Positions 1 through 64,000 of a stretch of DNA of 64,000 nt are shown piece by piece (position 1 is the stretch's first letter; each line of letters begins with the position of its first letter). Below the pieces are notes generated by a model. That model ran no database searches. It was not told the DNA's origin and saw nothing but the letters and a program-made list of their open reading frames with translations. This stretch comes from Haliotis asinina (lineage: Eukaryota > Mollusca > Gastropoda > Lepetellida > Haliotidae): positions 45,311,747-45,375,746 of the forward strand of contig NC_090292.1 in the NCBI RefSeq assembly GCF_037392515.1, read 5' to 3'. The position numbers were made by a program, and so were the translations under genes.

Positions 1-344
1 GAGTGCAGCGACAATGTAATTTGTTGTTTTCTGTTTCACAATTCGCGATATTCTCAGAAAAACATTAGCACAGAATTATGTCAGGAAGGGGACGTTTACG
101 TACAATCACTCATAGTTTATGTTTACTCTCACTTCACAATTTTCTTACCTGATCATGCGAGGTTCCAAACACAAAACATGACAAAATGTCTGAAAATATA
201 TTCAACAACTTTTATTTATATTCAAAAAGAAAAACAAAAACTAACATATCGCCTGAATCGTGACACATGGCTAAGTGAACGGCACACACCACGTCGGTGT
301 CAGTAACAACATCTGCTCCGTCTCTGTCTACAGCTACACTGACT
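1..344. other. No gene recognised; 3' flank of ankyrin exon
   Basis: AT-rich sequence downstream of the ankyrin-repeat stop codon on the minus strand. It may include that gene's 3' UTR; no other element is recognised. Confidence 0.4.
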
Positions 345-745
345 TCAGTGTGCACCACGTAACACCAGGAGATCCAACATTCGCTGACGTCCATAGAGTC
401 TCGCTATGTCGGCCGCTGTCTTCCCGTCTTTGGCCCTGACGTTGACGTCCAGCACATCCAGGGACAGGATACGCTTCACGGTTTCCAGGTCTCCATTATA
501 ACAAGCGTAGTGAAGGACGTTGTTACCGAGACTGTCCACCAGTGACACATCAGACCCTCTGCCCACCAGGAACTCCACCACGTCCCTGTGGCCCTCCCAT
601 GCTGCCAACATTACCGGTGTCTGGCTGTATGCTCCTCTGTAGTTGATGTTCACGTGACCCGCTGCCAGGATCCGCTTGACTCTCTCCAGGTCACCCCCCT
701 TGCTGGCGTCGAAGAGGTCGCGGCCTGCTGCTGGTGATGGAGTCG
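345..745 (-). CDS. Ankyrin-repeat protein, 3'-terminal coding exon
   Basis: The open frame ends at a TGA at 345-347 and encodes about three and a half ankyrin repeats. Helix-loop signatures seen include LFDASKGGDLERVKRIL, TPVMLAAWEGHRDVVEFLV, NVLHYACYNGDLETVKRIL and TAADIARLYGRQRMLDLL. Ankyrin repeats are protein-binding scaffolds, so a binding or adaptor role is expected but the partner is unknown. The frame could start at an ATG at 788, but a clear acceptor (TTTGTGTTACAG) ends at 746, so I place the exon start at 745. It begins with the last two bases of a split codon (phase 1). The exon at 1050-1136 ends with the single base needed to complete that codon, so the two are probably joined. 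There is no signal peptide or membrane segment in this exon. Strand, frame and repeat family are seen directly; the gene model is inferred. Confidence 0.8.
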
Positions 746-1049
746 CTGTAACACAAAGCAAACTGTATACACCAGACATCTTTGTCACACATCTAAAATG
801 TTTACGTCACATTGATACTTGATTCGGACATTGCTACATCATTTAAACAATTCCATCATGGCTGACAACAATCCAACATGACGGTAATGTCAAGATGTGG
901 TTTCTGGAATTAACGATGGCGTGTTTAATATACAACTCTCTGTTAGAGCCAGATGTTGTAGCATTATTTTGTGTACGACTTGAGTGTGTTGATGTTTGTT
1001 GAACTTTACAACGTGATAATGCCAGTGCAACTGTTGCTGCTGCGTTTAC

Positions 1050-1136
1050 CATGGTGATCAGAGTCTTGTGTCGTCACTGGCGTTTGTGGAACCGTCTTGC
1101 TGGGTGTCAGGTCCTCACTCGCGTCAGTCGTGGAGG
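1050..1136 (-). CDS. Candidate Ser/Thr-rich linker exon of the ankyrin gene
   Basis: An 87-bp open segment is bounded by a good acceptor (CCCTGTTTCAG, ending at 1137) and a donor (GTAAAC, starting at 1049). It encodes about 29 residues rich in Thr, Ser, Asp and Pro, of the kind often found between a membrane segment and an intracellular domain. The exon is symmetric (phase 1 to phase 1), and its last base plus the first two bases of the ankyrin exon make one Ala codon. A related but decayed copy lies about 430 bp upstream at 1496-1565. No domain can be named. Confidence 0.45.
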
Positions 1137-1495
1137 CTGAAACAGGGAACATGTTGTTCAGAACACTATACAAAGCACATAAGCATTTCTGCATTCGCCT
1201 TTCTAGATGTGTTTTGCCTTTCAATATTATGTATGATTAAATTCTAAATACATATCTTATGGAAAAAGTATTAACCATGTATCGTTCAGTTTGATTGAGA
1301 TAACTCTTAATAGCACGAAAAAAGTTACACATCCTAACATTATTTTCTACAGTTTGAAATTCTGTGATTGACAGCGTCGATCGATACCGGTTGAGATTCA
1401 TTCCTCAAGTCAAAATGACCACCGGCATATACATCAGTCTGGTAAATGCAGGGAGAATTAAAACATTGAGCTTCCTCCCTTTCCGCTTTTTCCAC

Positions 1496-1565
1496 CTACT
1501 TTGTAGGTCATGTGTCGTCACTTGCACTGGTGGAACCGTGTATTTCGGGCTCGGTTCAATCGAGG
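1496..1565 (-). pseudogene. Decayed duplicate of the linker exon
   Basis: After an acceptor-like TCCTGTTTTAG ending at 1566, the minus strand reads much like the exon at 1050-1136. Both contain ACGGTTCCAC, and CCAGTG...GTGACGACACA in the same order. The similarity continues into the intron upstream: TTTTGCCTTTCAATATTATGTA occurs near 1210-1230 and 1655-1675 on the plus strand. No donor in the matching phase is visible, so this copy is probably not spliced in. Confidence 0.4.
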
Positions 1566-1699
1566 CTAAAACAGGAAATATTTTAATCAGAAACTATGCA
1601 TAGTACAAAAATAGTTAAAGTATTATGGCTACTGGTTTCAGTTTTCCACGAATGTTTTGCCTTTCAATATTATGTAGGGATAAAGTCTAATCTGTTATC

Positions 1700-3241
1700 T
1701 GTTATAACCGAGGTATTGAATGTATGGTTAGCTTTCATGGATAATTCATTCACAGTTTGATTCAGTAAGTGTAATAAACTGTCCATTGTGCATTGACTGT
1801 TCGATAACATTTGAGATCCCCCTCTTTTCTGATATAGTGGAATTGAAAAGATGAAAAATATAAACATGGACGGTGTAACGAAACAGTCAGTTCACCCTCA
1901 TGTTAGGGTTAGGTTAGGGATGCATATTCTACGGGGACGTCAAATATCAGCATATATTAATTTCACAATGTTATTGTTAGTAGACAAACAAACAATATGA
2001 TCTGCACTTTTGCCTACTTAAAATTCCATAATTATGGAATGGCTGCCCTTTTTCTTGTTTGAATTCATTAACCGGGGCTGGAATGTCCCAACCCTACACT
2101 CTCTGTTTAGTGTATTTGTATTTTGGACGATTCCATAAATTATAATGGGAAGCAGATTAACACACGCAACTTGGCTCGGTGTTTGTGCAACACATTTGTA
2201 ATTTGTGTCAGGCAATCTCTGTGAATCACTCACAAACTGTCAGAATACCGAGTTACAGTGTCAGACAGAGAAATTCTCAAACAACTACCAACCGAGGCGG
2301 TAACTCCAGCTGACACAACATTGCTTATCGATGGAAGCAGTGTGCGACAAGGGTATCAACAAGTGCATCTAGCAGTGTGTGGTGGTAAAGATCGCAATGT
2401 CGGTTGTCTGACATGCTTCGTCAGTATCATTATTAGAAATAACGAAAATAAAGCATAGTTGCCCTTCCATAATCTAATTTCCATTGACTTGAAAGTTGAC
2501 ACTAAAAACATGTTGCAGAAATGCTCAAAGATATGTGTTGGCCGTGTGCTAAAGCCTAAAGCATTTCAATGCAATGCAGCAGTCCTGGGTAAAAAAAAAA
2601 AAAAACACAATACATTCGAAATGAAATATTTGACTGGACAGATTTAAAATAATCTGATAAAGTCTCCCGTGTCAGAGGTAAATGCCATCAGGTCAAGGTT
2701 AACGGAAAGGAAGTTAGAAAATAATTTGATCCAATATAACAAGTTTCAAGTGAAACGCTGCGTTGTTATGCTTCTCCAGACCTCCCATCGTCCCCCGGTG
2801 ACAGGCTAAACACAGGTCTGGGTGTAAAGATTGCGTGAAGCAAACGCTTGGTTCCTACACATTCATGGTGTTTTACAGCAGTCATACAATACACATTTAC
2901 ACGATTTCGTCTAATTCATAAGTCATAAACTGAGGACTTACTCACCAATAATGTACGCCCTAACAAGAGCGATACCTCACTGCTAGTTCAGGAATGCTTT
3001 GACAGACGACGCGTTAGGTTAGGAGTGTGGCAACGATTGGCCTCGCCTGCTTGGCCTGATCAATAACTCTGTATGGAAAGATTTCCGATTGTCCGATGTT
3101 TACTCTCTAGTGTGGTTTTATGACAGCAGCGTGTTTCAACACAGTTCGCGTTAACCTGTCTCATGACATGGACAACAATGGTATATAAGCATATTGGACA
3201 CTTCCCTAAATTGCACTAATTCACCGACTAATTGTATCGCA
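1700..3241. other. No gene recognised (possible intron)
   Basis: No convincing exon or transposon is seen. There is a short TTAGGG-like stretch at about 1903-1920 and an A-run near 2590. If the exons at 345-1136 and 12876-13169 are one gene, this is intron. Confidence 0.35.
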
Positions 3242-3299
3242 GGCACCCGTGGCGAGCCACCTCCTCGTGGTGGGTGCTGGGTAATGCTAAGAGCTCGCC
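3242..3299 (+). ncRNA. HDV-like self-cleaving ribozyme at LINE 5' end (copy A)
   Basis: The first 58 nt fit the HDV-type double pseudoknot. P1: nt 1-7 (GGCACCC) pair with nt 31-37 (GGGTGCT), including a G1-U37 wobble. P2: nt 10-16 (GGCGAGC) pair with nt 52-58 (GCTCGCC), seven of seven. P3: ACC with GGT, closing a pyrimidine-rich TCCTCG loop. P1.1: loop C residues with G38-G39. The strand GCTAA at nt 45-49 supplies the presumed catalytic C46. P4 is absent, as in minimal members of this class. Cleavage would fall just before G1, the element's own first base. HDV-like ribozymes at LINE 5' ends are known in R2, RTE and L1Tc. The fold was done by eye and not tested. Confidence 0.8.
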
Positions 3300-3840
3300 G
3301 ACACCCCTGTAGTGGACCCGGGGGGGGGGGGGATATTTGGTCCACCAACCCGTTTGCCGTGGGTTGCGGCCCTGTGTCGGCGGAGGAAGGGATCCTGGTG
3401 CTTGAGGGCAATAGGGGCTTGCAAACGTGTTCCTGTTGCTTAATACACCACTTTCGCCCTGACTTCGCCTAGACGGGTGGTCGAAAGGGCCCGGTTCGAC
3501 CAATCGGCTGGTCATGCCAAGCCCTGTGCATTGTGTGTATATATCATTGCACATATTTTATTTGGATTTTTACTTTTGGTCTGGGCCTATTTGTTCATTG
3601 AGCTTTTCTGATTTTAAAATGCATTTTTGAAGTGTTGAACTTTTGCCTAGAGTCTTATACCCAGAATACGGTGGCTCATGGGCCAATCTGGTAGATCAAT
3701 TATTTCTAATTCTTCTGCTGGAGTATATCATCCGGGTATCCTTGGTGCTGCAAGGTGGAGGCCCACTTGCCTTTAGCATTGTCCTTGTGATACTCCGTCG
3801 TGGGTGGGGAGCTCGGATGATGAACCATATTACACTAACC

Positions 3841-5115
3841 ATGGGTTATGAAACTCCAACAAAAAAAACCAAAACGTCCACTTGATATTGACCCTCTTGA
3901 TACTGACCATAGACCATCTGCATCGATTGAGTATTGGCCACGTTTCATTGTGATTGAGACTCCTGACAAGACACCTGTAAAGTTGAACCCCTTTGTTGTA
4001 TCCAAAGGTATTCAAGGCATTGCTGAGGATCTGAAGAGCGTAAGACGTTTAGGTTCGGGTGCCCTGCTAGTCGAGTGCGGGAAAAAGCAGCAAGCAACAA
4101 ATCTGATGAATATTAAATCTTTCGTGGGCATTCCCGTCACGGTTACTGCACAGAAAACCTTGAATACAAGTAAAGGTATCGTGAGAGATCGAGATCGATT
4201 GTTTGGTGATATGTCGGACCTTGATATAGGATCTGAAATGAAGGATCAAGGTGTACTATATGTCAAGCGCTTTTCAACTCGCAGAAACAACGAAACCATC
4301 AAACCAAATACGTATCTGTTCACTTTCTCATGTCCAAATGCTCCGAAATCAGTGAAGGCAGACTACTGTAACATACAAGTTGATAACTACATCCCCAACC
4401 CGCTCAGGTGTTTTAAATGCCAGAAATATGGACACAGTGTAAATACTTTCACATTGTCTGTTGTGCGTGGTCACTGTGGTGAGAAAACACACACAACAGA
4501 AGATTGTGACAGTGATTATAAAAAAATGCACCAATTGCTCAGGCGACCATTCTTCTTTTTCTAAACAGTGTCCAATTTGGAAAGATCAAATTGAAATTAA
4601 TAAAATAAAATTCACTCAAAATATCTCTTTTTCTGATTCCAAAAAACTGGTAAATAGATCTGATCTTCCAGAAAGTTATGCTACAGTAATAAAAACATCA
4701 TCGGGGTGGAGCTCTTAAACAACATCAACCACAGGCTGCCAAACTGCCTTCACTTGGGTAAATTGCGATTCTCCACAGCTTCTGTACCCTGCTATATCAT
4801 CACAGACAGGAATTTCTTCCTAGTACCTCAAGGTCTTCTTCTCATCACAAATGATCATCTCAGTCACACTGAAAGTCTCAATCGACAGCTGATAGTCAAC
4901 AAACGGTGAAAAGTAAACCGAAGCCAAAGCCTGATGCTTCAAAACAACTAAGTGGCAGAGCTCCTAAGGGGTCACAAAACAAAATTCAATTGTTCAATAA
5001 ATACGGGTCTCTTGAAGACATGGACGTTTCTGAAAACGTCCTTTCTAGGGCAAATAGCTTGTCGCCCTCGAAAAGAGTGCGGGGTAGATCCCCAATAAAT
5101 CTCCCCAAAAGATAG
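3841..5115 (+). pseudogene. LINE copy A ORF1 (zinc-knuckle protein), broken
   Basis: The homologous start is the ATG at 3841, but a frame change in the A-run moves the reading to the frame of the ATG at 3848. The N-terminal third has a conserved region (WPRF, KLNPF, GIQGIA). This is followed by CCHC knuckles, of which the first is damaged (CFKCQKYGHSVNTF has lost its last Cys) and the second has lost its first Cys. A frameshift near 4525 and further breaks around 4715 and 4905 split the rest, which is Ser/Lys-rich. ORF1 proteins of this type bind element RNA and act as nucleic-acid chaperones. This copy cannot make a full protein. Confidence 0.75.
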
Positions 5116-6055
5116 TTTATTCCAATAATATTGTACAGTGGAACTGCAGAGGATTGAGGACTAATTTACATGAATTGCAGCTATTAGTCAATGATTTTAT
5201 ACATTCCGATACATTTGACCCTCGTCAGTTTAATGCATATCATTCTTTTGCAGCTCCGGGTGATAGGACTACTGTCGGATCATCCATTCTAGTCAGACAA
5301 AACGTTATTCAAAGCCCTGTTTCACTTAATACTAATATGCAGACTGTTGCAGTGAGAATTACTTTACATGTAGCGTTTACGCTATGCTCTCTTTATATTT
5401 CACCGTCTTCGACGTTTGCCAAAACTGATCTTCAAGCTCTCTATGACCAACTCCCAAAGCCCTGTATTATAATGTGAGATTTAAATGGGCACAACCCACT
5501 TTCGGGCAATGTAACTACAAACACTAAAGGTAAGTTGTTGGAAGACTTTTGTTCTGACAATGATTTATGTATTTATAATGATGGTTCCAACACATATTTA
5601 CACCCTGGTACAAGGACCTATTCTGCTCTTGACTTGTCACTCACAAATTCAGAACTACTAAATTAATTTGAATGGTCGGTCCACGATGACCTGTGTGGAA
5701 GTGACCATTTTCCTACGATGCTAAAATCTGTTACTCCGTCTTATGTTCCTCCATCATAAAGACGAAATTTTAAAAAGGCTAACTGGGCTTTATATGAAAC
5801 ACTGTGTGCTGCAAAACTTAGATCTGGAGGTTTCATTGACGTTCCTGATGCTATTAAATGTTTTTCTGATGAACTGAATTCCATAGCTGATGAATGTATA
5901 CCAAAGTCCTCTGCAGTTCCACATATTCGAAAACCATGGTTCAGCGATGAATGCAAACAAGCTAGGAAGGCAAGGAAAAAAGCAGAACGTTATTTCTGCC
6001 GCCATCCTATGGTGCATAATTTAAATAAATTTTAAATTTTAAATGCTAAGGCGCG
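5116..6055 (+). pseudogene. LINE copy A ORF2 endonuclease remnant
   Basis: Endonuclease motifs are visible: QWNCRGLRTN near 5140, GDLNGHNPL changed to a stop-interrupted form near 5475, and SDHFP near 5700. Several in-frame stops occur (for example near 5476 and 5663) and part of the N-terminal region is deleted. The match stops near 6055, just after the Arg/Lys-rich segment that precedes the RT in other copies. An apurinic-type endonuclease nicks target DNA during target-primed reverse transcription; this one is inactive. Confidence 0.7.
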
Positions 6056-6586
6056 GCACATATTCTGCTTGACTGTGTTTTATTCTCCATCAAGAGAATA
6101 TATGTGTTTTATTTATTGGTAGTTTAGATTTGTAACTAGAATTGCTAGTGGCTGTACCCTCAAAGGGGGTTGAAGTATTGTAAAATTATTGTCCTCCTGA
6201 GAGGGTACGTAAGTCCACAAACATTCACAGTAAAGTTAAACTTTCAACTGTTTTTAATGGTAGCATGTTTGTATTTTTACTTTCTGGGATGACGTAAATC
6301 CAACTAGGGTCCATGTAGGTAGCAAAGGTACCGTAAGTCCCCATGGTCCCTAGTATGGTGATCTACCTGCAGTTGTTGGCAATCTATAGCCTGTTTTTAT
6401 TGTCTTGTCCGAATCAGTTTTAACTTTCTATGCTGGTTTTAATCCCATTTGTGATATTCTAATTGTTTTACTGTCCTTCGTTGACAGGTTTTTATAATGT
6501 ACATATGATCTTTTTCATTGTTGATTGTTCTCGTCTATGGCTGAGATATTGCCAATGTGACGTTAAATATTAACTCACTCACTCAC
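6056..6586 (+). other. LINE 3' UTR with conserved hairpin and ACTC tail (copy A)
   Basis: This is the family 3' UTR, recognisable in at least eight places in the window. Near 6303-6355, ACTAGGGTCCATG and CATGGTCCCTAGT can pair over 12 of 13 positions, making a hairpin. The end is a run of ACTC units rather than poly(A). Such 3' structures are commonly what the LINE RT recognises; that role is inferred here. Confidence 0.65.
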
Positions 6587-6867
6587 CTTATCACTGTACA
6601 TGTGATCGTATGAATCATTAGACTATTTACGTCGTCTGTCTCGGGAGTAAGGTGAACTCCCGTATTTAACTTTAGTCTCACATCTAAGTCTTCTTCGCCA
6701 CTATTTGTATCAGGTCTAAGATGGACGTGAAACACCAGATAATGTGCACTGGTGTAGCACATTCGGAAAACATAAATGATAACAAAAAATGACATGACAA
6801 ATACACACAAAGATAATAAATGAACAGCTCCGAAACATGTTAAGTGAGTAAATAAGCTAGATATTAC

Positions 6868-6940
6868 CTTCTACGCAAACCTCTTTCCCAGACCGAGTCT
6901 TCAAATATCGTTGACCTATTTTGCACATACCAGATGGAAC
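6868..6940 (-). CDS. Candidate small Cys-containing exon
   Basis: A 73-bp segment on the minus strand reads VPSGMCKIGQRYLKTRSGK and continues with KEVCVE before a donor (AG|GTAATA) at 6867. A pyrimidine-rich tract (TTCTTTCTCCGTTTTCAAG) precedes it; the AAG acceptor is weak. The two Cys and the Gly-Gln pattern resemble a piece of an extracellular Cys-rich repeat (EGF or TNFR-like), but it is too short to name. It starts in phase 0, as the PAN exon at 12876-13169 ends. It leaves one base over, as the exon at 1050-1136 needs. The link is inferred. Confidence 0.35.
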
Positions 6941-7187
6941 CTTGAAAACGGAGAAAGAAGAATCAGGTTATATTGTCCTCTATAACTCATCTCATAATAT
7001 AATTTTGAATATATATGAATATTTATATGACCCATATTACCCTTCCGGTGATTTGATTGACATTAGCGGGTCTACTTTCATCACTCATTCCATTCATCAT
7101 TTTCATTTTGAGGTTATCACACTTTCTGAGAGCATGTAAAACGAGAACGCTTCTGTGGAATTAAATACAATTTATTTGTGTGCGTGT

Positions 7188-7207
7188 GAGGGAGAGAGAG
7201 AGAGAGT
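7188..7207. repeat. (GA)n microsatellite at LINE B 5' junction
   Basis: A short GAGA run directly abuts the truncated 5' end of LINE copy B. Confidence 0.8.
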
Positions 7208-7649
7208 CTGGTGGTTGAGGGCAGTAGGAACCTGAACCGTGTTCCTGCTGCTCAACACACCATTTTGGCCCTTACTTCACCTAGACGGGTGGTAGAATCG
7301 GCCCGATTCTATCAATCGGCTGGTCACGCCAAGCCCTGTGTATGGACTTGTATGTCATTACACACATTTAATTTGCAGATGTTTTACTTTTGGACTTGGT
7401 ACATTTGTTTATATCAAATGTTCACGATTTTTCACACTGATGTTTTGAACTTTGCCTAGAGTCTTATGCCCAGAAGGCGGTGGCTCATGGGCCAATCTGG
7501 TGGATTTGTTATTTATAACTCTTCTGCTGGAGTATATCATCCGAGTATCCTTGGTGCTGCAAGTTGGAGACCCACTTGTTATTAGCATTGTCCTTGTGAT
7601 ACTCCGTCGTGGGTGGGGAGCTCGGATAATGAACCTTAAAGCACTAGCC

Positions 7650-8928
7650 ATGGCTTACGAAACCCCTGTCACCAAGAAAAAAACGTCCTCTTGACACAGA
7701 ACCTGATATTAATGAACTCAGACCCTCCACATTTATTGACCATTGGCCACGTTTCATAGTACTTGAGACCGTTGACAAGACACCCCTGAAGCTGAACCCT
7801 TTTGCCATTTCAAAAGGCATACAAGGCATAGCAGGAGATGTTAAAAACGTTAGATGTTTGCGTTCAGGGTCTCTTCTCATTGAATGCAGTAAGAGACAAC
7901 AGGCAACTAATCTCCTGTCAACTAAATCTTTTGTCGGCATTCCCGTATCAGTCTCTGCCCATCGAACACTTAACACCAGCAAAGGCATAGTGAGAGACCG
8001 AGACTGCCTTTTTGCTGATATGCTGGAGATTGATATCGCCTCAGAAATGAAGGAACAAGGTGTGTTATATGTAAAACGTTTCACTACCCGGAAAAACAAT
8101 GAGATCCAACAAACAAACACATATTTGTTCTCTTTTTCTACTCCGACTGCTCCCACATCAATAAAGGCTGGTTACTGTCAACTCAAAGTGGAAACGTACA
8201 TTCCAAATCCATTGAGATGCTTCAAGTGCCAAAAGTATGGGCATGGCGTAAATACTTGCACATTGTCTGTTGCGTGCGCTCATTGTGGTGAGAAAACACA
8301 CAGAACAGAAGATTGTGACAGTGATTTTAAAAAATGCACCAACTGCTCAGGTGAACATTCATCTTCATCGAAACAGTGACCAATCTGGAGAGAGCAAATG
8401 GAAATAAACAGAATAAAGTATACCCAAAACATCTCTTTTTCTGAAGCAAAAAAACGGGTGAAGAGATCTGATCTTCCAGAAAGTTATGCTACAGTAGCAA
8501 ACGCATCATCTGTGCGCAGCTCTAAAATAACAAAGTCATCTACAAGCTGCCAAACTACCTTGACTTGGGTCAACAGTGACTCTCCACAACTTCTATACCC
8601 AGCTATGTCATCACAGACTGAAGAATCACTTCCTGGAACATCAAAGTCTTCTTCTGATCATAAATCATCTTCGCAGTCACGCACTGAGTCTCAATCTACA
8701 ACTGATAGACAACAAACTGCTAAAGGTAAATCTAAGCCTAAGCCTGATGTTTCAAAACAACAAAGTGGCAGAGCTCCCCAGGGGTCACAAAATAAAGTTC
8801 AATTGTTTAATAAATACGGGTCTCTTGAAGACATGGACGTTTCTGAAAACGTCCATTCTAGGGCACATAGCTTGTCGCCCTCCAAAAGAGTGCGGGGTAG
8901 ATCCCCAATAAATCCCCCCAAAAGATAG
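7650..8928 (+). pseudogene. LINE copy B ORF1, near-complete with two breaks
   Basis: About 425 codons from the ATG at 7650. The product would have an N-terminal conserved region (HWPRF, KLNPF, GIQGIAGD), a central segment with RFTTRKNN and TYLFSFSTP, then three zinc knuckles: CFKCQKYGHGVNTC, CAHCGEKTHRTEDC and CTNCSGEHSSSSKQ. A Ser/Lys-rich tail ends in SPSKRVRGRSPINPPKR. Two lesions are seen: a one-base frame change in the A-run near 7680, and a TGA at 8377-8379 replacing the final Cys codon of knuckle three. Reading resumes in the same frame. ORF1 binds element RNA; this copy would need both lesions absent to work. Confidence 0.8.
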
Positions 8929-11640
8929 TTTATTCCAATAATATTGTACAGTGGAACTGAAGAGGATTGAGGACTAATTTACATGAATTACAGTTATTAG
9001 TCCAAGATTTCACACCTTCAGCGATATGTCTCCAAGGGACATATTTAAAGCAAACAGATACATTTGACCTTCGTCATTTTAATGCATATCATTCTTTTTC
9101 ACCTCCGGGTGATAGAGCTACTGGCGGGTCATCCGCTTTAGTCAGACAAAACGTTATTCAAAGCCCTGTTTCACATAATACTATATGCACGCTGTTGCAG
9201 TGAGAATTACCTTACACGTAGCGTTTACGCTATGCTCTCTTTACATTTCGCCGTCTTCGACGTTCACTAAAACTGATCTTCAAGCTCTATATGACCAACT
9301 CCCGAAGCCCTGTATTATAATGGGACATTTAAATGGGCACAACCCACTCTGGGGTAGTGTAAATACAAACACTAGAGGTAAATTATTGGAGGACTTTTGT
9401 TCTGACAATGACTTATGTATTTATAATGATGGTTCCAACACATATTTACACCCTGGTACAGGGACGTATTCTGCTCTCGACTTGTCATTGACAAATTCCG
9501 AACTATTAAATTAATTCGAATGGTCAGTCCACGATGACCTCTGTGGAAGTGACCATTTTCCTACTATATTAAAAGCTGTAACTCCATCTGATGTTCCTCC
9601 ATCATCAAGGCGGAATTTTAAGAAGGCTAACTGGGCTTTATATGAAACACTGTGTGCTGAAAAACTTAAACCCGAACGTTTTATTGACGTTCCTGATGCT
9701 ATCAAATCTTTTTCTGATGAACTGAATTCCATAGCTGATGAGTGTATACCAAATTCCTCTGCAGTTCCACACATAAGAAAACCATGGTTCAACGATGAGT
9801 GCAAACAAGCTAGGAAGGCAAGGAAAAAAGCAGAACATTATTTCCGTCGCCATCCTATGGTGCATAATTTCAATAAATTTAAGATTTTAAATGCTAAAGC
9901 ACGGCGTACTTTTAAACAGAACAAACGCCAATCTTGGCAAAATTATGTATCCAAAATAAAATCTCGGACACCCATGTCCAAGGTATGGAACATGGTCCAG
10001 AAAATCAAAGGTAAAGGTACTAAACCTACTGTCCATCATCTTAAACATGGAGATCAATTGCTTACTGATAAATCAGATATTGCTAATAAACTGGGTGAAA
10101 CCCTTGCTAAACACTCTTCCTCTTCTAATTATGTACCTAAACTTCAGCAATATCAAAAACAACAAGAAAAGAAAACTATTAATTTTCATTCTGATAATGG
10201 GGAAGATTATAATGAAACGTTTTCTATTCATGAACTCCATACTGCTCTTGATCAAGCTCATGACACTGCTACAGGAGCTGATAACATACATTATCAACTC
10301 CTGAAGCACTTACCAGAATCCTGCCTAGAAACGCTTCTCAATATTTTTGATGATATTTGGACATCGGGTAACTTTCCTCCGTCATGGCGTGATGCCATAG
10401 AAGTACCAATACCTAAACCTGGACGTGATCATAAGGATCCGTCCAATTATCGACCTATTTCACTAACTAGCTGTGTTTGCAAGACCATGGAACGCATGAT
10501 AAATAATCGACTTGTTTGGTACTTGGAAACAAATAATCTTATCACAGATATACAGTGTGGTTTCCGTAAAAACAGAAGTACTGTCGATCACTTAGTGCGA
10601 CTGGAATCATTTGTTAAAAACGCACTAATTAATAAACAGCATGCTGTGTCTATCTTTTTTGATCTTGAAAAAGCATATGACACAACCTGGAAACATGGTA
10701 TTTTGATTGATTTACATGACTTTGGTTTGCGTGGTCGTTTGCCGTAATTTATTGCCCACTTTTTAAATGACAGACAACTCCAGGTCCGTGTGGGTTCTAC
10801 CCTGTCTGATCATTACAATCAGGATCAGGGTGTTCCACAAGGCAGTATTTTATCTGTCACTCTTTTTAGCATCAAGATCAACAGTTTATCAAAAGTTTTA
10901 AACGATTCAATTGATGGATCGCTTTTCGTGGATGATTTTAATATTTCTTGCCGAGGTAAAAATATGCATACTATTGAACGGCAACTGCAGTTGTGTTTAA
11001 ACAAAATAAAAAAAATGGTGTCTTGAAAACGGCTTCAAATTTTCGAAGTCCAAAACCAATTGTATACATTTTTGCAGAACATATAAGCCACATAAGGACC
11101 CTGAACTATCTCTAGATGGCACTCCCATCAAAGTTGTAAAGGAGGCCAAGTTCTTGGGATTAATTTTTGACTCGCATTTAACGTTTCTACCACATATCAA
11201 ATCCCTCAAAACTAAATGCCTGAAGGCACTTGACTTGTTGAAAGTCGTTTCAAATTCTAAATGGGGAGGGGACCAAGCTACCCTCCTGCAACTTTATCGA
11301 TCACTGATCCGGTCAAAACTTGATTATGGCTCCATTGTATACGATGGAGCCTGTAAAAGCAACCTGAAACTTTTAGATTCTGTTCACCATCAAGGTCTAC
11401 GACTTTGTCTTGGCTCCTTTCCAACTTCACCTGTTGACAGCATGTACGTTGAGGCCGATGGGCCATCTCTTGAGTAGCGACGTATCAAATTAGCTTTACA
11501 GTATGTAACAAAATTATGTTCCAGTGAGTCAAACCCTGCATATAACTGTGTTTTCAGTCCTCTGTGTGAGGACTGATACAATATGAAATCTTCGCTTGTA
11601 CCGTCTCTTGGTTTAAGAATTAATGTAACTTTAAGTCTAC
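8912..11640 (+). pseudogene. LINE copy B ORF2 (endonuclease + RT), broken
   Basis: Endonuclease: the QWNC motif has Cys changed to a stop near 8958, then ICLQ, PPGDRATGGSS, NGHNPLWG and SDHFP follow. A frame change lies near 9180 and TAA stops near 9512 and 10746. RT: YRPISLTS, GFRKNRST, the A motif FFDLEKAYDTTW near 10660, the B motif GVPQGSILSVTLFS near 10830 and the C motif FVDDFN near 10925 are all present. Both catalytic regions are unchanged there. A frame change occurs in the A-run near 11010. The thumb is read to 11477, where a stop follows, and a short decayed piece reaches 11640. No RNase H. ORF2 would nick the target and copy the RNA; this copy cannot. Confidence 0.8.
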
Positions 11641-12033
11641 CAGGTTTTTAAACGTAGTTAATTCATGTTATTTTATTTTTGTCTGGCATTTTGTACACTC
11701 TCCAGCGGCTGAAGGGATGGTGTAAATCCAACTAGGGTGCATGCAGGTAGCAAAGGTACTGTAAGTCCTCATGGTCCCTTGTGGTGATCTACCGTCAACT
11801 GTTGGTGATCTATAGCCCGTGTTTTATATTGTATTGTCTGCTTTAATTACTAGAATGTTTTACTTTTCCGTGCTAGTTTTATACCCATGTCTGTGATACA
11901 GTAGTATTTTTACTGCCCATTATGACAGGTTTCATTCTTCAAAATGTTTTCATTTTTCTCAAATAAATTGTTTTCGTCCCGATACGGCTGGCATATTGGC
12001 TATGACGTTAGATTTATTTCATAATAACTCACA

Positions 12034-12812
12034 ACAAAGCAAGATGTACTGTAAGCAAGTATCTCTGATCAGAGTTCAGTTGTATTGGGGACAAAATCTT
12101 TGGCCTAACAATGGGTACTAGTTATATACCCCTCTTTGATCTTTTCAAATACAGTTGTGAAGGTGTATACAAACATAAAATTGAAAACAAGAAGCTTGTT
12201 AAAGAAGTTTAACTTTATTGATGATTTGACTTGGTTCAAATAGCCAGATCGATTTACCGAATACATCTGATAATGGTCAGACCAACCACTCCCTTCCATT
12301 GCTTTTTCACCCTGAGTAAGATTTATGTGGTTTCATGTCTCGACATATATTCAGAAACTAAGCCTGTGACAAACACCCATGAATGACATAAGATATGACT
12401 TTCTTATGACTTCCGATTTATGTGCAGTGATATTTTGCCAGCTCAAGCACTCAATTTCAAAAGTTGTGTACAGGATGTCGGCACGTGAAAGTCAGGGCAT
12501 CATCGTTTGTGTTTCGCATATCCACCAAATTCTGAACATGGGTTGCTTTATCTCAATAATGTTTTTGATTTTCGTATTTTCGTCTCTTGTAAACGTTATT
12601 TCAATTCTGATTTAAAGATAAGCAAATTTATATGACGATATGGTAGGTTTCAGGTTCGAGTCAGTAGTGTTGGAATAAAAAGACTGAATGACAGTTCGGC
12701 AAGAAAATTAGAAGGGTCTGACGGGCAAGGAGAAAGAAACCAAAGCAAAAATTACCGTACACACAAAATTACAAATGATGCTCAGATAATTCCAGATTGC
12801 ATCAGGGACTAC
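12034..12812. other. No gene recognised
   Basis: AT-rich sequence between LINE B and the PAN-like exon. No convincing ORF, repeat or transposon is seen; probably intron if the exon at 12876-13169 continues leftwards. Confidence 0.35.
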
Positions 12813-12875
12813 CTATTTCATACATGTGCTTATTGAGTACCCATTTAGGACAAACCTTTGGAAATGTTTACTTAC

Positions 12876-13169
12876 GTATGAGTGGCTCCGTGCAAGATTG
12901 ACATGTCCTTCCTTCTTCTCGATCGTTGATTCATCTGTTGATAAACAGCAGGTTAAAGTCTCAACATCATAGTCAATATTCACACATTGACCATGTTCAG
13001 CACATTTAAGCTGACACAGCTTGATACCAATGTTCTTGATAACATAACCGTCCCTATCCGTCTTCTTAGGTGTACACTGCTTCGTACGTCCTGTTGAAAT
13101 CGCACACATCAGCAAAACCGTTAATGTAAGGAGTAGTTTCACACGGTCGCTGATATACCTCGGTGTCAT
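12876..13169 (-). CDS. First coding exon of a secreted or membrane protein, PAN/apple-like
   Basis: The exon encodes exactly 98 residues from the ATG at 13169 to a strong donor (AC|GTAAGT) whose GT is at 12874-12875, so it ends in phase 0. Residues 11-27 form a hydrophobic signal peptide (KLLLTLTVLLMCAISTG). The mature part has six Cys within about 45 residues (CTPKK, LCQLKCAEHGQC, DVETLTCCLS). This spacing, with the Asn-Ile-Asp-Tyr stretch between them, resembles PAN/apple modules that bind protein or carbohydrate outside the cell. Without the splice, the frame runs on for 20 residues into intron. Further exons must lie to the left on the minus strand. Domain naming is by pattern only. Confidence 0.7.
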
Positions 13170-14365
13170 GTCCGAGAGCTATTGAAATCACCTCCCGTGA
13201 GATGATTCACGACTACCACGAGGTTCAAGGATCACGGTCAATGCAAAGACTATTTTCACGAAAGTCTGGAGGCTATCACCAAGTAGATATTGAACCCAAA
13301 GTTATGAACGCATATGTCTACAGACTACCACCTGATACACAGTGAGCCAAAACAATTGAACACCTATCTCTAGAAGCTACCACCGGGTAGACAGTCAGAC
13401 AGTCAGTACAAGAAACCTGGCTTCAAGTATACGGCAAACACAAGAACACAGAAGGCTGCAACGATTGTCATGAATATGCAGAGAGTATGAGTCAGTTGTT
13501 CTTCTCAACCAAAGGGCTTCTCAACACCTGATTGGTCACACAAGACGGTATCGATGTGCTGCACAACGAAATATCAACATAATGACATCATTTGTTTCAG
13601 TAGGGTCTCCCAAGAGGAAAAGTAATAACATGTCAAAGTACGGTCTCTTTTCAGAGATATTGATTTATTTATTGGGTAGTGTTCTCATCAGGATAAAGAC
13701 AACGGATATTTTCAGTATCTGTTGGGGTCATATCCAGATTCCGATGCAAATTAGAGAGGTGATATGCACATTTTAGGGACTACTTTCACACTGTAAACAC
13801 AGATGGCGTCACGCACATCTATCGGCGGTCGTGTCCAGAACGACGGCCGTGGTCACGGAACTGTGAGTGCTTTGATGAGGGAAAATTGTTGTCTCGTAAT
13901 CATAGTTGGGACTGATTACCAGCACCGAAATGCAGGTGTCTTGCAATCATTGACTCAGACATCAGCCAGTAAAATTTCGAATGATCTGTTTGACACTTTT
14001 TCGCGAACAGTATACTTGTTGTTGAAAAGTTTAATTGAACTTTTCCCAAATTCCACACGTGTTTTTTTGTCATTTTTCAAATTAAGTTAATATTTGTTGA
14101 CAACAATACGCTGACTGGGAACTGTATGATGTAACGCAGTCAAATGAGTGATGAGTAGAAAACCACGTCACCGAGTTTGTAACGTCACATATTACTACGC
14201 ACATATTTATAACGTCATATATATGCGGGCACATCTCAGGAAGTTTAGTGCATGATCTGTGGCAAATCTGTTTTAAATTTTAAAGTAAGAATGACATTGT
14301 ATGATACATAGGTTATCACTCTCGTGTCTTTTGTGATGGTTAATATCCTGCATTGGGAATAAACA
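13170..14365. other. No gene recognised; presumed promoter and upstream flank of the PAN-like exon
   Basis: Between 13211 and 13385 there are four weak copies of a (G/A)CTACCAC motif spaced 51-60 bp apart. Nothing else is supported. Confidence 0.3.
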
Positions 14366-14940
14366 TTGTATTTAGCGAACCAAGGCAATATTCCCGAGTA
14401 TGTTCCCGTACCTGGATGTAGATATGTAGCTGCATCACCATTAAAATACATGAATTATTTTCTGAAATGTATTTTTTTCAATATTTTTACCTTTGTGATT
14501 TGTGTTTGTACCTCCCCAAAGTGGGTTGTGGTCATTGAGGTCACCTATAGTTATAAATGGCTTTGGAAGCTGATCGCATAGATTTTGAAGGTCAGATTGT
14601 TGAATGCTAGAAGAGGGAGGTATGTATAAACTGCATAGCGCCAATGCTATATGCAAGGTTAGGCAGCTTGAAGATTTGTATGAGCGGAACAGGGCTACGT
14701 ATTATGACCTGCCAAACCAAAACGGGTGCACCTCCTGATGCTTTATCTCCCGGAGGAGAGAAAGAGTGATAATTGCTGTACTGTCTTAAATCAATAGTAT
14801 CTGTATTTTTAAGGTATCTCTCTTGAAGACATAATGCTGACGGTTTTAAGTCCTGTAGTGCAGAATGGATCTCGTTGACGTTATTCTTCGGTCCTCTGCA
14901 ATTCCATTGTATGAGATTTCAATTTTGACTCATGGCGGTT
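14366..14940 (-). pseudogene. LINE copy C endonuclease remnant
   Basis: The minus strand retains the IQWNC-like start near 14920, ALCSLYIPPSSS near 14630, GDLNDHNPLWGG near 14535 and YLHPGTGTYS near 14400, with an internal deletion between the last two. Frame changes and stops make it non-coding. Confidence 0.65.
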
Positions 14941-15089
14941 CTAGTGGGGATCTCTCCCGCAGATGTGTTGAAGAAGAACCCATATCTTTGTGCTGTGGAG
15001 ATGGAGACACCTCCATTTCAAGGGTTTCAAGCCAGTTATGAACTTGCACAGTGACATGTTCTTCAATAGATACAGGTTTCTCTCCTGAG

Positions 15090-16110
15090 GAGGGGGTTTT
15101 AGAGTTTATACGGTTAAGGCGTATATTTCAGTATGTTCCTCAACATCAACATTTGTTTGCATAGGCTCAGGTTCTGACTGACTCACAGTTTGAGAGGCTA
15201 ATGTTGTTACTGTAGACTGGCAGTCAGAAGGAGTACAAAAAGTAATGGTTATTACTGGTTTTACAAATTTCATCCAAATCAGTTCAGTCTGGCATGCGAT
15301 AGAGACAGTTTTGGGTTTTCCAGAGACAACAACTGAGCAGCTAACAGTCAGATTGGATCTGGCTTGTAACTTGCTTTTCAGCTTCAACAAAGGAAATATT
15401 ACACTGATGTTTCAATTGGAGGAATTTGTTTATTGTATCTGCCACTTGGGGCAAGATTGTGACGACGATACATGATTACCACCACAATTTGCACATTAAG
15501 GACCTTTATTGCAGGCAGAATCATGGTGATCTTCACAGCACCGTTGAGCATTACGACAGGATGTAGAACCGTGTCCAAACTTTTGACAGTGATAACACTG
15601 GAATGGATTAGGGATATATACCTCCACTCACATATTAAAATAGCCAGCTTTTTATGGATTTAGGCACAGCACCTCACGCAAATGTAAACAGGTAGGTGTT
15701 GCTTGGCTTAGTGGTACCATTCTGTTTCTTTACAGAAAAGCGCTTGACTGAAGTAACATTTTGACTTTTCAGTTCAGAAACTATTTCCTCTTCAGACATG
15801 TCCGATAAGCACCGAGGTCTGTCTCTAACAATGCTAAAATTCAGCATTTTGCGTGGTGAGACGACAACATTAAGATTTGCAAACTTGTGCTGTTGTAGTA
15901 AATTGATTGACTGCGGCCAACGCAAACACTCCACAAGACGCAAACCCCCACGGAGACGTGAAACATTCTTTACTTCTCCACATGTAGACTGAATTGTTAT
16001 CACAAACGGATTGAGTTTAAGTGGTTCTCCATTTGTAGATGCAATGACTATAAACTTAGACCAGGTTTCTTGTTGCTGTGAAACTGGAACACCTTTATGA
16101 CTTGAAAGAT
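15090..16110 (-). pseudogene. LINE copy C ORF1 remnant
   Basis: The central conserved region (RDRPRCLSDMSEEEIVSELK and VKRFSVKKQNGT) is read at 16003-15674. Knuckle-like CYHCQKFGHGSTSC follows at about 15600-15560, and a Ser/Thr-rich tail at 15390-15106. Several stops and frame changes occur. The sequence is divergent from both main ORF1 types here, so it is probably an older copy. Confidence 0.65.
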
Positions 16111-16749
16111 GATCAGCCTGTAGACATATTTTTTTGTCATTTCTACCTCAACTAAAATCCATAAGAGACATGATGGATATAGCAAAGTTCAACATCACTG
16201 CTCCCCAACCGCCACCGAGTGTCACAAAGGACAGCGTTTCATTGCTACGGAAATCCGGCATGCAAAAACTAGGGATACAGCGGTGTTATATTCCGATAAA
16301 TGTGACGAAAAATAGCTATATTTGCTTACCAAATATAATGTTACGCTGGTTCCGGCCTTAACAAAAACGTAGAGACATACAGAATTTAGAGGTTGACATC
16401 AATGGATTGGCCCATGAGCCACCGCCTTTTGGCATAGGACTCTAGACAATTTAATATATGCATAATCTTTACATTTCAAATCAAAAGGACCTATACCCAA
16501 TAAGTTAAATGTGCAAAAATAAATTCTATGCACACGGCATGGCATGACCAGCCGATTGATAAAACTGGACAAGTTCTACCACCCGTCTAGGTGAAGTGAG
16601 GGCCAAAGTTGTGGGTTAGGCAACAGGAACAAGGTTCCAGGTCCCATTTGCCCTCAACCATCAGGATCCCTTCCTCCACCGACACAGGGCCGCAACCAGC
16701 CGCAAACGGGTTGGTGGACCAAACATTCTCCCGGGTCCACAATGGGGAT

Positions 16750-16807
16750 GCACGGCTCCTAGCATTACCCAGCACCCACCACGAGGAGGTGGCCGGTCAC
16801 GGGTGCC
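16750..16807 (-). ncRNA. HDV-like ribozyme, copy C
   Basis: It starts GGCACCC, with the complementary GGGTGCT strand at nt 31-37. GCTAG replaces GCTAA at the catalytic strand. P2 keeps five of seven pairs; at position 13/55 it has C-G where copy A has G-C, and at 14/54 G-C where copy A has A-U. Two P2 mismatches suggest decay after insertion. Confidence 0.6.
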
Positions 16808-17663
16808 AAATTAGGACAAGAAAACAACTAGATAGTCACCGATACAACTACTAACTAAACCGTAAATACTTTAATTGAAAAAAAGGCAATGTAATATGAA
16901 ACTGGGATGTAGATCCCAAAGAACTTCCAGTGAGTTGTATTTCCCCAAATAGGACGTTAATTATGGAAATGGACCGTTGCTAAAACGCAATCAAGTCTTG
17001 AAGGACACATGATCAGCCAGCCGTCGACGGCCACACAAGATGTGTTTTAGATTTCAAATAGTTCTTGACAACATCTACAATATGAATATTTAAAGAGGAA
17101 TTCGTGAAACCGTTTCCAGTGAGCACATTTATGTCAATTTACACATCAACACAGAAGACAAAATGTTAATTTTGATTAATTACGGGCCCCACGTCATATA
17201 GCTGATATGATGATCTGTTTCTGTGTTATATTTCAAATAGGTATTGACAACATCTACAATTTGAATATTTAAAGAGGAACACGGTTATGTCAATTTACAC
17301 AACATAACAGAAAGCAGTGTGACTTTTCTAATGATGTATTGCATTTTCCAAACAGCGCATTGACGGCGTGAGTGGTCTAATGATTCATATGCATTAACCC
17401 TACCTGAATATGTTTCCCATTTCCATACATACTGATTGCAGTTGCCAAGTAACGGCTGGTACTTCAATAACGGTGCACTTTGAAGACGTTTTATCAAATT
17501 TCAGAACTTCTGCAAAAAAATAAAATAAATTTAGGTTAAATCATCTTTCAGTGTTCATTATGACCACAGACCATTTCCGCTTTTAAGATTATTAGCCTGC
17601 AACGCAGAGATGGGACGCGTTATGTTTCATTGTTTGATAACTTGTAGTGTCTCATTAGACCAG
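16808..17663. repeat. Local duplication; no gene recognised
   Basis: A segment at about 17040-17098 recurs at 17221-17281 (both contain TTGACAACATCTACAAT and GAATATTTAAAGAGGAA). ATGTCAATTTACACA occurs at 17131 and 17285. Otherwise unremarkable. Confidence 0.55.
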
Positions 17664-17812
17664 ACCCGTAAACATTCCGTTTAGAATTGATCTTCAGTAA
17701 TCCCTGCTTCTCTCCATCCGTTAACATTCGGTTTAGAAATTATCTTCAGTAACCCATGATTATCTCCCCGTAAAGAGCCTGGTTAGAATTGATCTTCAGT
17801 AACCCCTGCATA
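17664..17812 (+). repeat. About 51-bp tandem repeat, three units
   Basis: Three successive units contain TTTAGAA/GTTAGAA, then TTGATCTTCAGTAA and CCC(A/C)TG, spaced 51-55 bp apart. Moderately diverged; no coding role seen. Confidence 0.6.
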
Positions 17813-17854
17813 AGTGGTGACTGATGGGATCTGCAGGTCACTGCAGGTTGACTC

Positions 17855-18270
17855 TCTTTTAGCAAACAGATGTGAAATGCATTGGCAACAACTTTGGCAA
17901 ACCACTCCTCCTCATAAAATTATAACCCTCAGAAATACCAAGCCCAGCAAGAAACGAAATCAGCCAATTTTGATTCTGATAAGGGCGAGGATTACAATCA
18001 AATGTTTTCTCCCCACGAATTACGTACTGTACTGTGACTGGCTCATGACACTGCAGCAGAAGCTGGTGATATTCAATATCAATTTCTCAAACACCTCCCT
18101 GATTCAAGTTTGGAAACTCTACTCGATATATTTAATGGCATTTGGACATCCATTACTTCTCGCTTTGTGGCACAATTATATCATCATCCCTATACCAAAG
18201 CCGGACCGAGACCATACTGATCCCTCAAACTACCGTTCTATATCATCGCTCATATCATCATATATGCTCA
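17855..18270 (+). mobile_element. LINE RT fragment (copy D)
   Basis: Reading across frames shows the region between endonuclease and RT palm: LAHDTAAEAGDIQYQFLKHL, SLETLLDIFN and IPIPKPDRDHTDPSNYR. These are the diverged equivalents of residues in copies B and M. It is an old fragment that runs into a 47-bp minisatellite on its right. Confidence 0.75.
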
Positions 18271-18307
18271 CTGCAGTCACCGATACACATACCCTCCGAA
18301 CCCGTAT

Positions 18308-18618
18308 ACCCTTATCCACGCACACACCCATACATGCAAGCCCCCAGACCGAGTACCCTTATCCACGCACACACCCATACACGCAAGCCCCCAGACCGAG
18401 TACCCTTATCCACGCACACACCCATACACGCAAGCCCCCAGACCGAGTACCCTTATCCACGCACACACCCATACATGCAAGCCCCCAGACCGAGTACCCT
18501 TATCCACGCACACACCCATACACGCAAGCCCCCAGACCGAGTACCCTTATCCACGCACACACCCATACACGCAAGCCCCCAGACCGAGTACCCTTATCCA
18601 CGCATAAACCCATACATC
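18308..18618 (+). repeat. 47-bp minisatellite, about 6.6 units
   Basis: Units start at 18308, 18355, 18402, 18449, 18496, 18543 and 18590, each beginning ACCCTTATCCACGCACAC; the differences are few (ATACATG or ATACACG). Because 47 is not a multiple of three, the ORFs across it are by-products of the repeat, not genes. Confidence 0.95.
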
Positions 18619-18790
18619 AGCACATCCACGGACAGCTGTATACTATAGATCTCAAGTTGAATGAAATATGGCTATGACATTTAATTCCAACAAAGGTTAA
18701 AACACACTTAAATGAGTCCGAAATCCAAGAAAAATACACAATAATCAACGAGCGTACACCACACCATGAGATCATGTTTTTGTTTTTCAG

Positions 18791-18910
18791 ACGACAGCAG
18801 CCTCTCCACCATTATAATGATAGCGACAACAACAACATCCGCCGTCCTCGTCATCGTCATCCTGATTGCATTCTGTCCCTGTTACAGCAAGTGCTCTGGA
18901 ACGGCCAGAG
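18791..18910 (+). CDS. Candidate transmembrane exon
   Basis: A 120-bp segment lies between an acceptor (TGTTTTTCAG) and a donor (AGAG|GTGTATGT). It reads a short Asp/Ser start, then a hydrophobic run TIIMIATTTTSAVLVIVILI and AFCPCYSKC. A single-pass membrane helix followed by Cys and basic residues is typical of a receptor's membrane exon. It starts with two bases of a split codon and ends in the same phase. No partner exon on the plus strand could be identified with confidence, so its gene is unknown. Confidence 0.4.
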
Positions 18911-19028
18911 GTGTATGTACAGCAATCACATTGCCCCATTGTGTACCTCATGCCGAATAACGCTCAACGCTTACGGTTTCAAATTCAACAGATTTCAGGT
19001 CTACATAATCTCTCTTTCCACGACGTAC

Positions 19029-19152
19029 CGTATCTATGCACGAGGTACATTATCTATCCACGAGGGGCAGTATCTATCCACGAGGAAAAGTATCTATCCA
19101 CGATGTGCAGTATCTATCCACGAGGTACAGTATCTATCCATGAGGTACAGTA
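19029..19152 (+). repeat. 20-bp minisatellite, about six units
   Basis: Units of TATCTATCCACGAGGTACAG repeat with small changes. The core TATCCACG is shared with the 47-bp repeat 400 bp to the left. Confidence 0.9.
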
Positions 19153-19609
19153 ACGTACAGTAAATGCGTTAAAGCATCAATGAAGTATAGCCTGGACCAC
19201 CCGCGCCCTCGTCCCCGGACTGCCAGACGTTGATGGACTACTGTGAGGTATATATATGTCACCGATAGAGGACTGAGAGCTGGACGACGGTGTACTTGAT
19301 GTGTCTAAAAACATCACACTGGTCACTGGTTGCAAAGTCCTCGTTGACCTCGGTCTGGACGACAGAATCAAGATCTCTGACTAGCCTGGCTTCCAACAAA
19401 TTGTGACAGTGATGGTTTTATCATACTCTGTTCACATATTAACTGCTTAAAGACACATGTTGATATAAAATGAAAATGGTCGCTGACATTTCTTTCACGA
19501 GAACTGAATTTCTGAATTGTGCAGGCTGTGTTTCCCCAAACTAGTCTACTTCATGTATTAGTCTAAAATTCCTCATGCCAAATGGTAGGTTCAGTATTCA
19601 AGTACCACA

Positions 19610-19945
19610 TAAAACCTGGCTTTAGATTGTTAGCAACTGAAGGTAGATCACCATATTAGGGACCATGGGGACTTACAGTACATTTTCTTCCTGCATGGGC
19701 CTAGCCTGGATGCACATCATAACTTCAGCTGTTAGCAATTTAGGAAATCTAGCCATATATTAAGAGACACGTATTCTGGGATTCAAAGCGTGGACAGTTT
19801 GTATTTAATTTGAATGTTTGTGGACTTACGTACCCTCTCAGGAGGACAAATTGTACTTCACCTTCCTGTGAGACTGCAGCCACGAACATGCACAGTTAAG
19901 AATTTTAAACGTCCAATAATATAATATTTACATTTGTACAAATCG
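19610..19945 (-). mobile_element. LINE 3' UTR fragment (E)
   Basis: The minus strand matches the family 3' UTR: the CCTCCTGAGAGGGTACGTAAG block at about 19830-19850 and the ATGGTCCCTAATATGGTGATC block at about 19650-19670. The tail is missing. Confidence 0.7.
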
Positions 19946-20029
19946 TTTAATAAATAGTTCGGAATTTGAAACATGTACTACGTACTATAAAACCACTATA
20001 CAACATACCAGCCTACTGGAGATAACACG

Positions 20030-20610
20030 CAAAGCAATGTAACACAGTACTGGTATAGAACACAAAACAGTACAGGAATGTTCTTGCTGTGTGTCAGGGA
20101 CAAACAGTACAGTTCTACAATGCATCATACCACTGTACTGGAATATACCGCACAGCAACACTAAAATATATCACACAATATTACTGGAATGAAAAAACAT
20201 CACAGTACTGGAATATAACACACTACTGAACTGGAATGTATCACACTACAGTACAGGAGATAACGTGCTGAAGTCCTACAGATAATACATCACTGTACCG
20301 GGATTAACGTGCCGCTGTCCTGGAAGAAAACACACCAGTGTTCTGGAAAAAATCACACCACAGTTCTGGAACAGTTGTACTTGAAGAAAACAGGGGACGG
20401 TACTGAATGAACACACACCAAAGTAGTCGGAGATACGTAAGTACAGTACTGGAAGATAACACACCACAGTACTGGAATATAACACACCACTGTACTAGGG
20501 ATAATACAGCAAATTGTACTGGAAGATAATACACCACTGTATTAGGGATAGCGCAGCATTGTACAGGAATACAACACATCGTTGTACTGGAAGAAAACCT
20601 GTGCACGAGG
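20030..20610. repeat. Degenerate satellite built on CAGTACTGGAA
   Basis: CAGTACTGGAA/GA with neighbouring AACACACCAC recurs about 20 times at spacings of roughly 20-45 bp. The overlapping minus-strand ORFs (20276-20606) are made of this repeat and are not supported as genes. Confidence 0.75.
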
Positions 20611-20814
20611 ATATTACAGTACTATGCATGGTTGTCTTTGTCTTTGAACAGATTATTTTGTTTTCAGTAAACTGTCTATATAACCCGAGAGACTGTGTGA
20701 TTGTTTTATTGGTTGGTTGGTTGGTTTGGTTACCCCGATAATAAAAGTGACGGACAGGTAATGTGGAGTACCATGCACATGACCGACCGAGTTAGTGAGT
20801 GAGCGGTTTACACG

Positions 20815-21180
20815 ACGTATATCAGTGTGCATGTGTGAGTGTGTGTGAGAGCTATTGGCCATGCGTGTGTGTGCCAGAGAGAGAGTGTGTGTGTGACAGG
20901 GTGAATGTGAGAGAGACTAAGCATGCGTGCGTGTGTTCCAAACCTCGTCAAAAAAGTAAATAAAATACCAGGCAACCTTGTGATTGCCATCACGATTGAC
21001 ATCGACTGGCACAAATGAACATCCCGGATGTATCAGTTTCATTGTATCTGTCAGTGTGTATGTGTGTCAGTGTCATTGTATGTGTATGTGTCAGTGAGAA
21101 TGTATCTGTCAGTGTGTGTACGTGCCAGTGCCATTGTATGTGTTATTGTGTGTATGTGTCATCAGTGTGTATATGTGTCA
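20815..21180. repeat. GT-rich degenerate microsatellite region
   Basis: Long stretches of GTGTGT, GAGAGA and TGTCAGTGTGTATGTG-like units, with about 110 bp of ordinary sequence in between. Cys/Val-rich ORFs on the plus strand are by-products. Confidence 0.75.
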
Positions 21181-21189
21181 ATTTATATT

Positions 21190-22104
21190 TTTTTTATTAT
21201 TATTCATCTTATGTCTTAGGTACAAAACCATGACATCAAACAAAAGTCAAAATAAACATGCACCTACATACAGAGTGTGGCAAGTACATTATCACAAATG
21301 AAATTGTAGGAGAATGGGTCGGTAGTACATTAGGCTTAATCCAACTACCGGTGTAAATCAGACTAAACTCTTACAAATTTGGTAAAATTTTGTGAAAGAA
21401 GCTTCGAAATTTCACAACTAAACGTTTCTTTAACTTTTATCAGAATAAAAAAAAGTACGTTACCTGACAACTCTTTTCAATGTATAAGAAATTACCAACC
21501 ACATTCATATTGAGTCATATTATGCTCTAATAGTTAGATCAGTTGCACTGTAAGTCTCTTCTTTCAAAGGAAAAGAACAGAAACACGTACTGAATGATAA
21601 ACTATGACCCTGTGGAAATAGATGTAAGCGTGTTCATTTGAAACGACTTTGCTCTTTTCTCTGTAAATATTTCAGTATGCTATGTCGTCCGGGGCTGTTT
21701 GTTGATACAGTACACGGCTTGTGCAGGCCTCTGCAGCAGTGAGGTCATGAGTTCTTGAGGACAGGCTCATATTTTACCAATTGTCCATTCCTTAATAGTT
21801 ACCACCCCTTTTGGGAGTTTATAGTCAAGAGAATATGTTCGAGGAATGCCAGAGACATTCCATGCCTTGGCTTCAACCACTTGCATCTAGAGTAAAATAT
21901 CAGTGAATATTTTGTGAATTTATGTCCCGTACCAACCTTTGACCTTGATATTATTGATATTATTAAGTTTCTGATTAATTATCAATGTCATCCAAATGTG
22001 TAATTCTGAGCATCAAAACATCAAACATATTTGGATGAGATGATGCTTTGTTTAGATAATCCATCGTGTTTTTTCTCTCTTCACTTTTACATGTGCTTAA
22101 AAAA
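21190..22104. other. No gene recognised
   Basis: AT-rich sequence with no convincing ORF, splice-bounded exon or transposon. Confidence 0.4.
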
Positions 22105-22380
22105 ATAAATGCTTGAAGGTACTTGACTCATTGAAAGTAGTTTCTCATTCACATTGGGGAGGGGCCGAGCTATGAGGATTTATATACTACGAAATCTCCC
22201 CTGTTCTATGTCGCCCTTGACATGTTCATGGTCGTACCATGGATGCCTTTGAGTCAAAGTCAGAGGCATGTCGGAGTTATCCCATTATGTCTTTTAAGGT
22301 AGGCTGTTTGTGCAAGGAAGAGCATCCACAGACAAGATGTTCGGCAGTCTCTGTAAATTAGTTGCAAACACGACATTTCA
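22105..22380 (+). mobile_element. Small LINE-derived mosaic, first copy
   Basis: AAATGCTTGAAGGTACTTGA and TTGGGGAGGGG match the ORF2 thumb region, which then jumps to the GAGGATTTATAT segment before the RNase H. The flanking GGCATGTCGGAGTTA...CAGTCTCTGTA segment has a relative at 26265-26340, next to a similar LINE piece. This suggests one composite unit duplicated. Confidence 0.5.
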
Positions 22381-22394
22381 TATTGATTAGTGCG

Positions 22395-25140
22395 TGCGTG
22401 AGTGAGTGAGTGAGTTAATATTTAATGTCACATGGGCAATATGACAGCCATATCGTGACATTTAACAATGAAAAAGACTATTTGTACATATCAAACCTGT
22501 CGACAAATGACAGTAAACTACTGGAATATCACAATTAGCATTAAAGCGTGGAAAGTTAAAACTGATATCATTATATGGGCAATACAATATAAAAGAAAAT
22601 AAAAAAAAAAATCAGGCTACCGATCGCCAACAACTAGATCACCACACTAGGGAACATGGGGTTCCCTAGTTAGATTTACACCATGCCTTCAGCTGCTGGC
22701 GATTGTAAGAAATTTTAGCCAAAATTAAAATAAAAAAATACTACGTTTAATAATCCTTTTAAGTTTACATTGACTTTGAACGTTTAGGGACTTACGTACC
22801 CTCTCAGGAGGACAATAATTTTACAATACTTCAGCCTTCTTTGAGGATACAACCACTAACAATTCAAGTTACTAATCCAAACTACCAGAAATACATCTAT
22901 CTAAAGTTCATCTTAATCAAAATTCATCAATGGAATCAATTTGTTTTAAAACATCAACATACTAACAGTGGTCAAAAGATCCTTAATTTAACAGTTTTGA
23001 CATTGAATTTTTTATCCCTTGTGATGAAGGATATGCGTGACCGTGACTCTCTCATCACAGACCACACTAAACAGGGGATCCTCACCTTTCAACAGGTATA
23101 CATGAGTATATCAAATATGGCCAATACAACATCGTCGCAAAATGACCTCTTCAAATCTGGACTGACAACCCACGTAGGTTTCATGTAATTTATTTATGCC
23201 TACTTGGGTCTCCCACTTCTTCTGAATCAGATCACGTATATAAGATCTGATGGGAGCCACATATTCAATGTATGGAATAAGAAGTGGTGTCACAGATTTG
23301 TTGAGTGCTGCCTTGGCAGCAAGATCAGTCATTGTGTTACGTGGCTTTGTAACCAACAAAAGACATGCGGTATTGATCAGTAACATGATCATTATATAAT
23401 GCAATATTTTCTATTAAAAATGGATGTTTACAAGAAAGATTTTATTAGCCTGAAGGCAAGAAAGAGAATCCGAAAGTATTATGTATAGTTTATAATTAGG
23501 TTGTCTTTGAATATATTTAAAAACCGTTAATATGGCGTTTGCTTTTGCAGTAAAAATAGAGCTGTTATCGGGTATTCTAGTTGATATTGTTCTGCATCCA
23601 AGGACACTGGCACAAGTCACTGCGCCACTGTCTTTGGACCCATCTGTAAAAAACGGTTTGTAATTGTTATATTTACTTGTTAGTTAATTATATTCTTGTT
23701 TATATTGTAATTCATTAGTTTCTGATTTTTTAAAAAATGTAGTTAATGTTGGGTCAACGTGTGGCTTAATCAACTGCCAAGAGGGAGAAGAAAGACGACG
23801 GGAAGGAGTTATATGTTCCAGCAGAAATGAATGGTTTAATTCTGTGCCCGAGAGGCCGAACAAGAGAAGATTTCTTGTTGTATAAGTCTCCATGTAGGGG
23901 ATTGAACACACAGTTATATGTAGGGTTAGATTCACTAGCATGTAATTTGGTAATGTACTGTAAAGACACTTTTATACGGCGCTGTGTAAGAGATGGTTCA
24001 TCGGCCTCAACATAGAGACTGTCAACGGGTCAGGTTCTGAAGCCCAAGACAAAATCTTAGACCTTGGTGGTGGACAGAATCATGAAGTTTAAGGTTGCTT
24101 TACCAGGCTGCACCATATACAATGGAGCCATAATCAGGTTTTGATCCCCTCCCCACTTTAAACTGGAAACAACCTTTAACAAGTCTGGTGCCTTCAGGCA
24201 TTTAGCTTTAAAGGATTTAATGTGTAATAAGAAGGTTAAATGAGAATCGGAAATTAAACCCAAGAACTTGGCCTCTTTTACATCCTTGATGGGAGTGCCA
24301 TTTTGAGATAGTGCAGGGTCTTTATACGGCTTACATTTTTTACAAAAATGCTAGTTTTGGATTTTAAAAATGTAAAGCCGTTTTCAAGACACCATTTATT
24401 TATTTTGTTTAAACACAACTGCACTTGTCGTTCAATAGTGAGCATATTTTTACCACGACAAGATATACCAAAATCATCAACAAATAATGATCCATCAATT
24501 GAATCATTTAAAACCTCTGATGAACTATTGATCTTAATACTAAGTAAAGTGAGGGACAAAATACTACCTTGATGGACACTCTGATCCTGATTGGAATGAT
24601 CAGACAGGGTTGAATCAGCTCGGACTTGAAATAGCCTCTCTTTTAAAAACTGTGATATAAAAAGAAGGAAACGACCTCTCAAATCAAAATCATGTAAATC
24701 CTTTAAAATACCATGTTTCCGGGTCGTAACATGATCAAAGAAAATTGATACAACATGTTGTTTATTGACTATAGCATTTTATCAAATTATATAGGTTCTT
24801 AAGGTGCCAAATGACTTTTCCTGAAACCACGCTGAATATTTGTGATAAGGTTATTGGTTTAAAGATGTCAAGTTGATCCATTATTCACCATACATTCCAT
24901 GGTTTAACAAACACAACTAGTGAGCGAGGTTTTGGGATTGGAACTACAATGGCATTACGCCATGAAGGAGGAAATTCTCCAGACGTTCATATTTGATCAA
25001 ACACATCTAAAGGTGTCATCAGACATGGTTCAGGCAAATGTTTCAGTCGCTGATAATGTATATTATCATAACCAGTGGTAGTGTCATGAGCTTGCTCAAG
25101 AGCAGTATGTAGCTCATGTAATGAAAAGACCTCATTATAG
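22395..25140 (-). mobile_element. LINE copy F, 5' truncated
   Basis: On the minus strand it carries, from right to left: the RT palm (about 25140-24280), thumb (24263-24060), linker (23969-23684), RNase H (23620-23110), 3' UTR (about 22850-22460) and the ACTC tail at about 22395-22420. All parts are broken by stops, frame changes and small deletions. It abuts the inverted-repeat CR1-like fragment at 25149. Confidence 0.8.
22860..25140 (-). pseudogene. LINE copy F ORF2 remnant (RT and RNase H)
   Basis: RT pieces: RGRFLLFISQFLKERLFQ, the B-motif area QGSILSLTLLSIKINS and the C motif FVDDFGIS (about 24682-24470). Thumb: ISDSHLTFLLHIKSFKAKCL (about 24263). RNase H pieces include TAKANAILTVFKY and LSDSLSCLQANK (about 23560-23440) and TDLAAKAALNKSVTPLLIPY (about 23330). 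The A motif region is badly decayed. No full domain is open. Confidence 0.75.
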
Positions 25141-25148
25141 TCTTCATC

Positions 25149-25332
25149 GTTCACGGATGTTCGCAATGCTCCTCATGTGGAAGTAGCATATGCGACATTC
25201 GGTATTTAGATGGTCCTCCGTAGAAAGGATTGGGTCCATGATGACCCAAACCTTTCTATGGAAGACCATGTAAATAACGTATGTCGCATATGCTACTTCC
25301 ACATGAGGAACATTGCCAACATCCGTCACCTG
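25149..25332. repeat. Inverted repeat, arms about 85 bp
   Basis: The left arm (about 25149-25236) is the reverse complement of the right arm (about 25242-25332), with a loop of only a few bases near 25239. Both arms encode the same CRICYFHMR(N/S)IANI stretch of a LINE RT. The arms differ at a handful of positions. Confidence 0.85.
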
Positions 25333-25762
25333 TTGACATGTGATGCGTTGTGTCATTTGGTCAGATCCACTATCCTCTCACGGCTGGATTACTGTAACAG
25401 TCTACTGGGTAATGTACGTCAGGATCTTGTCACCAAATTACAGCGCGTTCAGAATGCAGCTGCACGTACCATCACCAGAAGCGGGAAGCGGTCACACATC
25501 ACACCTACACAACTACATTGGATGCCGATCAAAGCAAGGATCGAATATAAGATCCTGTGCATCACATACTGCTGCATAAATGGTTCGGCTCCATCCTACC
25601 TGTCCAACCTAGTGAAAGAGTATGTTCCATCTCGCTGTCTTCTCCATAGAGGAGGAAAGGGTAAAGACTTTGCATTATATAAATCCTCATATTTCAGCCC
25701 CCTCTCCACTTATCATCAGATGAGCGCTTGTGAGCAGCACGCTGTGACAGCTCTGACATGAT
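25205..25762 (+). mobile_element. CR1/jockey-type LINE RT C-terminal fragment
   Basis: An uninterrupted 183-codon frame contains SMEDHVNNVCRICYFHMRNI, STILSRLDYCNSLLGNV, KLQRVQNAAARTITR and LHWMPIKARIEYKIL. This is the thumb-to-C-terminal region of CR1-like reverse transcriptases, a family different from the ribozyme-bearing LINE here. It is 5' truncated; the upstream side is a palindromic copy of its own start. The long open frame suggests a fairly recent insertion. Confidence 0.75.
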
Positions 25763-25861
25763 AAACATATCAAAGTCAAGCCAAGTCTTTATCTATGAAT
25801 AAGGTTGCCAAGACCATACGTTCAACAATTCCAAATAAAAATTCTATACGGTTGTATAAAA

Positions 25862-26165
25862 TCTATGCACAGAGCTTGGCATGACCAGCCGATTGGTTGA
25901 ATGGGGCCCATTCAACCACCCGTCTAGGTGAAGTAAGAGCCGAAGTGGTGTGTAAGGCAAATGCAACATGGTTAACGGCCCAGATGCCCTCAACCACTAG
26001 GATAACTCCCTCCACCGGCACGGGACGCAACCCACGGCAAACAAGTTGCCCAATTCGGCCGTTCCTTGCGACCACCAGTGCGGTGCTATGGACCTTGCTG
26101 ACCTGGGTCCACACTTTTAGTATTGCCAAGCACCCACCACGAGAAGGTGGCTCGCCACGGGTGCC
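25862..26165 (-). mobile_element. Isolated LINE 5' end (copy H) with ribozyme remnant
   Basis: On the minus strand it starts GGCACCCGTGGCGAGCC at 26165 and keeps P1 and P3 of the ribozyme. The downstream P2 strand and catalytic strand have decayed (CTAAAAGTG). About 300 bp of 5' UTR follow, then the match stops. No ORF1 or ORF2 is attached. Confidence 0.75.
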
Positions 26166-26264
26166 TTCATATTGATCTTTTCTTAGAATCATGTTCTGGC
26201 GATTCCGAGCGGGAAGTGATTGGTCCTGAGCAGCAAAAAGGAAGCTCCCAATTTGACATTTGAT

Positions 26265-26935
26265 ATGATATGGCGTTTGAGCTAAGGAAGGGCATCAACT
26301 GACAAAATGTTAAACAGTCTCTGTATGTTCAGTGCATAATCGACATTTTTAAGACTTCCTGATGTAATTATTTCCAGCTAACACAGAAACGTTTACAAAA
26401 TGTTTCCGTATAGTTTCAAAGACGTTTTCAATGGATCCTCACTTAATGTTGTTGATTTTTTCCAACTTGAAAAAAATAACTGAAAGTGTTTGACTTATTG
26501 ACAGTAGTTTCCCATTCAAAGTGGGGAGGGGGCTGAAGTATGAGGATTTATATAATGCAAAGTCTTTACCATTTCCTCCTCTAGGGATAAGAGTGAACTC
26601 TTTTCATTTCTGCTGCTGGCATTGAACTAGAAAATCTCCTTCCCTCTTATTTCTTCTGCTTGGTACCTAACAACGCAACAATAAGACCTCAAACTGACAA
26701 TATGAAAAAAATGCGAAACAATTGAATCTCAATGTAAACAAAATATTATCAATTAAAAGAGATATCTATTTATAATACATATAAATAACTGTTTACAAAT
26801 GGATCAAAGGATGGTGTCGCAGTTGCTCATGTTACTGTCACTGGATCCAAACGCATATCCACTAGAATACTGAACAATATATCAGATGCTTCCAGGCTTA
26901 AAGATGTGTTTTTTCCTGCTATCCTCTTGTAAACA
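26265..26935 (+). mobile_element. LINE-derived mosaic, second copy (I)
   Basis: Thumb-like TTGACTTATTGACAGTAGTT with AAAGTGGGGAGGGG at 26490-26530. Then the segment preceding RNase H (GAGGATTTATATAATGCAAA, ATTTCTGCTGCTGGCATTGA) at 26535-26670, and an RNase H start (GGATCAAAGGATGGTGTCGC) at 26800-26900. Internal deletions match those at 22105-22190. Confidence 0.6.
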
Positions 26936-26954
26936 TCCACTTTCAAACCGGGGG

Positions 26955-26963
26955 AAAGTGTGT

Positions 26964-26994
<31 letters not shown>

Positions 26995-26997
26995 GGT
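26955..26997. repeat. (GT)n(G)n run
   Basis: A GT repeat runs into about 20 consecutive G. Confidence 0.95.
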
Positions 26998-27173
26998 ACC
27001 CTTTCACGTTGAAATTTCTTGTAAGACAATGACTGATTTTACTCAACAATTCTGCGATACCATTTCTATTACCGCACCTGTATTGTAACGTTATCGTTAC
27101 ATTTAGTGCAAACGAAGTTGGACATCCAGGGGGGCACTAATACATTACATGATATTTGTTACATGTCCTTTGG

Positions 27174-27480
27174 ATACCAGTGACCACGGTTTACCTGTGA
27201 TGACACTTGCAAACTTGAACACATGACCAGTGTTTACCTGTCATGACAATTACACATTTAAACACATGACCACGGTTTACCTGTGATGACACTTACATTG
27301 GCTTCATGTGACCACAGTTTACCTGTGAAACCACTTACAGTCCTGAGCAAGTGGCAAGGGTTTACCTGTGATGACACTTTCAGACGTCAACACGTTTCCA
27401 TTGTTTAATTGTCATGATGTTTATAGACGTCTGCACGTGTCCGGGTTTTGCCTGTGATGACACTTTGAGACATTAATCGG
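27174..27480 (+). repeat. 43-bp tandem repeat, seven units
   Basis: The marker TTACCTG/TTGCCTG recurs at 27191, 27234, 27277, 27319, 27362, 27405 and 27448, that is every 42-43 bp. It is followed by TGATGACACTT and preceded by CATGACCACGG-like sequence. Units are about 70-85% alike, so the array is old. Confidence 0.9.
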
Positions 27481-28089
27481 TGTACCAGCAGTAAAAATTC
27501 CGTTTTTTTCTCATGCTGTCAGGGGGCAAGAAAAATGTTTGATGATAGTAACTCATATCCATGGCAACGAGTCTAAAGCCTGTGTAAAATCATACCTAAC
27601 TTAGGTGCTGCACAATATGCACCAGTCGGATGGATGTTTTTGCCACATATTGGTAGCGCCACCAGTGCTGAATCAGAGTTCTGGAATGTCTAACTAGGAC
27701 TTGTGTCAGCATCAAGGGTTTCCGACGACATATTCCTCCTGTGAATCACTAACTACGTCATTATCTTGGAACACTGCCAGGTTTGATGGTCTAATCACAA
27801 ACTCCTGAAACACACTAGCAGTGAATGTTTTTGCAAAACATGTATGCGGGAAGGTGTGTATTTCTCTTTCATAGCCCATCGATTACCAAGCTGACATCTA
27901 CTACACCACGCCACTCATGTCTACATATCTCTTCACATTTGTAGTGTAGAGCTTTGGGTGTATTACGGAACAGCCTTCCGTGGTATACAGGTAAAACCTA
28001 CAATCTTTTTTAAGGACTCTTGTCGAAAGAAAGCACCACACAGAGCAAACAGTACATTCAGGTTTAAGAACTGGCGTCTTCTGTAACCA

Positions 28090-28520
28090 GAAAATGCATA
28101 CGAATGGAGAATATGTTCTGAGCACATTTTCAATGTCCGGTGTAACAGCTGTAACTTCTCTGTTTGGCACTCTTACTCATCAACTACAGCAAGTTATGAT
28201 TTTGACGTTGAGGTATTGCGAACTTCCCTGTCAGTCACGAACAAATAAGAGAAAACTATGGTCTGTTGTTCAAAGAAATAAACAAATAAATACTAGTAGA
28301 CTTTTGTCCAAGCCATATTAAAATGCATACGAATGGAGAATATGTTCTGAGCAGGTGTAACATGCACAACAGCTGTAACTTCTCTGCTTGACCCTCTTAC
28401 TCATCGACTAAAGCAAATGATGATTCTGACGTTGAGGTATTGCAAGCTTGGCCATCAACAATGAACAAATAAGGGAAAGCCAACTTCTATTGTTCAAAGA
28501 AATGAACAAATAAATCGACA
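28090..28520 (+). repeat. Tandem duplication, unit about 225 bp
   Basis: AATGCATACGAATGGAGAAT begins at 28093 and 28322. Both copies continue through GCTGTAACTTCTCTG, TTGACGTTGAGGTATTGC-like and TTGTTCAAAGAAAT. The minus-strand ORF overlapping the first copy is not conserved in the second. Confidence 0.85.
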
Positions 28521-29152
28521 TATTTTGCTACCAGTAGACACGATACTTTCACAAGCGTGCTTGTATTGTTTATCAGTCTCATCTGTACGTCCTTCCTAAA
28601 TAAATGCTCATAATCACTCACGCACGCACACACAAGCATGGACACACTCTGAAGCAAGGACACACGCACACTCAAACACGCACAATCAATTAATTAGCGT
28701 AAAACAAATGCAACTCACGAGCAAGAGAAAGTACACAGGTGTAAGTGTTGCGGCAATCCTAAATTTGCGTAATAACTTCTAAAATTATTTCGGATAGTAT
28801 AGAGCGCAACCATCATGTTTCAGTTGCTAAAATGAAATCAAACACATTTGTACGTCTTTTGGACGAATTTTTGCAAAGTTGTAGATATTGTTCTACAACC
28901 TTATATGCACAATACTGAACATTACAGCGCGATCATTATTTGTTGTCAGGCGTACGGCATGGAACTAACCAATCTTGTCACAGAACATTGGAAGTTAGAA
29001 AAAGAACAAATTTAATGGAGATCACACTTATCATAGCCACCTTTGCATTGATGTGTAAAGACAGTTGTACCACGCCATAATTATTGAGTTGTATACACAT
29101 CTGTTATTCATATGACATTGTCTTTTTGTTTCACATTATATTTTTTGCTGAC
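28521..29152. other. No gene recognised
   Basis: AT-rich sequence without convincing coding or mobile features. Confidence 0.4.
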
Positions 29153-29153
29153 A

Positions 29154-29237
<84 letters not shown>

Positions 29238-29238
29238 C
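29153..29238. repeat. (CT)n(CA)n microsatellite
   Basis: A CT run of about 40 bp is followed by a CA run of about 40 bp. Confidence 0.95.
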
Positions 29239-29239
29239 T

Positions 29240-30164
29240 CTAACCGCCTATGGTACAGACCTTACTTCAGGGAAATGAGGTATTGGATTCACAAGTATGA
29301 AGCCAGCACGACTTACCTCCCTTTCTGGAACATTCACGCTTGTATGTTTGTCCTACACCTTATATCCCTATATCGATATATATCCTTTTTGTGTTCTGTA
29401 GTGTACACGATGCATGTCATATGATTTACGTGATCGACAACTTGGTGTGTGTTCAATGGACGACGGTTTACAGAACTGCAGTCCTCTGATTCTGTTGTGA
29501 CAAGACGCCATGCTCTGGATCATGAAAGAGACAATTCCCCATGGCAGGTTTATTGTCAGAAACATGATTTTCAGTCGATCACCTTCGCTTTACTTCACTG
29601 AAGCAAGCAGATAACTCTCCTGTCGTGGTTGACATACAAATGGAAGCCACACTCTTGCAGATCACGTGACGTTCAACAGTCCTTGCTGATAACACAATAA
29701 GGTATCAAACAGAAAGTGTCTCAGACAGAAGGTCTGCCTTCACTAGACGCTATAATGGTACGAAACTGAAATAAACTATATAAATTACTACTGGAATAAA
29801 GTAACTATGTATTATTTGATGTTTTGCCAGTTTTTGTTCAAAAAGGTAATAACATGATTTGTGGTGTTTTCTTTAATCACTGTCCAACTGTTGACAGGAC
29901 AATATCGAAGTCTGTATGATTTGACGCCAGATATCGTGACACGTCCTAGACAAGATTTTGTGTCAAAAGGCAGATCACGGATTCATATCGTGTATTATTG
30001 GCGTTGATGCCGGTTTAACAACGACGACGCATACACGACACTAAGCGATTGACAACAGCATGAGGAATGCCGTTCTAACATTCTGAACCAAAGCTTCCAT
30101 CAAGTCAGGTAACATCAATGGCCGATTCAGATAACAGGTAACATGTAGCCAAGGGAGTACCTGC
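29240..30164. other. No gene recognised; may include outer parts of a Tc1-like remnant
   Basis: Nothing definite is seen. The segment right before 30165 may belong to the transposon remnant that follows, but no terminal inverted repeat was found. Confidence 0.3.
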
Positions 30165-30437
30165 TCACAATACGAGCGACGTGTGGACGGATATCATCAT
30201 TGTATCGCACACCTGCCAGATTGCCCTTGACAATGGCAAGTTGTGTTCGACCATAAGATGTGATGTTCCCCGATGCCACAGAGATAACGCTACAAACTGA
30301 ACACAACAGTTGTCAGCACACCGTTCACCTCGCCGATTCCTTAGATGGGTCCACCGAATGTGGTTGTCTTGCTGACGTGTATGGCGTCTCCATAGAGATT
30401 GGATCGTGTTTTGATGGACACTAAAATGTCTGGTCAC
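30165..30437 (-). pseudogene. Tc1/mariner-like transposase remnant
   Basis: The minus strand reads RHFSVHQNTIQSLWRRHT, a helix-turn-helix DNA-binding pattern of Tc1-type transposases. It then reads RQDNHIRWTHLRNR and, after a deletion, RRGERCADNCC, which resembles the RRGERxAD segment near the catalytic core. The catalytic aspartates are not visible, so it is a heavily deleted remnant. Recognition is by remembered family patterns and was not searched. Confidence 0.5.
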
Positions 30438-30439
30438 TT

Positions 30440-31140
30440 AATATTGGGTCATTCCAGCCTCCAGCATAGCCACGTGTTAATCCACCTACTCCTATTTGGG
30501 TTGAACTTAACGTGATTCCCAAACCAGTCATAGCCTGGTGAAAAATCAATCAATAAATGAACGTGACACGTGCGATATGTGACATCACATTTCATGTAAG
30601 TGTTTTACTACATGTTTAACTATGGTTATATTCATAACTTTTTTCATTTTTTACGCAATTCTATGTCATCCACACTTACTTTTTTCCTTCAGTATATAAA
30701 TTATGGAATTTTATAAAGCCTGTATCCACGTACCTCTTCATGCCAAAAGCACATTATGTCTCTTGAAAACGCAAACTGTCTGTATTGCACGGGAAGGTTA
30801 ACTTATCCTTCCGGGTACCCACGCACTGCGTGTGGACAAGGGCAATTCTCAACAAACGAACTTGCAAACGGTGTCACACATACTTCGTTGTAGGGCAGGA
30901 CTACAGCCTTATAAGCTCTCAAGCTGGCAAAAACGATCACCCATCCAAGTACTCTCCGCGTCCAATGCTGCTTGTGACCTCGTCTCCAGGTATCATGTAT
31001 ACCTAGCTAGACACATCAAAGTGTTAATCAGATATTTACTCCAGACATAATGTATGTCTTACCTGTGTACGCGTGTATTTGGTTTGTATTTGTCTATAGA
31101 GACATTCGAGTGAATGATGTGCTTACTAGCACTTAGCCTG
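30440..31140. other. No gene recognised
   Basis: No supported feature. Confidence 0.35.
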
Positions 31141-31240
31141 TTGGCAGAGCGGACACGCCTCGCCTGCCGGACAGTCGGACACATGTTTCATGGTCACAGG
31201 CTCCCCAAACGCCGCTGTCACACCTTGGATGGAACATAGC
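31130..31240 (-). CDS. Candidate Cys-rich terminal exon
   Basis: One minus-strand frame reads a Cys-rich stretch (TSTCMVLCSIQGVTAAFGEP, then VSDCPAGEACPLCQQAKC) followed directly by a stop. Six Cys in about 43 residues, with the CPxGExCPxC pattern, look like the end of a secreted Cys-rich protein. A stop lies just upstream in frame, so it would need an acceptor close by, and none is strong. Function unknown. Confidence 0.25.
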
Positions 31241-31540
31241 ACCATACACGTAGATGTGTCTCATAGGCTCACATGTAGGTAGACATAGTGTAAAATGTTT
31301 GATAACAGCTGTGTACAATGTAGCAGTGAGAAATCCCCATTTGCCCAGCTGGCCTGTCATCCTACCGGATCTGTTTCCTGAAGCACATAGCAGAGTGAAA
31401 CCATTGCCAGGAAAGCAGGGTTACATTTACTGGAATAGCATCATCAATCTGCATCACCGCTTGATCCACATAACCGCCGCCTGACCGATTGCTGTCTGAC
31501 GTTCTGCATAACTGTTTCTCACTCTCTGTGTAAATCAGCA

Positions 31541-32804
31541 CCAGTGGTGGGTGCTGGGTAATGCTAAGTGCTCGCCAACCCCCCGTGTGGATCCGTGGGC
31601 ATATTTGGTCCACCAACCCGTTTGCCGTGGGTTCCGTCCCTGTGTCAGTGGAGGAGGGGATCCTGGTTGTTGGGGGCATAGGAGTAGGACCATTGCTCCT
31701 ATTGCTCAACAAACCACTTTGGCCCTGACTTCACCTAGACAAGTGGTTGAATGGACTTGGTTCAACTAATCGGCTGGCCATGCCAAGCCCTGTCCATGGA
31801 TTTTATGTAAATGCACAAAATTTGATTTGGAATTATTTACTTAGCCACGCTTTCTTGTGCTGGAAGCAAAGGGTGGTCGTGCTCTTTTTTCCCATTCACA
31901 GTGGCTTTTAGAAAAGGGTCTACAAGGTAAAGCCGGTGTCTTGAAAGACGTTACAAAAAAACGCTCTGGAGGCCTTTCCGTTGAATGTACCAGGAAATTA
32001 AAAAAGACATTAATCTCATGCCTTCAACCAAATTATCAGACATTCCAATTACTTGTTCTGCACATAAAACCCTTAATTCCTCTAAGAGTCTCCTTCGTGA
32101 TAAAGAACAAAGCCCCGCTGATGAATCAATTGAAGGAAATCTGGTCATGATGGGAAGATGTGCACTAACACCATTAAGTGCTTACATTGCAAAGGCGATC
32201 ACATGGCATCATCAAAAGACTGTCTCATGTGGAAATATGAAGCCAGGGTGCAGAAACTGAAACATGAGAAACGAATCAGTTACTCTGAAGCCAGACAACA
32301 AGCCCGATTACTTATACCTGAAAATGCTGAACATTCATCTTATACTTCAGCAGCCAAAAAGGTGACCACGTCTGTTCCTTCTCAAACTGATTTGACTTGG
32401 GTCACATCAGAACATCCAACACCCCTTTCTGAAAGCAGACCCAGATTCAAAACAGCCGTCATTAAAACCAACAGGATCAACATCTTCTACACAATCAGAA
32501 TCCCATCAAATCAAATGGGATGGAAGTGTACCAAAGTAGATATTAAGAAAAAGCAGAGTCAGTCAGATAGATTGCCGAAGGCACTAAAAGACACTGTGCT
32601 ACTTCATAATAAATATGGATTGCTTGAAGATATGGTACAATGGAATTGCAGAGGACATAAACATAACTTTCATGAAGTACAGCTGTTAGTACAAGACTTT
32701 AAACCCTCAGCACTGTGTCTCCAAAAGACGTATCTGAAACATACTGATACATTTGATTAAAGGCAGTATTGTTCTTATCATTCATCTCCTACTCCTCGGC
32801 ATAA
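31541..32804 (+). mobile_element. LINE copy J, interrupted by copy K
   Basis: It starts inside the ribozyme sequence (P3 onwards; GGGTGCTGGGTAATGCTAAG kept) and has a shortened 5' UTR and a strongly deleted ORF1 (31860-32640). The endonuclease start (MVQWNCRG, LQLLVQDFKPSALCLQ near 32640-32730) breaks off in the PPG region at 32804, where copy K begins with an intact family terminus. Continuation of J beyond K was not found. Confidence 0.75.
31900..32640 (+). pseudogene. LINE copy J ORF1 remnant
   Basis: Pieces in different frames: SLLRDKEQSPADESI (central region), one zinc-knuckle stretch CLHCKGDHMASSKDCLMW near 32180, then KHEKRISYSEARQQARLL and VPSQTDLTWVTSEHPTPL. The final LLEDM sits close to the endonuclease start. 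At least two deletions; not functional. Confidence 0.65.
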
Positions 32805-32862
32805 GGCACCCGTGGCGAGCCACCTCCTCGTGGTGGGTGCTGGGTAACGCTAAGTGCTCGCC
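32805..32862 (+). ncRNA. HDV-like ribozyme, copy K
   Basis: All helices are as in copy A, with full P1 and P2 and the catalytic GCTAA strand; T44 is C. Of the copies here, A, K and M look best preserved. Confidence 0.8.
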
Positions 32863-33369
32863 GATCACCCGTTGTGGACCCGGGGGCATATTTGGTCCAC
32901 CAACCCGTTTGCCGTGGGTTGCGGCCCTGTGTCAGTGGAGGAGGGGATCCTGGTGGTTGAGGGGATCCTGCTGGAACCGTGTCCCTGTTGGCCCCTAGAC
33001 GAGTGGTTGAATGGGCCCGGTTCAACTAATCAGCTGGTTATGTCGAGCCCTGTGCATTACTTGTATTTGCACAACTTATATGTTGCTAATTTTAGGCCTC
33101 GACTCTTTTGGTCTCTCAAACATTACTTGATTTGAAATTTGCCGTAATTAATTTGCTTAGAGTCTAAATGCCCAGAAGGCTATGGCCAATCTGATGGGAT
33201 CTCATGGGCCAATCTGATGGGATCTATCTTTTTAAGATATTTTCCTGCTCGAGTATACCCTCCTAGTATCATTGACGCCATGTGCTGGAGACACGCAGAT
33301 ATGAAGCATCGTCCCTGTTGACACTCCATGGGTCGGGAGCAAGGAGGGTGAATCATATATATTTCAATC

Positions 33370-34650
33370 ATGGCACCCCCAATTACAAAACGTACACACG
33401 AATTTGATGATTCGTTGTCTTCTGAGGATGAAGATCAAACAACTTTCACCAACTCCAATAATTGGCCTCGATTCCTTGCGATGTGTGTACCTGATGGTGG
33501 TACTTGCAAGTTGAATTCCTTTGCTGTATCAAAGGGCATGGAAGGTTTAGCTGGAGAAGTGAAAAAATCAAAAAGTTGTGATCTGGTTCCCTTCTTATCG
33601 AGTGCAGGAAAGAAATCCAGTCAAAGATTCTAAGAGCAACCAAGTCTTTAGCTAATGTTCCTGTAGAAGTGACCCCTCACATGACATTAAATCACAGCAA
33701 AGGCATCGTTCGTGATAATGGACGTAGTCTTTCAGACATGAGTGAAGGTTACATTGTCACAGAATTACATTCTCAAGGCGTTACTCATGTCAAACGCTTG
33801 CTAAAAAAAATAATGAAAATATCCAAACAAACACATACCTCTTCACAGTTTGTCTGCCAGAACACCCACAATCGCTGAAAGCAGGTTATTGGTAGACTAA
33901 GGGTTGATACTTTTATCACCAATTCATTAAGATGCTATTTTTGCCAGAAATATGGTCACGGATCTAAGAAGTGCAACAATCCAGCTGCATGCCAAAAGTA
34001 TGCTGGACCATGCGAAGACAGTAGCCTGTGCAATAAAACACCTGTTTGTGTAAACTGCTCGGGTTGTCATCCATCTTCATCCAAGGAATGTCCTTCCTGG
34101 AAGTTGCAGTCGAAAATTTCGGGAGTAAAACTTGAGCGAAACGTGTCATTTATTTCTTTGAGGCAAAACAGATTGTTCTTTCACAAGAACAATCATGTCC
34201 CTCTTACGCTACCACTGTTTTTCCTTCGGCTCATGTCTCTCAATCCAAATATGTTTCATGTACTTCCGTAGGTTGTCAAACGGACTATACGTGGGCTAGA
34301 ACATCGGCTCCTACATTGCTATCTGCAGAAGTTCAAGCGACACCTACTAAGGTTACTTCCAGTGCACAAACAATGTCTTCACAAACAATAATTCAGGTAA
34401 GTCAAGATACATCTGCATCTCAAAAGCAACCATCTAAATCATCAGACATTAATGCAAACCAAACTGTGATAACAAAAAGAACCAGAGCAACAGAGCCCCA
34501 ATGGGGTCGAATAACCAGGTCCAACTTTTTAATAAGTTTGGATCTCTTGAGGACATGAATGTGTCCGACCATACTCATTGTAGAACAAATAGCTTGTCGC
34601 CCTGAAGGAAGGTGAGGGGTAGATCACCTGTTCATCCTCCAAAGAAATAA
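33370..34650 (+). pseudogene. LINE copy K ORF1 (second subfamily), broken
   Basis: Starts MAPPITKRTHEFDDSLSSED, the N-terminus shared with copies M and Q. WPRF, KLNSFAVSKGMEGLAGEV and the SKGIVRD/MSEGYIV region follow. Zinc knuckles near 33930-34100 include CYFCQKYGHGSKKC and CVNCSGCHPSSSKECPSW. Frame changes occur near 33620, 33800-33880 and 34150. The stop overlaps the ORF2 start as TAATG at 34648-34652. Confidence 0.75.
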
Positions 34651-34894
34651 TGTCTTCACCAATTACCCAGTGGAACTGTAGAGGACTTAGGACCAATTCA
34701 AATGATTTACAGTTATTGGTCCAATATTTTAAGCCATCAGCGTTTTGCATTCAAGAAAATTATCTGAAGCAGACAGATCATTTTGACCTACATCAGTTTA
34801 ATGCTTATTCCTTTTCCCCTCCTGGTGATAGAGCTTCAGGTGGATCATCTATCCTGGTGAGAAATAATGTTGCCCACAGCTCAATTCCTCTTAA
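34650..34894 (+). pseudogene. LINE copy K ORF2, first segment (endonuclease)
   Basis: Open from ATG 34650 with ITQWNCRGLRTNSNDLQLL, FCIQENYLKQ and GDRASGGSSILVRNN. The frame is cut at 34894 by an inserted minus-strand LINE. Its continuation at 51672-52062 is described separately. Confidence 0.75.
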
Positions 34895-35732
34895 GTGAGT
34901 GAGTGAGTTAATATGTAACGTCAAATCGGCAATATCTCAGCCATATCGTGACGAGAACATTTAATACTGAAATCAAATATATGTACAGTAAAAGCCTGGC
35001 AACCACGGACAGTAAAACAACTAGAATATGACAAATGGGATTAAAACTAGCGTGGAAAGTTCAAACTTATATCACTATTCGGACAATACAATATAAAATC
35101 AGGCCATAGATTGCCAACAACTGAAGGTAGATCACCATGCTAGGGACCATGGGGACTTACAGTGCCTTTATTACCGGCATGGACCCTAGTTGGATTTACA
35201 TCGTCCCCTCAGCTGTTAGCAATTTAGACACATCTAGCCACAAATTGAAAATACACATACGCTACCACTAAAAACAATGGAAACTCAAAATTTACTGTAA
35301 TGTTTATGGACTTATGTCCCTTCTCAGGAGGACAATAATTTTACGGTACTTCAACCTCCTTCGAGGATACAGCCACTAACAAGCAGTTACGAAATTAAAC
35401 TTCCAATAATATAAATACATCTATCTGCAGAACACATCATTCAAAACTCAACCAAAAAATCAATTTGTTTTACAAAAACAATAATTAAATGAGAAAAACA
35501 CGTTTGTAAAAAGATCCTTAACGGTTTTGACATTGAAATATTGATCCCTTGTGATGGGGAATTCAACACAGTCGTGCAGAATAAGCTTGACCGTGACTCT
35601 CTCATCACAAGAGATACAAAATGGAGGATCCTCACCTTTTAACAGGTACGCATGAGTATATCTAGTGTGGCCAATTCGACATCGTCGTAGAATAACATCT
35701 TCAAATCTGGACTGACAACCCAAGTAGGTATA
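34895..35732 (-). mobile_element. LINE copy P/L, 3' end (RNase H C-terminus and 3' UTR)
   Basis: Minus strand. The tail (ACTC repeats) abuts copy K at 34895. The 3' UTR with the hairpin runs to about 35440 and the RNase H C-terminal region from 35441 to 35732 (CQSRFEDVILRRCRIGHTRY, LLKGEDPPFCISCDERVTVK). The frame is cut at 35732 by copy M and resumes at 41789. Confidence 0.8.
35718..35732 (+). repeat. Target-site duplication of copy M, left
   Basis: ACCCAAGTAGGTATA, identical to 41789-41803. Confidence 0.9.
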
Positions 35733-35790
35733 GGCACCCGTGAATGGCCACCTCCTCGTGGTGGGTGCTGGGTAACGCTAAGAGCCGTTC
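35733..35790 (+). ncRNA. HDV-like ribozyme with covarying P2, copy M
   Basis: P1, P3, P1.1 and the catalytic GCTAA are as in copy A. P2 is GAATGGC (nt 10-16) with GCCGTTC (nt 52-58). Four successive pairs differ from copy A yet still pair: 11/57 A-U for G-C, 12/56 A-U for C-G, 13/55 U-G for G-C, 14/54 G-C for A-U. This is strong support for the helix. Confidence 0.85.
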
Positions 35791-36322
35791 ACCCCCGTAG
35801 TGGACCCGGGGGGATATTTGGTCCACCAACCCGTTTCCCGTGGCTTGCGGCCCTGTGTCGGTGGAGAAAGGGATCCTGGTGGTTGAGGGCATGGGAGCAG
35901 GACCATTGTTCCTATTGCTCAACACACCACATTGGCCCTGACTTCACCTAGACGGGTGGTTGAATGGGCCCGGTTCAACCAATCGGCTGGTCACGCCAAG
36001 CCCTGTGCGTGGATTATCTCTGTAATTGCACAGCTTTGATTTGGAATTGTCTCAATGTTTGTCTTGGCCCATTGTGTTCTTTAAACACTTATAGATTTTG
36101 AAATATGATCGAATGAACTTTGCCTAGAGTCTTATGCCCAGAAGGCGGTGGCTCATGGGCCAATCTGGTAGGATTTATCTTTTCTAGATTTTTCCTGCTT
36201 GAGTATACCCTCCTAGTATCCTTGGTGCCGTCTGCTGGAGATCCACTGACATTAGACATCGTCCTTGTTGACACTCCATGGTGGGTGGGGAGCTAGGAGG
36301 GTGAATCATATATATGTACACT

Positions 36323-37602
36323 ATGCCACCCCCACTTAAAAAACGCTCTTACGAGTCAGATGATTCGGTCTCATCTGAGGATGAGACTCCTGCTGCTCCG
36401 ATCAATACTGACAACTGGCCTCGATTTCTCGTCATGACTTCACCCGAAGGTGGTCCTATAAAGCTGAATCTGTTCGCGATAGCTAAGGGCATTGAAGGTT
36501 TGGCTGGCGAAGTAAAAGAAGTGAAAAAGCTACGATCTGGTTCTCTGTTGATCCACTGCAGGAAACAGATCCAATCTCAGGTTCTCCTTTCCACAAAATT
36601 GTTGGCCAATGTTCCCGTTGAGGTGTTTCCTCACAGGACATTGAATTGCAGTAAAGGCATCATACGTGATATCGGACGTTGCCTTTCCGATATGACCGAA
36701 ACTGACATTCTTAGGGAATTGCGCACCCAAGGAGTTACCGATGGCAAACGTTTTACCGTTAGAAAGAATGATGCTGTTACCAAAACTAACACCTATCTCG
36801 TCACATTCTGTCTTCCGACACACCCAGTCACTGAAAGCGGGGTATTGCAACTTAAGGGTGGATGCATTTATCCCTAATCCCTTAAGATGTTACACCTGTC
36901 AAAAGTAGGGTCATGGATCTAGATCGTGCCAAAATACAGCTGCTTGTTGTCGTTGTGCTGGAACATGTGACAAACCTTCTAACTGTGTGAACTGTTCTGG
37001 TTGTCATCCTTCTTCCTCAAAAGATTGTCCTACTTGGAAATTACAAGCAAAAATATCTAAATTGAAGCATGAACGGAATATTTCCTTCCCAGAAGCGAAG
37101 AAGATCATTCTTGCACAAGAACAGTCGGGTCCATTGTACTCTACCACTGTTTCTACATCTATCCAGGCTCCAAAACCAAAACTTGTATCCGTACGTTGCC
37201 AGACAGAGTACACATGGGCAAAGACTTCTGCTCCAACGTTGCTGTCAACCGAAGTAAAAGCGACGCCCCAACAAATGAGCTCCAGTTCACAAACTTTAAC
37301 GGTATCACAAAGCATTAGTCAGTCTAAGACATCCAAGATCGATCCGCCGGCATCACAGAAACATTCTTCAAAATCAGAGGCAATTTTAAAACCAACGTCT
37401 AAAAACAAACCTAACAGTGAAACACACAAAAAGAATCATAGGGACAGAGCCCCAAAAGGGACTAACAACCCGATCCAAATCTTCAATAAGTTTGAACCCC
37501 TGACGACATGGATGTGTCCGAGCAAAGCCATGGTAGGACACATAGCTTGTCGCCTTCAAGGAAGGTGAGGGGTAGATCACCAGTCCATCCTCCAGAGACA
37601 TA
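36323..37602 (+). pseudogene. LINE copy M ORF1, broken
   Basis: Begins MPPPLKKRSYESDDSVSSED. The conserved N-terminal region (WPRFLV, IKLNLFAIAKGIEGLAGEVK) and RDIGRCLSDMTETDI segment are open to about 36865, where a frame change occurs. A TAG follows inside the first knuckle near 36906. Knuckles two and three (CCRCAGTC, CVNCSGCHPSSSKDCPTW) are read after that, then a Ser/Lys-rich part. A last frame change lies near 37500. RNA-binding role by family; this copy is dead. Confidence 0.8.
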
Positions 37603-37604
37603 AT

Positions 37605-40600
37605 ATCCTCAAACATAATAGAGGACTGAGGTCTAATTTAGCTGATTTACAGGTACTCGTCCAAGATTTTAAGCCGTCAGCTTTCTGCATACAAGAAACC
37701 CATCTGAAGGAGACAGATCATTTTGATCTTCGTCAGTTCAATGCATATCACTGTTTTTCTCCTCCAGGTGATAGAGCGTCTGGTGGATCATCAATCCTGG
37801 TGAGGAACAATGTTATTCATAGCTCAGTTCCACTTAAAACAAACCTCCAAGCCATTGCAGTTCGACTTACCTTACAAGTTGCTTTTACTTTATGCTCTTT
37901 GTACATTCCACCATCATCAGCGGTTTACTTACCTGATCTGCAAGCTCTTTATGATCAACTACCTAAACCCTGTGTAATCATGGGGGATTTAAATGGCCAC
38001 AACCCACTCTAGGGCGGTACTAATACAAACACCAAAGGTAAATTACTGGAGGATTTTATTTCAAATAACGATTTGTGCATTTATAATGACGGATCACAGA
38101 CATACCTACATCCTGGAACAGGAACATATTCGGCCCTTGATTTGTCTATTACTGACTCTAACCTATTCAATGAATTCGAGTGGTCTGTCCATGAAGATCT
38201 CTGTGGAAGTGACCATTTCCCCACAATACTGAAACCCGTGAATCCCTCTGATGTCCCTCCATCATCACGATGGAATTTTAAAAAGGCTAACTGGCCTTTA
38301 TATGCAGTTCTCTGCGCTGACAAGCTCAGACCGGAACTTTTTCATGATATTCCTGATGCCATAAAACGTTTTTCAGATGAGCTAAATAACATAGCTGACG
38401 AATGTATCCCTAAGTCCTCAGCAGTTCCTCACGTTCGAAAACCATGGTTTAACGATGATTGCAAACACGCTAGGAAGGCACGGAAGAAAGCTGAGCATTA
38501 TTTCCGTCGCCATCCTATGGTCCACAATTTAGACAAACTAAACATTCTGAATGCTAAGGCAAGTCGTACTTTCAAACAAAGTAAACGCCACTCTTGGCAA
38601 CAATATGTATCAGAAATTAATTCACGCACGCCGATATCCAAGATGTGGAATATGATACAAAAGATGAAGGGTAAGGGATCTAAATCTACCATCCACCATC
38701 TAAAAGATGGGAACATATTGTTAACTGATAAATCTGATATTGCAAATAAACTTGGTGAGACGTTGGCCAAACATTCTTCCTCATCCAATTACTTTCCTGA
38801 ATTCCAAAAATATCAAAAACAGCAAGAAAAGAAATCTATTAATTTCAATTCAGATAATGGGGAAGACTACAATGAAACATTTTCGATGTATGAACTTCAC
38901 ACTGCTCTTGACCAAGCTCCTGATACTGCTTCTGGAGCTGATGGTATCCATTATCAACTCCTGAAACACTTGCCAGGCTCGTGTTTAGAGACACTCTTAT
39001 ATATTTTTGACACCATCTGGACAAGTGGAAATTTCCTTTCATCATGGCGTGATGCAATAATAGTTCCCATCCCTAAACCTGGACGTGATCATACTGATCC
39101 TTCCAATTATAGGCCCATTTCACTAACTAGCTGTGTTTGCAAGACCATGGAACGCATGATAAATAATCGACTTGTTTGGTACTTGGAGACCAATAATCTA
39201 ATAACAGATATACAATGTGGTTTCCGTAAAAACAGAAGTACTATCGATCATTTAGTGCGTTTAGAATCCTTCGTTAAAAATGCCATAATTAATAAACAAC
39301 ATGCTGTGTCTATTTTTTTCAATCTAGAAAAAGCATACGACACGACATGCAAACATGGGATTTTAAAAGATTTACATGACTTTGGATTACGAGGTCGTTT
39401 ACCTCAATTTATATCCAACTTCTTAAATGAGAGACAATTTCAAGTACGCGAGGGTTCAACCCTGTCTGATCATTACAATCAGGATCAGGCAGTATTTTGT
39501 CTGTAACACTTTTTAGCATTAAGATCAACAGTTTGTCCAAGGTTTTAAATGATTCAATCGATGGATCGCGTTTCGTGGATGATTTTAATATTTCTTGTCG
39601 CGGTAAAAATATGCATACTATTGAACGGCAACTACAGTTGTGTTTACACAAAATAAATAAATGGTGTCTCGAAAATGGATTTAAATTTTCTCAGTCAAAA
39701 ACTAATTGTCTACACTTTTGTAGAAAATATCAGCCACATAAGGACCCAGAACTCTTTTTAAATGGCACTCCCATCAAAGTGGTCAAGGAGGCCAAGTTCT
39801 TGGGTATAATTTTCGACTCCTATTTAACTTTTCTTCCGCACATTATATATCTAAAAAATAAATGCTTGAAGGCTCTGGATTTACTAAAAGTTGTTTCCAA
39901 TTCAAAATGGGGAGGTGATCAAGCTACCCTCCTTCACCTATACAGATCAGTGGTCCGCTCCAAGCTTGATTATGGGTCCATCGTATATGGGGGAGCCTGT
40001 AAAAGTAACTTAAGACTACTGGATTCTGTCCACCACCAAGGACTTAGACTTTGTCTCGGATCCTTTAGAACTTCTCCTGTGGACAGTCTTTACGTCGAGG
40101 CTGATGAACCATCTCTTTCACAACGCCGTATAAAATTATCCGTCCAATATATTACAAAACCTTTTTTCTAATAAGTCTAACCCTGCTTTTAACTGTGTCT
40201 TTAATCCCCGCTATGAGGATTTATATGCTAAGAAATCTTCTCTTGTTCCACCTCTTGGGGATAGAGTTAAACCATTCCTTTCTGGTGCTGGCTTTGACCT
40301 GGAGACTATCTCTCCTTCGCGTTTGCTTTCTTCTCCTCCTTGGCAACTAGTGCGGCCACAAGTTGATTTAACTCTTACACAGTTTAAGAAGTCAGAAACT
40401 AATGAATTACAATATAAACACGAATATAATAACTTAAAGCATAAATATAGCAATTACAAACCCATATTTACAGACGGGTCCAAGGATGGTGGCGCGGTAG
40501 CTTGTGCCACTGTCATTGGATCCAGAACAATATCTTCTAGATTACCAGATTGCAGCTCTATTTTCACAGCTGAAGCAAACGCCATAGTAACGGCTCTTAA

Positions 40601-41261
40601 ATATGTTCAAAGACACCCCAAACATAAACAGTATATAATCTATTCAGACTCTCTTTCTTGCCTTCAGGCTATTAAAAATATTTCTTGCAAACATCCACTT
40701 TTAATTGAAATTATTGAATTGCATAATGATCTTGCTACTGGCCAATACGACATCGTCTTTTGCTGGTTACCCAGTCACGTAGGCATTTCTGGTAACACAG
40801 TGGCTGACCTTGCTGCCAAAGCAGCACTCAACAAATCTGTGACACCACTTCTTATTCCATACACCGATTATAAAGCTACTATTAAATCTTATATCCGTGA
40901 ACTGATGCAGAAGAAGTGGGACACCCAAGTGGATATTAATAAATTATATGCAATAAAACCGTATATTGGTTATACCTACTTGGGATGTCAGTCCAGATAT
41001 GAAGAGGTCATCATTCGGCGATGTCGTATTGGCCATACGAGATATACTCATAAATACTTATTGAAAGGTGAGGATCCTCCATTCTGCATCCCTTGTGATG
41101 AAATAATCACAGTCAAGCATGTCTTGCTTGACTGTGTCGAATATTCCATCACAAGGGATAAATATTTCAAATCACCAACTATGAAGGATCTTTTTAGTAA
41201 CATAACTTCTCGTTTAATTCTTGCATTTTTAAAAGAATTAGATTTGATATCAGACTTGTAA
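37605..41261 (+). pseudogene. LINE copy M ORF2 (endonuclease, RT, RNase H), broken
   Basis: The start is damaged: a small deletion removes the QWNC motif. Endonuclease: IQETHLKETD, DRASGGSSILVRNN, GDLNGHNPL then a TAG at about 38011, LHPGTGTYS and SDHFP. RT: YRPISLTS, GFRKNRST, C motif FVDDFN near 39575. In the A motif the usual FFDLEKAYD reads FFNLEKAYD, losing a catalytic Asp. A deletion near 39489 removes the B-motif start. A frame change lies near 40165. RNase H (about 40470-40850) is open with FTDGSKDGG, TAEANAI, YSDSLS and PSHVGISGNTVADLAAKAA. A C-terminal Cys/His region (CRIGHTRYTH, CIPCDE) follows. Confidence 0.85.
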
Positions 41262-41788
41262 ATAGATAAATATTTTATGTTTGGAGGTTTAGATTGATAA
41301 CTAAGATTGTTAGTGGCTGTATCCTCGAGGGGGGTTAAGGTACTGTAAAATTATTGTCCTCCTGAGAGGGTACGTAGGTCCACAAACATTCAAAGTAAAT
41401 TCAAACTCTCTGCTATTTTAATCATTGTATATTTGTTATTTTAAATGCATGGCTAGATCTGTCTAAATTGCTATCGACTGAGGGGATGGTGTAATTCCAG
41501 CTAGGGTCCATGCAGGTAGCAAAAGTAATGTAAGTCCCCATGGTCCTTAGCATGGTGATCTACCTTCAGTTGTTGGCAGTCTATAGCCCATTTTTACATT
41601 GTATTTAAAATGTTTTAGATTTAATCACTAATCTTAAATGGATGTCTGTGATATATACTAGTGGTTTTACTGTTCTTCGTCAACAGGGTTTTAATTTCTT
41701 ACATTCATTCATTTTACAATGTCATTATTTGTTCTCGTCACGATATGGCTGCAATATTGCCGATGTGACGATAAATATGAACTCACTC

Positions 41789-41979
41789 ACCCAAGTAGGT
41801 ATAACCAATGTAAGGTTTTATCCCATATAATTTATTGATACCCACTTGGGTGTCCCACTTCTTTTGCATCAGATCACGGATATAAGACCTACCGGTGGCT
41901 TTGTAATCACTATAAGGAATCACTATAAGAAGTGGTGTCATAGACAATTCTCCAAAGAACTTTCCGGAACTGCTACCAC
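41789..41979 (-). mobile_element. LINE copy P/L, middle segment
   Basis: The minus strand continues the RNase H frame cut at 35732: IPYSDYKATGRSYIRDLMQK and KWDTQVGINKLYGIKPYIGY. It starts with the right-hand duplicate of the M target site (41789-41803). About 35 bp at 41945-41979 do not match the LINE and look like filler next to copy Q. Confidence 0.75.
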
Positions 41980-42534
41980 CGAGTGAGTGAGTGAGTGAGT
42001 TAATATTTACCGTCACATCGGCAGTATCTCAGCCATATCGTGACCAGAACACTACAAAAAAACATGGTATATATCAATAATACTTGAAACAATCTAAAGC
42101 CTGTTGAGAAAGAACAGCAAAACCACTAGTATATCACAGACATTCATTTAAAACTAGTAATGATATCTAAAACAGTTTAATTACTGAGAACACTACAATA
42201 TAAAAACGGGCTATAGATTGCCAACAACTGAAGGTAGATCACCATACTAGGGACCATGGGGACTTACAGTACTTTTGCTACCTGCATGGACCCTAACTGG
42301 ATTTACATCATCCCTTCAGCCGTTAGCAGTTTTGTCATATCTAGCCATATATTAAAACTACATCTATGCTACGAGTAAAACAGTGGAGTGCTTTAATTTA
42401 CTTCGAATGTTATGGGACTTACGTATCCTCCCGGGAGGACAATAATTTTACTGTACTTTAACCCCCCTTGAGGATACTGCCACTAACAATGTCAGTTACT
42501 AATTGAAACGTCCAGTCGTAAAATATTTATCTAT

Positions 42535-45500
42535 TTACAGCTCAGATAACAAATCTAACTCTTTTAAAGAAGCAATAATTAAATGAGAACTATGATTAAT
42601 AAAAAGATGCTGCAAAGTTCGTGATGTAAAATATTTATCCCTTGTGATGGAATACTCAACACAGTCAAGCAAGAGATGCTTGACTGTGATTCGTGCATCA
42701 CAAGGGATACAAAACGAAGGATCTTCACCTTTCAATAGGTATTGATGTATATACCTGGTATGGCCAATACGGCATCGTCGGATGATGACCTCCTCAAATC
42801 TGGACTGACAACCCAAGTAGGTGTAACCAGCATAGGGTTTTACCTCATGTAATTATTGATACCTACTTGAGTGTCCCACCTCTTCTACATGATATCCCGG
42901 ATATAAGATCTGATAACAGCTTTATATTCAGAGTAAGGGATAAGAAGTGGTGTCACAGCACGATCGGCCATTGTGTCCCCAGTAATACCAACGTGGCTGG
43001 GTAAGACGATGTCGTACTGGTCAGTAGCAAGATCATTATATAATTCAATAATTTCTATTAAAAGTGGATGTTTACATGATACGTCTTTAGTCGCCTCAAG
43101 GCAAGAAAGAGACTCTGAATAGATTGTATATTGTTGATGTTTATGGTGTCTTTGAATATATTTTAGAGCCGTCGATATGGCGTTTGCTTCAGCCGTGAAA
43201 ATTGAACTGCTATCGGGTAATCTAGATTATATTGCTTTAGATCCAATGACAGTAGAACAAGCCACTGCGCCACCGTCCTTTGATCCGTCTGTAAATAAGG
43301 ATTTGTAATTGCAATATTTATTTTTTAGTTGATTATGTTCTTGTTTATATTGTAATTCATTAGTTTCTGATTTTTTAAATGTAGTCATTGTAAGGTCTAC
43401 TTGTGGCCTAACCAACTGCCAAGGAGGAGAGGAAATCAGACGGGAGGGAGCTATGTTGTCTAGCGCTATGCCAGCAGCAGAAAGGAAAGGTTTCACTCAG
43501 TCCAAGAGGCGGAACAAGGGAAGACTGCTTGTTGTACAAATCCTCATACAGGCGTTTAAAGACACAGTTAAATGCAGGGTTTGACTCCTTGGAATATAAT
43601 TTGGTTATATACTGTAAAGATAATTTTATACGGCATTGTTTAAGAGATGGCTCATCAGCCTCAACGTACAGGCTATCGACGTGTGAAGTTCGAAATGAGC
43701 CAAGACAAAGTCGTAGACCTTGATGGTGAACAGAATCTAAAAGTGTTAAGTTGATTTTGCAGGCTCCACCATAGACGATGCAGCCATAATCAAGTTTTGA
43801 ACGTATCAATGATTGATAAAGTTGCAGGAGGGTAGCTTGATCCCCTCCCCACTTACAATTAGAAATGACTCAACAAGGCAAGGGCCTTCAGGCATTCAGT
43901 TTTAAGGGACTTGATATGCGGTGAAAATGTTAAATGGGAGTCAAAAATTATACCTAAGAACTTAGCTTCCTTTACCACTTTGATGGGAGTGCCATTGAGA
44001 AATAGTTCAGGGTCCATATGCAGTTTATATCTTCTACAAAAATGTATACAATTAGTTTTCGATTTAGAAAATGTAAAACCGTTTTCAAGGCACTACTTGT
44101 TAATTTTGTTTAAACACAACTGCAGTTGTCTTTCAATAGTATGCATATTTTTACCACGACAAGAAATATTAAAATCATCCACAAAAAGTGACCCATCAAT
44201 CGAATCATTTAAAACCTTAGATAAACTGTTGATTTTAATGCTAAAAAAGTGACAGATAAAATACTGCCTTGTGGGACACCCTGATCGTGATTATAATGAT
44301 CAGACAGGGTAGAACCCACTCGGACTTGAAATTGTCTGTCATTTATAAAGTTGGAAATAAATTGAAGCAATCGGCCTCGCAGTCCAAAGTCATGCAAATC
44401 TTTCAAAATGCCATATTTCCATGTAGTGTCATAGGCTTTTTCTAAATCAAAAAATATAGAGACTGCATGTTGTTTATTAATTATAGCGTGTTTGACAAAT
44501 GATTCTAAATGCACTAAGTGATCAATGGTACTTCTGTTTTTACGAAAACCACACTGAATATCTGTTATGAGGTTACTGGTCTCTAAGTACCAAACTAGTC
44601 TATTGTTTATCATGCGTTCCATTGTTTTGCAAACACAGTTTGTGAGAGAAATTGGTAGATAATCAGTATGATCACGTCCAGGTTTAGGTATTGCGAGTAC
44701 TATAGCACCTCGCCAAGAAGACGGAAATTTTCCCGAAGTCCAAATGTCATCAAATATATTTAAAAGGGTTTCTAAACAAGATTCTGGTAAGTGTTTCAGG
44801 AGTTGATGATGTATATGCTCAGCTCCTGTAGCAGTATCATGAGCTTGTTCAAGAGCAGTATGACGTTTATGAATAGAGAATATTTCATTATAATCTTCAC
44901 CATTATTTGAACTGAAATTTATACCTTTCTTTTCTTGCTGATTTTTATATTTCTGAAATTCAGGCACATAATTTGAAGAAGAGGAGTGTTTGGCGAGGCT
45001 TTCACCCAGTTTATTTGCGTTATCGGATTTTGTTAGTCAGTAGCTGATCACCATCTTGAAGGTGTTGAATGCTGGGTTTAGTGCCCTTACCCTTGATTTT
45101 CTGAATCATGTTCCATACTTTTGATATCGATGTACGTGCATTGATCTTTGATACATGCGTTCGCCAAGAATGGTGTTTACTTTGCTTAAAAGTTTAGCAT
45201 TAAGAATTTTATATTTGTTCAAATTGTGGACCATAGGATGGCGGCGGAAATAATGTTCAGCTTTTTTTCCGTGCCTTCCGAGCCTGTTTGCAATCATCGT
45301 TGAACCACGGATTTCTAATATGTGGAGTTGCGGAGAACTTAGGGATACACGCATTGGCTATGTTGTTCACCTAATCAGTAAAACACTTTATAGCGTCAGC
45401 AGCATCAGTGAAAAGTTCAGGTTTAAGTTTGTCAGCACAGAGAGTTTCATATAAAGGCCAGTTAGCCTTCTTAAAATTCCATCTGGATGACGGAGGAACA

Positions 45501-46135
45501 TCAGAAGGGGTTACAGGTGTTAGAACTGTAGGAAAGTGATCACTTCCACAAAGGTCGTCATGGATGGACCATTCAAATTCATTCAGGAGGATTGAGTTAG
45601 TGACAGATAAATCAAGACTGGAATAAGTACCATTCCCAGGATGTAGATAAGTGTGAGAACCATCGTTATAGATGCATAAATCATTATTTGAAATGAACTC
45701 TTCAAGTAACCTTCCTTTATTACTTGTATGCACACTACCCCATAGTGGGTTATGACCATTGAGATCACCCATAATGTTGCAGGGCTTTGGAAGTTGGTCG
45801 TAGATTGCTTGAAGATCAGTTAATTGAAGCAATGATGTTGGGGGAATGTAAAGAGAGCACAAAGTAAAAACAATGTGCAGAGTTATTCTAACTGCAACAG
45901 CCTGAAGATTGGTATGAAGTAAAATTGAAGATCCACCTGTAGCTTTAGTCCCTGGTGGGGAGAAGGAATTGTAGGTACTGTACTGACGTAAATCAAAGTT
46001 ATCAGTTTCTTTAAGGTAAGTCTCCTGCAGACATATTGCTGATGGCTTATAATCTTGTATCAATAAATGCAAATCATTGAGATTGGTCCTAAGACCTCTG
46101 CAATTCCATTGAATAATTGAACTAGAAACGCTCAT
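42535..46135 (-). pseudogene. LINE copy Q ORF2, broken
   Basis: The endonuclease is open for 254 codons from ATG 46135 (IIQWNCRGLRTNLNDLHLL, AICLQETYLKETD, GDLNGHNPLWG, SDHFP), then a stop near 45371. RT: YLPISLTN, GFRKNRST, A motif FFDLEKAYDTTW, B motif GVPQGSILSVTF near 44260, then a frame change. C motif FVDDFN is read near 44185. RNase H is present in pieces (FTDGSKDGG near 43290) with internal deletion. The C-terminal Cys/His region is read at 42816-42535. Confidence 0.8.
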
Positions 46136-47229
46136 GTTAAAGGTGTTTGTACAGGGGATCTGTGTTTCCCTTTTCTGGGCGACTTACTGGTGTTGCGCCG
46201 ATGAGGTAGAGGAGATACATCCATGTCCTCTAAGTTTTGAAAACGATTCTGTATCCGTACAGGGCCACGCTGACCCTTTGGAATACGACCAGAACAATTA
46301 GAATGGTCAGTATTTTTGGTTGCCGTTTTCAAGTCAGACGATGGTTTCGGTACCGACTGCAGGTTCACTGTTGAAGTCATCGGCGAGTGTGAGACAACTG
46401 TAGATGGATCATCCGTTTGAGATGAAGAACTAGATGACTGCCGATGAGATGTAGTGAGGATCGGAGCAGAGGATTCCATCCATGTATAATCAGTTTGACA
46501 ACATACTGACTGATATGAAACCGATCTAGAAGTTAGAGTTGAGACTGAAGCAGCAGCTGCATAAGATGGGCCTGGTTTTTCAAGAGCTAGTACAAGTTTC
46601 CTTGCTTCCAAGAAAGAGACATTACGTTCATGTTTTATTTTCGAAATTTTTGACTGGAGTTCCCATGTAGGGCATAATCTGGACGACGAAGGATGATTTC
46701 CAGAGCAGTTTACACACGCTGGAGGTTTATCACAGAGTTTGCCATCGTCACAGGTGCCTCCACATCGATGACAAGCAGCCGAACTACGGCATGATGTAGA
46801 GCCATGGCCATATTTCTGACATCTGAAGCACCTCAGGGGATTTGGGATGTAAGTATTAATCCTTAAGTGACAATAACCAGCCTTCAATGATTCCGGACGT
46901 GTTGGAAGACCAAATGTAAATAAATAGGTATTGGTCTTTACGATGTTATTTTCTCTTTTGTTAGTGAACCGCTTAACAGCAGTTACACCTTGTGAGCGTA
47001 ATTCTGATATGATGTCACTGTCATCCATATTTGAAAGGCAACGTCCCACATCACGGACAATGCCTTTACAACTATTGAGTGTTCTGTGAGGGGACACCTC
47101 CACAGGAACATTAGCCAGTGATTTGGTTGAAAGAAGTATTTGTGACTGGCTTTTCATTTCTTGAATTTCATCCTCAGAAGATAGTGAATCATGAGATTCA
47201 TACGAACGTTTTTTCAGTGGGGGTGCCAT
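46132..47229 (-). CDS. LINE copy Q ORF1 protein, open frame with internal deletion
   Basis: 365 codons without a stop, starting MAPPLKKRSYESHDSLSSED. About 60 residues present in copy M (the WPRF to LIHC segment) are missing in frame, so the N-terminal conserved domain is gone. Three zinc knuckles are intact: CFRCQKYGHGSTSC, CHRCGGTCDDGKLC (a Cys-rich variant) and CVNCSGNHPSSSRLCPTW. A Ser/Thr-rich region and a basic end (SPRKGKHRSPVQ) follow. The stop overlaps the ORF2 start as ATGA, which suggests coupled translation. Binding of element RNA is expected from the knuckles; activity without the N-terminal domain is doubtful. Confidence 0.75.
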   Translation of the reverse strand: MAPPLKKRSYESHDSLSSEDEIQEMKSQSQILLSTKSLANVPVEVSPHRTLNSCKGIVRDVGRCLSNMDDSDIISELRSQGVTAVKRFTNKRENNIVKTNTYLFTFGLPTRPESLKAGYCHLRINTYIPNPLRCFRCQKYGHGSTSCRSSAACHRCGGTCDDGKLCDKPPACVNCSGNHPSSSRLCPTWELQSKISKIKHERNVSFLEARKLVLALEKPGPSYAAAASVSTLTSRSVSYQSVCCQTDYTWMESSAPILTTSHRQSSSSSSQTDDPSTVVSHSPMTSTVNLQSVPKPSSDLKTATKNTDHSNCSGRIPKGQRGPVRIQNRFQNLEDMDVSPLPHRRNTSKSPRKGKHRSPVQTPLT

Positions 47230-47773
47230 GGTGGTATTGAATATGATTCACCCTCCTAGCTCCCCACCCACCACGGAGTGTTAACGAGGACAATGACTAC
47301 TGTATGCGGGTCTCCAGCACACAGCACCAAGGATACTAGGAGGGTATACGCAAGCAGGAAAATATCCCAAAAAGATAAATCCTACCAGATTGGCCCATGA
47401 GCCATCGCCTTCTGGGCATGTAAGACTCTGGGCAAATTATAATATGACATTTTTCTACTCAAGTAATGTTTGACAAATAAAAAGAGTCGAAGCCTAAATG
47501 TAACAATACAGTTCATTCAAAATATAAGTTTTTGTGCAATTACAAGTAATGTATAGGGCTCGACGTGACCAGCTGATTGGTTGAACCGGGCCCATTCAAC
47601 CACCCGTCTAGGTGAAGTCAGGGCCGAAGTGGTGTATTAGGCAACAGGAACACGGTTGCAGACCCCTATTGCCCTCAACCACCAGGATCCCTTCCTCCAC
47701 CGACACAGGGCCGCAACCCACGGCAAACGGGTTGGTGGACCAAATATGCCCCCGTGTCTACAACGGGGGTGTC

Positions 47774-47831
47774 GGCGAGCACTTAAAGTAACCCAGCACC
47801 CACCACGAGGAGGTGGCTCGCCACGGGTGCC
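47774..47831 (-). ncRNA. HDV-like ribozyme, copy Q, catalytic strand mutated
   Basis: P1, P2 and P3 are intact. The GCTAA strand reads TTTAA, so the presumed catalytic C46 is lost; self-cleavage is not expected. Confidence 0.7.
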
Positions 47832-47839
47832 ATTTTTTT

Positions 47840-49979
47840 TAAAATTTGAAACAAATTTAATAAATCGAGTGCCTTCAAGCATTTGGCTTTTAGGGATTTA
47901 ATATGCGGCAGAAAGGTCAAATGTGAACCAAAAATAAGTCACAACAATTTAGCCCCCTTGACAACTTTGACAGGGGCGCCACTTAGAAATAATTCTGGGT
48001 CTTTATGGGGTTTATATTAACGGCAGAAGTGTACACAATTGGTTTTTGATTTAGAAAACTTAAAGCCGTTTTTAAGACACCATTTATCTATTTTGTTTAA
48101 ACACAGCTGCAGTTGCCGTTCAGTAGAATGCATATTTTTACCACGACAACAGATATTAAAATCATCCACAAATAACGATCCGTCAATTGAATCATTTAAA
48201 ACTTTAGATAAACTGTTGATCTTGATGCTAAAAGGAATGACAAAATACTGCCTTGTGGAACACCCTAATCCCGATTGTAATGATCAGACAGGGTAGAACC
48301 AACACGAACCTGGAACTGTCTGTCATTTAAAAAGTTGGCTATGAATTCAGGCAAAAGACCTCGCAAACCGAGGTCATGTAAATCCCTTAAAATGTCATAT
48401 TTCCAGGTTGTATTGTATGCCTTCACAAGATCAAAATAGACAGATACAGTGTGTTGTTTATTGATTAGTGCGTTTTTAACGAATGATTCTAAGCGCACTA
48501 AGTGATCGACTGTACTTCTGTTTTTCCTGAAACCACATTGTATATCTGAAATGAGATTGTTTGTTTCCAAGTATCAAACAAGTCGATTATTTATCATGCG
48601 TTCCATGGTTTTGCAAACACAGCTAGTTAATGAAATCGGATGATAATTGGATGGATTCGTATGATCACGTGCAGGTTTAGGTATTGGTACTACTATAGCA
48701 TCACGACATGAAGAAGGAAATTTCCCGGATGTCCAAATATCATGAAAAATTTATAAGAGCGTCTCTAAACAGGATTCTGGTAAGTGCTTCAGGAGTTGAT
48801 AATGTATGTTATCAGCTCCTACAGCAGTATCATGAGCTTGATCAAGAGCAGTATGGAGTTCATGAACAGAAAACTTTCATTATAACCTTCCCCATTATCT
48901 GAGTTGAAATTAATAGTTTTCTTTTCATGTTGTTTTTGATAGTGCTGGAATTTAGGTAAATAATTAAAAGAGGAAGAGTGTTTAGCGAGGGTTTCACACA
49001 GTTTATTTGCGATATCTGATTTATCAGTAAGTAATTGATCTCCATGTTTATGATGATGGACAGTAGATTTAGCACCTTTACCTTCAACCCTCCGGACCAT
49101 GTTCCATACCTTGGACATGGGTGTCCGGGAATTTATTTTGGATACATAATTTTGCCAAGATTGGCGTTTGTTCTGTTTAAAAGTACGCCGTGCTTTAGCA
49201 TTTAAAATTTTAAATTTATTTAAATTATGCACCATAGGATGGCGACGGAAATAATGTTCTGCTTTTTTCCTTGCCTTCCTAGCTTGTTTGCACTCATCGT
49301 TGAACCATGGTTTTCGAATATGTGGAACTGGAGAGGTCTTTGGTATACATTCATCAGCTATAGAGTTCAATTCATCACAAAAGCATTTAATAGCACCAGG
49401 AACGTCAATAGAACGTTAGGGTTTAAGTTTTTCAGCACACAGTGTTTGATATAGAGCCCAGGTAGCATTTTTAATAAATCATAAGTCCTCCAACAATTTC
49501 CCTTTAGTGTTTGTAGTTACAGTACCCCAGAGTGGGTTGTGTCCATTTAAAGCTCCCATTATAATACAGAGCTTCGGGAGTTGGTCATATAGAGCTTGAA
49601 GATCAGTTTTGGCAAACGCCAAAGATGGTAAAATATAAAGAGAGCATATCGTAAACGCTACATGTAAAGTAATTCTCACTGCAAGAACCTTCATATTAGT
49701 AATACGTGGAACAGGACTTTGAATAACGTTTTGTCTAACTAGAATGGATGATCCACCAGTGGCCCGATCACCCGGAGGTGAAAAACAATGATATGTATTA
49801 AAATGATGAAGGTCAAATGTATCTGTTTGTTTTAAATATGTCTCTTGGAGACATATCGCTGAAGGAGTAAACTCTTGGTCTAATAGCTGTAATTCATGTA
49901 AATTAGTCCTCAATTGTCTGCAGTTCCACTGTACAATATTATTGGAATAAACTATCTTTTGGGGGGATTTATTGGACAT
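47840..49979 (-). pseudogene. LINE copy P/L ORF2, endonuclease and RT part
   Basis: Starts ATG 49979 (IVQWNC, LRTNLHELQLL, ICLQETYLKQTD, GDRATGGSSILVRQN, NGHNPLWG). About 200 bp covering the endonuclease C-terminus is deleted at 49479/49454. RT: LVWYLETN, GFRKNRST near 48540, the A motif with YFDLVKAYNTTW (Asp to Asn in KAYD) near 48420, C motif FVDDFN near 48165. Frame changes occur near 48840, 48660 and 48240. Not functional. Confidence 0.75.
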
Positions 49980-49993
49980 CTACTCCATACCTT

Positions 49994-51072
49994 TCAAGAG
50001 GGCGACAAGCTATGTGCCCTAGAATGGACGTTTTCAGAAACGTCCATGTCTTCAAGAGACCCATATTTATTAATCAACTGAATTTTATTTTGTGACCCTT
50101 TAGGAGCTCTGCCACTTTGTTGTTTTGAAGCATCAGGCTTAGGCTTAGGTTTGCCTTTAGCAGTTTGTTGTCTATCAGCTGTAGATTGAGACTCAGTGCG
50201 TGACTGTAAAGATAATTTTGTGATTAAGGTAGTTTGGCAGCTTGTAGATGATTTTGTTATTTTAGAGCTGCACACAGATGATGTGTTTGCTACTGTAGCA
50301 TAACTTTCTGTAAGATCTGATCTCTTCACCAGTTTTTTTGCCTCAGAAAAAGAAATGTTTTGGGTAAACTTTAGTCTGTCTTCTCACTACAGTGAGCATA
50401 CACAACAGACAATGTGCAAGTATTTACACCGTGTCCATATTTCTGGCATTTAAAACACATGAGTGGGTTGGAGATGTAGGTTTCAACTTGGATATTGCAG
50501 TAACCTGTCTTCACTGATTTTGGAGCATTTGGTGATGAAAAAGAAAACAGAAAGGTAGTCGTTTGGAATGTTTTATTGTTTTTCGGGTTGAAAACCGCTT
50601 CACATACAGCACACCTTGATCTTTCATTTCACATGCTATATCAAGTTCTGTCATGTCAGCAAACAACCGATCACGATCTCTGATAATACCTTTACTCGTG
50701 TTCAAGGTCTTCTGAGCAGAGACCGTGACCGGAATACTCACAAAAGATTCAATACTCATCAGATTGGATGCTTGCTGTTTCTTGCTGCACTCAATTAGTA
50801 AGGCACCCGAACGTAAGCGTCTAATGTTCTTAACATCTCCTGCAATACCTTGAATACCCTTAGATACTGCGAAAGGGTTCAGCTTTAATAATGTCTTGTC
50901 AGGAGTCTCAACAACAAGGAAACGTGGCCAATACTCAATCGATAGAGACGGTCTGTGGTCAGTAATAACAGGATCAATTTCAAGTGGACGCTTTGTTTTG
51001 TTCTTGTTTTTTGGTTTTTTGTTTTGTTTTTTTTTCTTTTTTTGGGGGGGGGGGGGGGATTTCATAAGCCAT
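49994..51072 (-). pseudogene. LINE copy P/L ORF1, broken
   Basis: The homologous ATG is at 51072. An expanded run of C and A (about 51020-51060) disrupts the start and shifts the frame. KRPLEIDPVITDHRPSLSIE and YWPRFLVVETPDKTLLKLN follow, and the conserved region is open to about 50570. CFKCQKYGHG-like sequence is read near 50440. A deletion removes knuckle three, and the Ser-rich tail is read at 50329-49994. Confidence 0.7.
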
Positions 51073-51671
51073 GATTGGTGTCATATGGTTCATCATCCGA
51101 GCTCCCCACCCACCACGGAGTATCACAAGGACAATGCTAAAGCAAGCGGGCCTCCAGCTTGCAGCACCAAGGATACCCGGATGATATACTCCAGTAGAAG
51201 AATTATAAATAATTAGTCTACCAGATTGGCCCATGAGCCTTCGCCTTCTGGCATAAGGCACTAGGCAAAGTTCAAAGCAACATAATTTAACATCAAACAT
51301 GTTTTAGACATTAAAGCCAAGACCAAAATCAATCAATCAAAATCACTTCCAAATCATACTTGTGCAACGATAAATAAATATATAATCTATGCACAGGGCT
51401 TGGCATTACCAGCCAATTGGTTGAACCGGGCCCATTCAACCTCCCGTCTAGGTGAAGTAACGGTCGAAGGGATTTGTTGAGCAAAGGGAACACGATTACA
51501 GGCCTCCAGTCCCCTCAAGCCCCAGACTCCCGTTCTCCACTGACACAGGCCCGCAACCCATGGGAAACGGGTTGGTGGACCAAATATGCCCCCGGATCCA
51601 CAACGGGGTGTTGGAGAGCACTTAGCATTGCCCAGCACCCACCACGAGGAGGTGGCTCGCCACGGGTGAGA

Positions 51672-52062
51672 AATTCCACTTAAAACAATTCTCCAAGTAC
51701 GACTTACATTACAGGTTACATTTTTCTTTATGCTCCTTATGCATTCCGTCGTCATCAAAGGTTCAACTAACTGATCTACAGGCTCTCAATGATCAGCAAC
51801 CTAAACCATGTTCAATCATGGGCGATTTGAATGGCCAAAGCCCACTCTGGTGTAGAACTATTGCAAACACCAAAGGTAAAGTGCTGGAGGATTTTATTTC
51901 AAACAATGATTTATGCATTTATTATGACGGTTCAAACACGTATTTACATCCTGGCACAGGAACATATACAGCTCTTGATTTGTCAATAATTGACTCCAAA
52001 CTATTGATTGAATTGGAATGGTCATTCCTTGACGACCTCTGTAGAAGTGATCATTTACGATT
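51672..52062 (+). mobile_element. LINE copy K, resumed right part
   Basis: The plus strand continues the endonuclease exactly where copy K was cut: IPLK, then MGDLNGQSPLW near 51820, LEDFISNNDLCIYYDGSNTY and LHPGTGTYTALDLS. It ends near SDHL at about 52060. AATTCCACTTAA at 51672-51683 duplicates AATTCCTCTTAA at 34883-34894, one mismatch. The RT and 3' part of K are missing. Confidence 0.75.
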
Positions 52063-53001
52063 ATGTACGTTCACGATACACAAAGTTTTTCATGATAGCT
52101 AGCGTTGATAAAGGCCAAATCTAGCATATTGATTGGTCAACGATCTAACCAATAGCCAATCTGTATCCAAGCTTTCTAGTGACCGAACGTGCTCTTCAAA
52201 ACGTTAGCCCACGCCCCATCACCTGTCATTTCCTATGTGACAGGTATGTCATGATACGATTTGTCATAGGTAACAAATCAGCCACAATATTGAACAGTTG
52301 AGATACAAAACGTCCTATTCGGGAACTTTGATGACGCCCATCCCATGACCCTTTGTCTTACGTATGCGCAAGGAATAGCATTATAAAATATGTATACATG
52401 TATGTTCGTGTGATAAGTATATTTTCTACGTTAAATCTCGATGAACCAAAGTGACAAACTGTGAATCTGATCCATATACGTCACACACTAGCTTATTAGT
52501 ACTTACCTTAAAATATTCAGTATACACTAGCAACGTATCAGCGAAAACGCTTCTTTCATAGAAGATTATTAGTCATGTGCGTCAATTCTTCTTTATTGCC
52601 ATTGACATAGATGTTTTGAACAATTTAACCTCACACAATGATATGAGAGGGACAATTTGTTTAAGTATGTCTTACATACAAAGAATACAAACGTGTTAAG
52701 AAAATAGACATGCACACGCCACCAAAAGTCTACAAGAGAACGTGCAATAAAATTACGTAAAACGTTACATATATGACATGTATTCACTCCTGCTTTCTTT
52801 CAACATATACCTTTACAACACAATTAAACAATCAAACAGTCAGGACTTTCTCGTATGACGAGACAGTTTCCTGTAATCTCCGAAACCTGTCAGGGATGTC
52901 AGGTGTGAATAGCCCTAATTAGCCTCGCCACAGCCAGCTAGGCAATCAGCGCTGGGCTTTAGGTGTTGAGCAGTGAAGTGGCTCTCGGGCTTAACGAGTT
53001 A
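52063..53001. other. No gene recognised
   Basis: Ordinary AT-rich sequence; no supported feature. Confidence 0.4.
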
Positions 53002-53819
53002 AAATTAGCGTGGAAAGTTGAAACTCATATCATCATAGGCTACAGATTCCCAACAACAGAAGGTAGGTCACCACGTTAGGGACCATGGGGACTTACAATA
53101 CCTTTGCTACCTGCATGGACCCTAGTTGGATTTACACCATCCATCAGCCTCTGGAGAGTGTACAAAATGCTAGTCAGAATTAAAATAACATGAATGCTAC
53201 GATTAAAAACCTGCTAGACTTAAATTTACATCGAATGCTTGGGGACTTACCTACTCTCTCAGGAGGACAATAATTTTACAGTACTTTAACCCCTTTGAGG
53301 GTACAGCTACTAAAAATTCAAGTTTCTAATCTAAACTACCAATAATAAAAGTCATCTATCAACAGAAGATATTATTCAAACTTCAATGAAACCAAATTCA
53401 CTTTTAAAATAATTAAATGAGTACTAACAGTGGTAAAAAGATCCTTAACCGTTTTGACATTGAAATATTTATCCCTTGTGATGGAGAATTCAACACAGTC
53501 AAGCAGGATATGCTTGACCGTGACTCCCTCATCACAAGGGATACAAAACGGAGGATCCTCACCTTTTAACAGGTATGCATGAGATACGACATCGTCGCAA
53601 AATGACCTCTACCTCTTGGTGCCCCACTTCTTCTGTATTAGGTCACGTATATAAGATCTAATGGTAGCCTTATAATCAGTAAATGGAATAAGAAATGGTG
53701 TGGCAGATTAGTTGAGTGCTGCCTTGGAGGCAAGATCAGCCACTGGGTTACCAGAAATGCCTACGTGGCTGGGTAACCATCAAATGTCATCCACTGATCT
53801 ACAGTACAACTGAATAAAT
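53002..53819 (-). mobile_element. LINE 3' fragment R
   Basis: Minus strand. The 3' UTR with its hairpin (53080-53130) and CTCCTGAGAGAGTA block lie at 53002-53370. The RNase H C-terminal coding part lies at 53371-53819 (LLKGEDPPFCIPCDEGVTVK; an in-frame TAA occurs in the AALN region). Both ends are truncated. Positions 53474-53819 are copied almost perfectly inside the right-hand LTR at 62913-63258. Confidence 0.8.
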
Positions 53820-53906
53820 GCTTTACTGGGGGTTTTCATGTTGTAGCTTTGATCAGATAACTTCGGAACAGAAGTGGTATGGCGCCATTTGAAATGTTGG
53901 TAAAAA

Positions 53907-54492
53907 TGACGTAGTGTTGTCTTAGGGCTGTGTTGCTACAGTGGGGAATTAGCAATGGTAGGCAGGTCAAGACTGGCTGGCACCTTAAACAACAGAGAAG
54001 GCTGCTGAGTCGTACGTTTATTCGGCGGAGGCAGAGTCATGTAGCCTTCGCCGACCGACGTATATATACGACTCAGGCCTGCTACTGTTACTTCACAACA
54101 TTCCAGGTTGACAGGGTTACAACGATGGTCACCCTGGGTGGTTGTGTTATTATTTACGATTACGTTAAAGTCGCTTGTCATATTGCCTAACTAACCCTTA
54201 GCGCACAGTAAGACCGACCATGTGTGTCCACTTTATGACGGAAGGTTAACACACGTGGTTTTGCCCCAGGGAACGTGACCGTTTACGCCAGCCTGACCAG
54301 ACTGACTTGCGTAATAGTTTCAGGCTCCTAGTTGGAATGAAAGTGTTGTAAGCCACATACGTGAAATATATATATCTTGCACTTGGTGGTCAGGTAGTGC
54401 AATTTCAACCCTGATTTTACTTTAGAAGTGTTTAGACTAGATAAGTATACGGTGTACTTCCTAGCGAGAAAATACATAGTAAAGCTATGACA
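53907..54492 (-). repeat. 3' LTR (586 bp)
   Basis: Begins TG and ends CA on either strand. TGACGTAGTGTTG at 53907-53919 matches 62899-62911, and 54172-54492 matches 63259-63584. TATATATAT-like boxes occur near 54366-54375 and 54060-54070. Taken as the complete LTR; the right-hand copy is chimeric. Confidence 0.85.
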
Positions 54493-54506
54493 ATACCCCT
54501 CAGCGC
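54493..54506 (-). other. Candidate polypurine tract
   Basis: On the minus strand GAGGGGTAT directly precedes the LTR start TGTCATAGC, as expected for the plus-strand primer of an LTR element. It is short. Confidence 0.5.
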
Positions 54507-54841
54507 TGGAAAGCTTTTGTCCTCAAAAGCAATTGGCAATCATAAAAGTTAATATAGGTTATCTTGATAAGGTGTACAAAGGAAAACAGTGGTAAAATAC
54601 ATTGAGCAACACTGGATTGAGCAATACAAAGGATAATAGCCAGGGAGCAGTCGTTTTCCTGAAGCAAATTGTTGGACATAGGCAAAGTCAATAGTCGTAA
54701 TATACATGGTAAGAAAGCAAAACTTGACATAATTCTTGCATTGACAATGGACACAAAAAGGTGTACAAGCGTTTCTGGTAATACATTGGTGTACCGGAAC
54801 AATCCTGAGTGAAACACATGTGGTTACTTAACTTCTAAGAA
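54507..54841 (-). other. Region between env and 3' LTR
   Basis: A 105-codon open frame lies on the minus strand at 54500-54817. It has no recognised motif and overlaps the purine tract, so I do not call it a gene. Confidence 0.4.
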
Positions 54842-57366
54842 CTATGTCACTGGAAGATTTGGATACAGAGACGTAGGTTTGGTTACATCGTCCTCTAGGA
54901 CTTTAAAATAGCCACCATGAATTAACAATATGTAAGTATTGACCGGCTGGGTTAACATCTTGCGAAGTTTCTTAGCGGTAAAAAAACTTAAGCGAAGTTC
55001 ATTAGGTAGGTGGAGGAAGGTGTCAGTAAGGTAATTTTTTATACAGAAGTTTGGCCATTCTAGAGAAAGACTTGGAAAAAAGTAATCGGTGACCCTAAGA
55101 TTATGGATATAAGAAGGGGCATTGAAGGTCCAGTAAGAAGGACATAGGGAAAGAGTAATAATAGGGATGGTAACACAATCAGTACCGGTGGTGATCTCCA
55201 AGACGAGACAGTTTTGAGTAGACTTTCGTTGTTTAATTATGAGGATGATAATGACAAGACAGAGCAGAACTGATATTAAACCTAAGAGGATTGAAACATG
55301 ATATTCCGTTAAATCGGGTAGAATCATAGTGTCTGGTTTTGACGTTGTGGTTACGAGTTGTTTGTAATCAAAAGAAGGAGGTTGTAAGGAATGGATTGGT
55401 TTGGAGTTAGTAACAAGAGCTAAAGCAGTAGATATAGAACGTAATTTAATGAACAGCCAAATAACGAGAATGACAGATATAGGTGACATGACAGTGCTGC
55501 CGATGGCAATCAGAGCATTTGTGTCAGGCCATGAACTAGGGATGTTGATCTCTCCATCAAGTAAAGGTTCTGCAAGGTTTTGAAAGACAATTTCATCTTT
55601 CTTGGCCCTGTCGGCCATTCTTTTGAGACTCAGGTGATCCTGATTGTCTCGTGCCAAGAAGTGAGAGAAGTTATGAGAGTAAAGACGAAATGTAGGAATA
55701 TTAGTGATGGAGATGGCTCGTTTAAAGGTTGTATCACCAGCAATGGCGGAAAGGGAATTTTCATCAAAGAAATGTTGAAGAAGTGCAAGATTGACAGGAT
55801 GCAGGCGGGTGAGATGAGTCGTACTGTTTGTGCAAGAGCTGAAGGGTGCGAGGAAGAAATAGTTTCTGTTGAGAGCGTACAAGAACATGGGGATTTTAGA
55901 AGGCAGAAGGAACATCCTGTAATCATCCGCTGTGTTGAAGGACAAGTTAAGGATAGGGTAGGTATACGGTATACTAACACAGTGGAATGGTCAATCTCAA
56001 GTAGAGTAGGAGAGTGAAGTTTTGTTACGTAGCAGAAGTTACAGAGCTCTTTGACTTGTGCTCTGTTGTTTTGGAAAAGAGCAAGTTCACAAGATGGGAC
56101 AGTCACAGGAGTTAAAGAGATCCTGAAGGGACAATGAATAATGTTGCGTCCTTTACAGGTAGAAATCTGGGTGTCTGAAAGAGTAACATAATATTGGTTA
56201 TCTTCACTGATCGCAAAGTATGAAGGGACGGATAATAATTGGGTCGAATGGATTGATGTCTCATTGACCGGAACAGGAAGAGAGATAATTCTATAAAGAT
56301 GCAATGGTTTGCCAAAGGAAGAAAGCCGAAATTTGATAGAGACATACAGACGGTCATCTGCACATGTATATATAAACTGACCTTGAGAGAAGTAGAAGGA
56401 GGGATCTTTTTGTAGAAGTAGAAAGTTGTGATGTTTAGCTGACAGAAGGTTTGAGAGATGATGAATAGTTTGGCGGAGAGTTTCTTCAGAAATAAGGAGA
56501 GGGGATAAGCGATTGTTAACCAAACTGAGAACGCCCAATTTTAGTTCTTCTAGCTGATGGTCAATAGCAGATGCCTTCTCTATTTGGTCCATCAGAAGTG
56601 CTGATAACGCAACAAAAGAGGACTTTAAGGAATTGATATCTCTGTTAAGAGTAATTGTTGCAAAATGGATAGCATCATGGTTTGTTTTGATGGCTTTCAT
56701 GGCATTGTGGAAGCGAGAGTCAGTTAAAGACATATAAGAAGACAAATGTTTGGCATGTTGTTGTAAACTTTTGGATACTAAATTTTCATGACTGACCAGT
56801 GCATTGGTATGCTTAGCAAGAATGTTTACATCATTTGTGGTGGCTGTTCCAAACAAGGTTTTGGAAAAGCTTCCAACAAAATTAAACAATCCACGCTTCG
56901 ACCGTGAACGGGCATGTTGTTTAGAAGAGGGTATCACACTAAACAATAACTTCCTGGTGGCATCAAGTTTCACCGAGTTTTGACAGCATTCAGATGTGTC
57001 TGGATCTGCCGTATCAATGAACAAGTTGCATTTCCAGTATGGCATCCCTGCATAAGCGGAAGTGATGGTGAACGAGGGATGTTAATCTGGTAAGTATGAA
57101 CCCAATGTTCTGTTGAGAAATGCACTGGAATATGTGGTTGGAAGACCACTCCATAATTCAGTCACTGGACGGGCTTGGCTGATGACACCGTTGTTATGTA
57201 GAGCAGAAGGCTTATGAAAAGTTGACCCAGGCACATACCTATGGGAGAAATACAATGAAGTAGAAGCAAAAGCGAGGGCGTGAAAAGGTAAAGCAATGAT
57301 GTGATCAGGATCATTAACCACCTTGGCTATCCCTACAATCTTACTCCAACTGACAATCATTCTCAC
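54842..57366 (-). pseudogene. env: Env-like fusion glycoprotein gene, with one stop and one frameshift
   Basis: Three open pieces follow one another. 57366-57082 ends in TAA; 57045-55630 is in the same frame after that stop; 55945-54842 is in another frame, so a frame change lies near 55940. In the second piece, a basic furin-type site (RSKR, residues 48-51) is followed at once by a Gly- and Phe-rich hydrophobic stretch. This is the arrangement of the F-type fusion proteins of errantiviruses and baculoviruses. The third piece has two hydrophobic helices (about residues 144-166 and 217-237) and then about 130 more residues, a long tail for this family. The role would be cell entry or transfer; as written, this copy cannot make it. 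A signal peptide is not obvious, so the true start may be spliced. Confidence 0.7.
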
Positions 57367-57397
57367 ACATGTATGCTAAGGCAACAGAGACGAATAG

Positions 57398-60298
57398 TTA
57401 CTGGAAATAGCGACATTTAGACCTACGTTTTCGCTTTCTGCCTGCTTGATTTTTCCTAATATGGAAATCTTGTTTCAAACCCTGGCCAAGATTTTCTTCG
57501 GGTTCCCAAGTTGGCGTTTTGTAGTTGCGCCATTTGATACAATAGTGGCGTTTACCATCAATCATTTTGCATTTCAGAACTTTCTGGACAGGATATACTT
57601 GACCTGGTGTCTGTTGTGATGAAAATGATGTGCTTGGCACTGGTGATGGTGGAGATTGATGAGACGTGGTTGGTTGCGGAGAATGCGCTTTGTGTGATGA
57701 CTGTGCATGTAGTGAATGATTGGTTGACAGAGGAATCAATTGATCCTGTGATGACTGACTAGCTAGTCGAGGTCCGTGTGTAGAGGACCTGCTGACTTCC
57801 GAGCCTGTGAGGTCCTGTGCATTATCCTTCATCCTTATTGCGGGAGGAGCACGGCCTGGCTCATTGGTCGTTGTTGAATCTTGAATTGTGCCTGACTGCC
57901 TTGAGGCGTTTGGTATGTCTGCCCGAGGTAGGGCGTCTGATAATGGTTGCTGAGGGCCATCAGTACGTCTTAAAATGACTGGTTTGAGTCTGTTAGCATG
58001 CACCATCGATTTATGTTTCATGTTATCAGAACATCGATAAAGCTTGTAATTATGATTATGTCCAACTGCTGAGATATAGAATGGACCTTTCCATGGTTGG
58101 GCAAGTTTAGGTGAAAGACCCTTTGTCAGAGCTGGACTGTGTAGATACACTTGTTGGCCAAGTGAAAAGTTTGGCTCTTGTGACTTTGGGTGTTGATATG
58201 CCTTGTTTATTTCTTGACTTGTCTCCATGTTCTCTCGGGCAATTGCTTTGGCCACTTTGAGATTCTCGAGTAGATGTTTCAAGTGCGTTTCTGCATCTTT
58301 GCCAAGTGATGGCTTGGGCAGTAGTGATATATCAAATGGCAAATACATTTCTCTACCAAAGAGGAGATAGTGAGGCGAGTAACTGGTGGACTGACTTGGT
58401 GTGTTCCTCATTGCCATTAGTACACATGGGAGTATGTCAGCCCAGTTTGACTGGTCAGGCTTGCAGTATGCTTTCAGTACTTGAGCAATAGTACTATTAC
58501 GCCTTTCTACCATTCCATTAGTCTGCGGATGATAGGAGCTTGTGTAATGGTGTCGGACCTCGAAGATCTCACAGATAGCATTGACCAATTTGGAGGTAAA
58601 CTGGCGTCCTCTGTCTGTGAGCAATGTTCGTGGTGCACCATACCGCGTAAAGACCTCATTGAAGAGAACTTTAGCAACTTCAACAGCATCCTGAGTTTTT
58701 AGAGGAAAGGCTTCTATCCACCGTGAAAATGAATCAATAGCCACAAGTATATACTTGTGTCCTTCTTTGGTTGTAGGAAGGGGTCCAAGAATGTCCACGT
58801 GAAGTCTTGAGAAGTTGTCCTCAATGGGCATTGGCACCATTGGAGCTGGTTTGGAATGAGTGAATCGTTTGGACTTTTGGCATGCTTCACAGGACTTGAT
58901 GTAGTCTTCTATTTCTTGGTACATTCCAGGCCAGTAATATTTTGTCATAATGGCTTGTCGTGTCGAGCCACGACCAAAATGGCATCCACCTGCATTCGAA
59001 TCATGGTATGCATATAACAGTTTCTTTCTGTCTGCTTTGGGTACTGCAAGCTGTGTTACTGTTGGTGGTCGGTTGGTTCTCTGTCCTCTACATTTTGGTA
59101 GGAAGAAATGATAGAGTATGCCATTAAGGAGCTCATATTCCTGTGAACGTCCTCGTAGACCATTGATTTGAGATGCTGTGTAGCTTTCTGGTATCTCACC
59201 TTTTTCAAAGTAATCAATGATAAGTCGGAGGTCAGTTGAATTTCTTTGCCTCTCAGCTAGGTCATTGTCGGGAATGTCTGTGTCGACAGATTGTACGAAT
59301 GGACCTGCTCGAGGGGGTTCTTTGTGATACACAAAGTTGACAGAAAGATATTGTGAGTCTGGTTTGTCTGGGTGACTGAGTTCCTTTCCAAGATGAATAG
59401 CGGAATTAGAAAGAGAAGGTTTCGTGTCTGGATGAATCTTAGGAGGCACTTCAGACATGACCACTTCAGCATAGGAAGGTCTTTTGGAAGTAGATGGTGG
59501 TGGAGAAGGTTTAGTGACAGTTACTGGAGGAGATGGAAACTCATCCGTAACAGGTGCTGTGAGCTGTGCAGGGTACGGAATTCTTGATAGAGCATCTGCA
59601 TTGGTGTTTGCCTTACCTGCTAGGCGTTCTATCTCAAAGTCATACCCTTGTAGCATGACTGACCATCTGGCAAGACGACCTGATTCTGCTTTAATATCTT
59701 TTAGCCACTTCAGAGCATGATGATCAGTGATGACTTTGAACTTCCTAGAAGCCAGATATACACGGAAGGTTTTGATGCCTTCTAGGACGGCCAAGCATTC
59801 GAGTTGGGTGATGCCCCACTTCTTTTCAGAAGCATGCAGGGCGCGACCTCCATAGCAAATGACCTTTTCGTTGCCTGAAGCATCTCTTTGTCCAAGGATG
59901 TATCCTAGAGCTGTTGTCGAAGCATCTGGTGTAAGGATATAAGGGTGTTCTGGATCTGGGTATGCTAAGATAGGGGCTGATGTTAATGATTTCTTAAGAT
60001 GAACAAAGGCTATTTGGCATTCCTCTGACCATTGGAAGGAAGTGTCCTTTTGGAGAAGATTATACAAAGGGGCTGCAATTTTTGAAAATTTTGGAACAAA
60101 TTTCCGGTAATAGCAAGCAAGACCTAAAAAGTGTCTAATGTCATGGACATTTTTGGGCTGAGGAATGTTGTTCACAGCTTCAATTTTTGTTTGGTCTACT
60201 TCTATACCATCTTTGCTGAAAACATGACCAAGATATGTAACTTTTTTCGCTGCGAATCTACACTTACTTGGTTTCAAAGTTAGGCCTGCTTCTTTCAA
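57398..60298 (-). CDS. pol: Pol, second part: RT thumb, RNase H, integrase, chromodomain
   Basis: 966 open codons. Residues 1-110 are the end of RT (LTLKPSKC, TYLGHVFSKDGI). RNase H is about 115-240 (DAST, ITQLECLA, ITDHHALKWL, NTNADALSR). Integrase zinc site: H432, H440, C470, C473. Catalytic triad: D502, D562 and E598, with 35 residues between the last two. A C-terminal chromodomain follows at about 902-945 (HYCIKWRNY, WEPEENL), then a basic tail. Integrase inserts the DNA copy; the chromodomain would steer it to marked chromatin, as known for chromoviruses. The upstream RT is in the neighbouring frame, joined across a one-base loss near 60335. Strong frame preservation points to recent activity. 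Confidence 0.9.
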   Translation of the reverse strand: MKEAGLTLKPSKCRFAAKKVTYLGHVFSKDGIEVDQTKIEAVNNIPQPKNVHDIRHFLGLACYYRKFVPKFSKIAAPLYNLLQKDTSFQWSEECQIAFVHLKKSLTSAPILAYPDPEHPYILTPDASTTALGYILGQRDASGNEKVICYGGRALHASEKKWGITQLECLAVLEGIKTFRVYLASRKFKVITDHHALKWLKDIKAESGRLARWSVMLQGYDFEIERLAGKANTNADALSRIPYPAQLTAPVTDEFPSPPVTVTKPSPPPSTSKRPSYAEVVMSEVPPKIHPDTKPSLSNSAIHLGKELSHPDKPDSQYLSVNFVYHKEPPRAGPFVQSVDTDIPDNDLAERQRNSTDLRLIIDYFEKGEIPESYTASQINGLRGRSQEYELLNGILYHFFLPKCRGQRTNRPPTVTQLAVPKADRKKLLYAYHDSNAGGCHFGRGSTRQAIMTKYYWPGMYQEIEDYIKSCEACQKSKRFTHSKPAPMVPMPIEDNFSRLHVDILGPLPTTKEGHKYILVAIDSFSRWIEAFPLKTQDAVEVAKVLFNEVFTRYGAPRTLLTDRGRQFTSKLVNAICEIFEVRHHYTSSYHPQTNGMVERRNSTIAQVLKAYCKPDQSNWADILPCVLMAMRNTPSQSTSYSPHYLLFGREMYLPFDISLLPKPSLGKDAETHLKHLLENLKVAKAIARENMETSQEINKAYQHPKSQEPNFSLGQQVYLHSPALTKGLSPKLAQPWKGPFYISAVGHNHNYKLYRCSDNMKHKSMVHANRLKPVILRRTDGPQQPLSDALPRADIPNASRQSGTIQDSTTTNEPGRAPPAIRMKDNAQDLTGSEVSRSSTHGPRLASQSSQDQLIPLSTNHSLHAQSSHKAHSPQPTTSHQSPPSPVPSTSFSSQQTPGQVYPVQKVLKCKMIDGKRHYCIKWRNYKTPTWEPEENLGQGLKQDFHIRKNQAGRKRKRRSKCRYFQ

Positions 60299-61923
60299 TT
60301 TTGAAAAGACACATCTAAGATGTTGTAAATGTCCTGAAAGCTTTTGCTGTAGATGATAATGTTATCCACATATATTAATATATATTTCCAGTTCATAGCT
60401 TGAAGAGCTCTAGAAATTGTTTGTTGGAAAGCTGCGGGGGCATTTTTAAGTCCAAAGGGTAAACGGTTGAATTCAAAGATACCATCTTGGGTGATAAAGG
60501 CGGATTTGTCCTTTGTCTCTGGGTGTAGTGGTATTTGCCAAAAACCACTGGCACAGTCTAGGACGGAAAATAATTTGGCATGTTTTTCACCAATTGCGTC
60601 AACGACATCGTCAAAACGCGGAAGAGGGAAAAATATTGGTTTGGTGATCGCATTGAGTTTTCGGTAATCTACCGCAAAGCGATAGCTGTTATCAGGCTTC
60701 TTAACCATGACAACGGGAGAACACCATTCTGAAGTGCTGGGTTCAATTATTTTGGCATCTAACATCTGCTGGATTTGTTTCGAGCACTCTTCCCTGACTG
60801 CTGGTGATTGTCGGAAGAACCGTTGTCTAATAGGCATAGCATCTCCAGTTTCAATTTTGTGTTCATGAAAATGAGTTTTACCCAATTGAGACCAATCCTG
60901 AGCAAAAGCAGATTTTTGTGATAGAAGGAAGCACTCTAATTGATGTTTCTGTGCATCAGTGAGGTCTGAGTCACTGAGGTCAAAGGATAGTGGTTTCATT
61001 GACTCAGTAGTATAAACATTAGATGATAGAGAGTTGACAGAAGGAGAAGCAGGTTTCTCTGTTGATAAGGTGTATATGGAAGAAGGGTCAATGACAGAAG
61101 CAGAGGCAACAACTTTACGACAACTGAGTTTGACTGAATGGCTGTTTGGATTGAGAAATCTCATGCAAGTTTTACTGCTGACATTGTTGATTAGACATTT
61201 GGCACCTTGTAACTTAAGCTTCTGTAAGCATGGGAAAGGTTCTAAGAGAAGGAGTTTGTCTGATGGACAGCGTGATATATGGACTGGAATATCTGCCTGA
61301 GAATTGGGTTGGATATTGACAGTCCGTAGAGGTCTAACAAGTCCTGCATTGGTTGTTAACAGGGACACTGATATAAGGCCGTCATGAAGATTGACTGTTC
61401 GTGCTGACAGATCTATGGTAACTTTGTTAGTCTGCAAAAAATCCATACCAAGGATGACAGTATGATGTAATGAGGAAAAGACATGGAATGTTTGAGAATA
61501 CTTAACATGACCTATGTTGATATCAAGTGTAGTTGATCCAAGGACAGGATGTCGTTCGCCACCTACACCTAATATCTCAGTTAAGTGAGACGGTTGTAAA
61601 TCAGATTCTGAAATTCCTATTTTGTGAAGGAATTTCATGTGAATACAACTAATTGAAGCACCTGTATCTACCAAGGCTGTAGTTTTAACTTGTTTGACCT
61701 TGACCTGGATAGTATTTGTGGTAAGGGAGGTAACTAAAGATACCTGTTCTGGTTCTGACGTTTTGGGAACAGAGTGTCTACAACTATCACCTGTTTGTCT
61801 TGGATAAGAATTAGGGATGGGTTCATTAGCACTGACTGATGTTCTGGACTTTAAGGGTTTGGGTTTTAAAGATTTTCTGTGGTGCCCGACTTCAGAGGGA
61901 CTCTGAAAATCAGGCCCGAGTTC
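60295..61923 (-). pseudogene. pol: Pol, first part: aspartic protease and RT palm
   Basis: The frame is open from 61923 to 60295. Protease active site DTGA at about 61663-61654, with VILGMDFL downstream as the usual second motif. RT: SEWCSPVVMVKKPDNSYRF, VDYRKLN, the A-box Asp in SVLDCASGFWQ, RLPFGLKNAPAAFQ and the C-box. The C-box reads YVDN instead of YVDD, so one of the two adjacent catalytic Asp is Asn. The frame ends soon after, at 60295, because a one-base loss near 60335 moves the true continuation into the next frame. No ATG precedes the protease; it overlaps the gag end by 14 bases in a different frame, so a gag-pol frameshift (+1 as read here) or a mutation is implied. Confidence 0.85.
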
Positions 61924-62866
61924 CTATTGCTGATTTACCGTAGCAAAAAGGGCAGACATACAGAGACCTTTGATGGTGAGGTCGATGCTGGTATTGCTGG
62001 TAGTTCAAGTGCCGGTGTGATCTCTTCCTTTGTGCTGGCATAGGAGCAGGAGTTGTTGCAGCTACTGTCTGTTCCTGTCTGACTTCCAAGAGGGACTTCA
62101 CAAAACCAGACAGCTTGTCAACTTGATCAACGAGGTTCACTTGAGAGGCCATGGTACTTTCATTTGCGAGCTGGGCATGGTGGCGGACTTCTTCCTTGGA
62201 TTTGGGCTCCTTGTTAAACACCCACTGCTTGAGTGATGGTAGAAGTCCGTTGATTGTGATGGCTACCAATAGTTTAGTAGGGATGCCTGCTTGTAGTGTG
62301 GCTTCTTGCACCCTGCTGAGGTAATTGTCTACCGTCTCTGATGTTTTCTGACTCATAGACAAAACTGTGAGGTCAAAATGTCCTGACCTGCTGAACCGTT
62401 CTAGAAAGGCTAGCTTCACTTCCCTCAGGTCGGACTTGTGCTCGTCCGACAGTGACTGGTGCCAGTGTTTTGCCGGGCCATCAAGAAGGAACGGAAGCAT
62501 CAGGCAAGCCTTTTGGTCGGAAGCTTGTTGCAATTTTGTCCATGATTCAAAGTCTGCCCACCACGTAGTGGCATCCTGTGTTCCAGTGTAGCGTGGTAAT
62601 TGTAAATGGGACATGGCTGATGTTGCTGGTGGGTCGACTGAGGCTGGTGTTGACACGTTCGAGGTGTTTGAAGTAGTAGCTGATGTTCCTGCCGTGGCCG
62701 ATGATGTAGTTGTTGTTGATGATGATGTATAAACTGCCGTTGATGATGATGTTGACTTAGGTTCTAATGGTTTTTGTATCGTGGAGATATTGGAAGGTTC
62801 ACCATTGAACTCACCTTGGTAATTGTGGAGCCTCTCTCTGTAGTTTTCTGGTGTTCTGCCAGTCAT
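61910..62866 (-). CDS. gag: Gag of the LTR retrotransposon
   Basis: 318 codons. After a Ser/Thr-rich N-terminal third (residues about 35-85) there is a retrotransposon-gag capsid-type region at about 98-250: TWWADFESWTKL, CLMLPFLLDGPAKHWHQSL, LAFLERFSRSG and TVDNYLSRVQEATLQAGIP. The basic C-terminal part (QRKRSHRH) leads to a single CPFC pair at about 304-307. This looks like the beginning of a zinc knuckle whose remaining part is in the pol frame. Gag would form the particle that packages the RNA. The start ATG lies about 30 bp inside the presumed primer site. Confidence 0.85.
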   Translation of the reverse strand: MTGRTPENYRERLHNYQGEFNGEPSNISTIQKPLEPKSTSSSTAVYTSSSTTTTSSATAGTSATTSNTSNVSTPASVDPPATSAMSHLQLPRYTGTQDATTWWADFESWTKLQQASDQKACLMLPFLLDGPAKHWHQSLSDEHKSDLREVKLAFLERFSRSGHFDLTVLSMSQKTSETVDNYLSRVQEATLQAGIPTKLLVAITINGLLPSLKQWVFNKEPKSKEEVRHHAQLANESTMASQVNLVDQVDKLSGFVKSLLEVRQEQTVAATTPAPMPAQRKRSHRHLNYQQYQHRPHHQRSLYVCPFCYGKSAIGTRA

Positions 62867-62880
62867 TGACCTGGTCCAGG

Positions 62881-62898
62881 ACGGATCCTCTCACCAGT
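62881..62898 (-). other. Candidate primer binding site
   Basis: On the minus strand the LTR end CTACGTCA is followed by AC and then TGGTGAGAGGATCCG. TGG within two bases of the LTR is the mark of a tRNA primer site. I could not match it to a particular tRNA. Confidence 0.5.
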
Positions 62899-63584
62899 TG
62901 ACGTAGTGTTGACCTTGTGATGGAGAATTCAACACAGTCAAGCAGGATATGCTTGACCGTGACTCCCTCATCACAAGGGATACAAAACGGAGGATCCTCA
63001 CCTTTTAACAGGTATGCATGAGATACGACATCATCGCAAAATGACCTCTACCTCTTGGTGCCCCACTTCTTCTGTATTAGGTCACGTATATAAGATCTAA
63101 TGGTACCCTTATAATCAGTAAATGGAATAAGAAATGGTGTGGCAGATTAGTTGAGTGCTGCCTTGGAGGCAAGATCAGCCACTGGGTTACCAGAAATGCC
63201 TATGTGGCTGGGAAACCATCAAATGTCATCCACTGATCTACAGTACAACTGAATAAATCGCTTGTCATATTGCCTAACTAACCCTTAGCGCACAGTAAGA
63301 CCGACCATGTGTGTCCACTTTATGACGGAAGGTTAACACACGTGGTTTTGCCCCAGGGAACGTGACCGTTTACGCCAGCCTGACCAGACTGACTTGCGTA
63401 ATAGTTTCAGGCTCCTAGTTGGAATGAAAGTGTTGTAAGCCACATACGTGAAATATATATATCTTGCACGTGGTGGTCAGGTAGTGCAATTTCAACCCTG
63501 ATTTTACTTTAGAAGTGTTTAGACTAGATAAGTATACGGTGTACTTCCTAGCGAGAAAATACATAGTAAAAGAAAGCTATGACA
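62899..63584 (-). repeat. 5' LTR, chimeric (686 bp)
   Basis: 62899-62911 and 63259-63584 match the 3' LTR. Between them, 62912-63258 replaces the 252 bp found at 53920-54171. It is instead a copy of LINE fragment R (53474-53819) with four substitutions in 346 bp. Confidence 0.85.
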
Positions 63585-64000
63585 AAAAGAACACATTTGA
63601 TTGTGCCTGAGTAGCTCTGAAATTTAAAAGGAGAACGCTGGAGCTGTTGGAATACTTTTTACTCAGATGACTCTTGGCAAGAAGACAGGTAGGTTTTATC
63701 AGCCTGACACCAGAATGCATGTATGACGTAGTTGTTCTTGTCAGAATGCCAAGACACTAAAATGGAAGCGACAAGAATACTAACTCTGTATGTTGAGATG
63801 CATAAAGCAATGAAACGACTATTACATTCAGTACATTCCAATTTATACATGTTTAGCATTTTGAAATCTCTGTTTGAACACTTTAGCATACAGTTATTGT
63901 AAAGATTTAATATCTACACATTTTTCGCTTCAAACTACATTATACAATTCCGTATACACTATACACATCCTGCACATGCACTCGTTTGCGCAATGTAAAG
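63585..64000. other. No gene recognised
   Basis: Flank of the LTR element. A 76-codon minus-strand ORF at 63659-63889 has no recognised motif and no splice evidence. Confidence 0.4.

Follow-up and report, generated by a model that had tools for sequence, protein, structure and literature searches.

A P4-less HDV-like ribozyme fold at the 5′ end of a LINE family in Haliotis asinina

The 5′ end of a LINE family in the gastropod Haliotis asinina is very probably an HDV-like ribozyme lacking P4, predicted to self-cleave before the first base of the element (G1) and to free the full-length element RNA. The ribozyme reading, drawn from sequence comparison, is well supported, with activity as its predicted part. 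We analysed a 64,000-nucleotide stretch of contig NC_090292.1 (referred to here as the window), in which the fold was first noticed at positions 3242 to 3299, together with further copies of the element from the rest of the genome. The analysis places a ribozyme fold precisely at the point where insertions begin in a LINE family that is large and seems to have been active recently, and it lends support to the idea that 5′ ends of the HDV-like type occur widely in LINEs other than R2 and RTE.

The LINE and the fold of its 5′ end

The LINE copy at 35733..41788 (plus strand) comprises a 5′ end, an ORF1 region, ORF2 and a 3′ (TCAC)n tail, its reading frames being broken. Pieces of its ORF2, at 38013..41261 (plus strand), encode an endonuclease (PF14529), a reverse transcriptase (RT; PF00078) and an RNase H (PF00075). 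Sequence aligning to this copy makes up 46% of the window, and the earlier description of the family as dominant is therefore fair. In one of 12 copies fetched from the rest of the genome, ORF1 (434 aa) and ORF2 (1230 aa) are both uninterrupted between stop codons, and this ORF2 carries endonuclease, RT and RNase H domains. With these domains in ORF2, target-site duplications (TSDs) and a 3′ tail, the element is a LINE, and its placement in the I/Nimb clade is plausible. A search for protein homologues (E 0.001) returned 352 sequences, and among the 120 listed the best match of full ORF2 length had 59% identity; in a sequence search of solved structures, human L1 ORF2p was the best match and R2 was weaker.

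Alignments further indicated that the LINE insertions in the region 32805-52056 are nested. The plus-strand copy beginning at 32805 appears to be interrupted by a minus-strand copy beginning at 51670, which in turn seems to contain the copies beginning at 47831 (minus strand) and 35733 (plus strand); the last of these sits within an older copy on the minus strand and has a duplication of 15 bp. The window also holds an LTR retrotransposon at 57398-62890 (minus strand), with gag, protease, RT-RNase H, integrase and chromodomain in three long frames, as identified with Pfam.

The opening 58 nt of one LINE copy, at 3242..3299 (plus strand), fit the HDV double pseudoknot on inspection of the sequence. 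The original prediction had proposed this fold, which is supported by the helix register, by matches to Rfam model RF02682 and by covariation in P2. The pairing register was set by the HDV scheme. In HDV, a purine-led P1 with a G1-U37 wobble follows right after the cut. P1 of the LINE pairs element bases 1-7 with 31-37 (3242-3248/3272-3278) and includes the G1-U37 wobble, P2 pairs bases 10-16 with 52-58 (3251-3257/3293-3299), and P3 pairs bases 18-20 with 28-30 (3259-3261/3269-3271), all on the plus strand, as are the remaining parts. L3 spans the 7 nt of bases 21-27 (3262-3268) and reads TCCTCGT (UCCUCGU in RNA) in all three intact copies of the window, in agreement with the TCCTCG noted earlier. 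P1.1 consists of C22-G39 and C23-G38 (3263-3264/3279-3280). The predicted catalytic C is C46 (3287), situated in J4/2 within the GCUAA motif formed by G45-C-T-A-A49. J1/2 measures 2 nt, and P4 is absent from the register, as had been stated. Right after the ribozyme, at 3312-3366 and the equivalent positions of other copies, GTGGACC...GGTCCAC and CAACCC...GGGTTG inverted repeats were seen by eye.

Seven LINE copies in the window reach base 1, three of them (3242, 32805 and 35733) being intact in their helices and in C46 and four being damaged. The second intact copy, at 32805..32862 (plus strand; register and RF02682), likewise begins at element base 1, and the third, at 35733..35792 (plus strand; register and RF02682), has another P2 sequence (GTGAATGGC/GCCGTTCAC, nine pairs). 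The damaged copies, all on the minus strand and recognized by the register, lie at 16747..16807 (also matched by RF02682; two mismatches in P2), 26105..26165 (P2 and P1.1 pairs broken), 47771..47831 (predicted catalytic C changed to T) and 51610..51670 (bases 1-2 changed from GG to CT, with loss of the two outer P1 pairs). By-eye comparison with locus L041 indicated that copy 26165 is without the stretch carrying the P2 3′ strand. A clean fit had been claimed for four copies, designated A, K, M and Q, letters that could not be mapped to coordinates with certainty; it holds for the three intact copies, and if Q is copy 51670 the outer P1 pairs are lost there. A partial ribozyme-model match of 43 bases (31537..31579, plus strand; 40.4 bits) belongs to another LINE copy, which aligned by blastn only from element base 26 onward.

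Covariation in P2, constancy of the core and mutants in P1

The 1.14-Gb genome was searched with three query copies, yielding 1,739, 1,758 and 1,647 first-look candidates, of which the best 40 each were scored. The window and loci L006-L048 together gave 53 rows of 61 nt (33 distinct), in which L006 and L036 repeat window copies and the pairs L010/L011 and L027/L028 have common flanks. An alignment of 43 distinct rows (alignment A4) was composed of these 33 and ten more from 20 further copies, leaving out the rearranged L076 and nine rows identical to others. The genome loci are best matches to window copies, a choice that favours intact ones.

Among the seven window copies, 93.2% of the pair cells were paired, and four of the seven P2 pairs had both partners altered in one copy or more. 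The 43-row alignment had 97.0% of its 860 cells paired (P1, P2, P3 and P1.1), compared with 29.7-44.4% when the partners were slid. Two-sided changes occurred in 66 cells, all in P2, where four pairs showed change on both sides; the shuffle mean was 26.4, and none of 500 shuffles was as high. Common descent links the rows, so these cells cannot be counted as separate events. Neither the tally of pairs changed on both sides nor that of pair types exceeded the shuffles (417 and 422 of 500 as high, respectively), and the covariation support therefore lies in the cells, the percentage and the score. P2 was found in the versions GAACGGC/GCCGTTC, GGCGAGC/GCTCGCC, GAAGAGC/GCTCTTC and GGCAAGC/GCTTGCC, each with a matching 3′ strand, and these four would require at least three changes of state.

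P1, P3 and P1.1 showed no two-sided change in the 43 rows, and their support is constancy. The predicted wobble was present, pair 1-37 being G-U in 36 of the 43 distinct rows, G-C in three, A-U in one and unpaired in three. The columns of L3 were invariant or at least 90% conserved in these rows. C46, the predicted catalytic C of the GCUAA motif, was kept in 51 of the 53 rows (49 of 51 places, L006 and L036 being repeats) and in 19 of the 20 further copies. Identity among the seven window copies reached 94% in bases 1-9 and 91% in bases 17-49, the highest values of the first 580 bases, with 85% in bases 101-150, 76% in bases 251-300 and 42-50% in bases 301-400. The ribozyme core is thus the most conserved block of the first 580 bases, though not the sole one. 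In the commonest type among the loci fetched around copy 35733 (L007, L012 and others), bases 45-50 read GCTGAG, and in the window copies mostly GCTAAG, which indicates that the base two past the predicted catalytic C varies between subfamilies.

Genome-wide change in P1 and P2 without compensation had been named at the outset as grounds for doubting the fold. Change in P2 proved to be strongly compensated; P1 barely varied, and 34 of 40 selected sites were uncompensated. These 40 sites were taken from at least 40 in the genome with a base other than T at position 34, and because they were selected for mutation they were left out of the pair counts. In the 34, adenine at base 4 (A4) was kept while base 34 had changed, so that this P1 pair was broken, giving 15 A-A, 14 A-C and five A-G mismatches; the 5′ end was otherwise recognizable in most of them. 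One further site was C-C. T4 was found at five sites, four with unrelated 5′ sequence and one (L096) with a true T-A swap in P1, which has G instead of C at position 46. C46 was kept in 35 of the 40 copies. The uncompensated sites limit the case for the ribozyme. Copies mismatched in P1 exist, and perhaps they spread. L083, L084, L087 and L088, which look like a small subfamily, have in common the P2 3′ end GCCGTTCAAA and all carry A34 (an A-A mismatch in P1), and two of the four are also without C46. A search pattern requiring three altered P1 bases together found no site in the genome.

P1 is wholly element-encoded and free to covary. Within this one genome P2 has diversified into four or more compensated versions, and P1, in the copies sampled, has not, which raises the idea, rather doubtful at present, that P1 (GGCACCC/GGGTGCT) is fixed for a second purpose beyond pairing. 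Such an extra role of the first bases may be promoter function, protein binding or second-strand priming at the joining of the cDNA 5′ end. The four P2 versions, the mutants in P1 and C46 and the 1,647-1,758 first-look candidates that each query returned make the family a natural mutant series, which could test which ribozyme features decide the spread of LINE copies.

The insertion boundary and the proposed processing of element RNA

TSDs of 11-15 bp adjoin G1 in nine of 17 ribozyme-bearing copies examined, namely two of five window copies tested (35733 and 26165) and seven of the 12 fetched from the rest of the genome. The insertion end in these copies is therefore the predicted end of the cleavage product, and the proposal that base 1 is both is supported. 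By flank comparison, the left TSD of copy 35733 (ACCCAAGTAGGTATA; 35718..35732, plus strand) lies immediately before base 1 and has its right copy at 41789..41803 (plus strand), the first bases of the left one possibly overlapping the right-side tail. Copy 26165 has a TSD (ATCAATATGAA; 26166..26176, minus strand) immediately before base 1 and the right copy past its 3′ tail at 22377..22387 (minus strand), again by flank comparison. A scripted TSD search found no clean duplication at copies 3242, 47831 and 51670; at the last of these, an imperfect duplication (13 bases, two of them different) was seen by eye. The TSDs of the seven fetched copies are perfect, measure 11-13 bp and stand next to G1 and after the (TCAC)n tail, some of them including a few bases that possibly belong to the tail. 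Three other fetched copies had no TSD, and one 7-base match and one repeated flank beside another copy were uncounted. The boundary evidence in this LINE family is unusually good.

An Rfam scan of the window returned no family at the gathering score. RF02682, RF00094 and RF01787 reached 25.1, 22.8 and 16 bits against gathering scores of 44, 50 and 37 bits. At a lax threshold, four of the 11 matches listed were to RF02682 (the HDV ribozyme from F. prausnitzii), at 30.2, 26.3, 25.1 and 24.2 bits; each of these lies at a LINE 5′ end and begins at element base 1 (four of the seven copies), and the highest score in the window belongs to copy 35733. RF00094 and drz-agam-1 gave weaker matches at the same stretch as RF02682. 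The search with HDV-class covariance models, suggested with the original prediction, thus placed four copies exactly from base 1 and left all of them under the gathering score. Whole-window E-values of the Rfam matches ranged from 0.12 to 2.9, so the Rfam model is not decisive by itself and gains its weight by coinciding with the insertion boundary. In RNAfold the 58-60 nt gave unremarkable nested-fold energies (z-scores of -0.81, -1.19 and -0.26), a weakness that is expected because the pseudoknot is invisible to the program. For the GGCGAG type, the nested RNAfold prediction has the P2 5′ strand paired with L3 in a trapping hairpin.

Transcription of the element need not begin at its own first base and may start upstream or in a neighbouring gene. 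RNA started upstream would fold co-transcriptionally into the double pseudoknot and cut itself immediately before G1, yielding a full-length element RNA that begins with a 5′ hydroxyl and is stably folded at that end. In the HDV class, the 2′-hydroxyl of the base before G1 attacks, aided by a catalytic C of the C46 type and Mg2+, and cleavage of the LINE RNA would be expected to depend on C46. The freed RNA would then serve for translation, and target-primed reverse transcription would copy it all the way to G1, the base at which new insertions would accordingly begin.

The fold might instead be real and kept for a role other than cutting, with transcription starting at G1 from an internal promoter and the structure protecting the 5′ end, helping translation to start or binding the proteins of the element. 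One R2 study leans towards the view that template use is raised by the ribozyme structure as such (PMC11331408), and this alternative is also consistent with the presence of some P1-mismatched copies as insertions and with the other conserved block of the 5′ UTR, at bases 101-150. We nevertheless consider it unlikely, as C46 and the L3/P1.1 core are kept in the way that catalysis requires, and an external ribozyme model begins on the very base at which insertions begin. It is very unlikely that the ribozyme is a relic, formerly active and now mostly carried by dead copies: four of the seven window copies are damaged, but one identical intact 61-mer is common to 16 of the 53 rows, with flanks that differ except in the pair L027/L028 (best-match loci, a non-random sample), and the fetched copies include the one with both ORFs open and the seven with perfect TSDs.

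An HDV descriptor, hand-written after the copies had been seen, had no matches in the window beyond the three intact copies; it also gave one match in eight of 20 shuffled windows and is therefore weak by itself. With the start fixed at the position given independently by the TSDs, it matched 27, 20 and 16 per 400,000 composition-matched random sequences. That a GC-rich 5′ UTR resembles the HDV fold by chance, as the matches of this loose descriptor in shuffled windows might suggest, is extremely improbable in view of the fixed-start frequency, the P2 covariation and the conservation of the core.

Known systems and relatives outside the genome

The present LINE is very probably a further example of the HDV-like 5′ ribozymes known in R2, R4, Dong, RTE, baggins and L1Tc; baggins belongs to the LOA clade. 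R2 of fly, silkmoth and zebra finch resembles the present LINE in having a double pseudoknot at the 5′ end, together with CCUCCUCGUGG, which is the most conserved stretch of fly R2 and is also found in zebra finch R2 (PMC5035012), and the R2 ribozymes of five silkmoth species are likewise without P4 (PMC3774820). The fly R2 ribozyme cuts exactly at the element 5′ end, those of most species studied cut 9-36 nt upstream, in rRNA, and in one silkmoth R2 a U replacing the C abolishes cleavage (PMC3774820). R2 differs in residing in 28S rDNA and being co-transcribed with rRNA, whereas copies of the present LINE are dispersed, and in silkmoth its J1/2 is 216-498 nt long (PMC3774820), in contrast to 2 nt here.

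The ribozymes of R4, Dong, baggins, L1Tc and RTE cleave at the element 5′ end (PMC3774820), and RTE, R4, Dong and baggins are likened to the present LINE by this description. The Pr77 ribozyme of L1Tc, in the ingi clade, is also likened by description: the LINE whose 5′ end it forms encodes endonuclease, RT and RNase H, although the host is a trypanosome and the 77-nt signature doubles as a promoter (PMC4035085). With this case already published, the suggestion that a ribozyme on an RNase H-bearing LINE may be new is weaker than stated. A literature search, mostly without subscription papers, had no mollusc, Nimb, I-clade or RNase H case among the matches listed, and the available portion of a report describing mollusc R2 makes no mention of a mollusc ribozyme (PMC5035012). 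Minimal drz ribozymes without P4 are described in phages (PMC10879173). The minimal drz ribozymes share the absence of P4 with the present core, which scores best with RF02682, the F. prausnitzii HDV model. The drz, theta and F. prausnitzii ribozymes differ in their metagenomic, bacterial and phage settings, theta acting in tRNA processing.

DNA relatives of the LINE in prokaryote assemblies were found on four contigs, three of them in Solemya symbiont assemblies, where the LINE sequence is presumably host DNA; this distribution gives a hint of mollusc hosts. Scaffold 3 of the Solemya velum symbiont (L002) contains, at approximately 7950-14090, a LINE ORF2 match of complete length accompanied by a (CATTC)n tail; this is probably host DNA that became attached to the bacterial symbiont sequence during assembly. 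Its 5′ UTR matches the LINE from about base 105 on; no ribozyme was detected in L002, where the 5′ end is without a TSD anchor (no TSD longer than 8 bases found). A divergent fold in HDV order in L002 was dropped, since L032 has its CGTAAGAGGCGACTAA module past the ribozyme on the downstream side and a different short repeat contains the module too; a search of three assemblies for this type of CGTAAGAGGCGACTAA fold found a single place. Two DNA patterns and one protein-alignment scan found no relatives in viral_contigs, nor did tblastn with one LINE homologue in a phage collection. We also observed a dispersed short repeat (GACCCGTGAAGGTCCCGGGGTAGAATAG...TGCTTGTCGTAAGAGGCGACTAACGGGATCG) at L007:1210-1340, L034:420-560, L054 and L056 (minus strand). 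Its second module is also present in the LINE 5′ UTR of L032 and of the Solemya L002, and by its sequence the repeat looks like a SINE with 5′ UTR modules common to LINEs.
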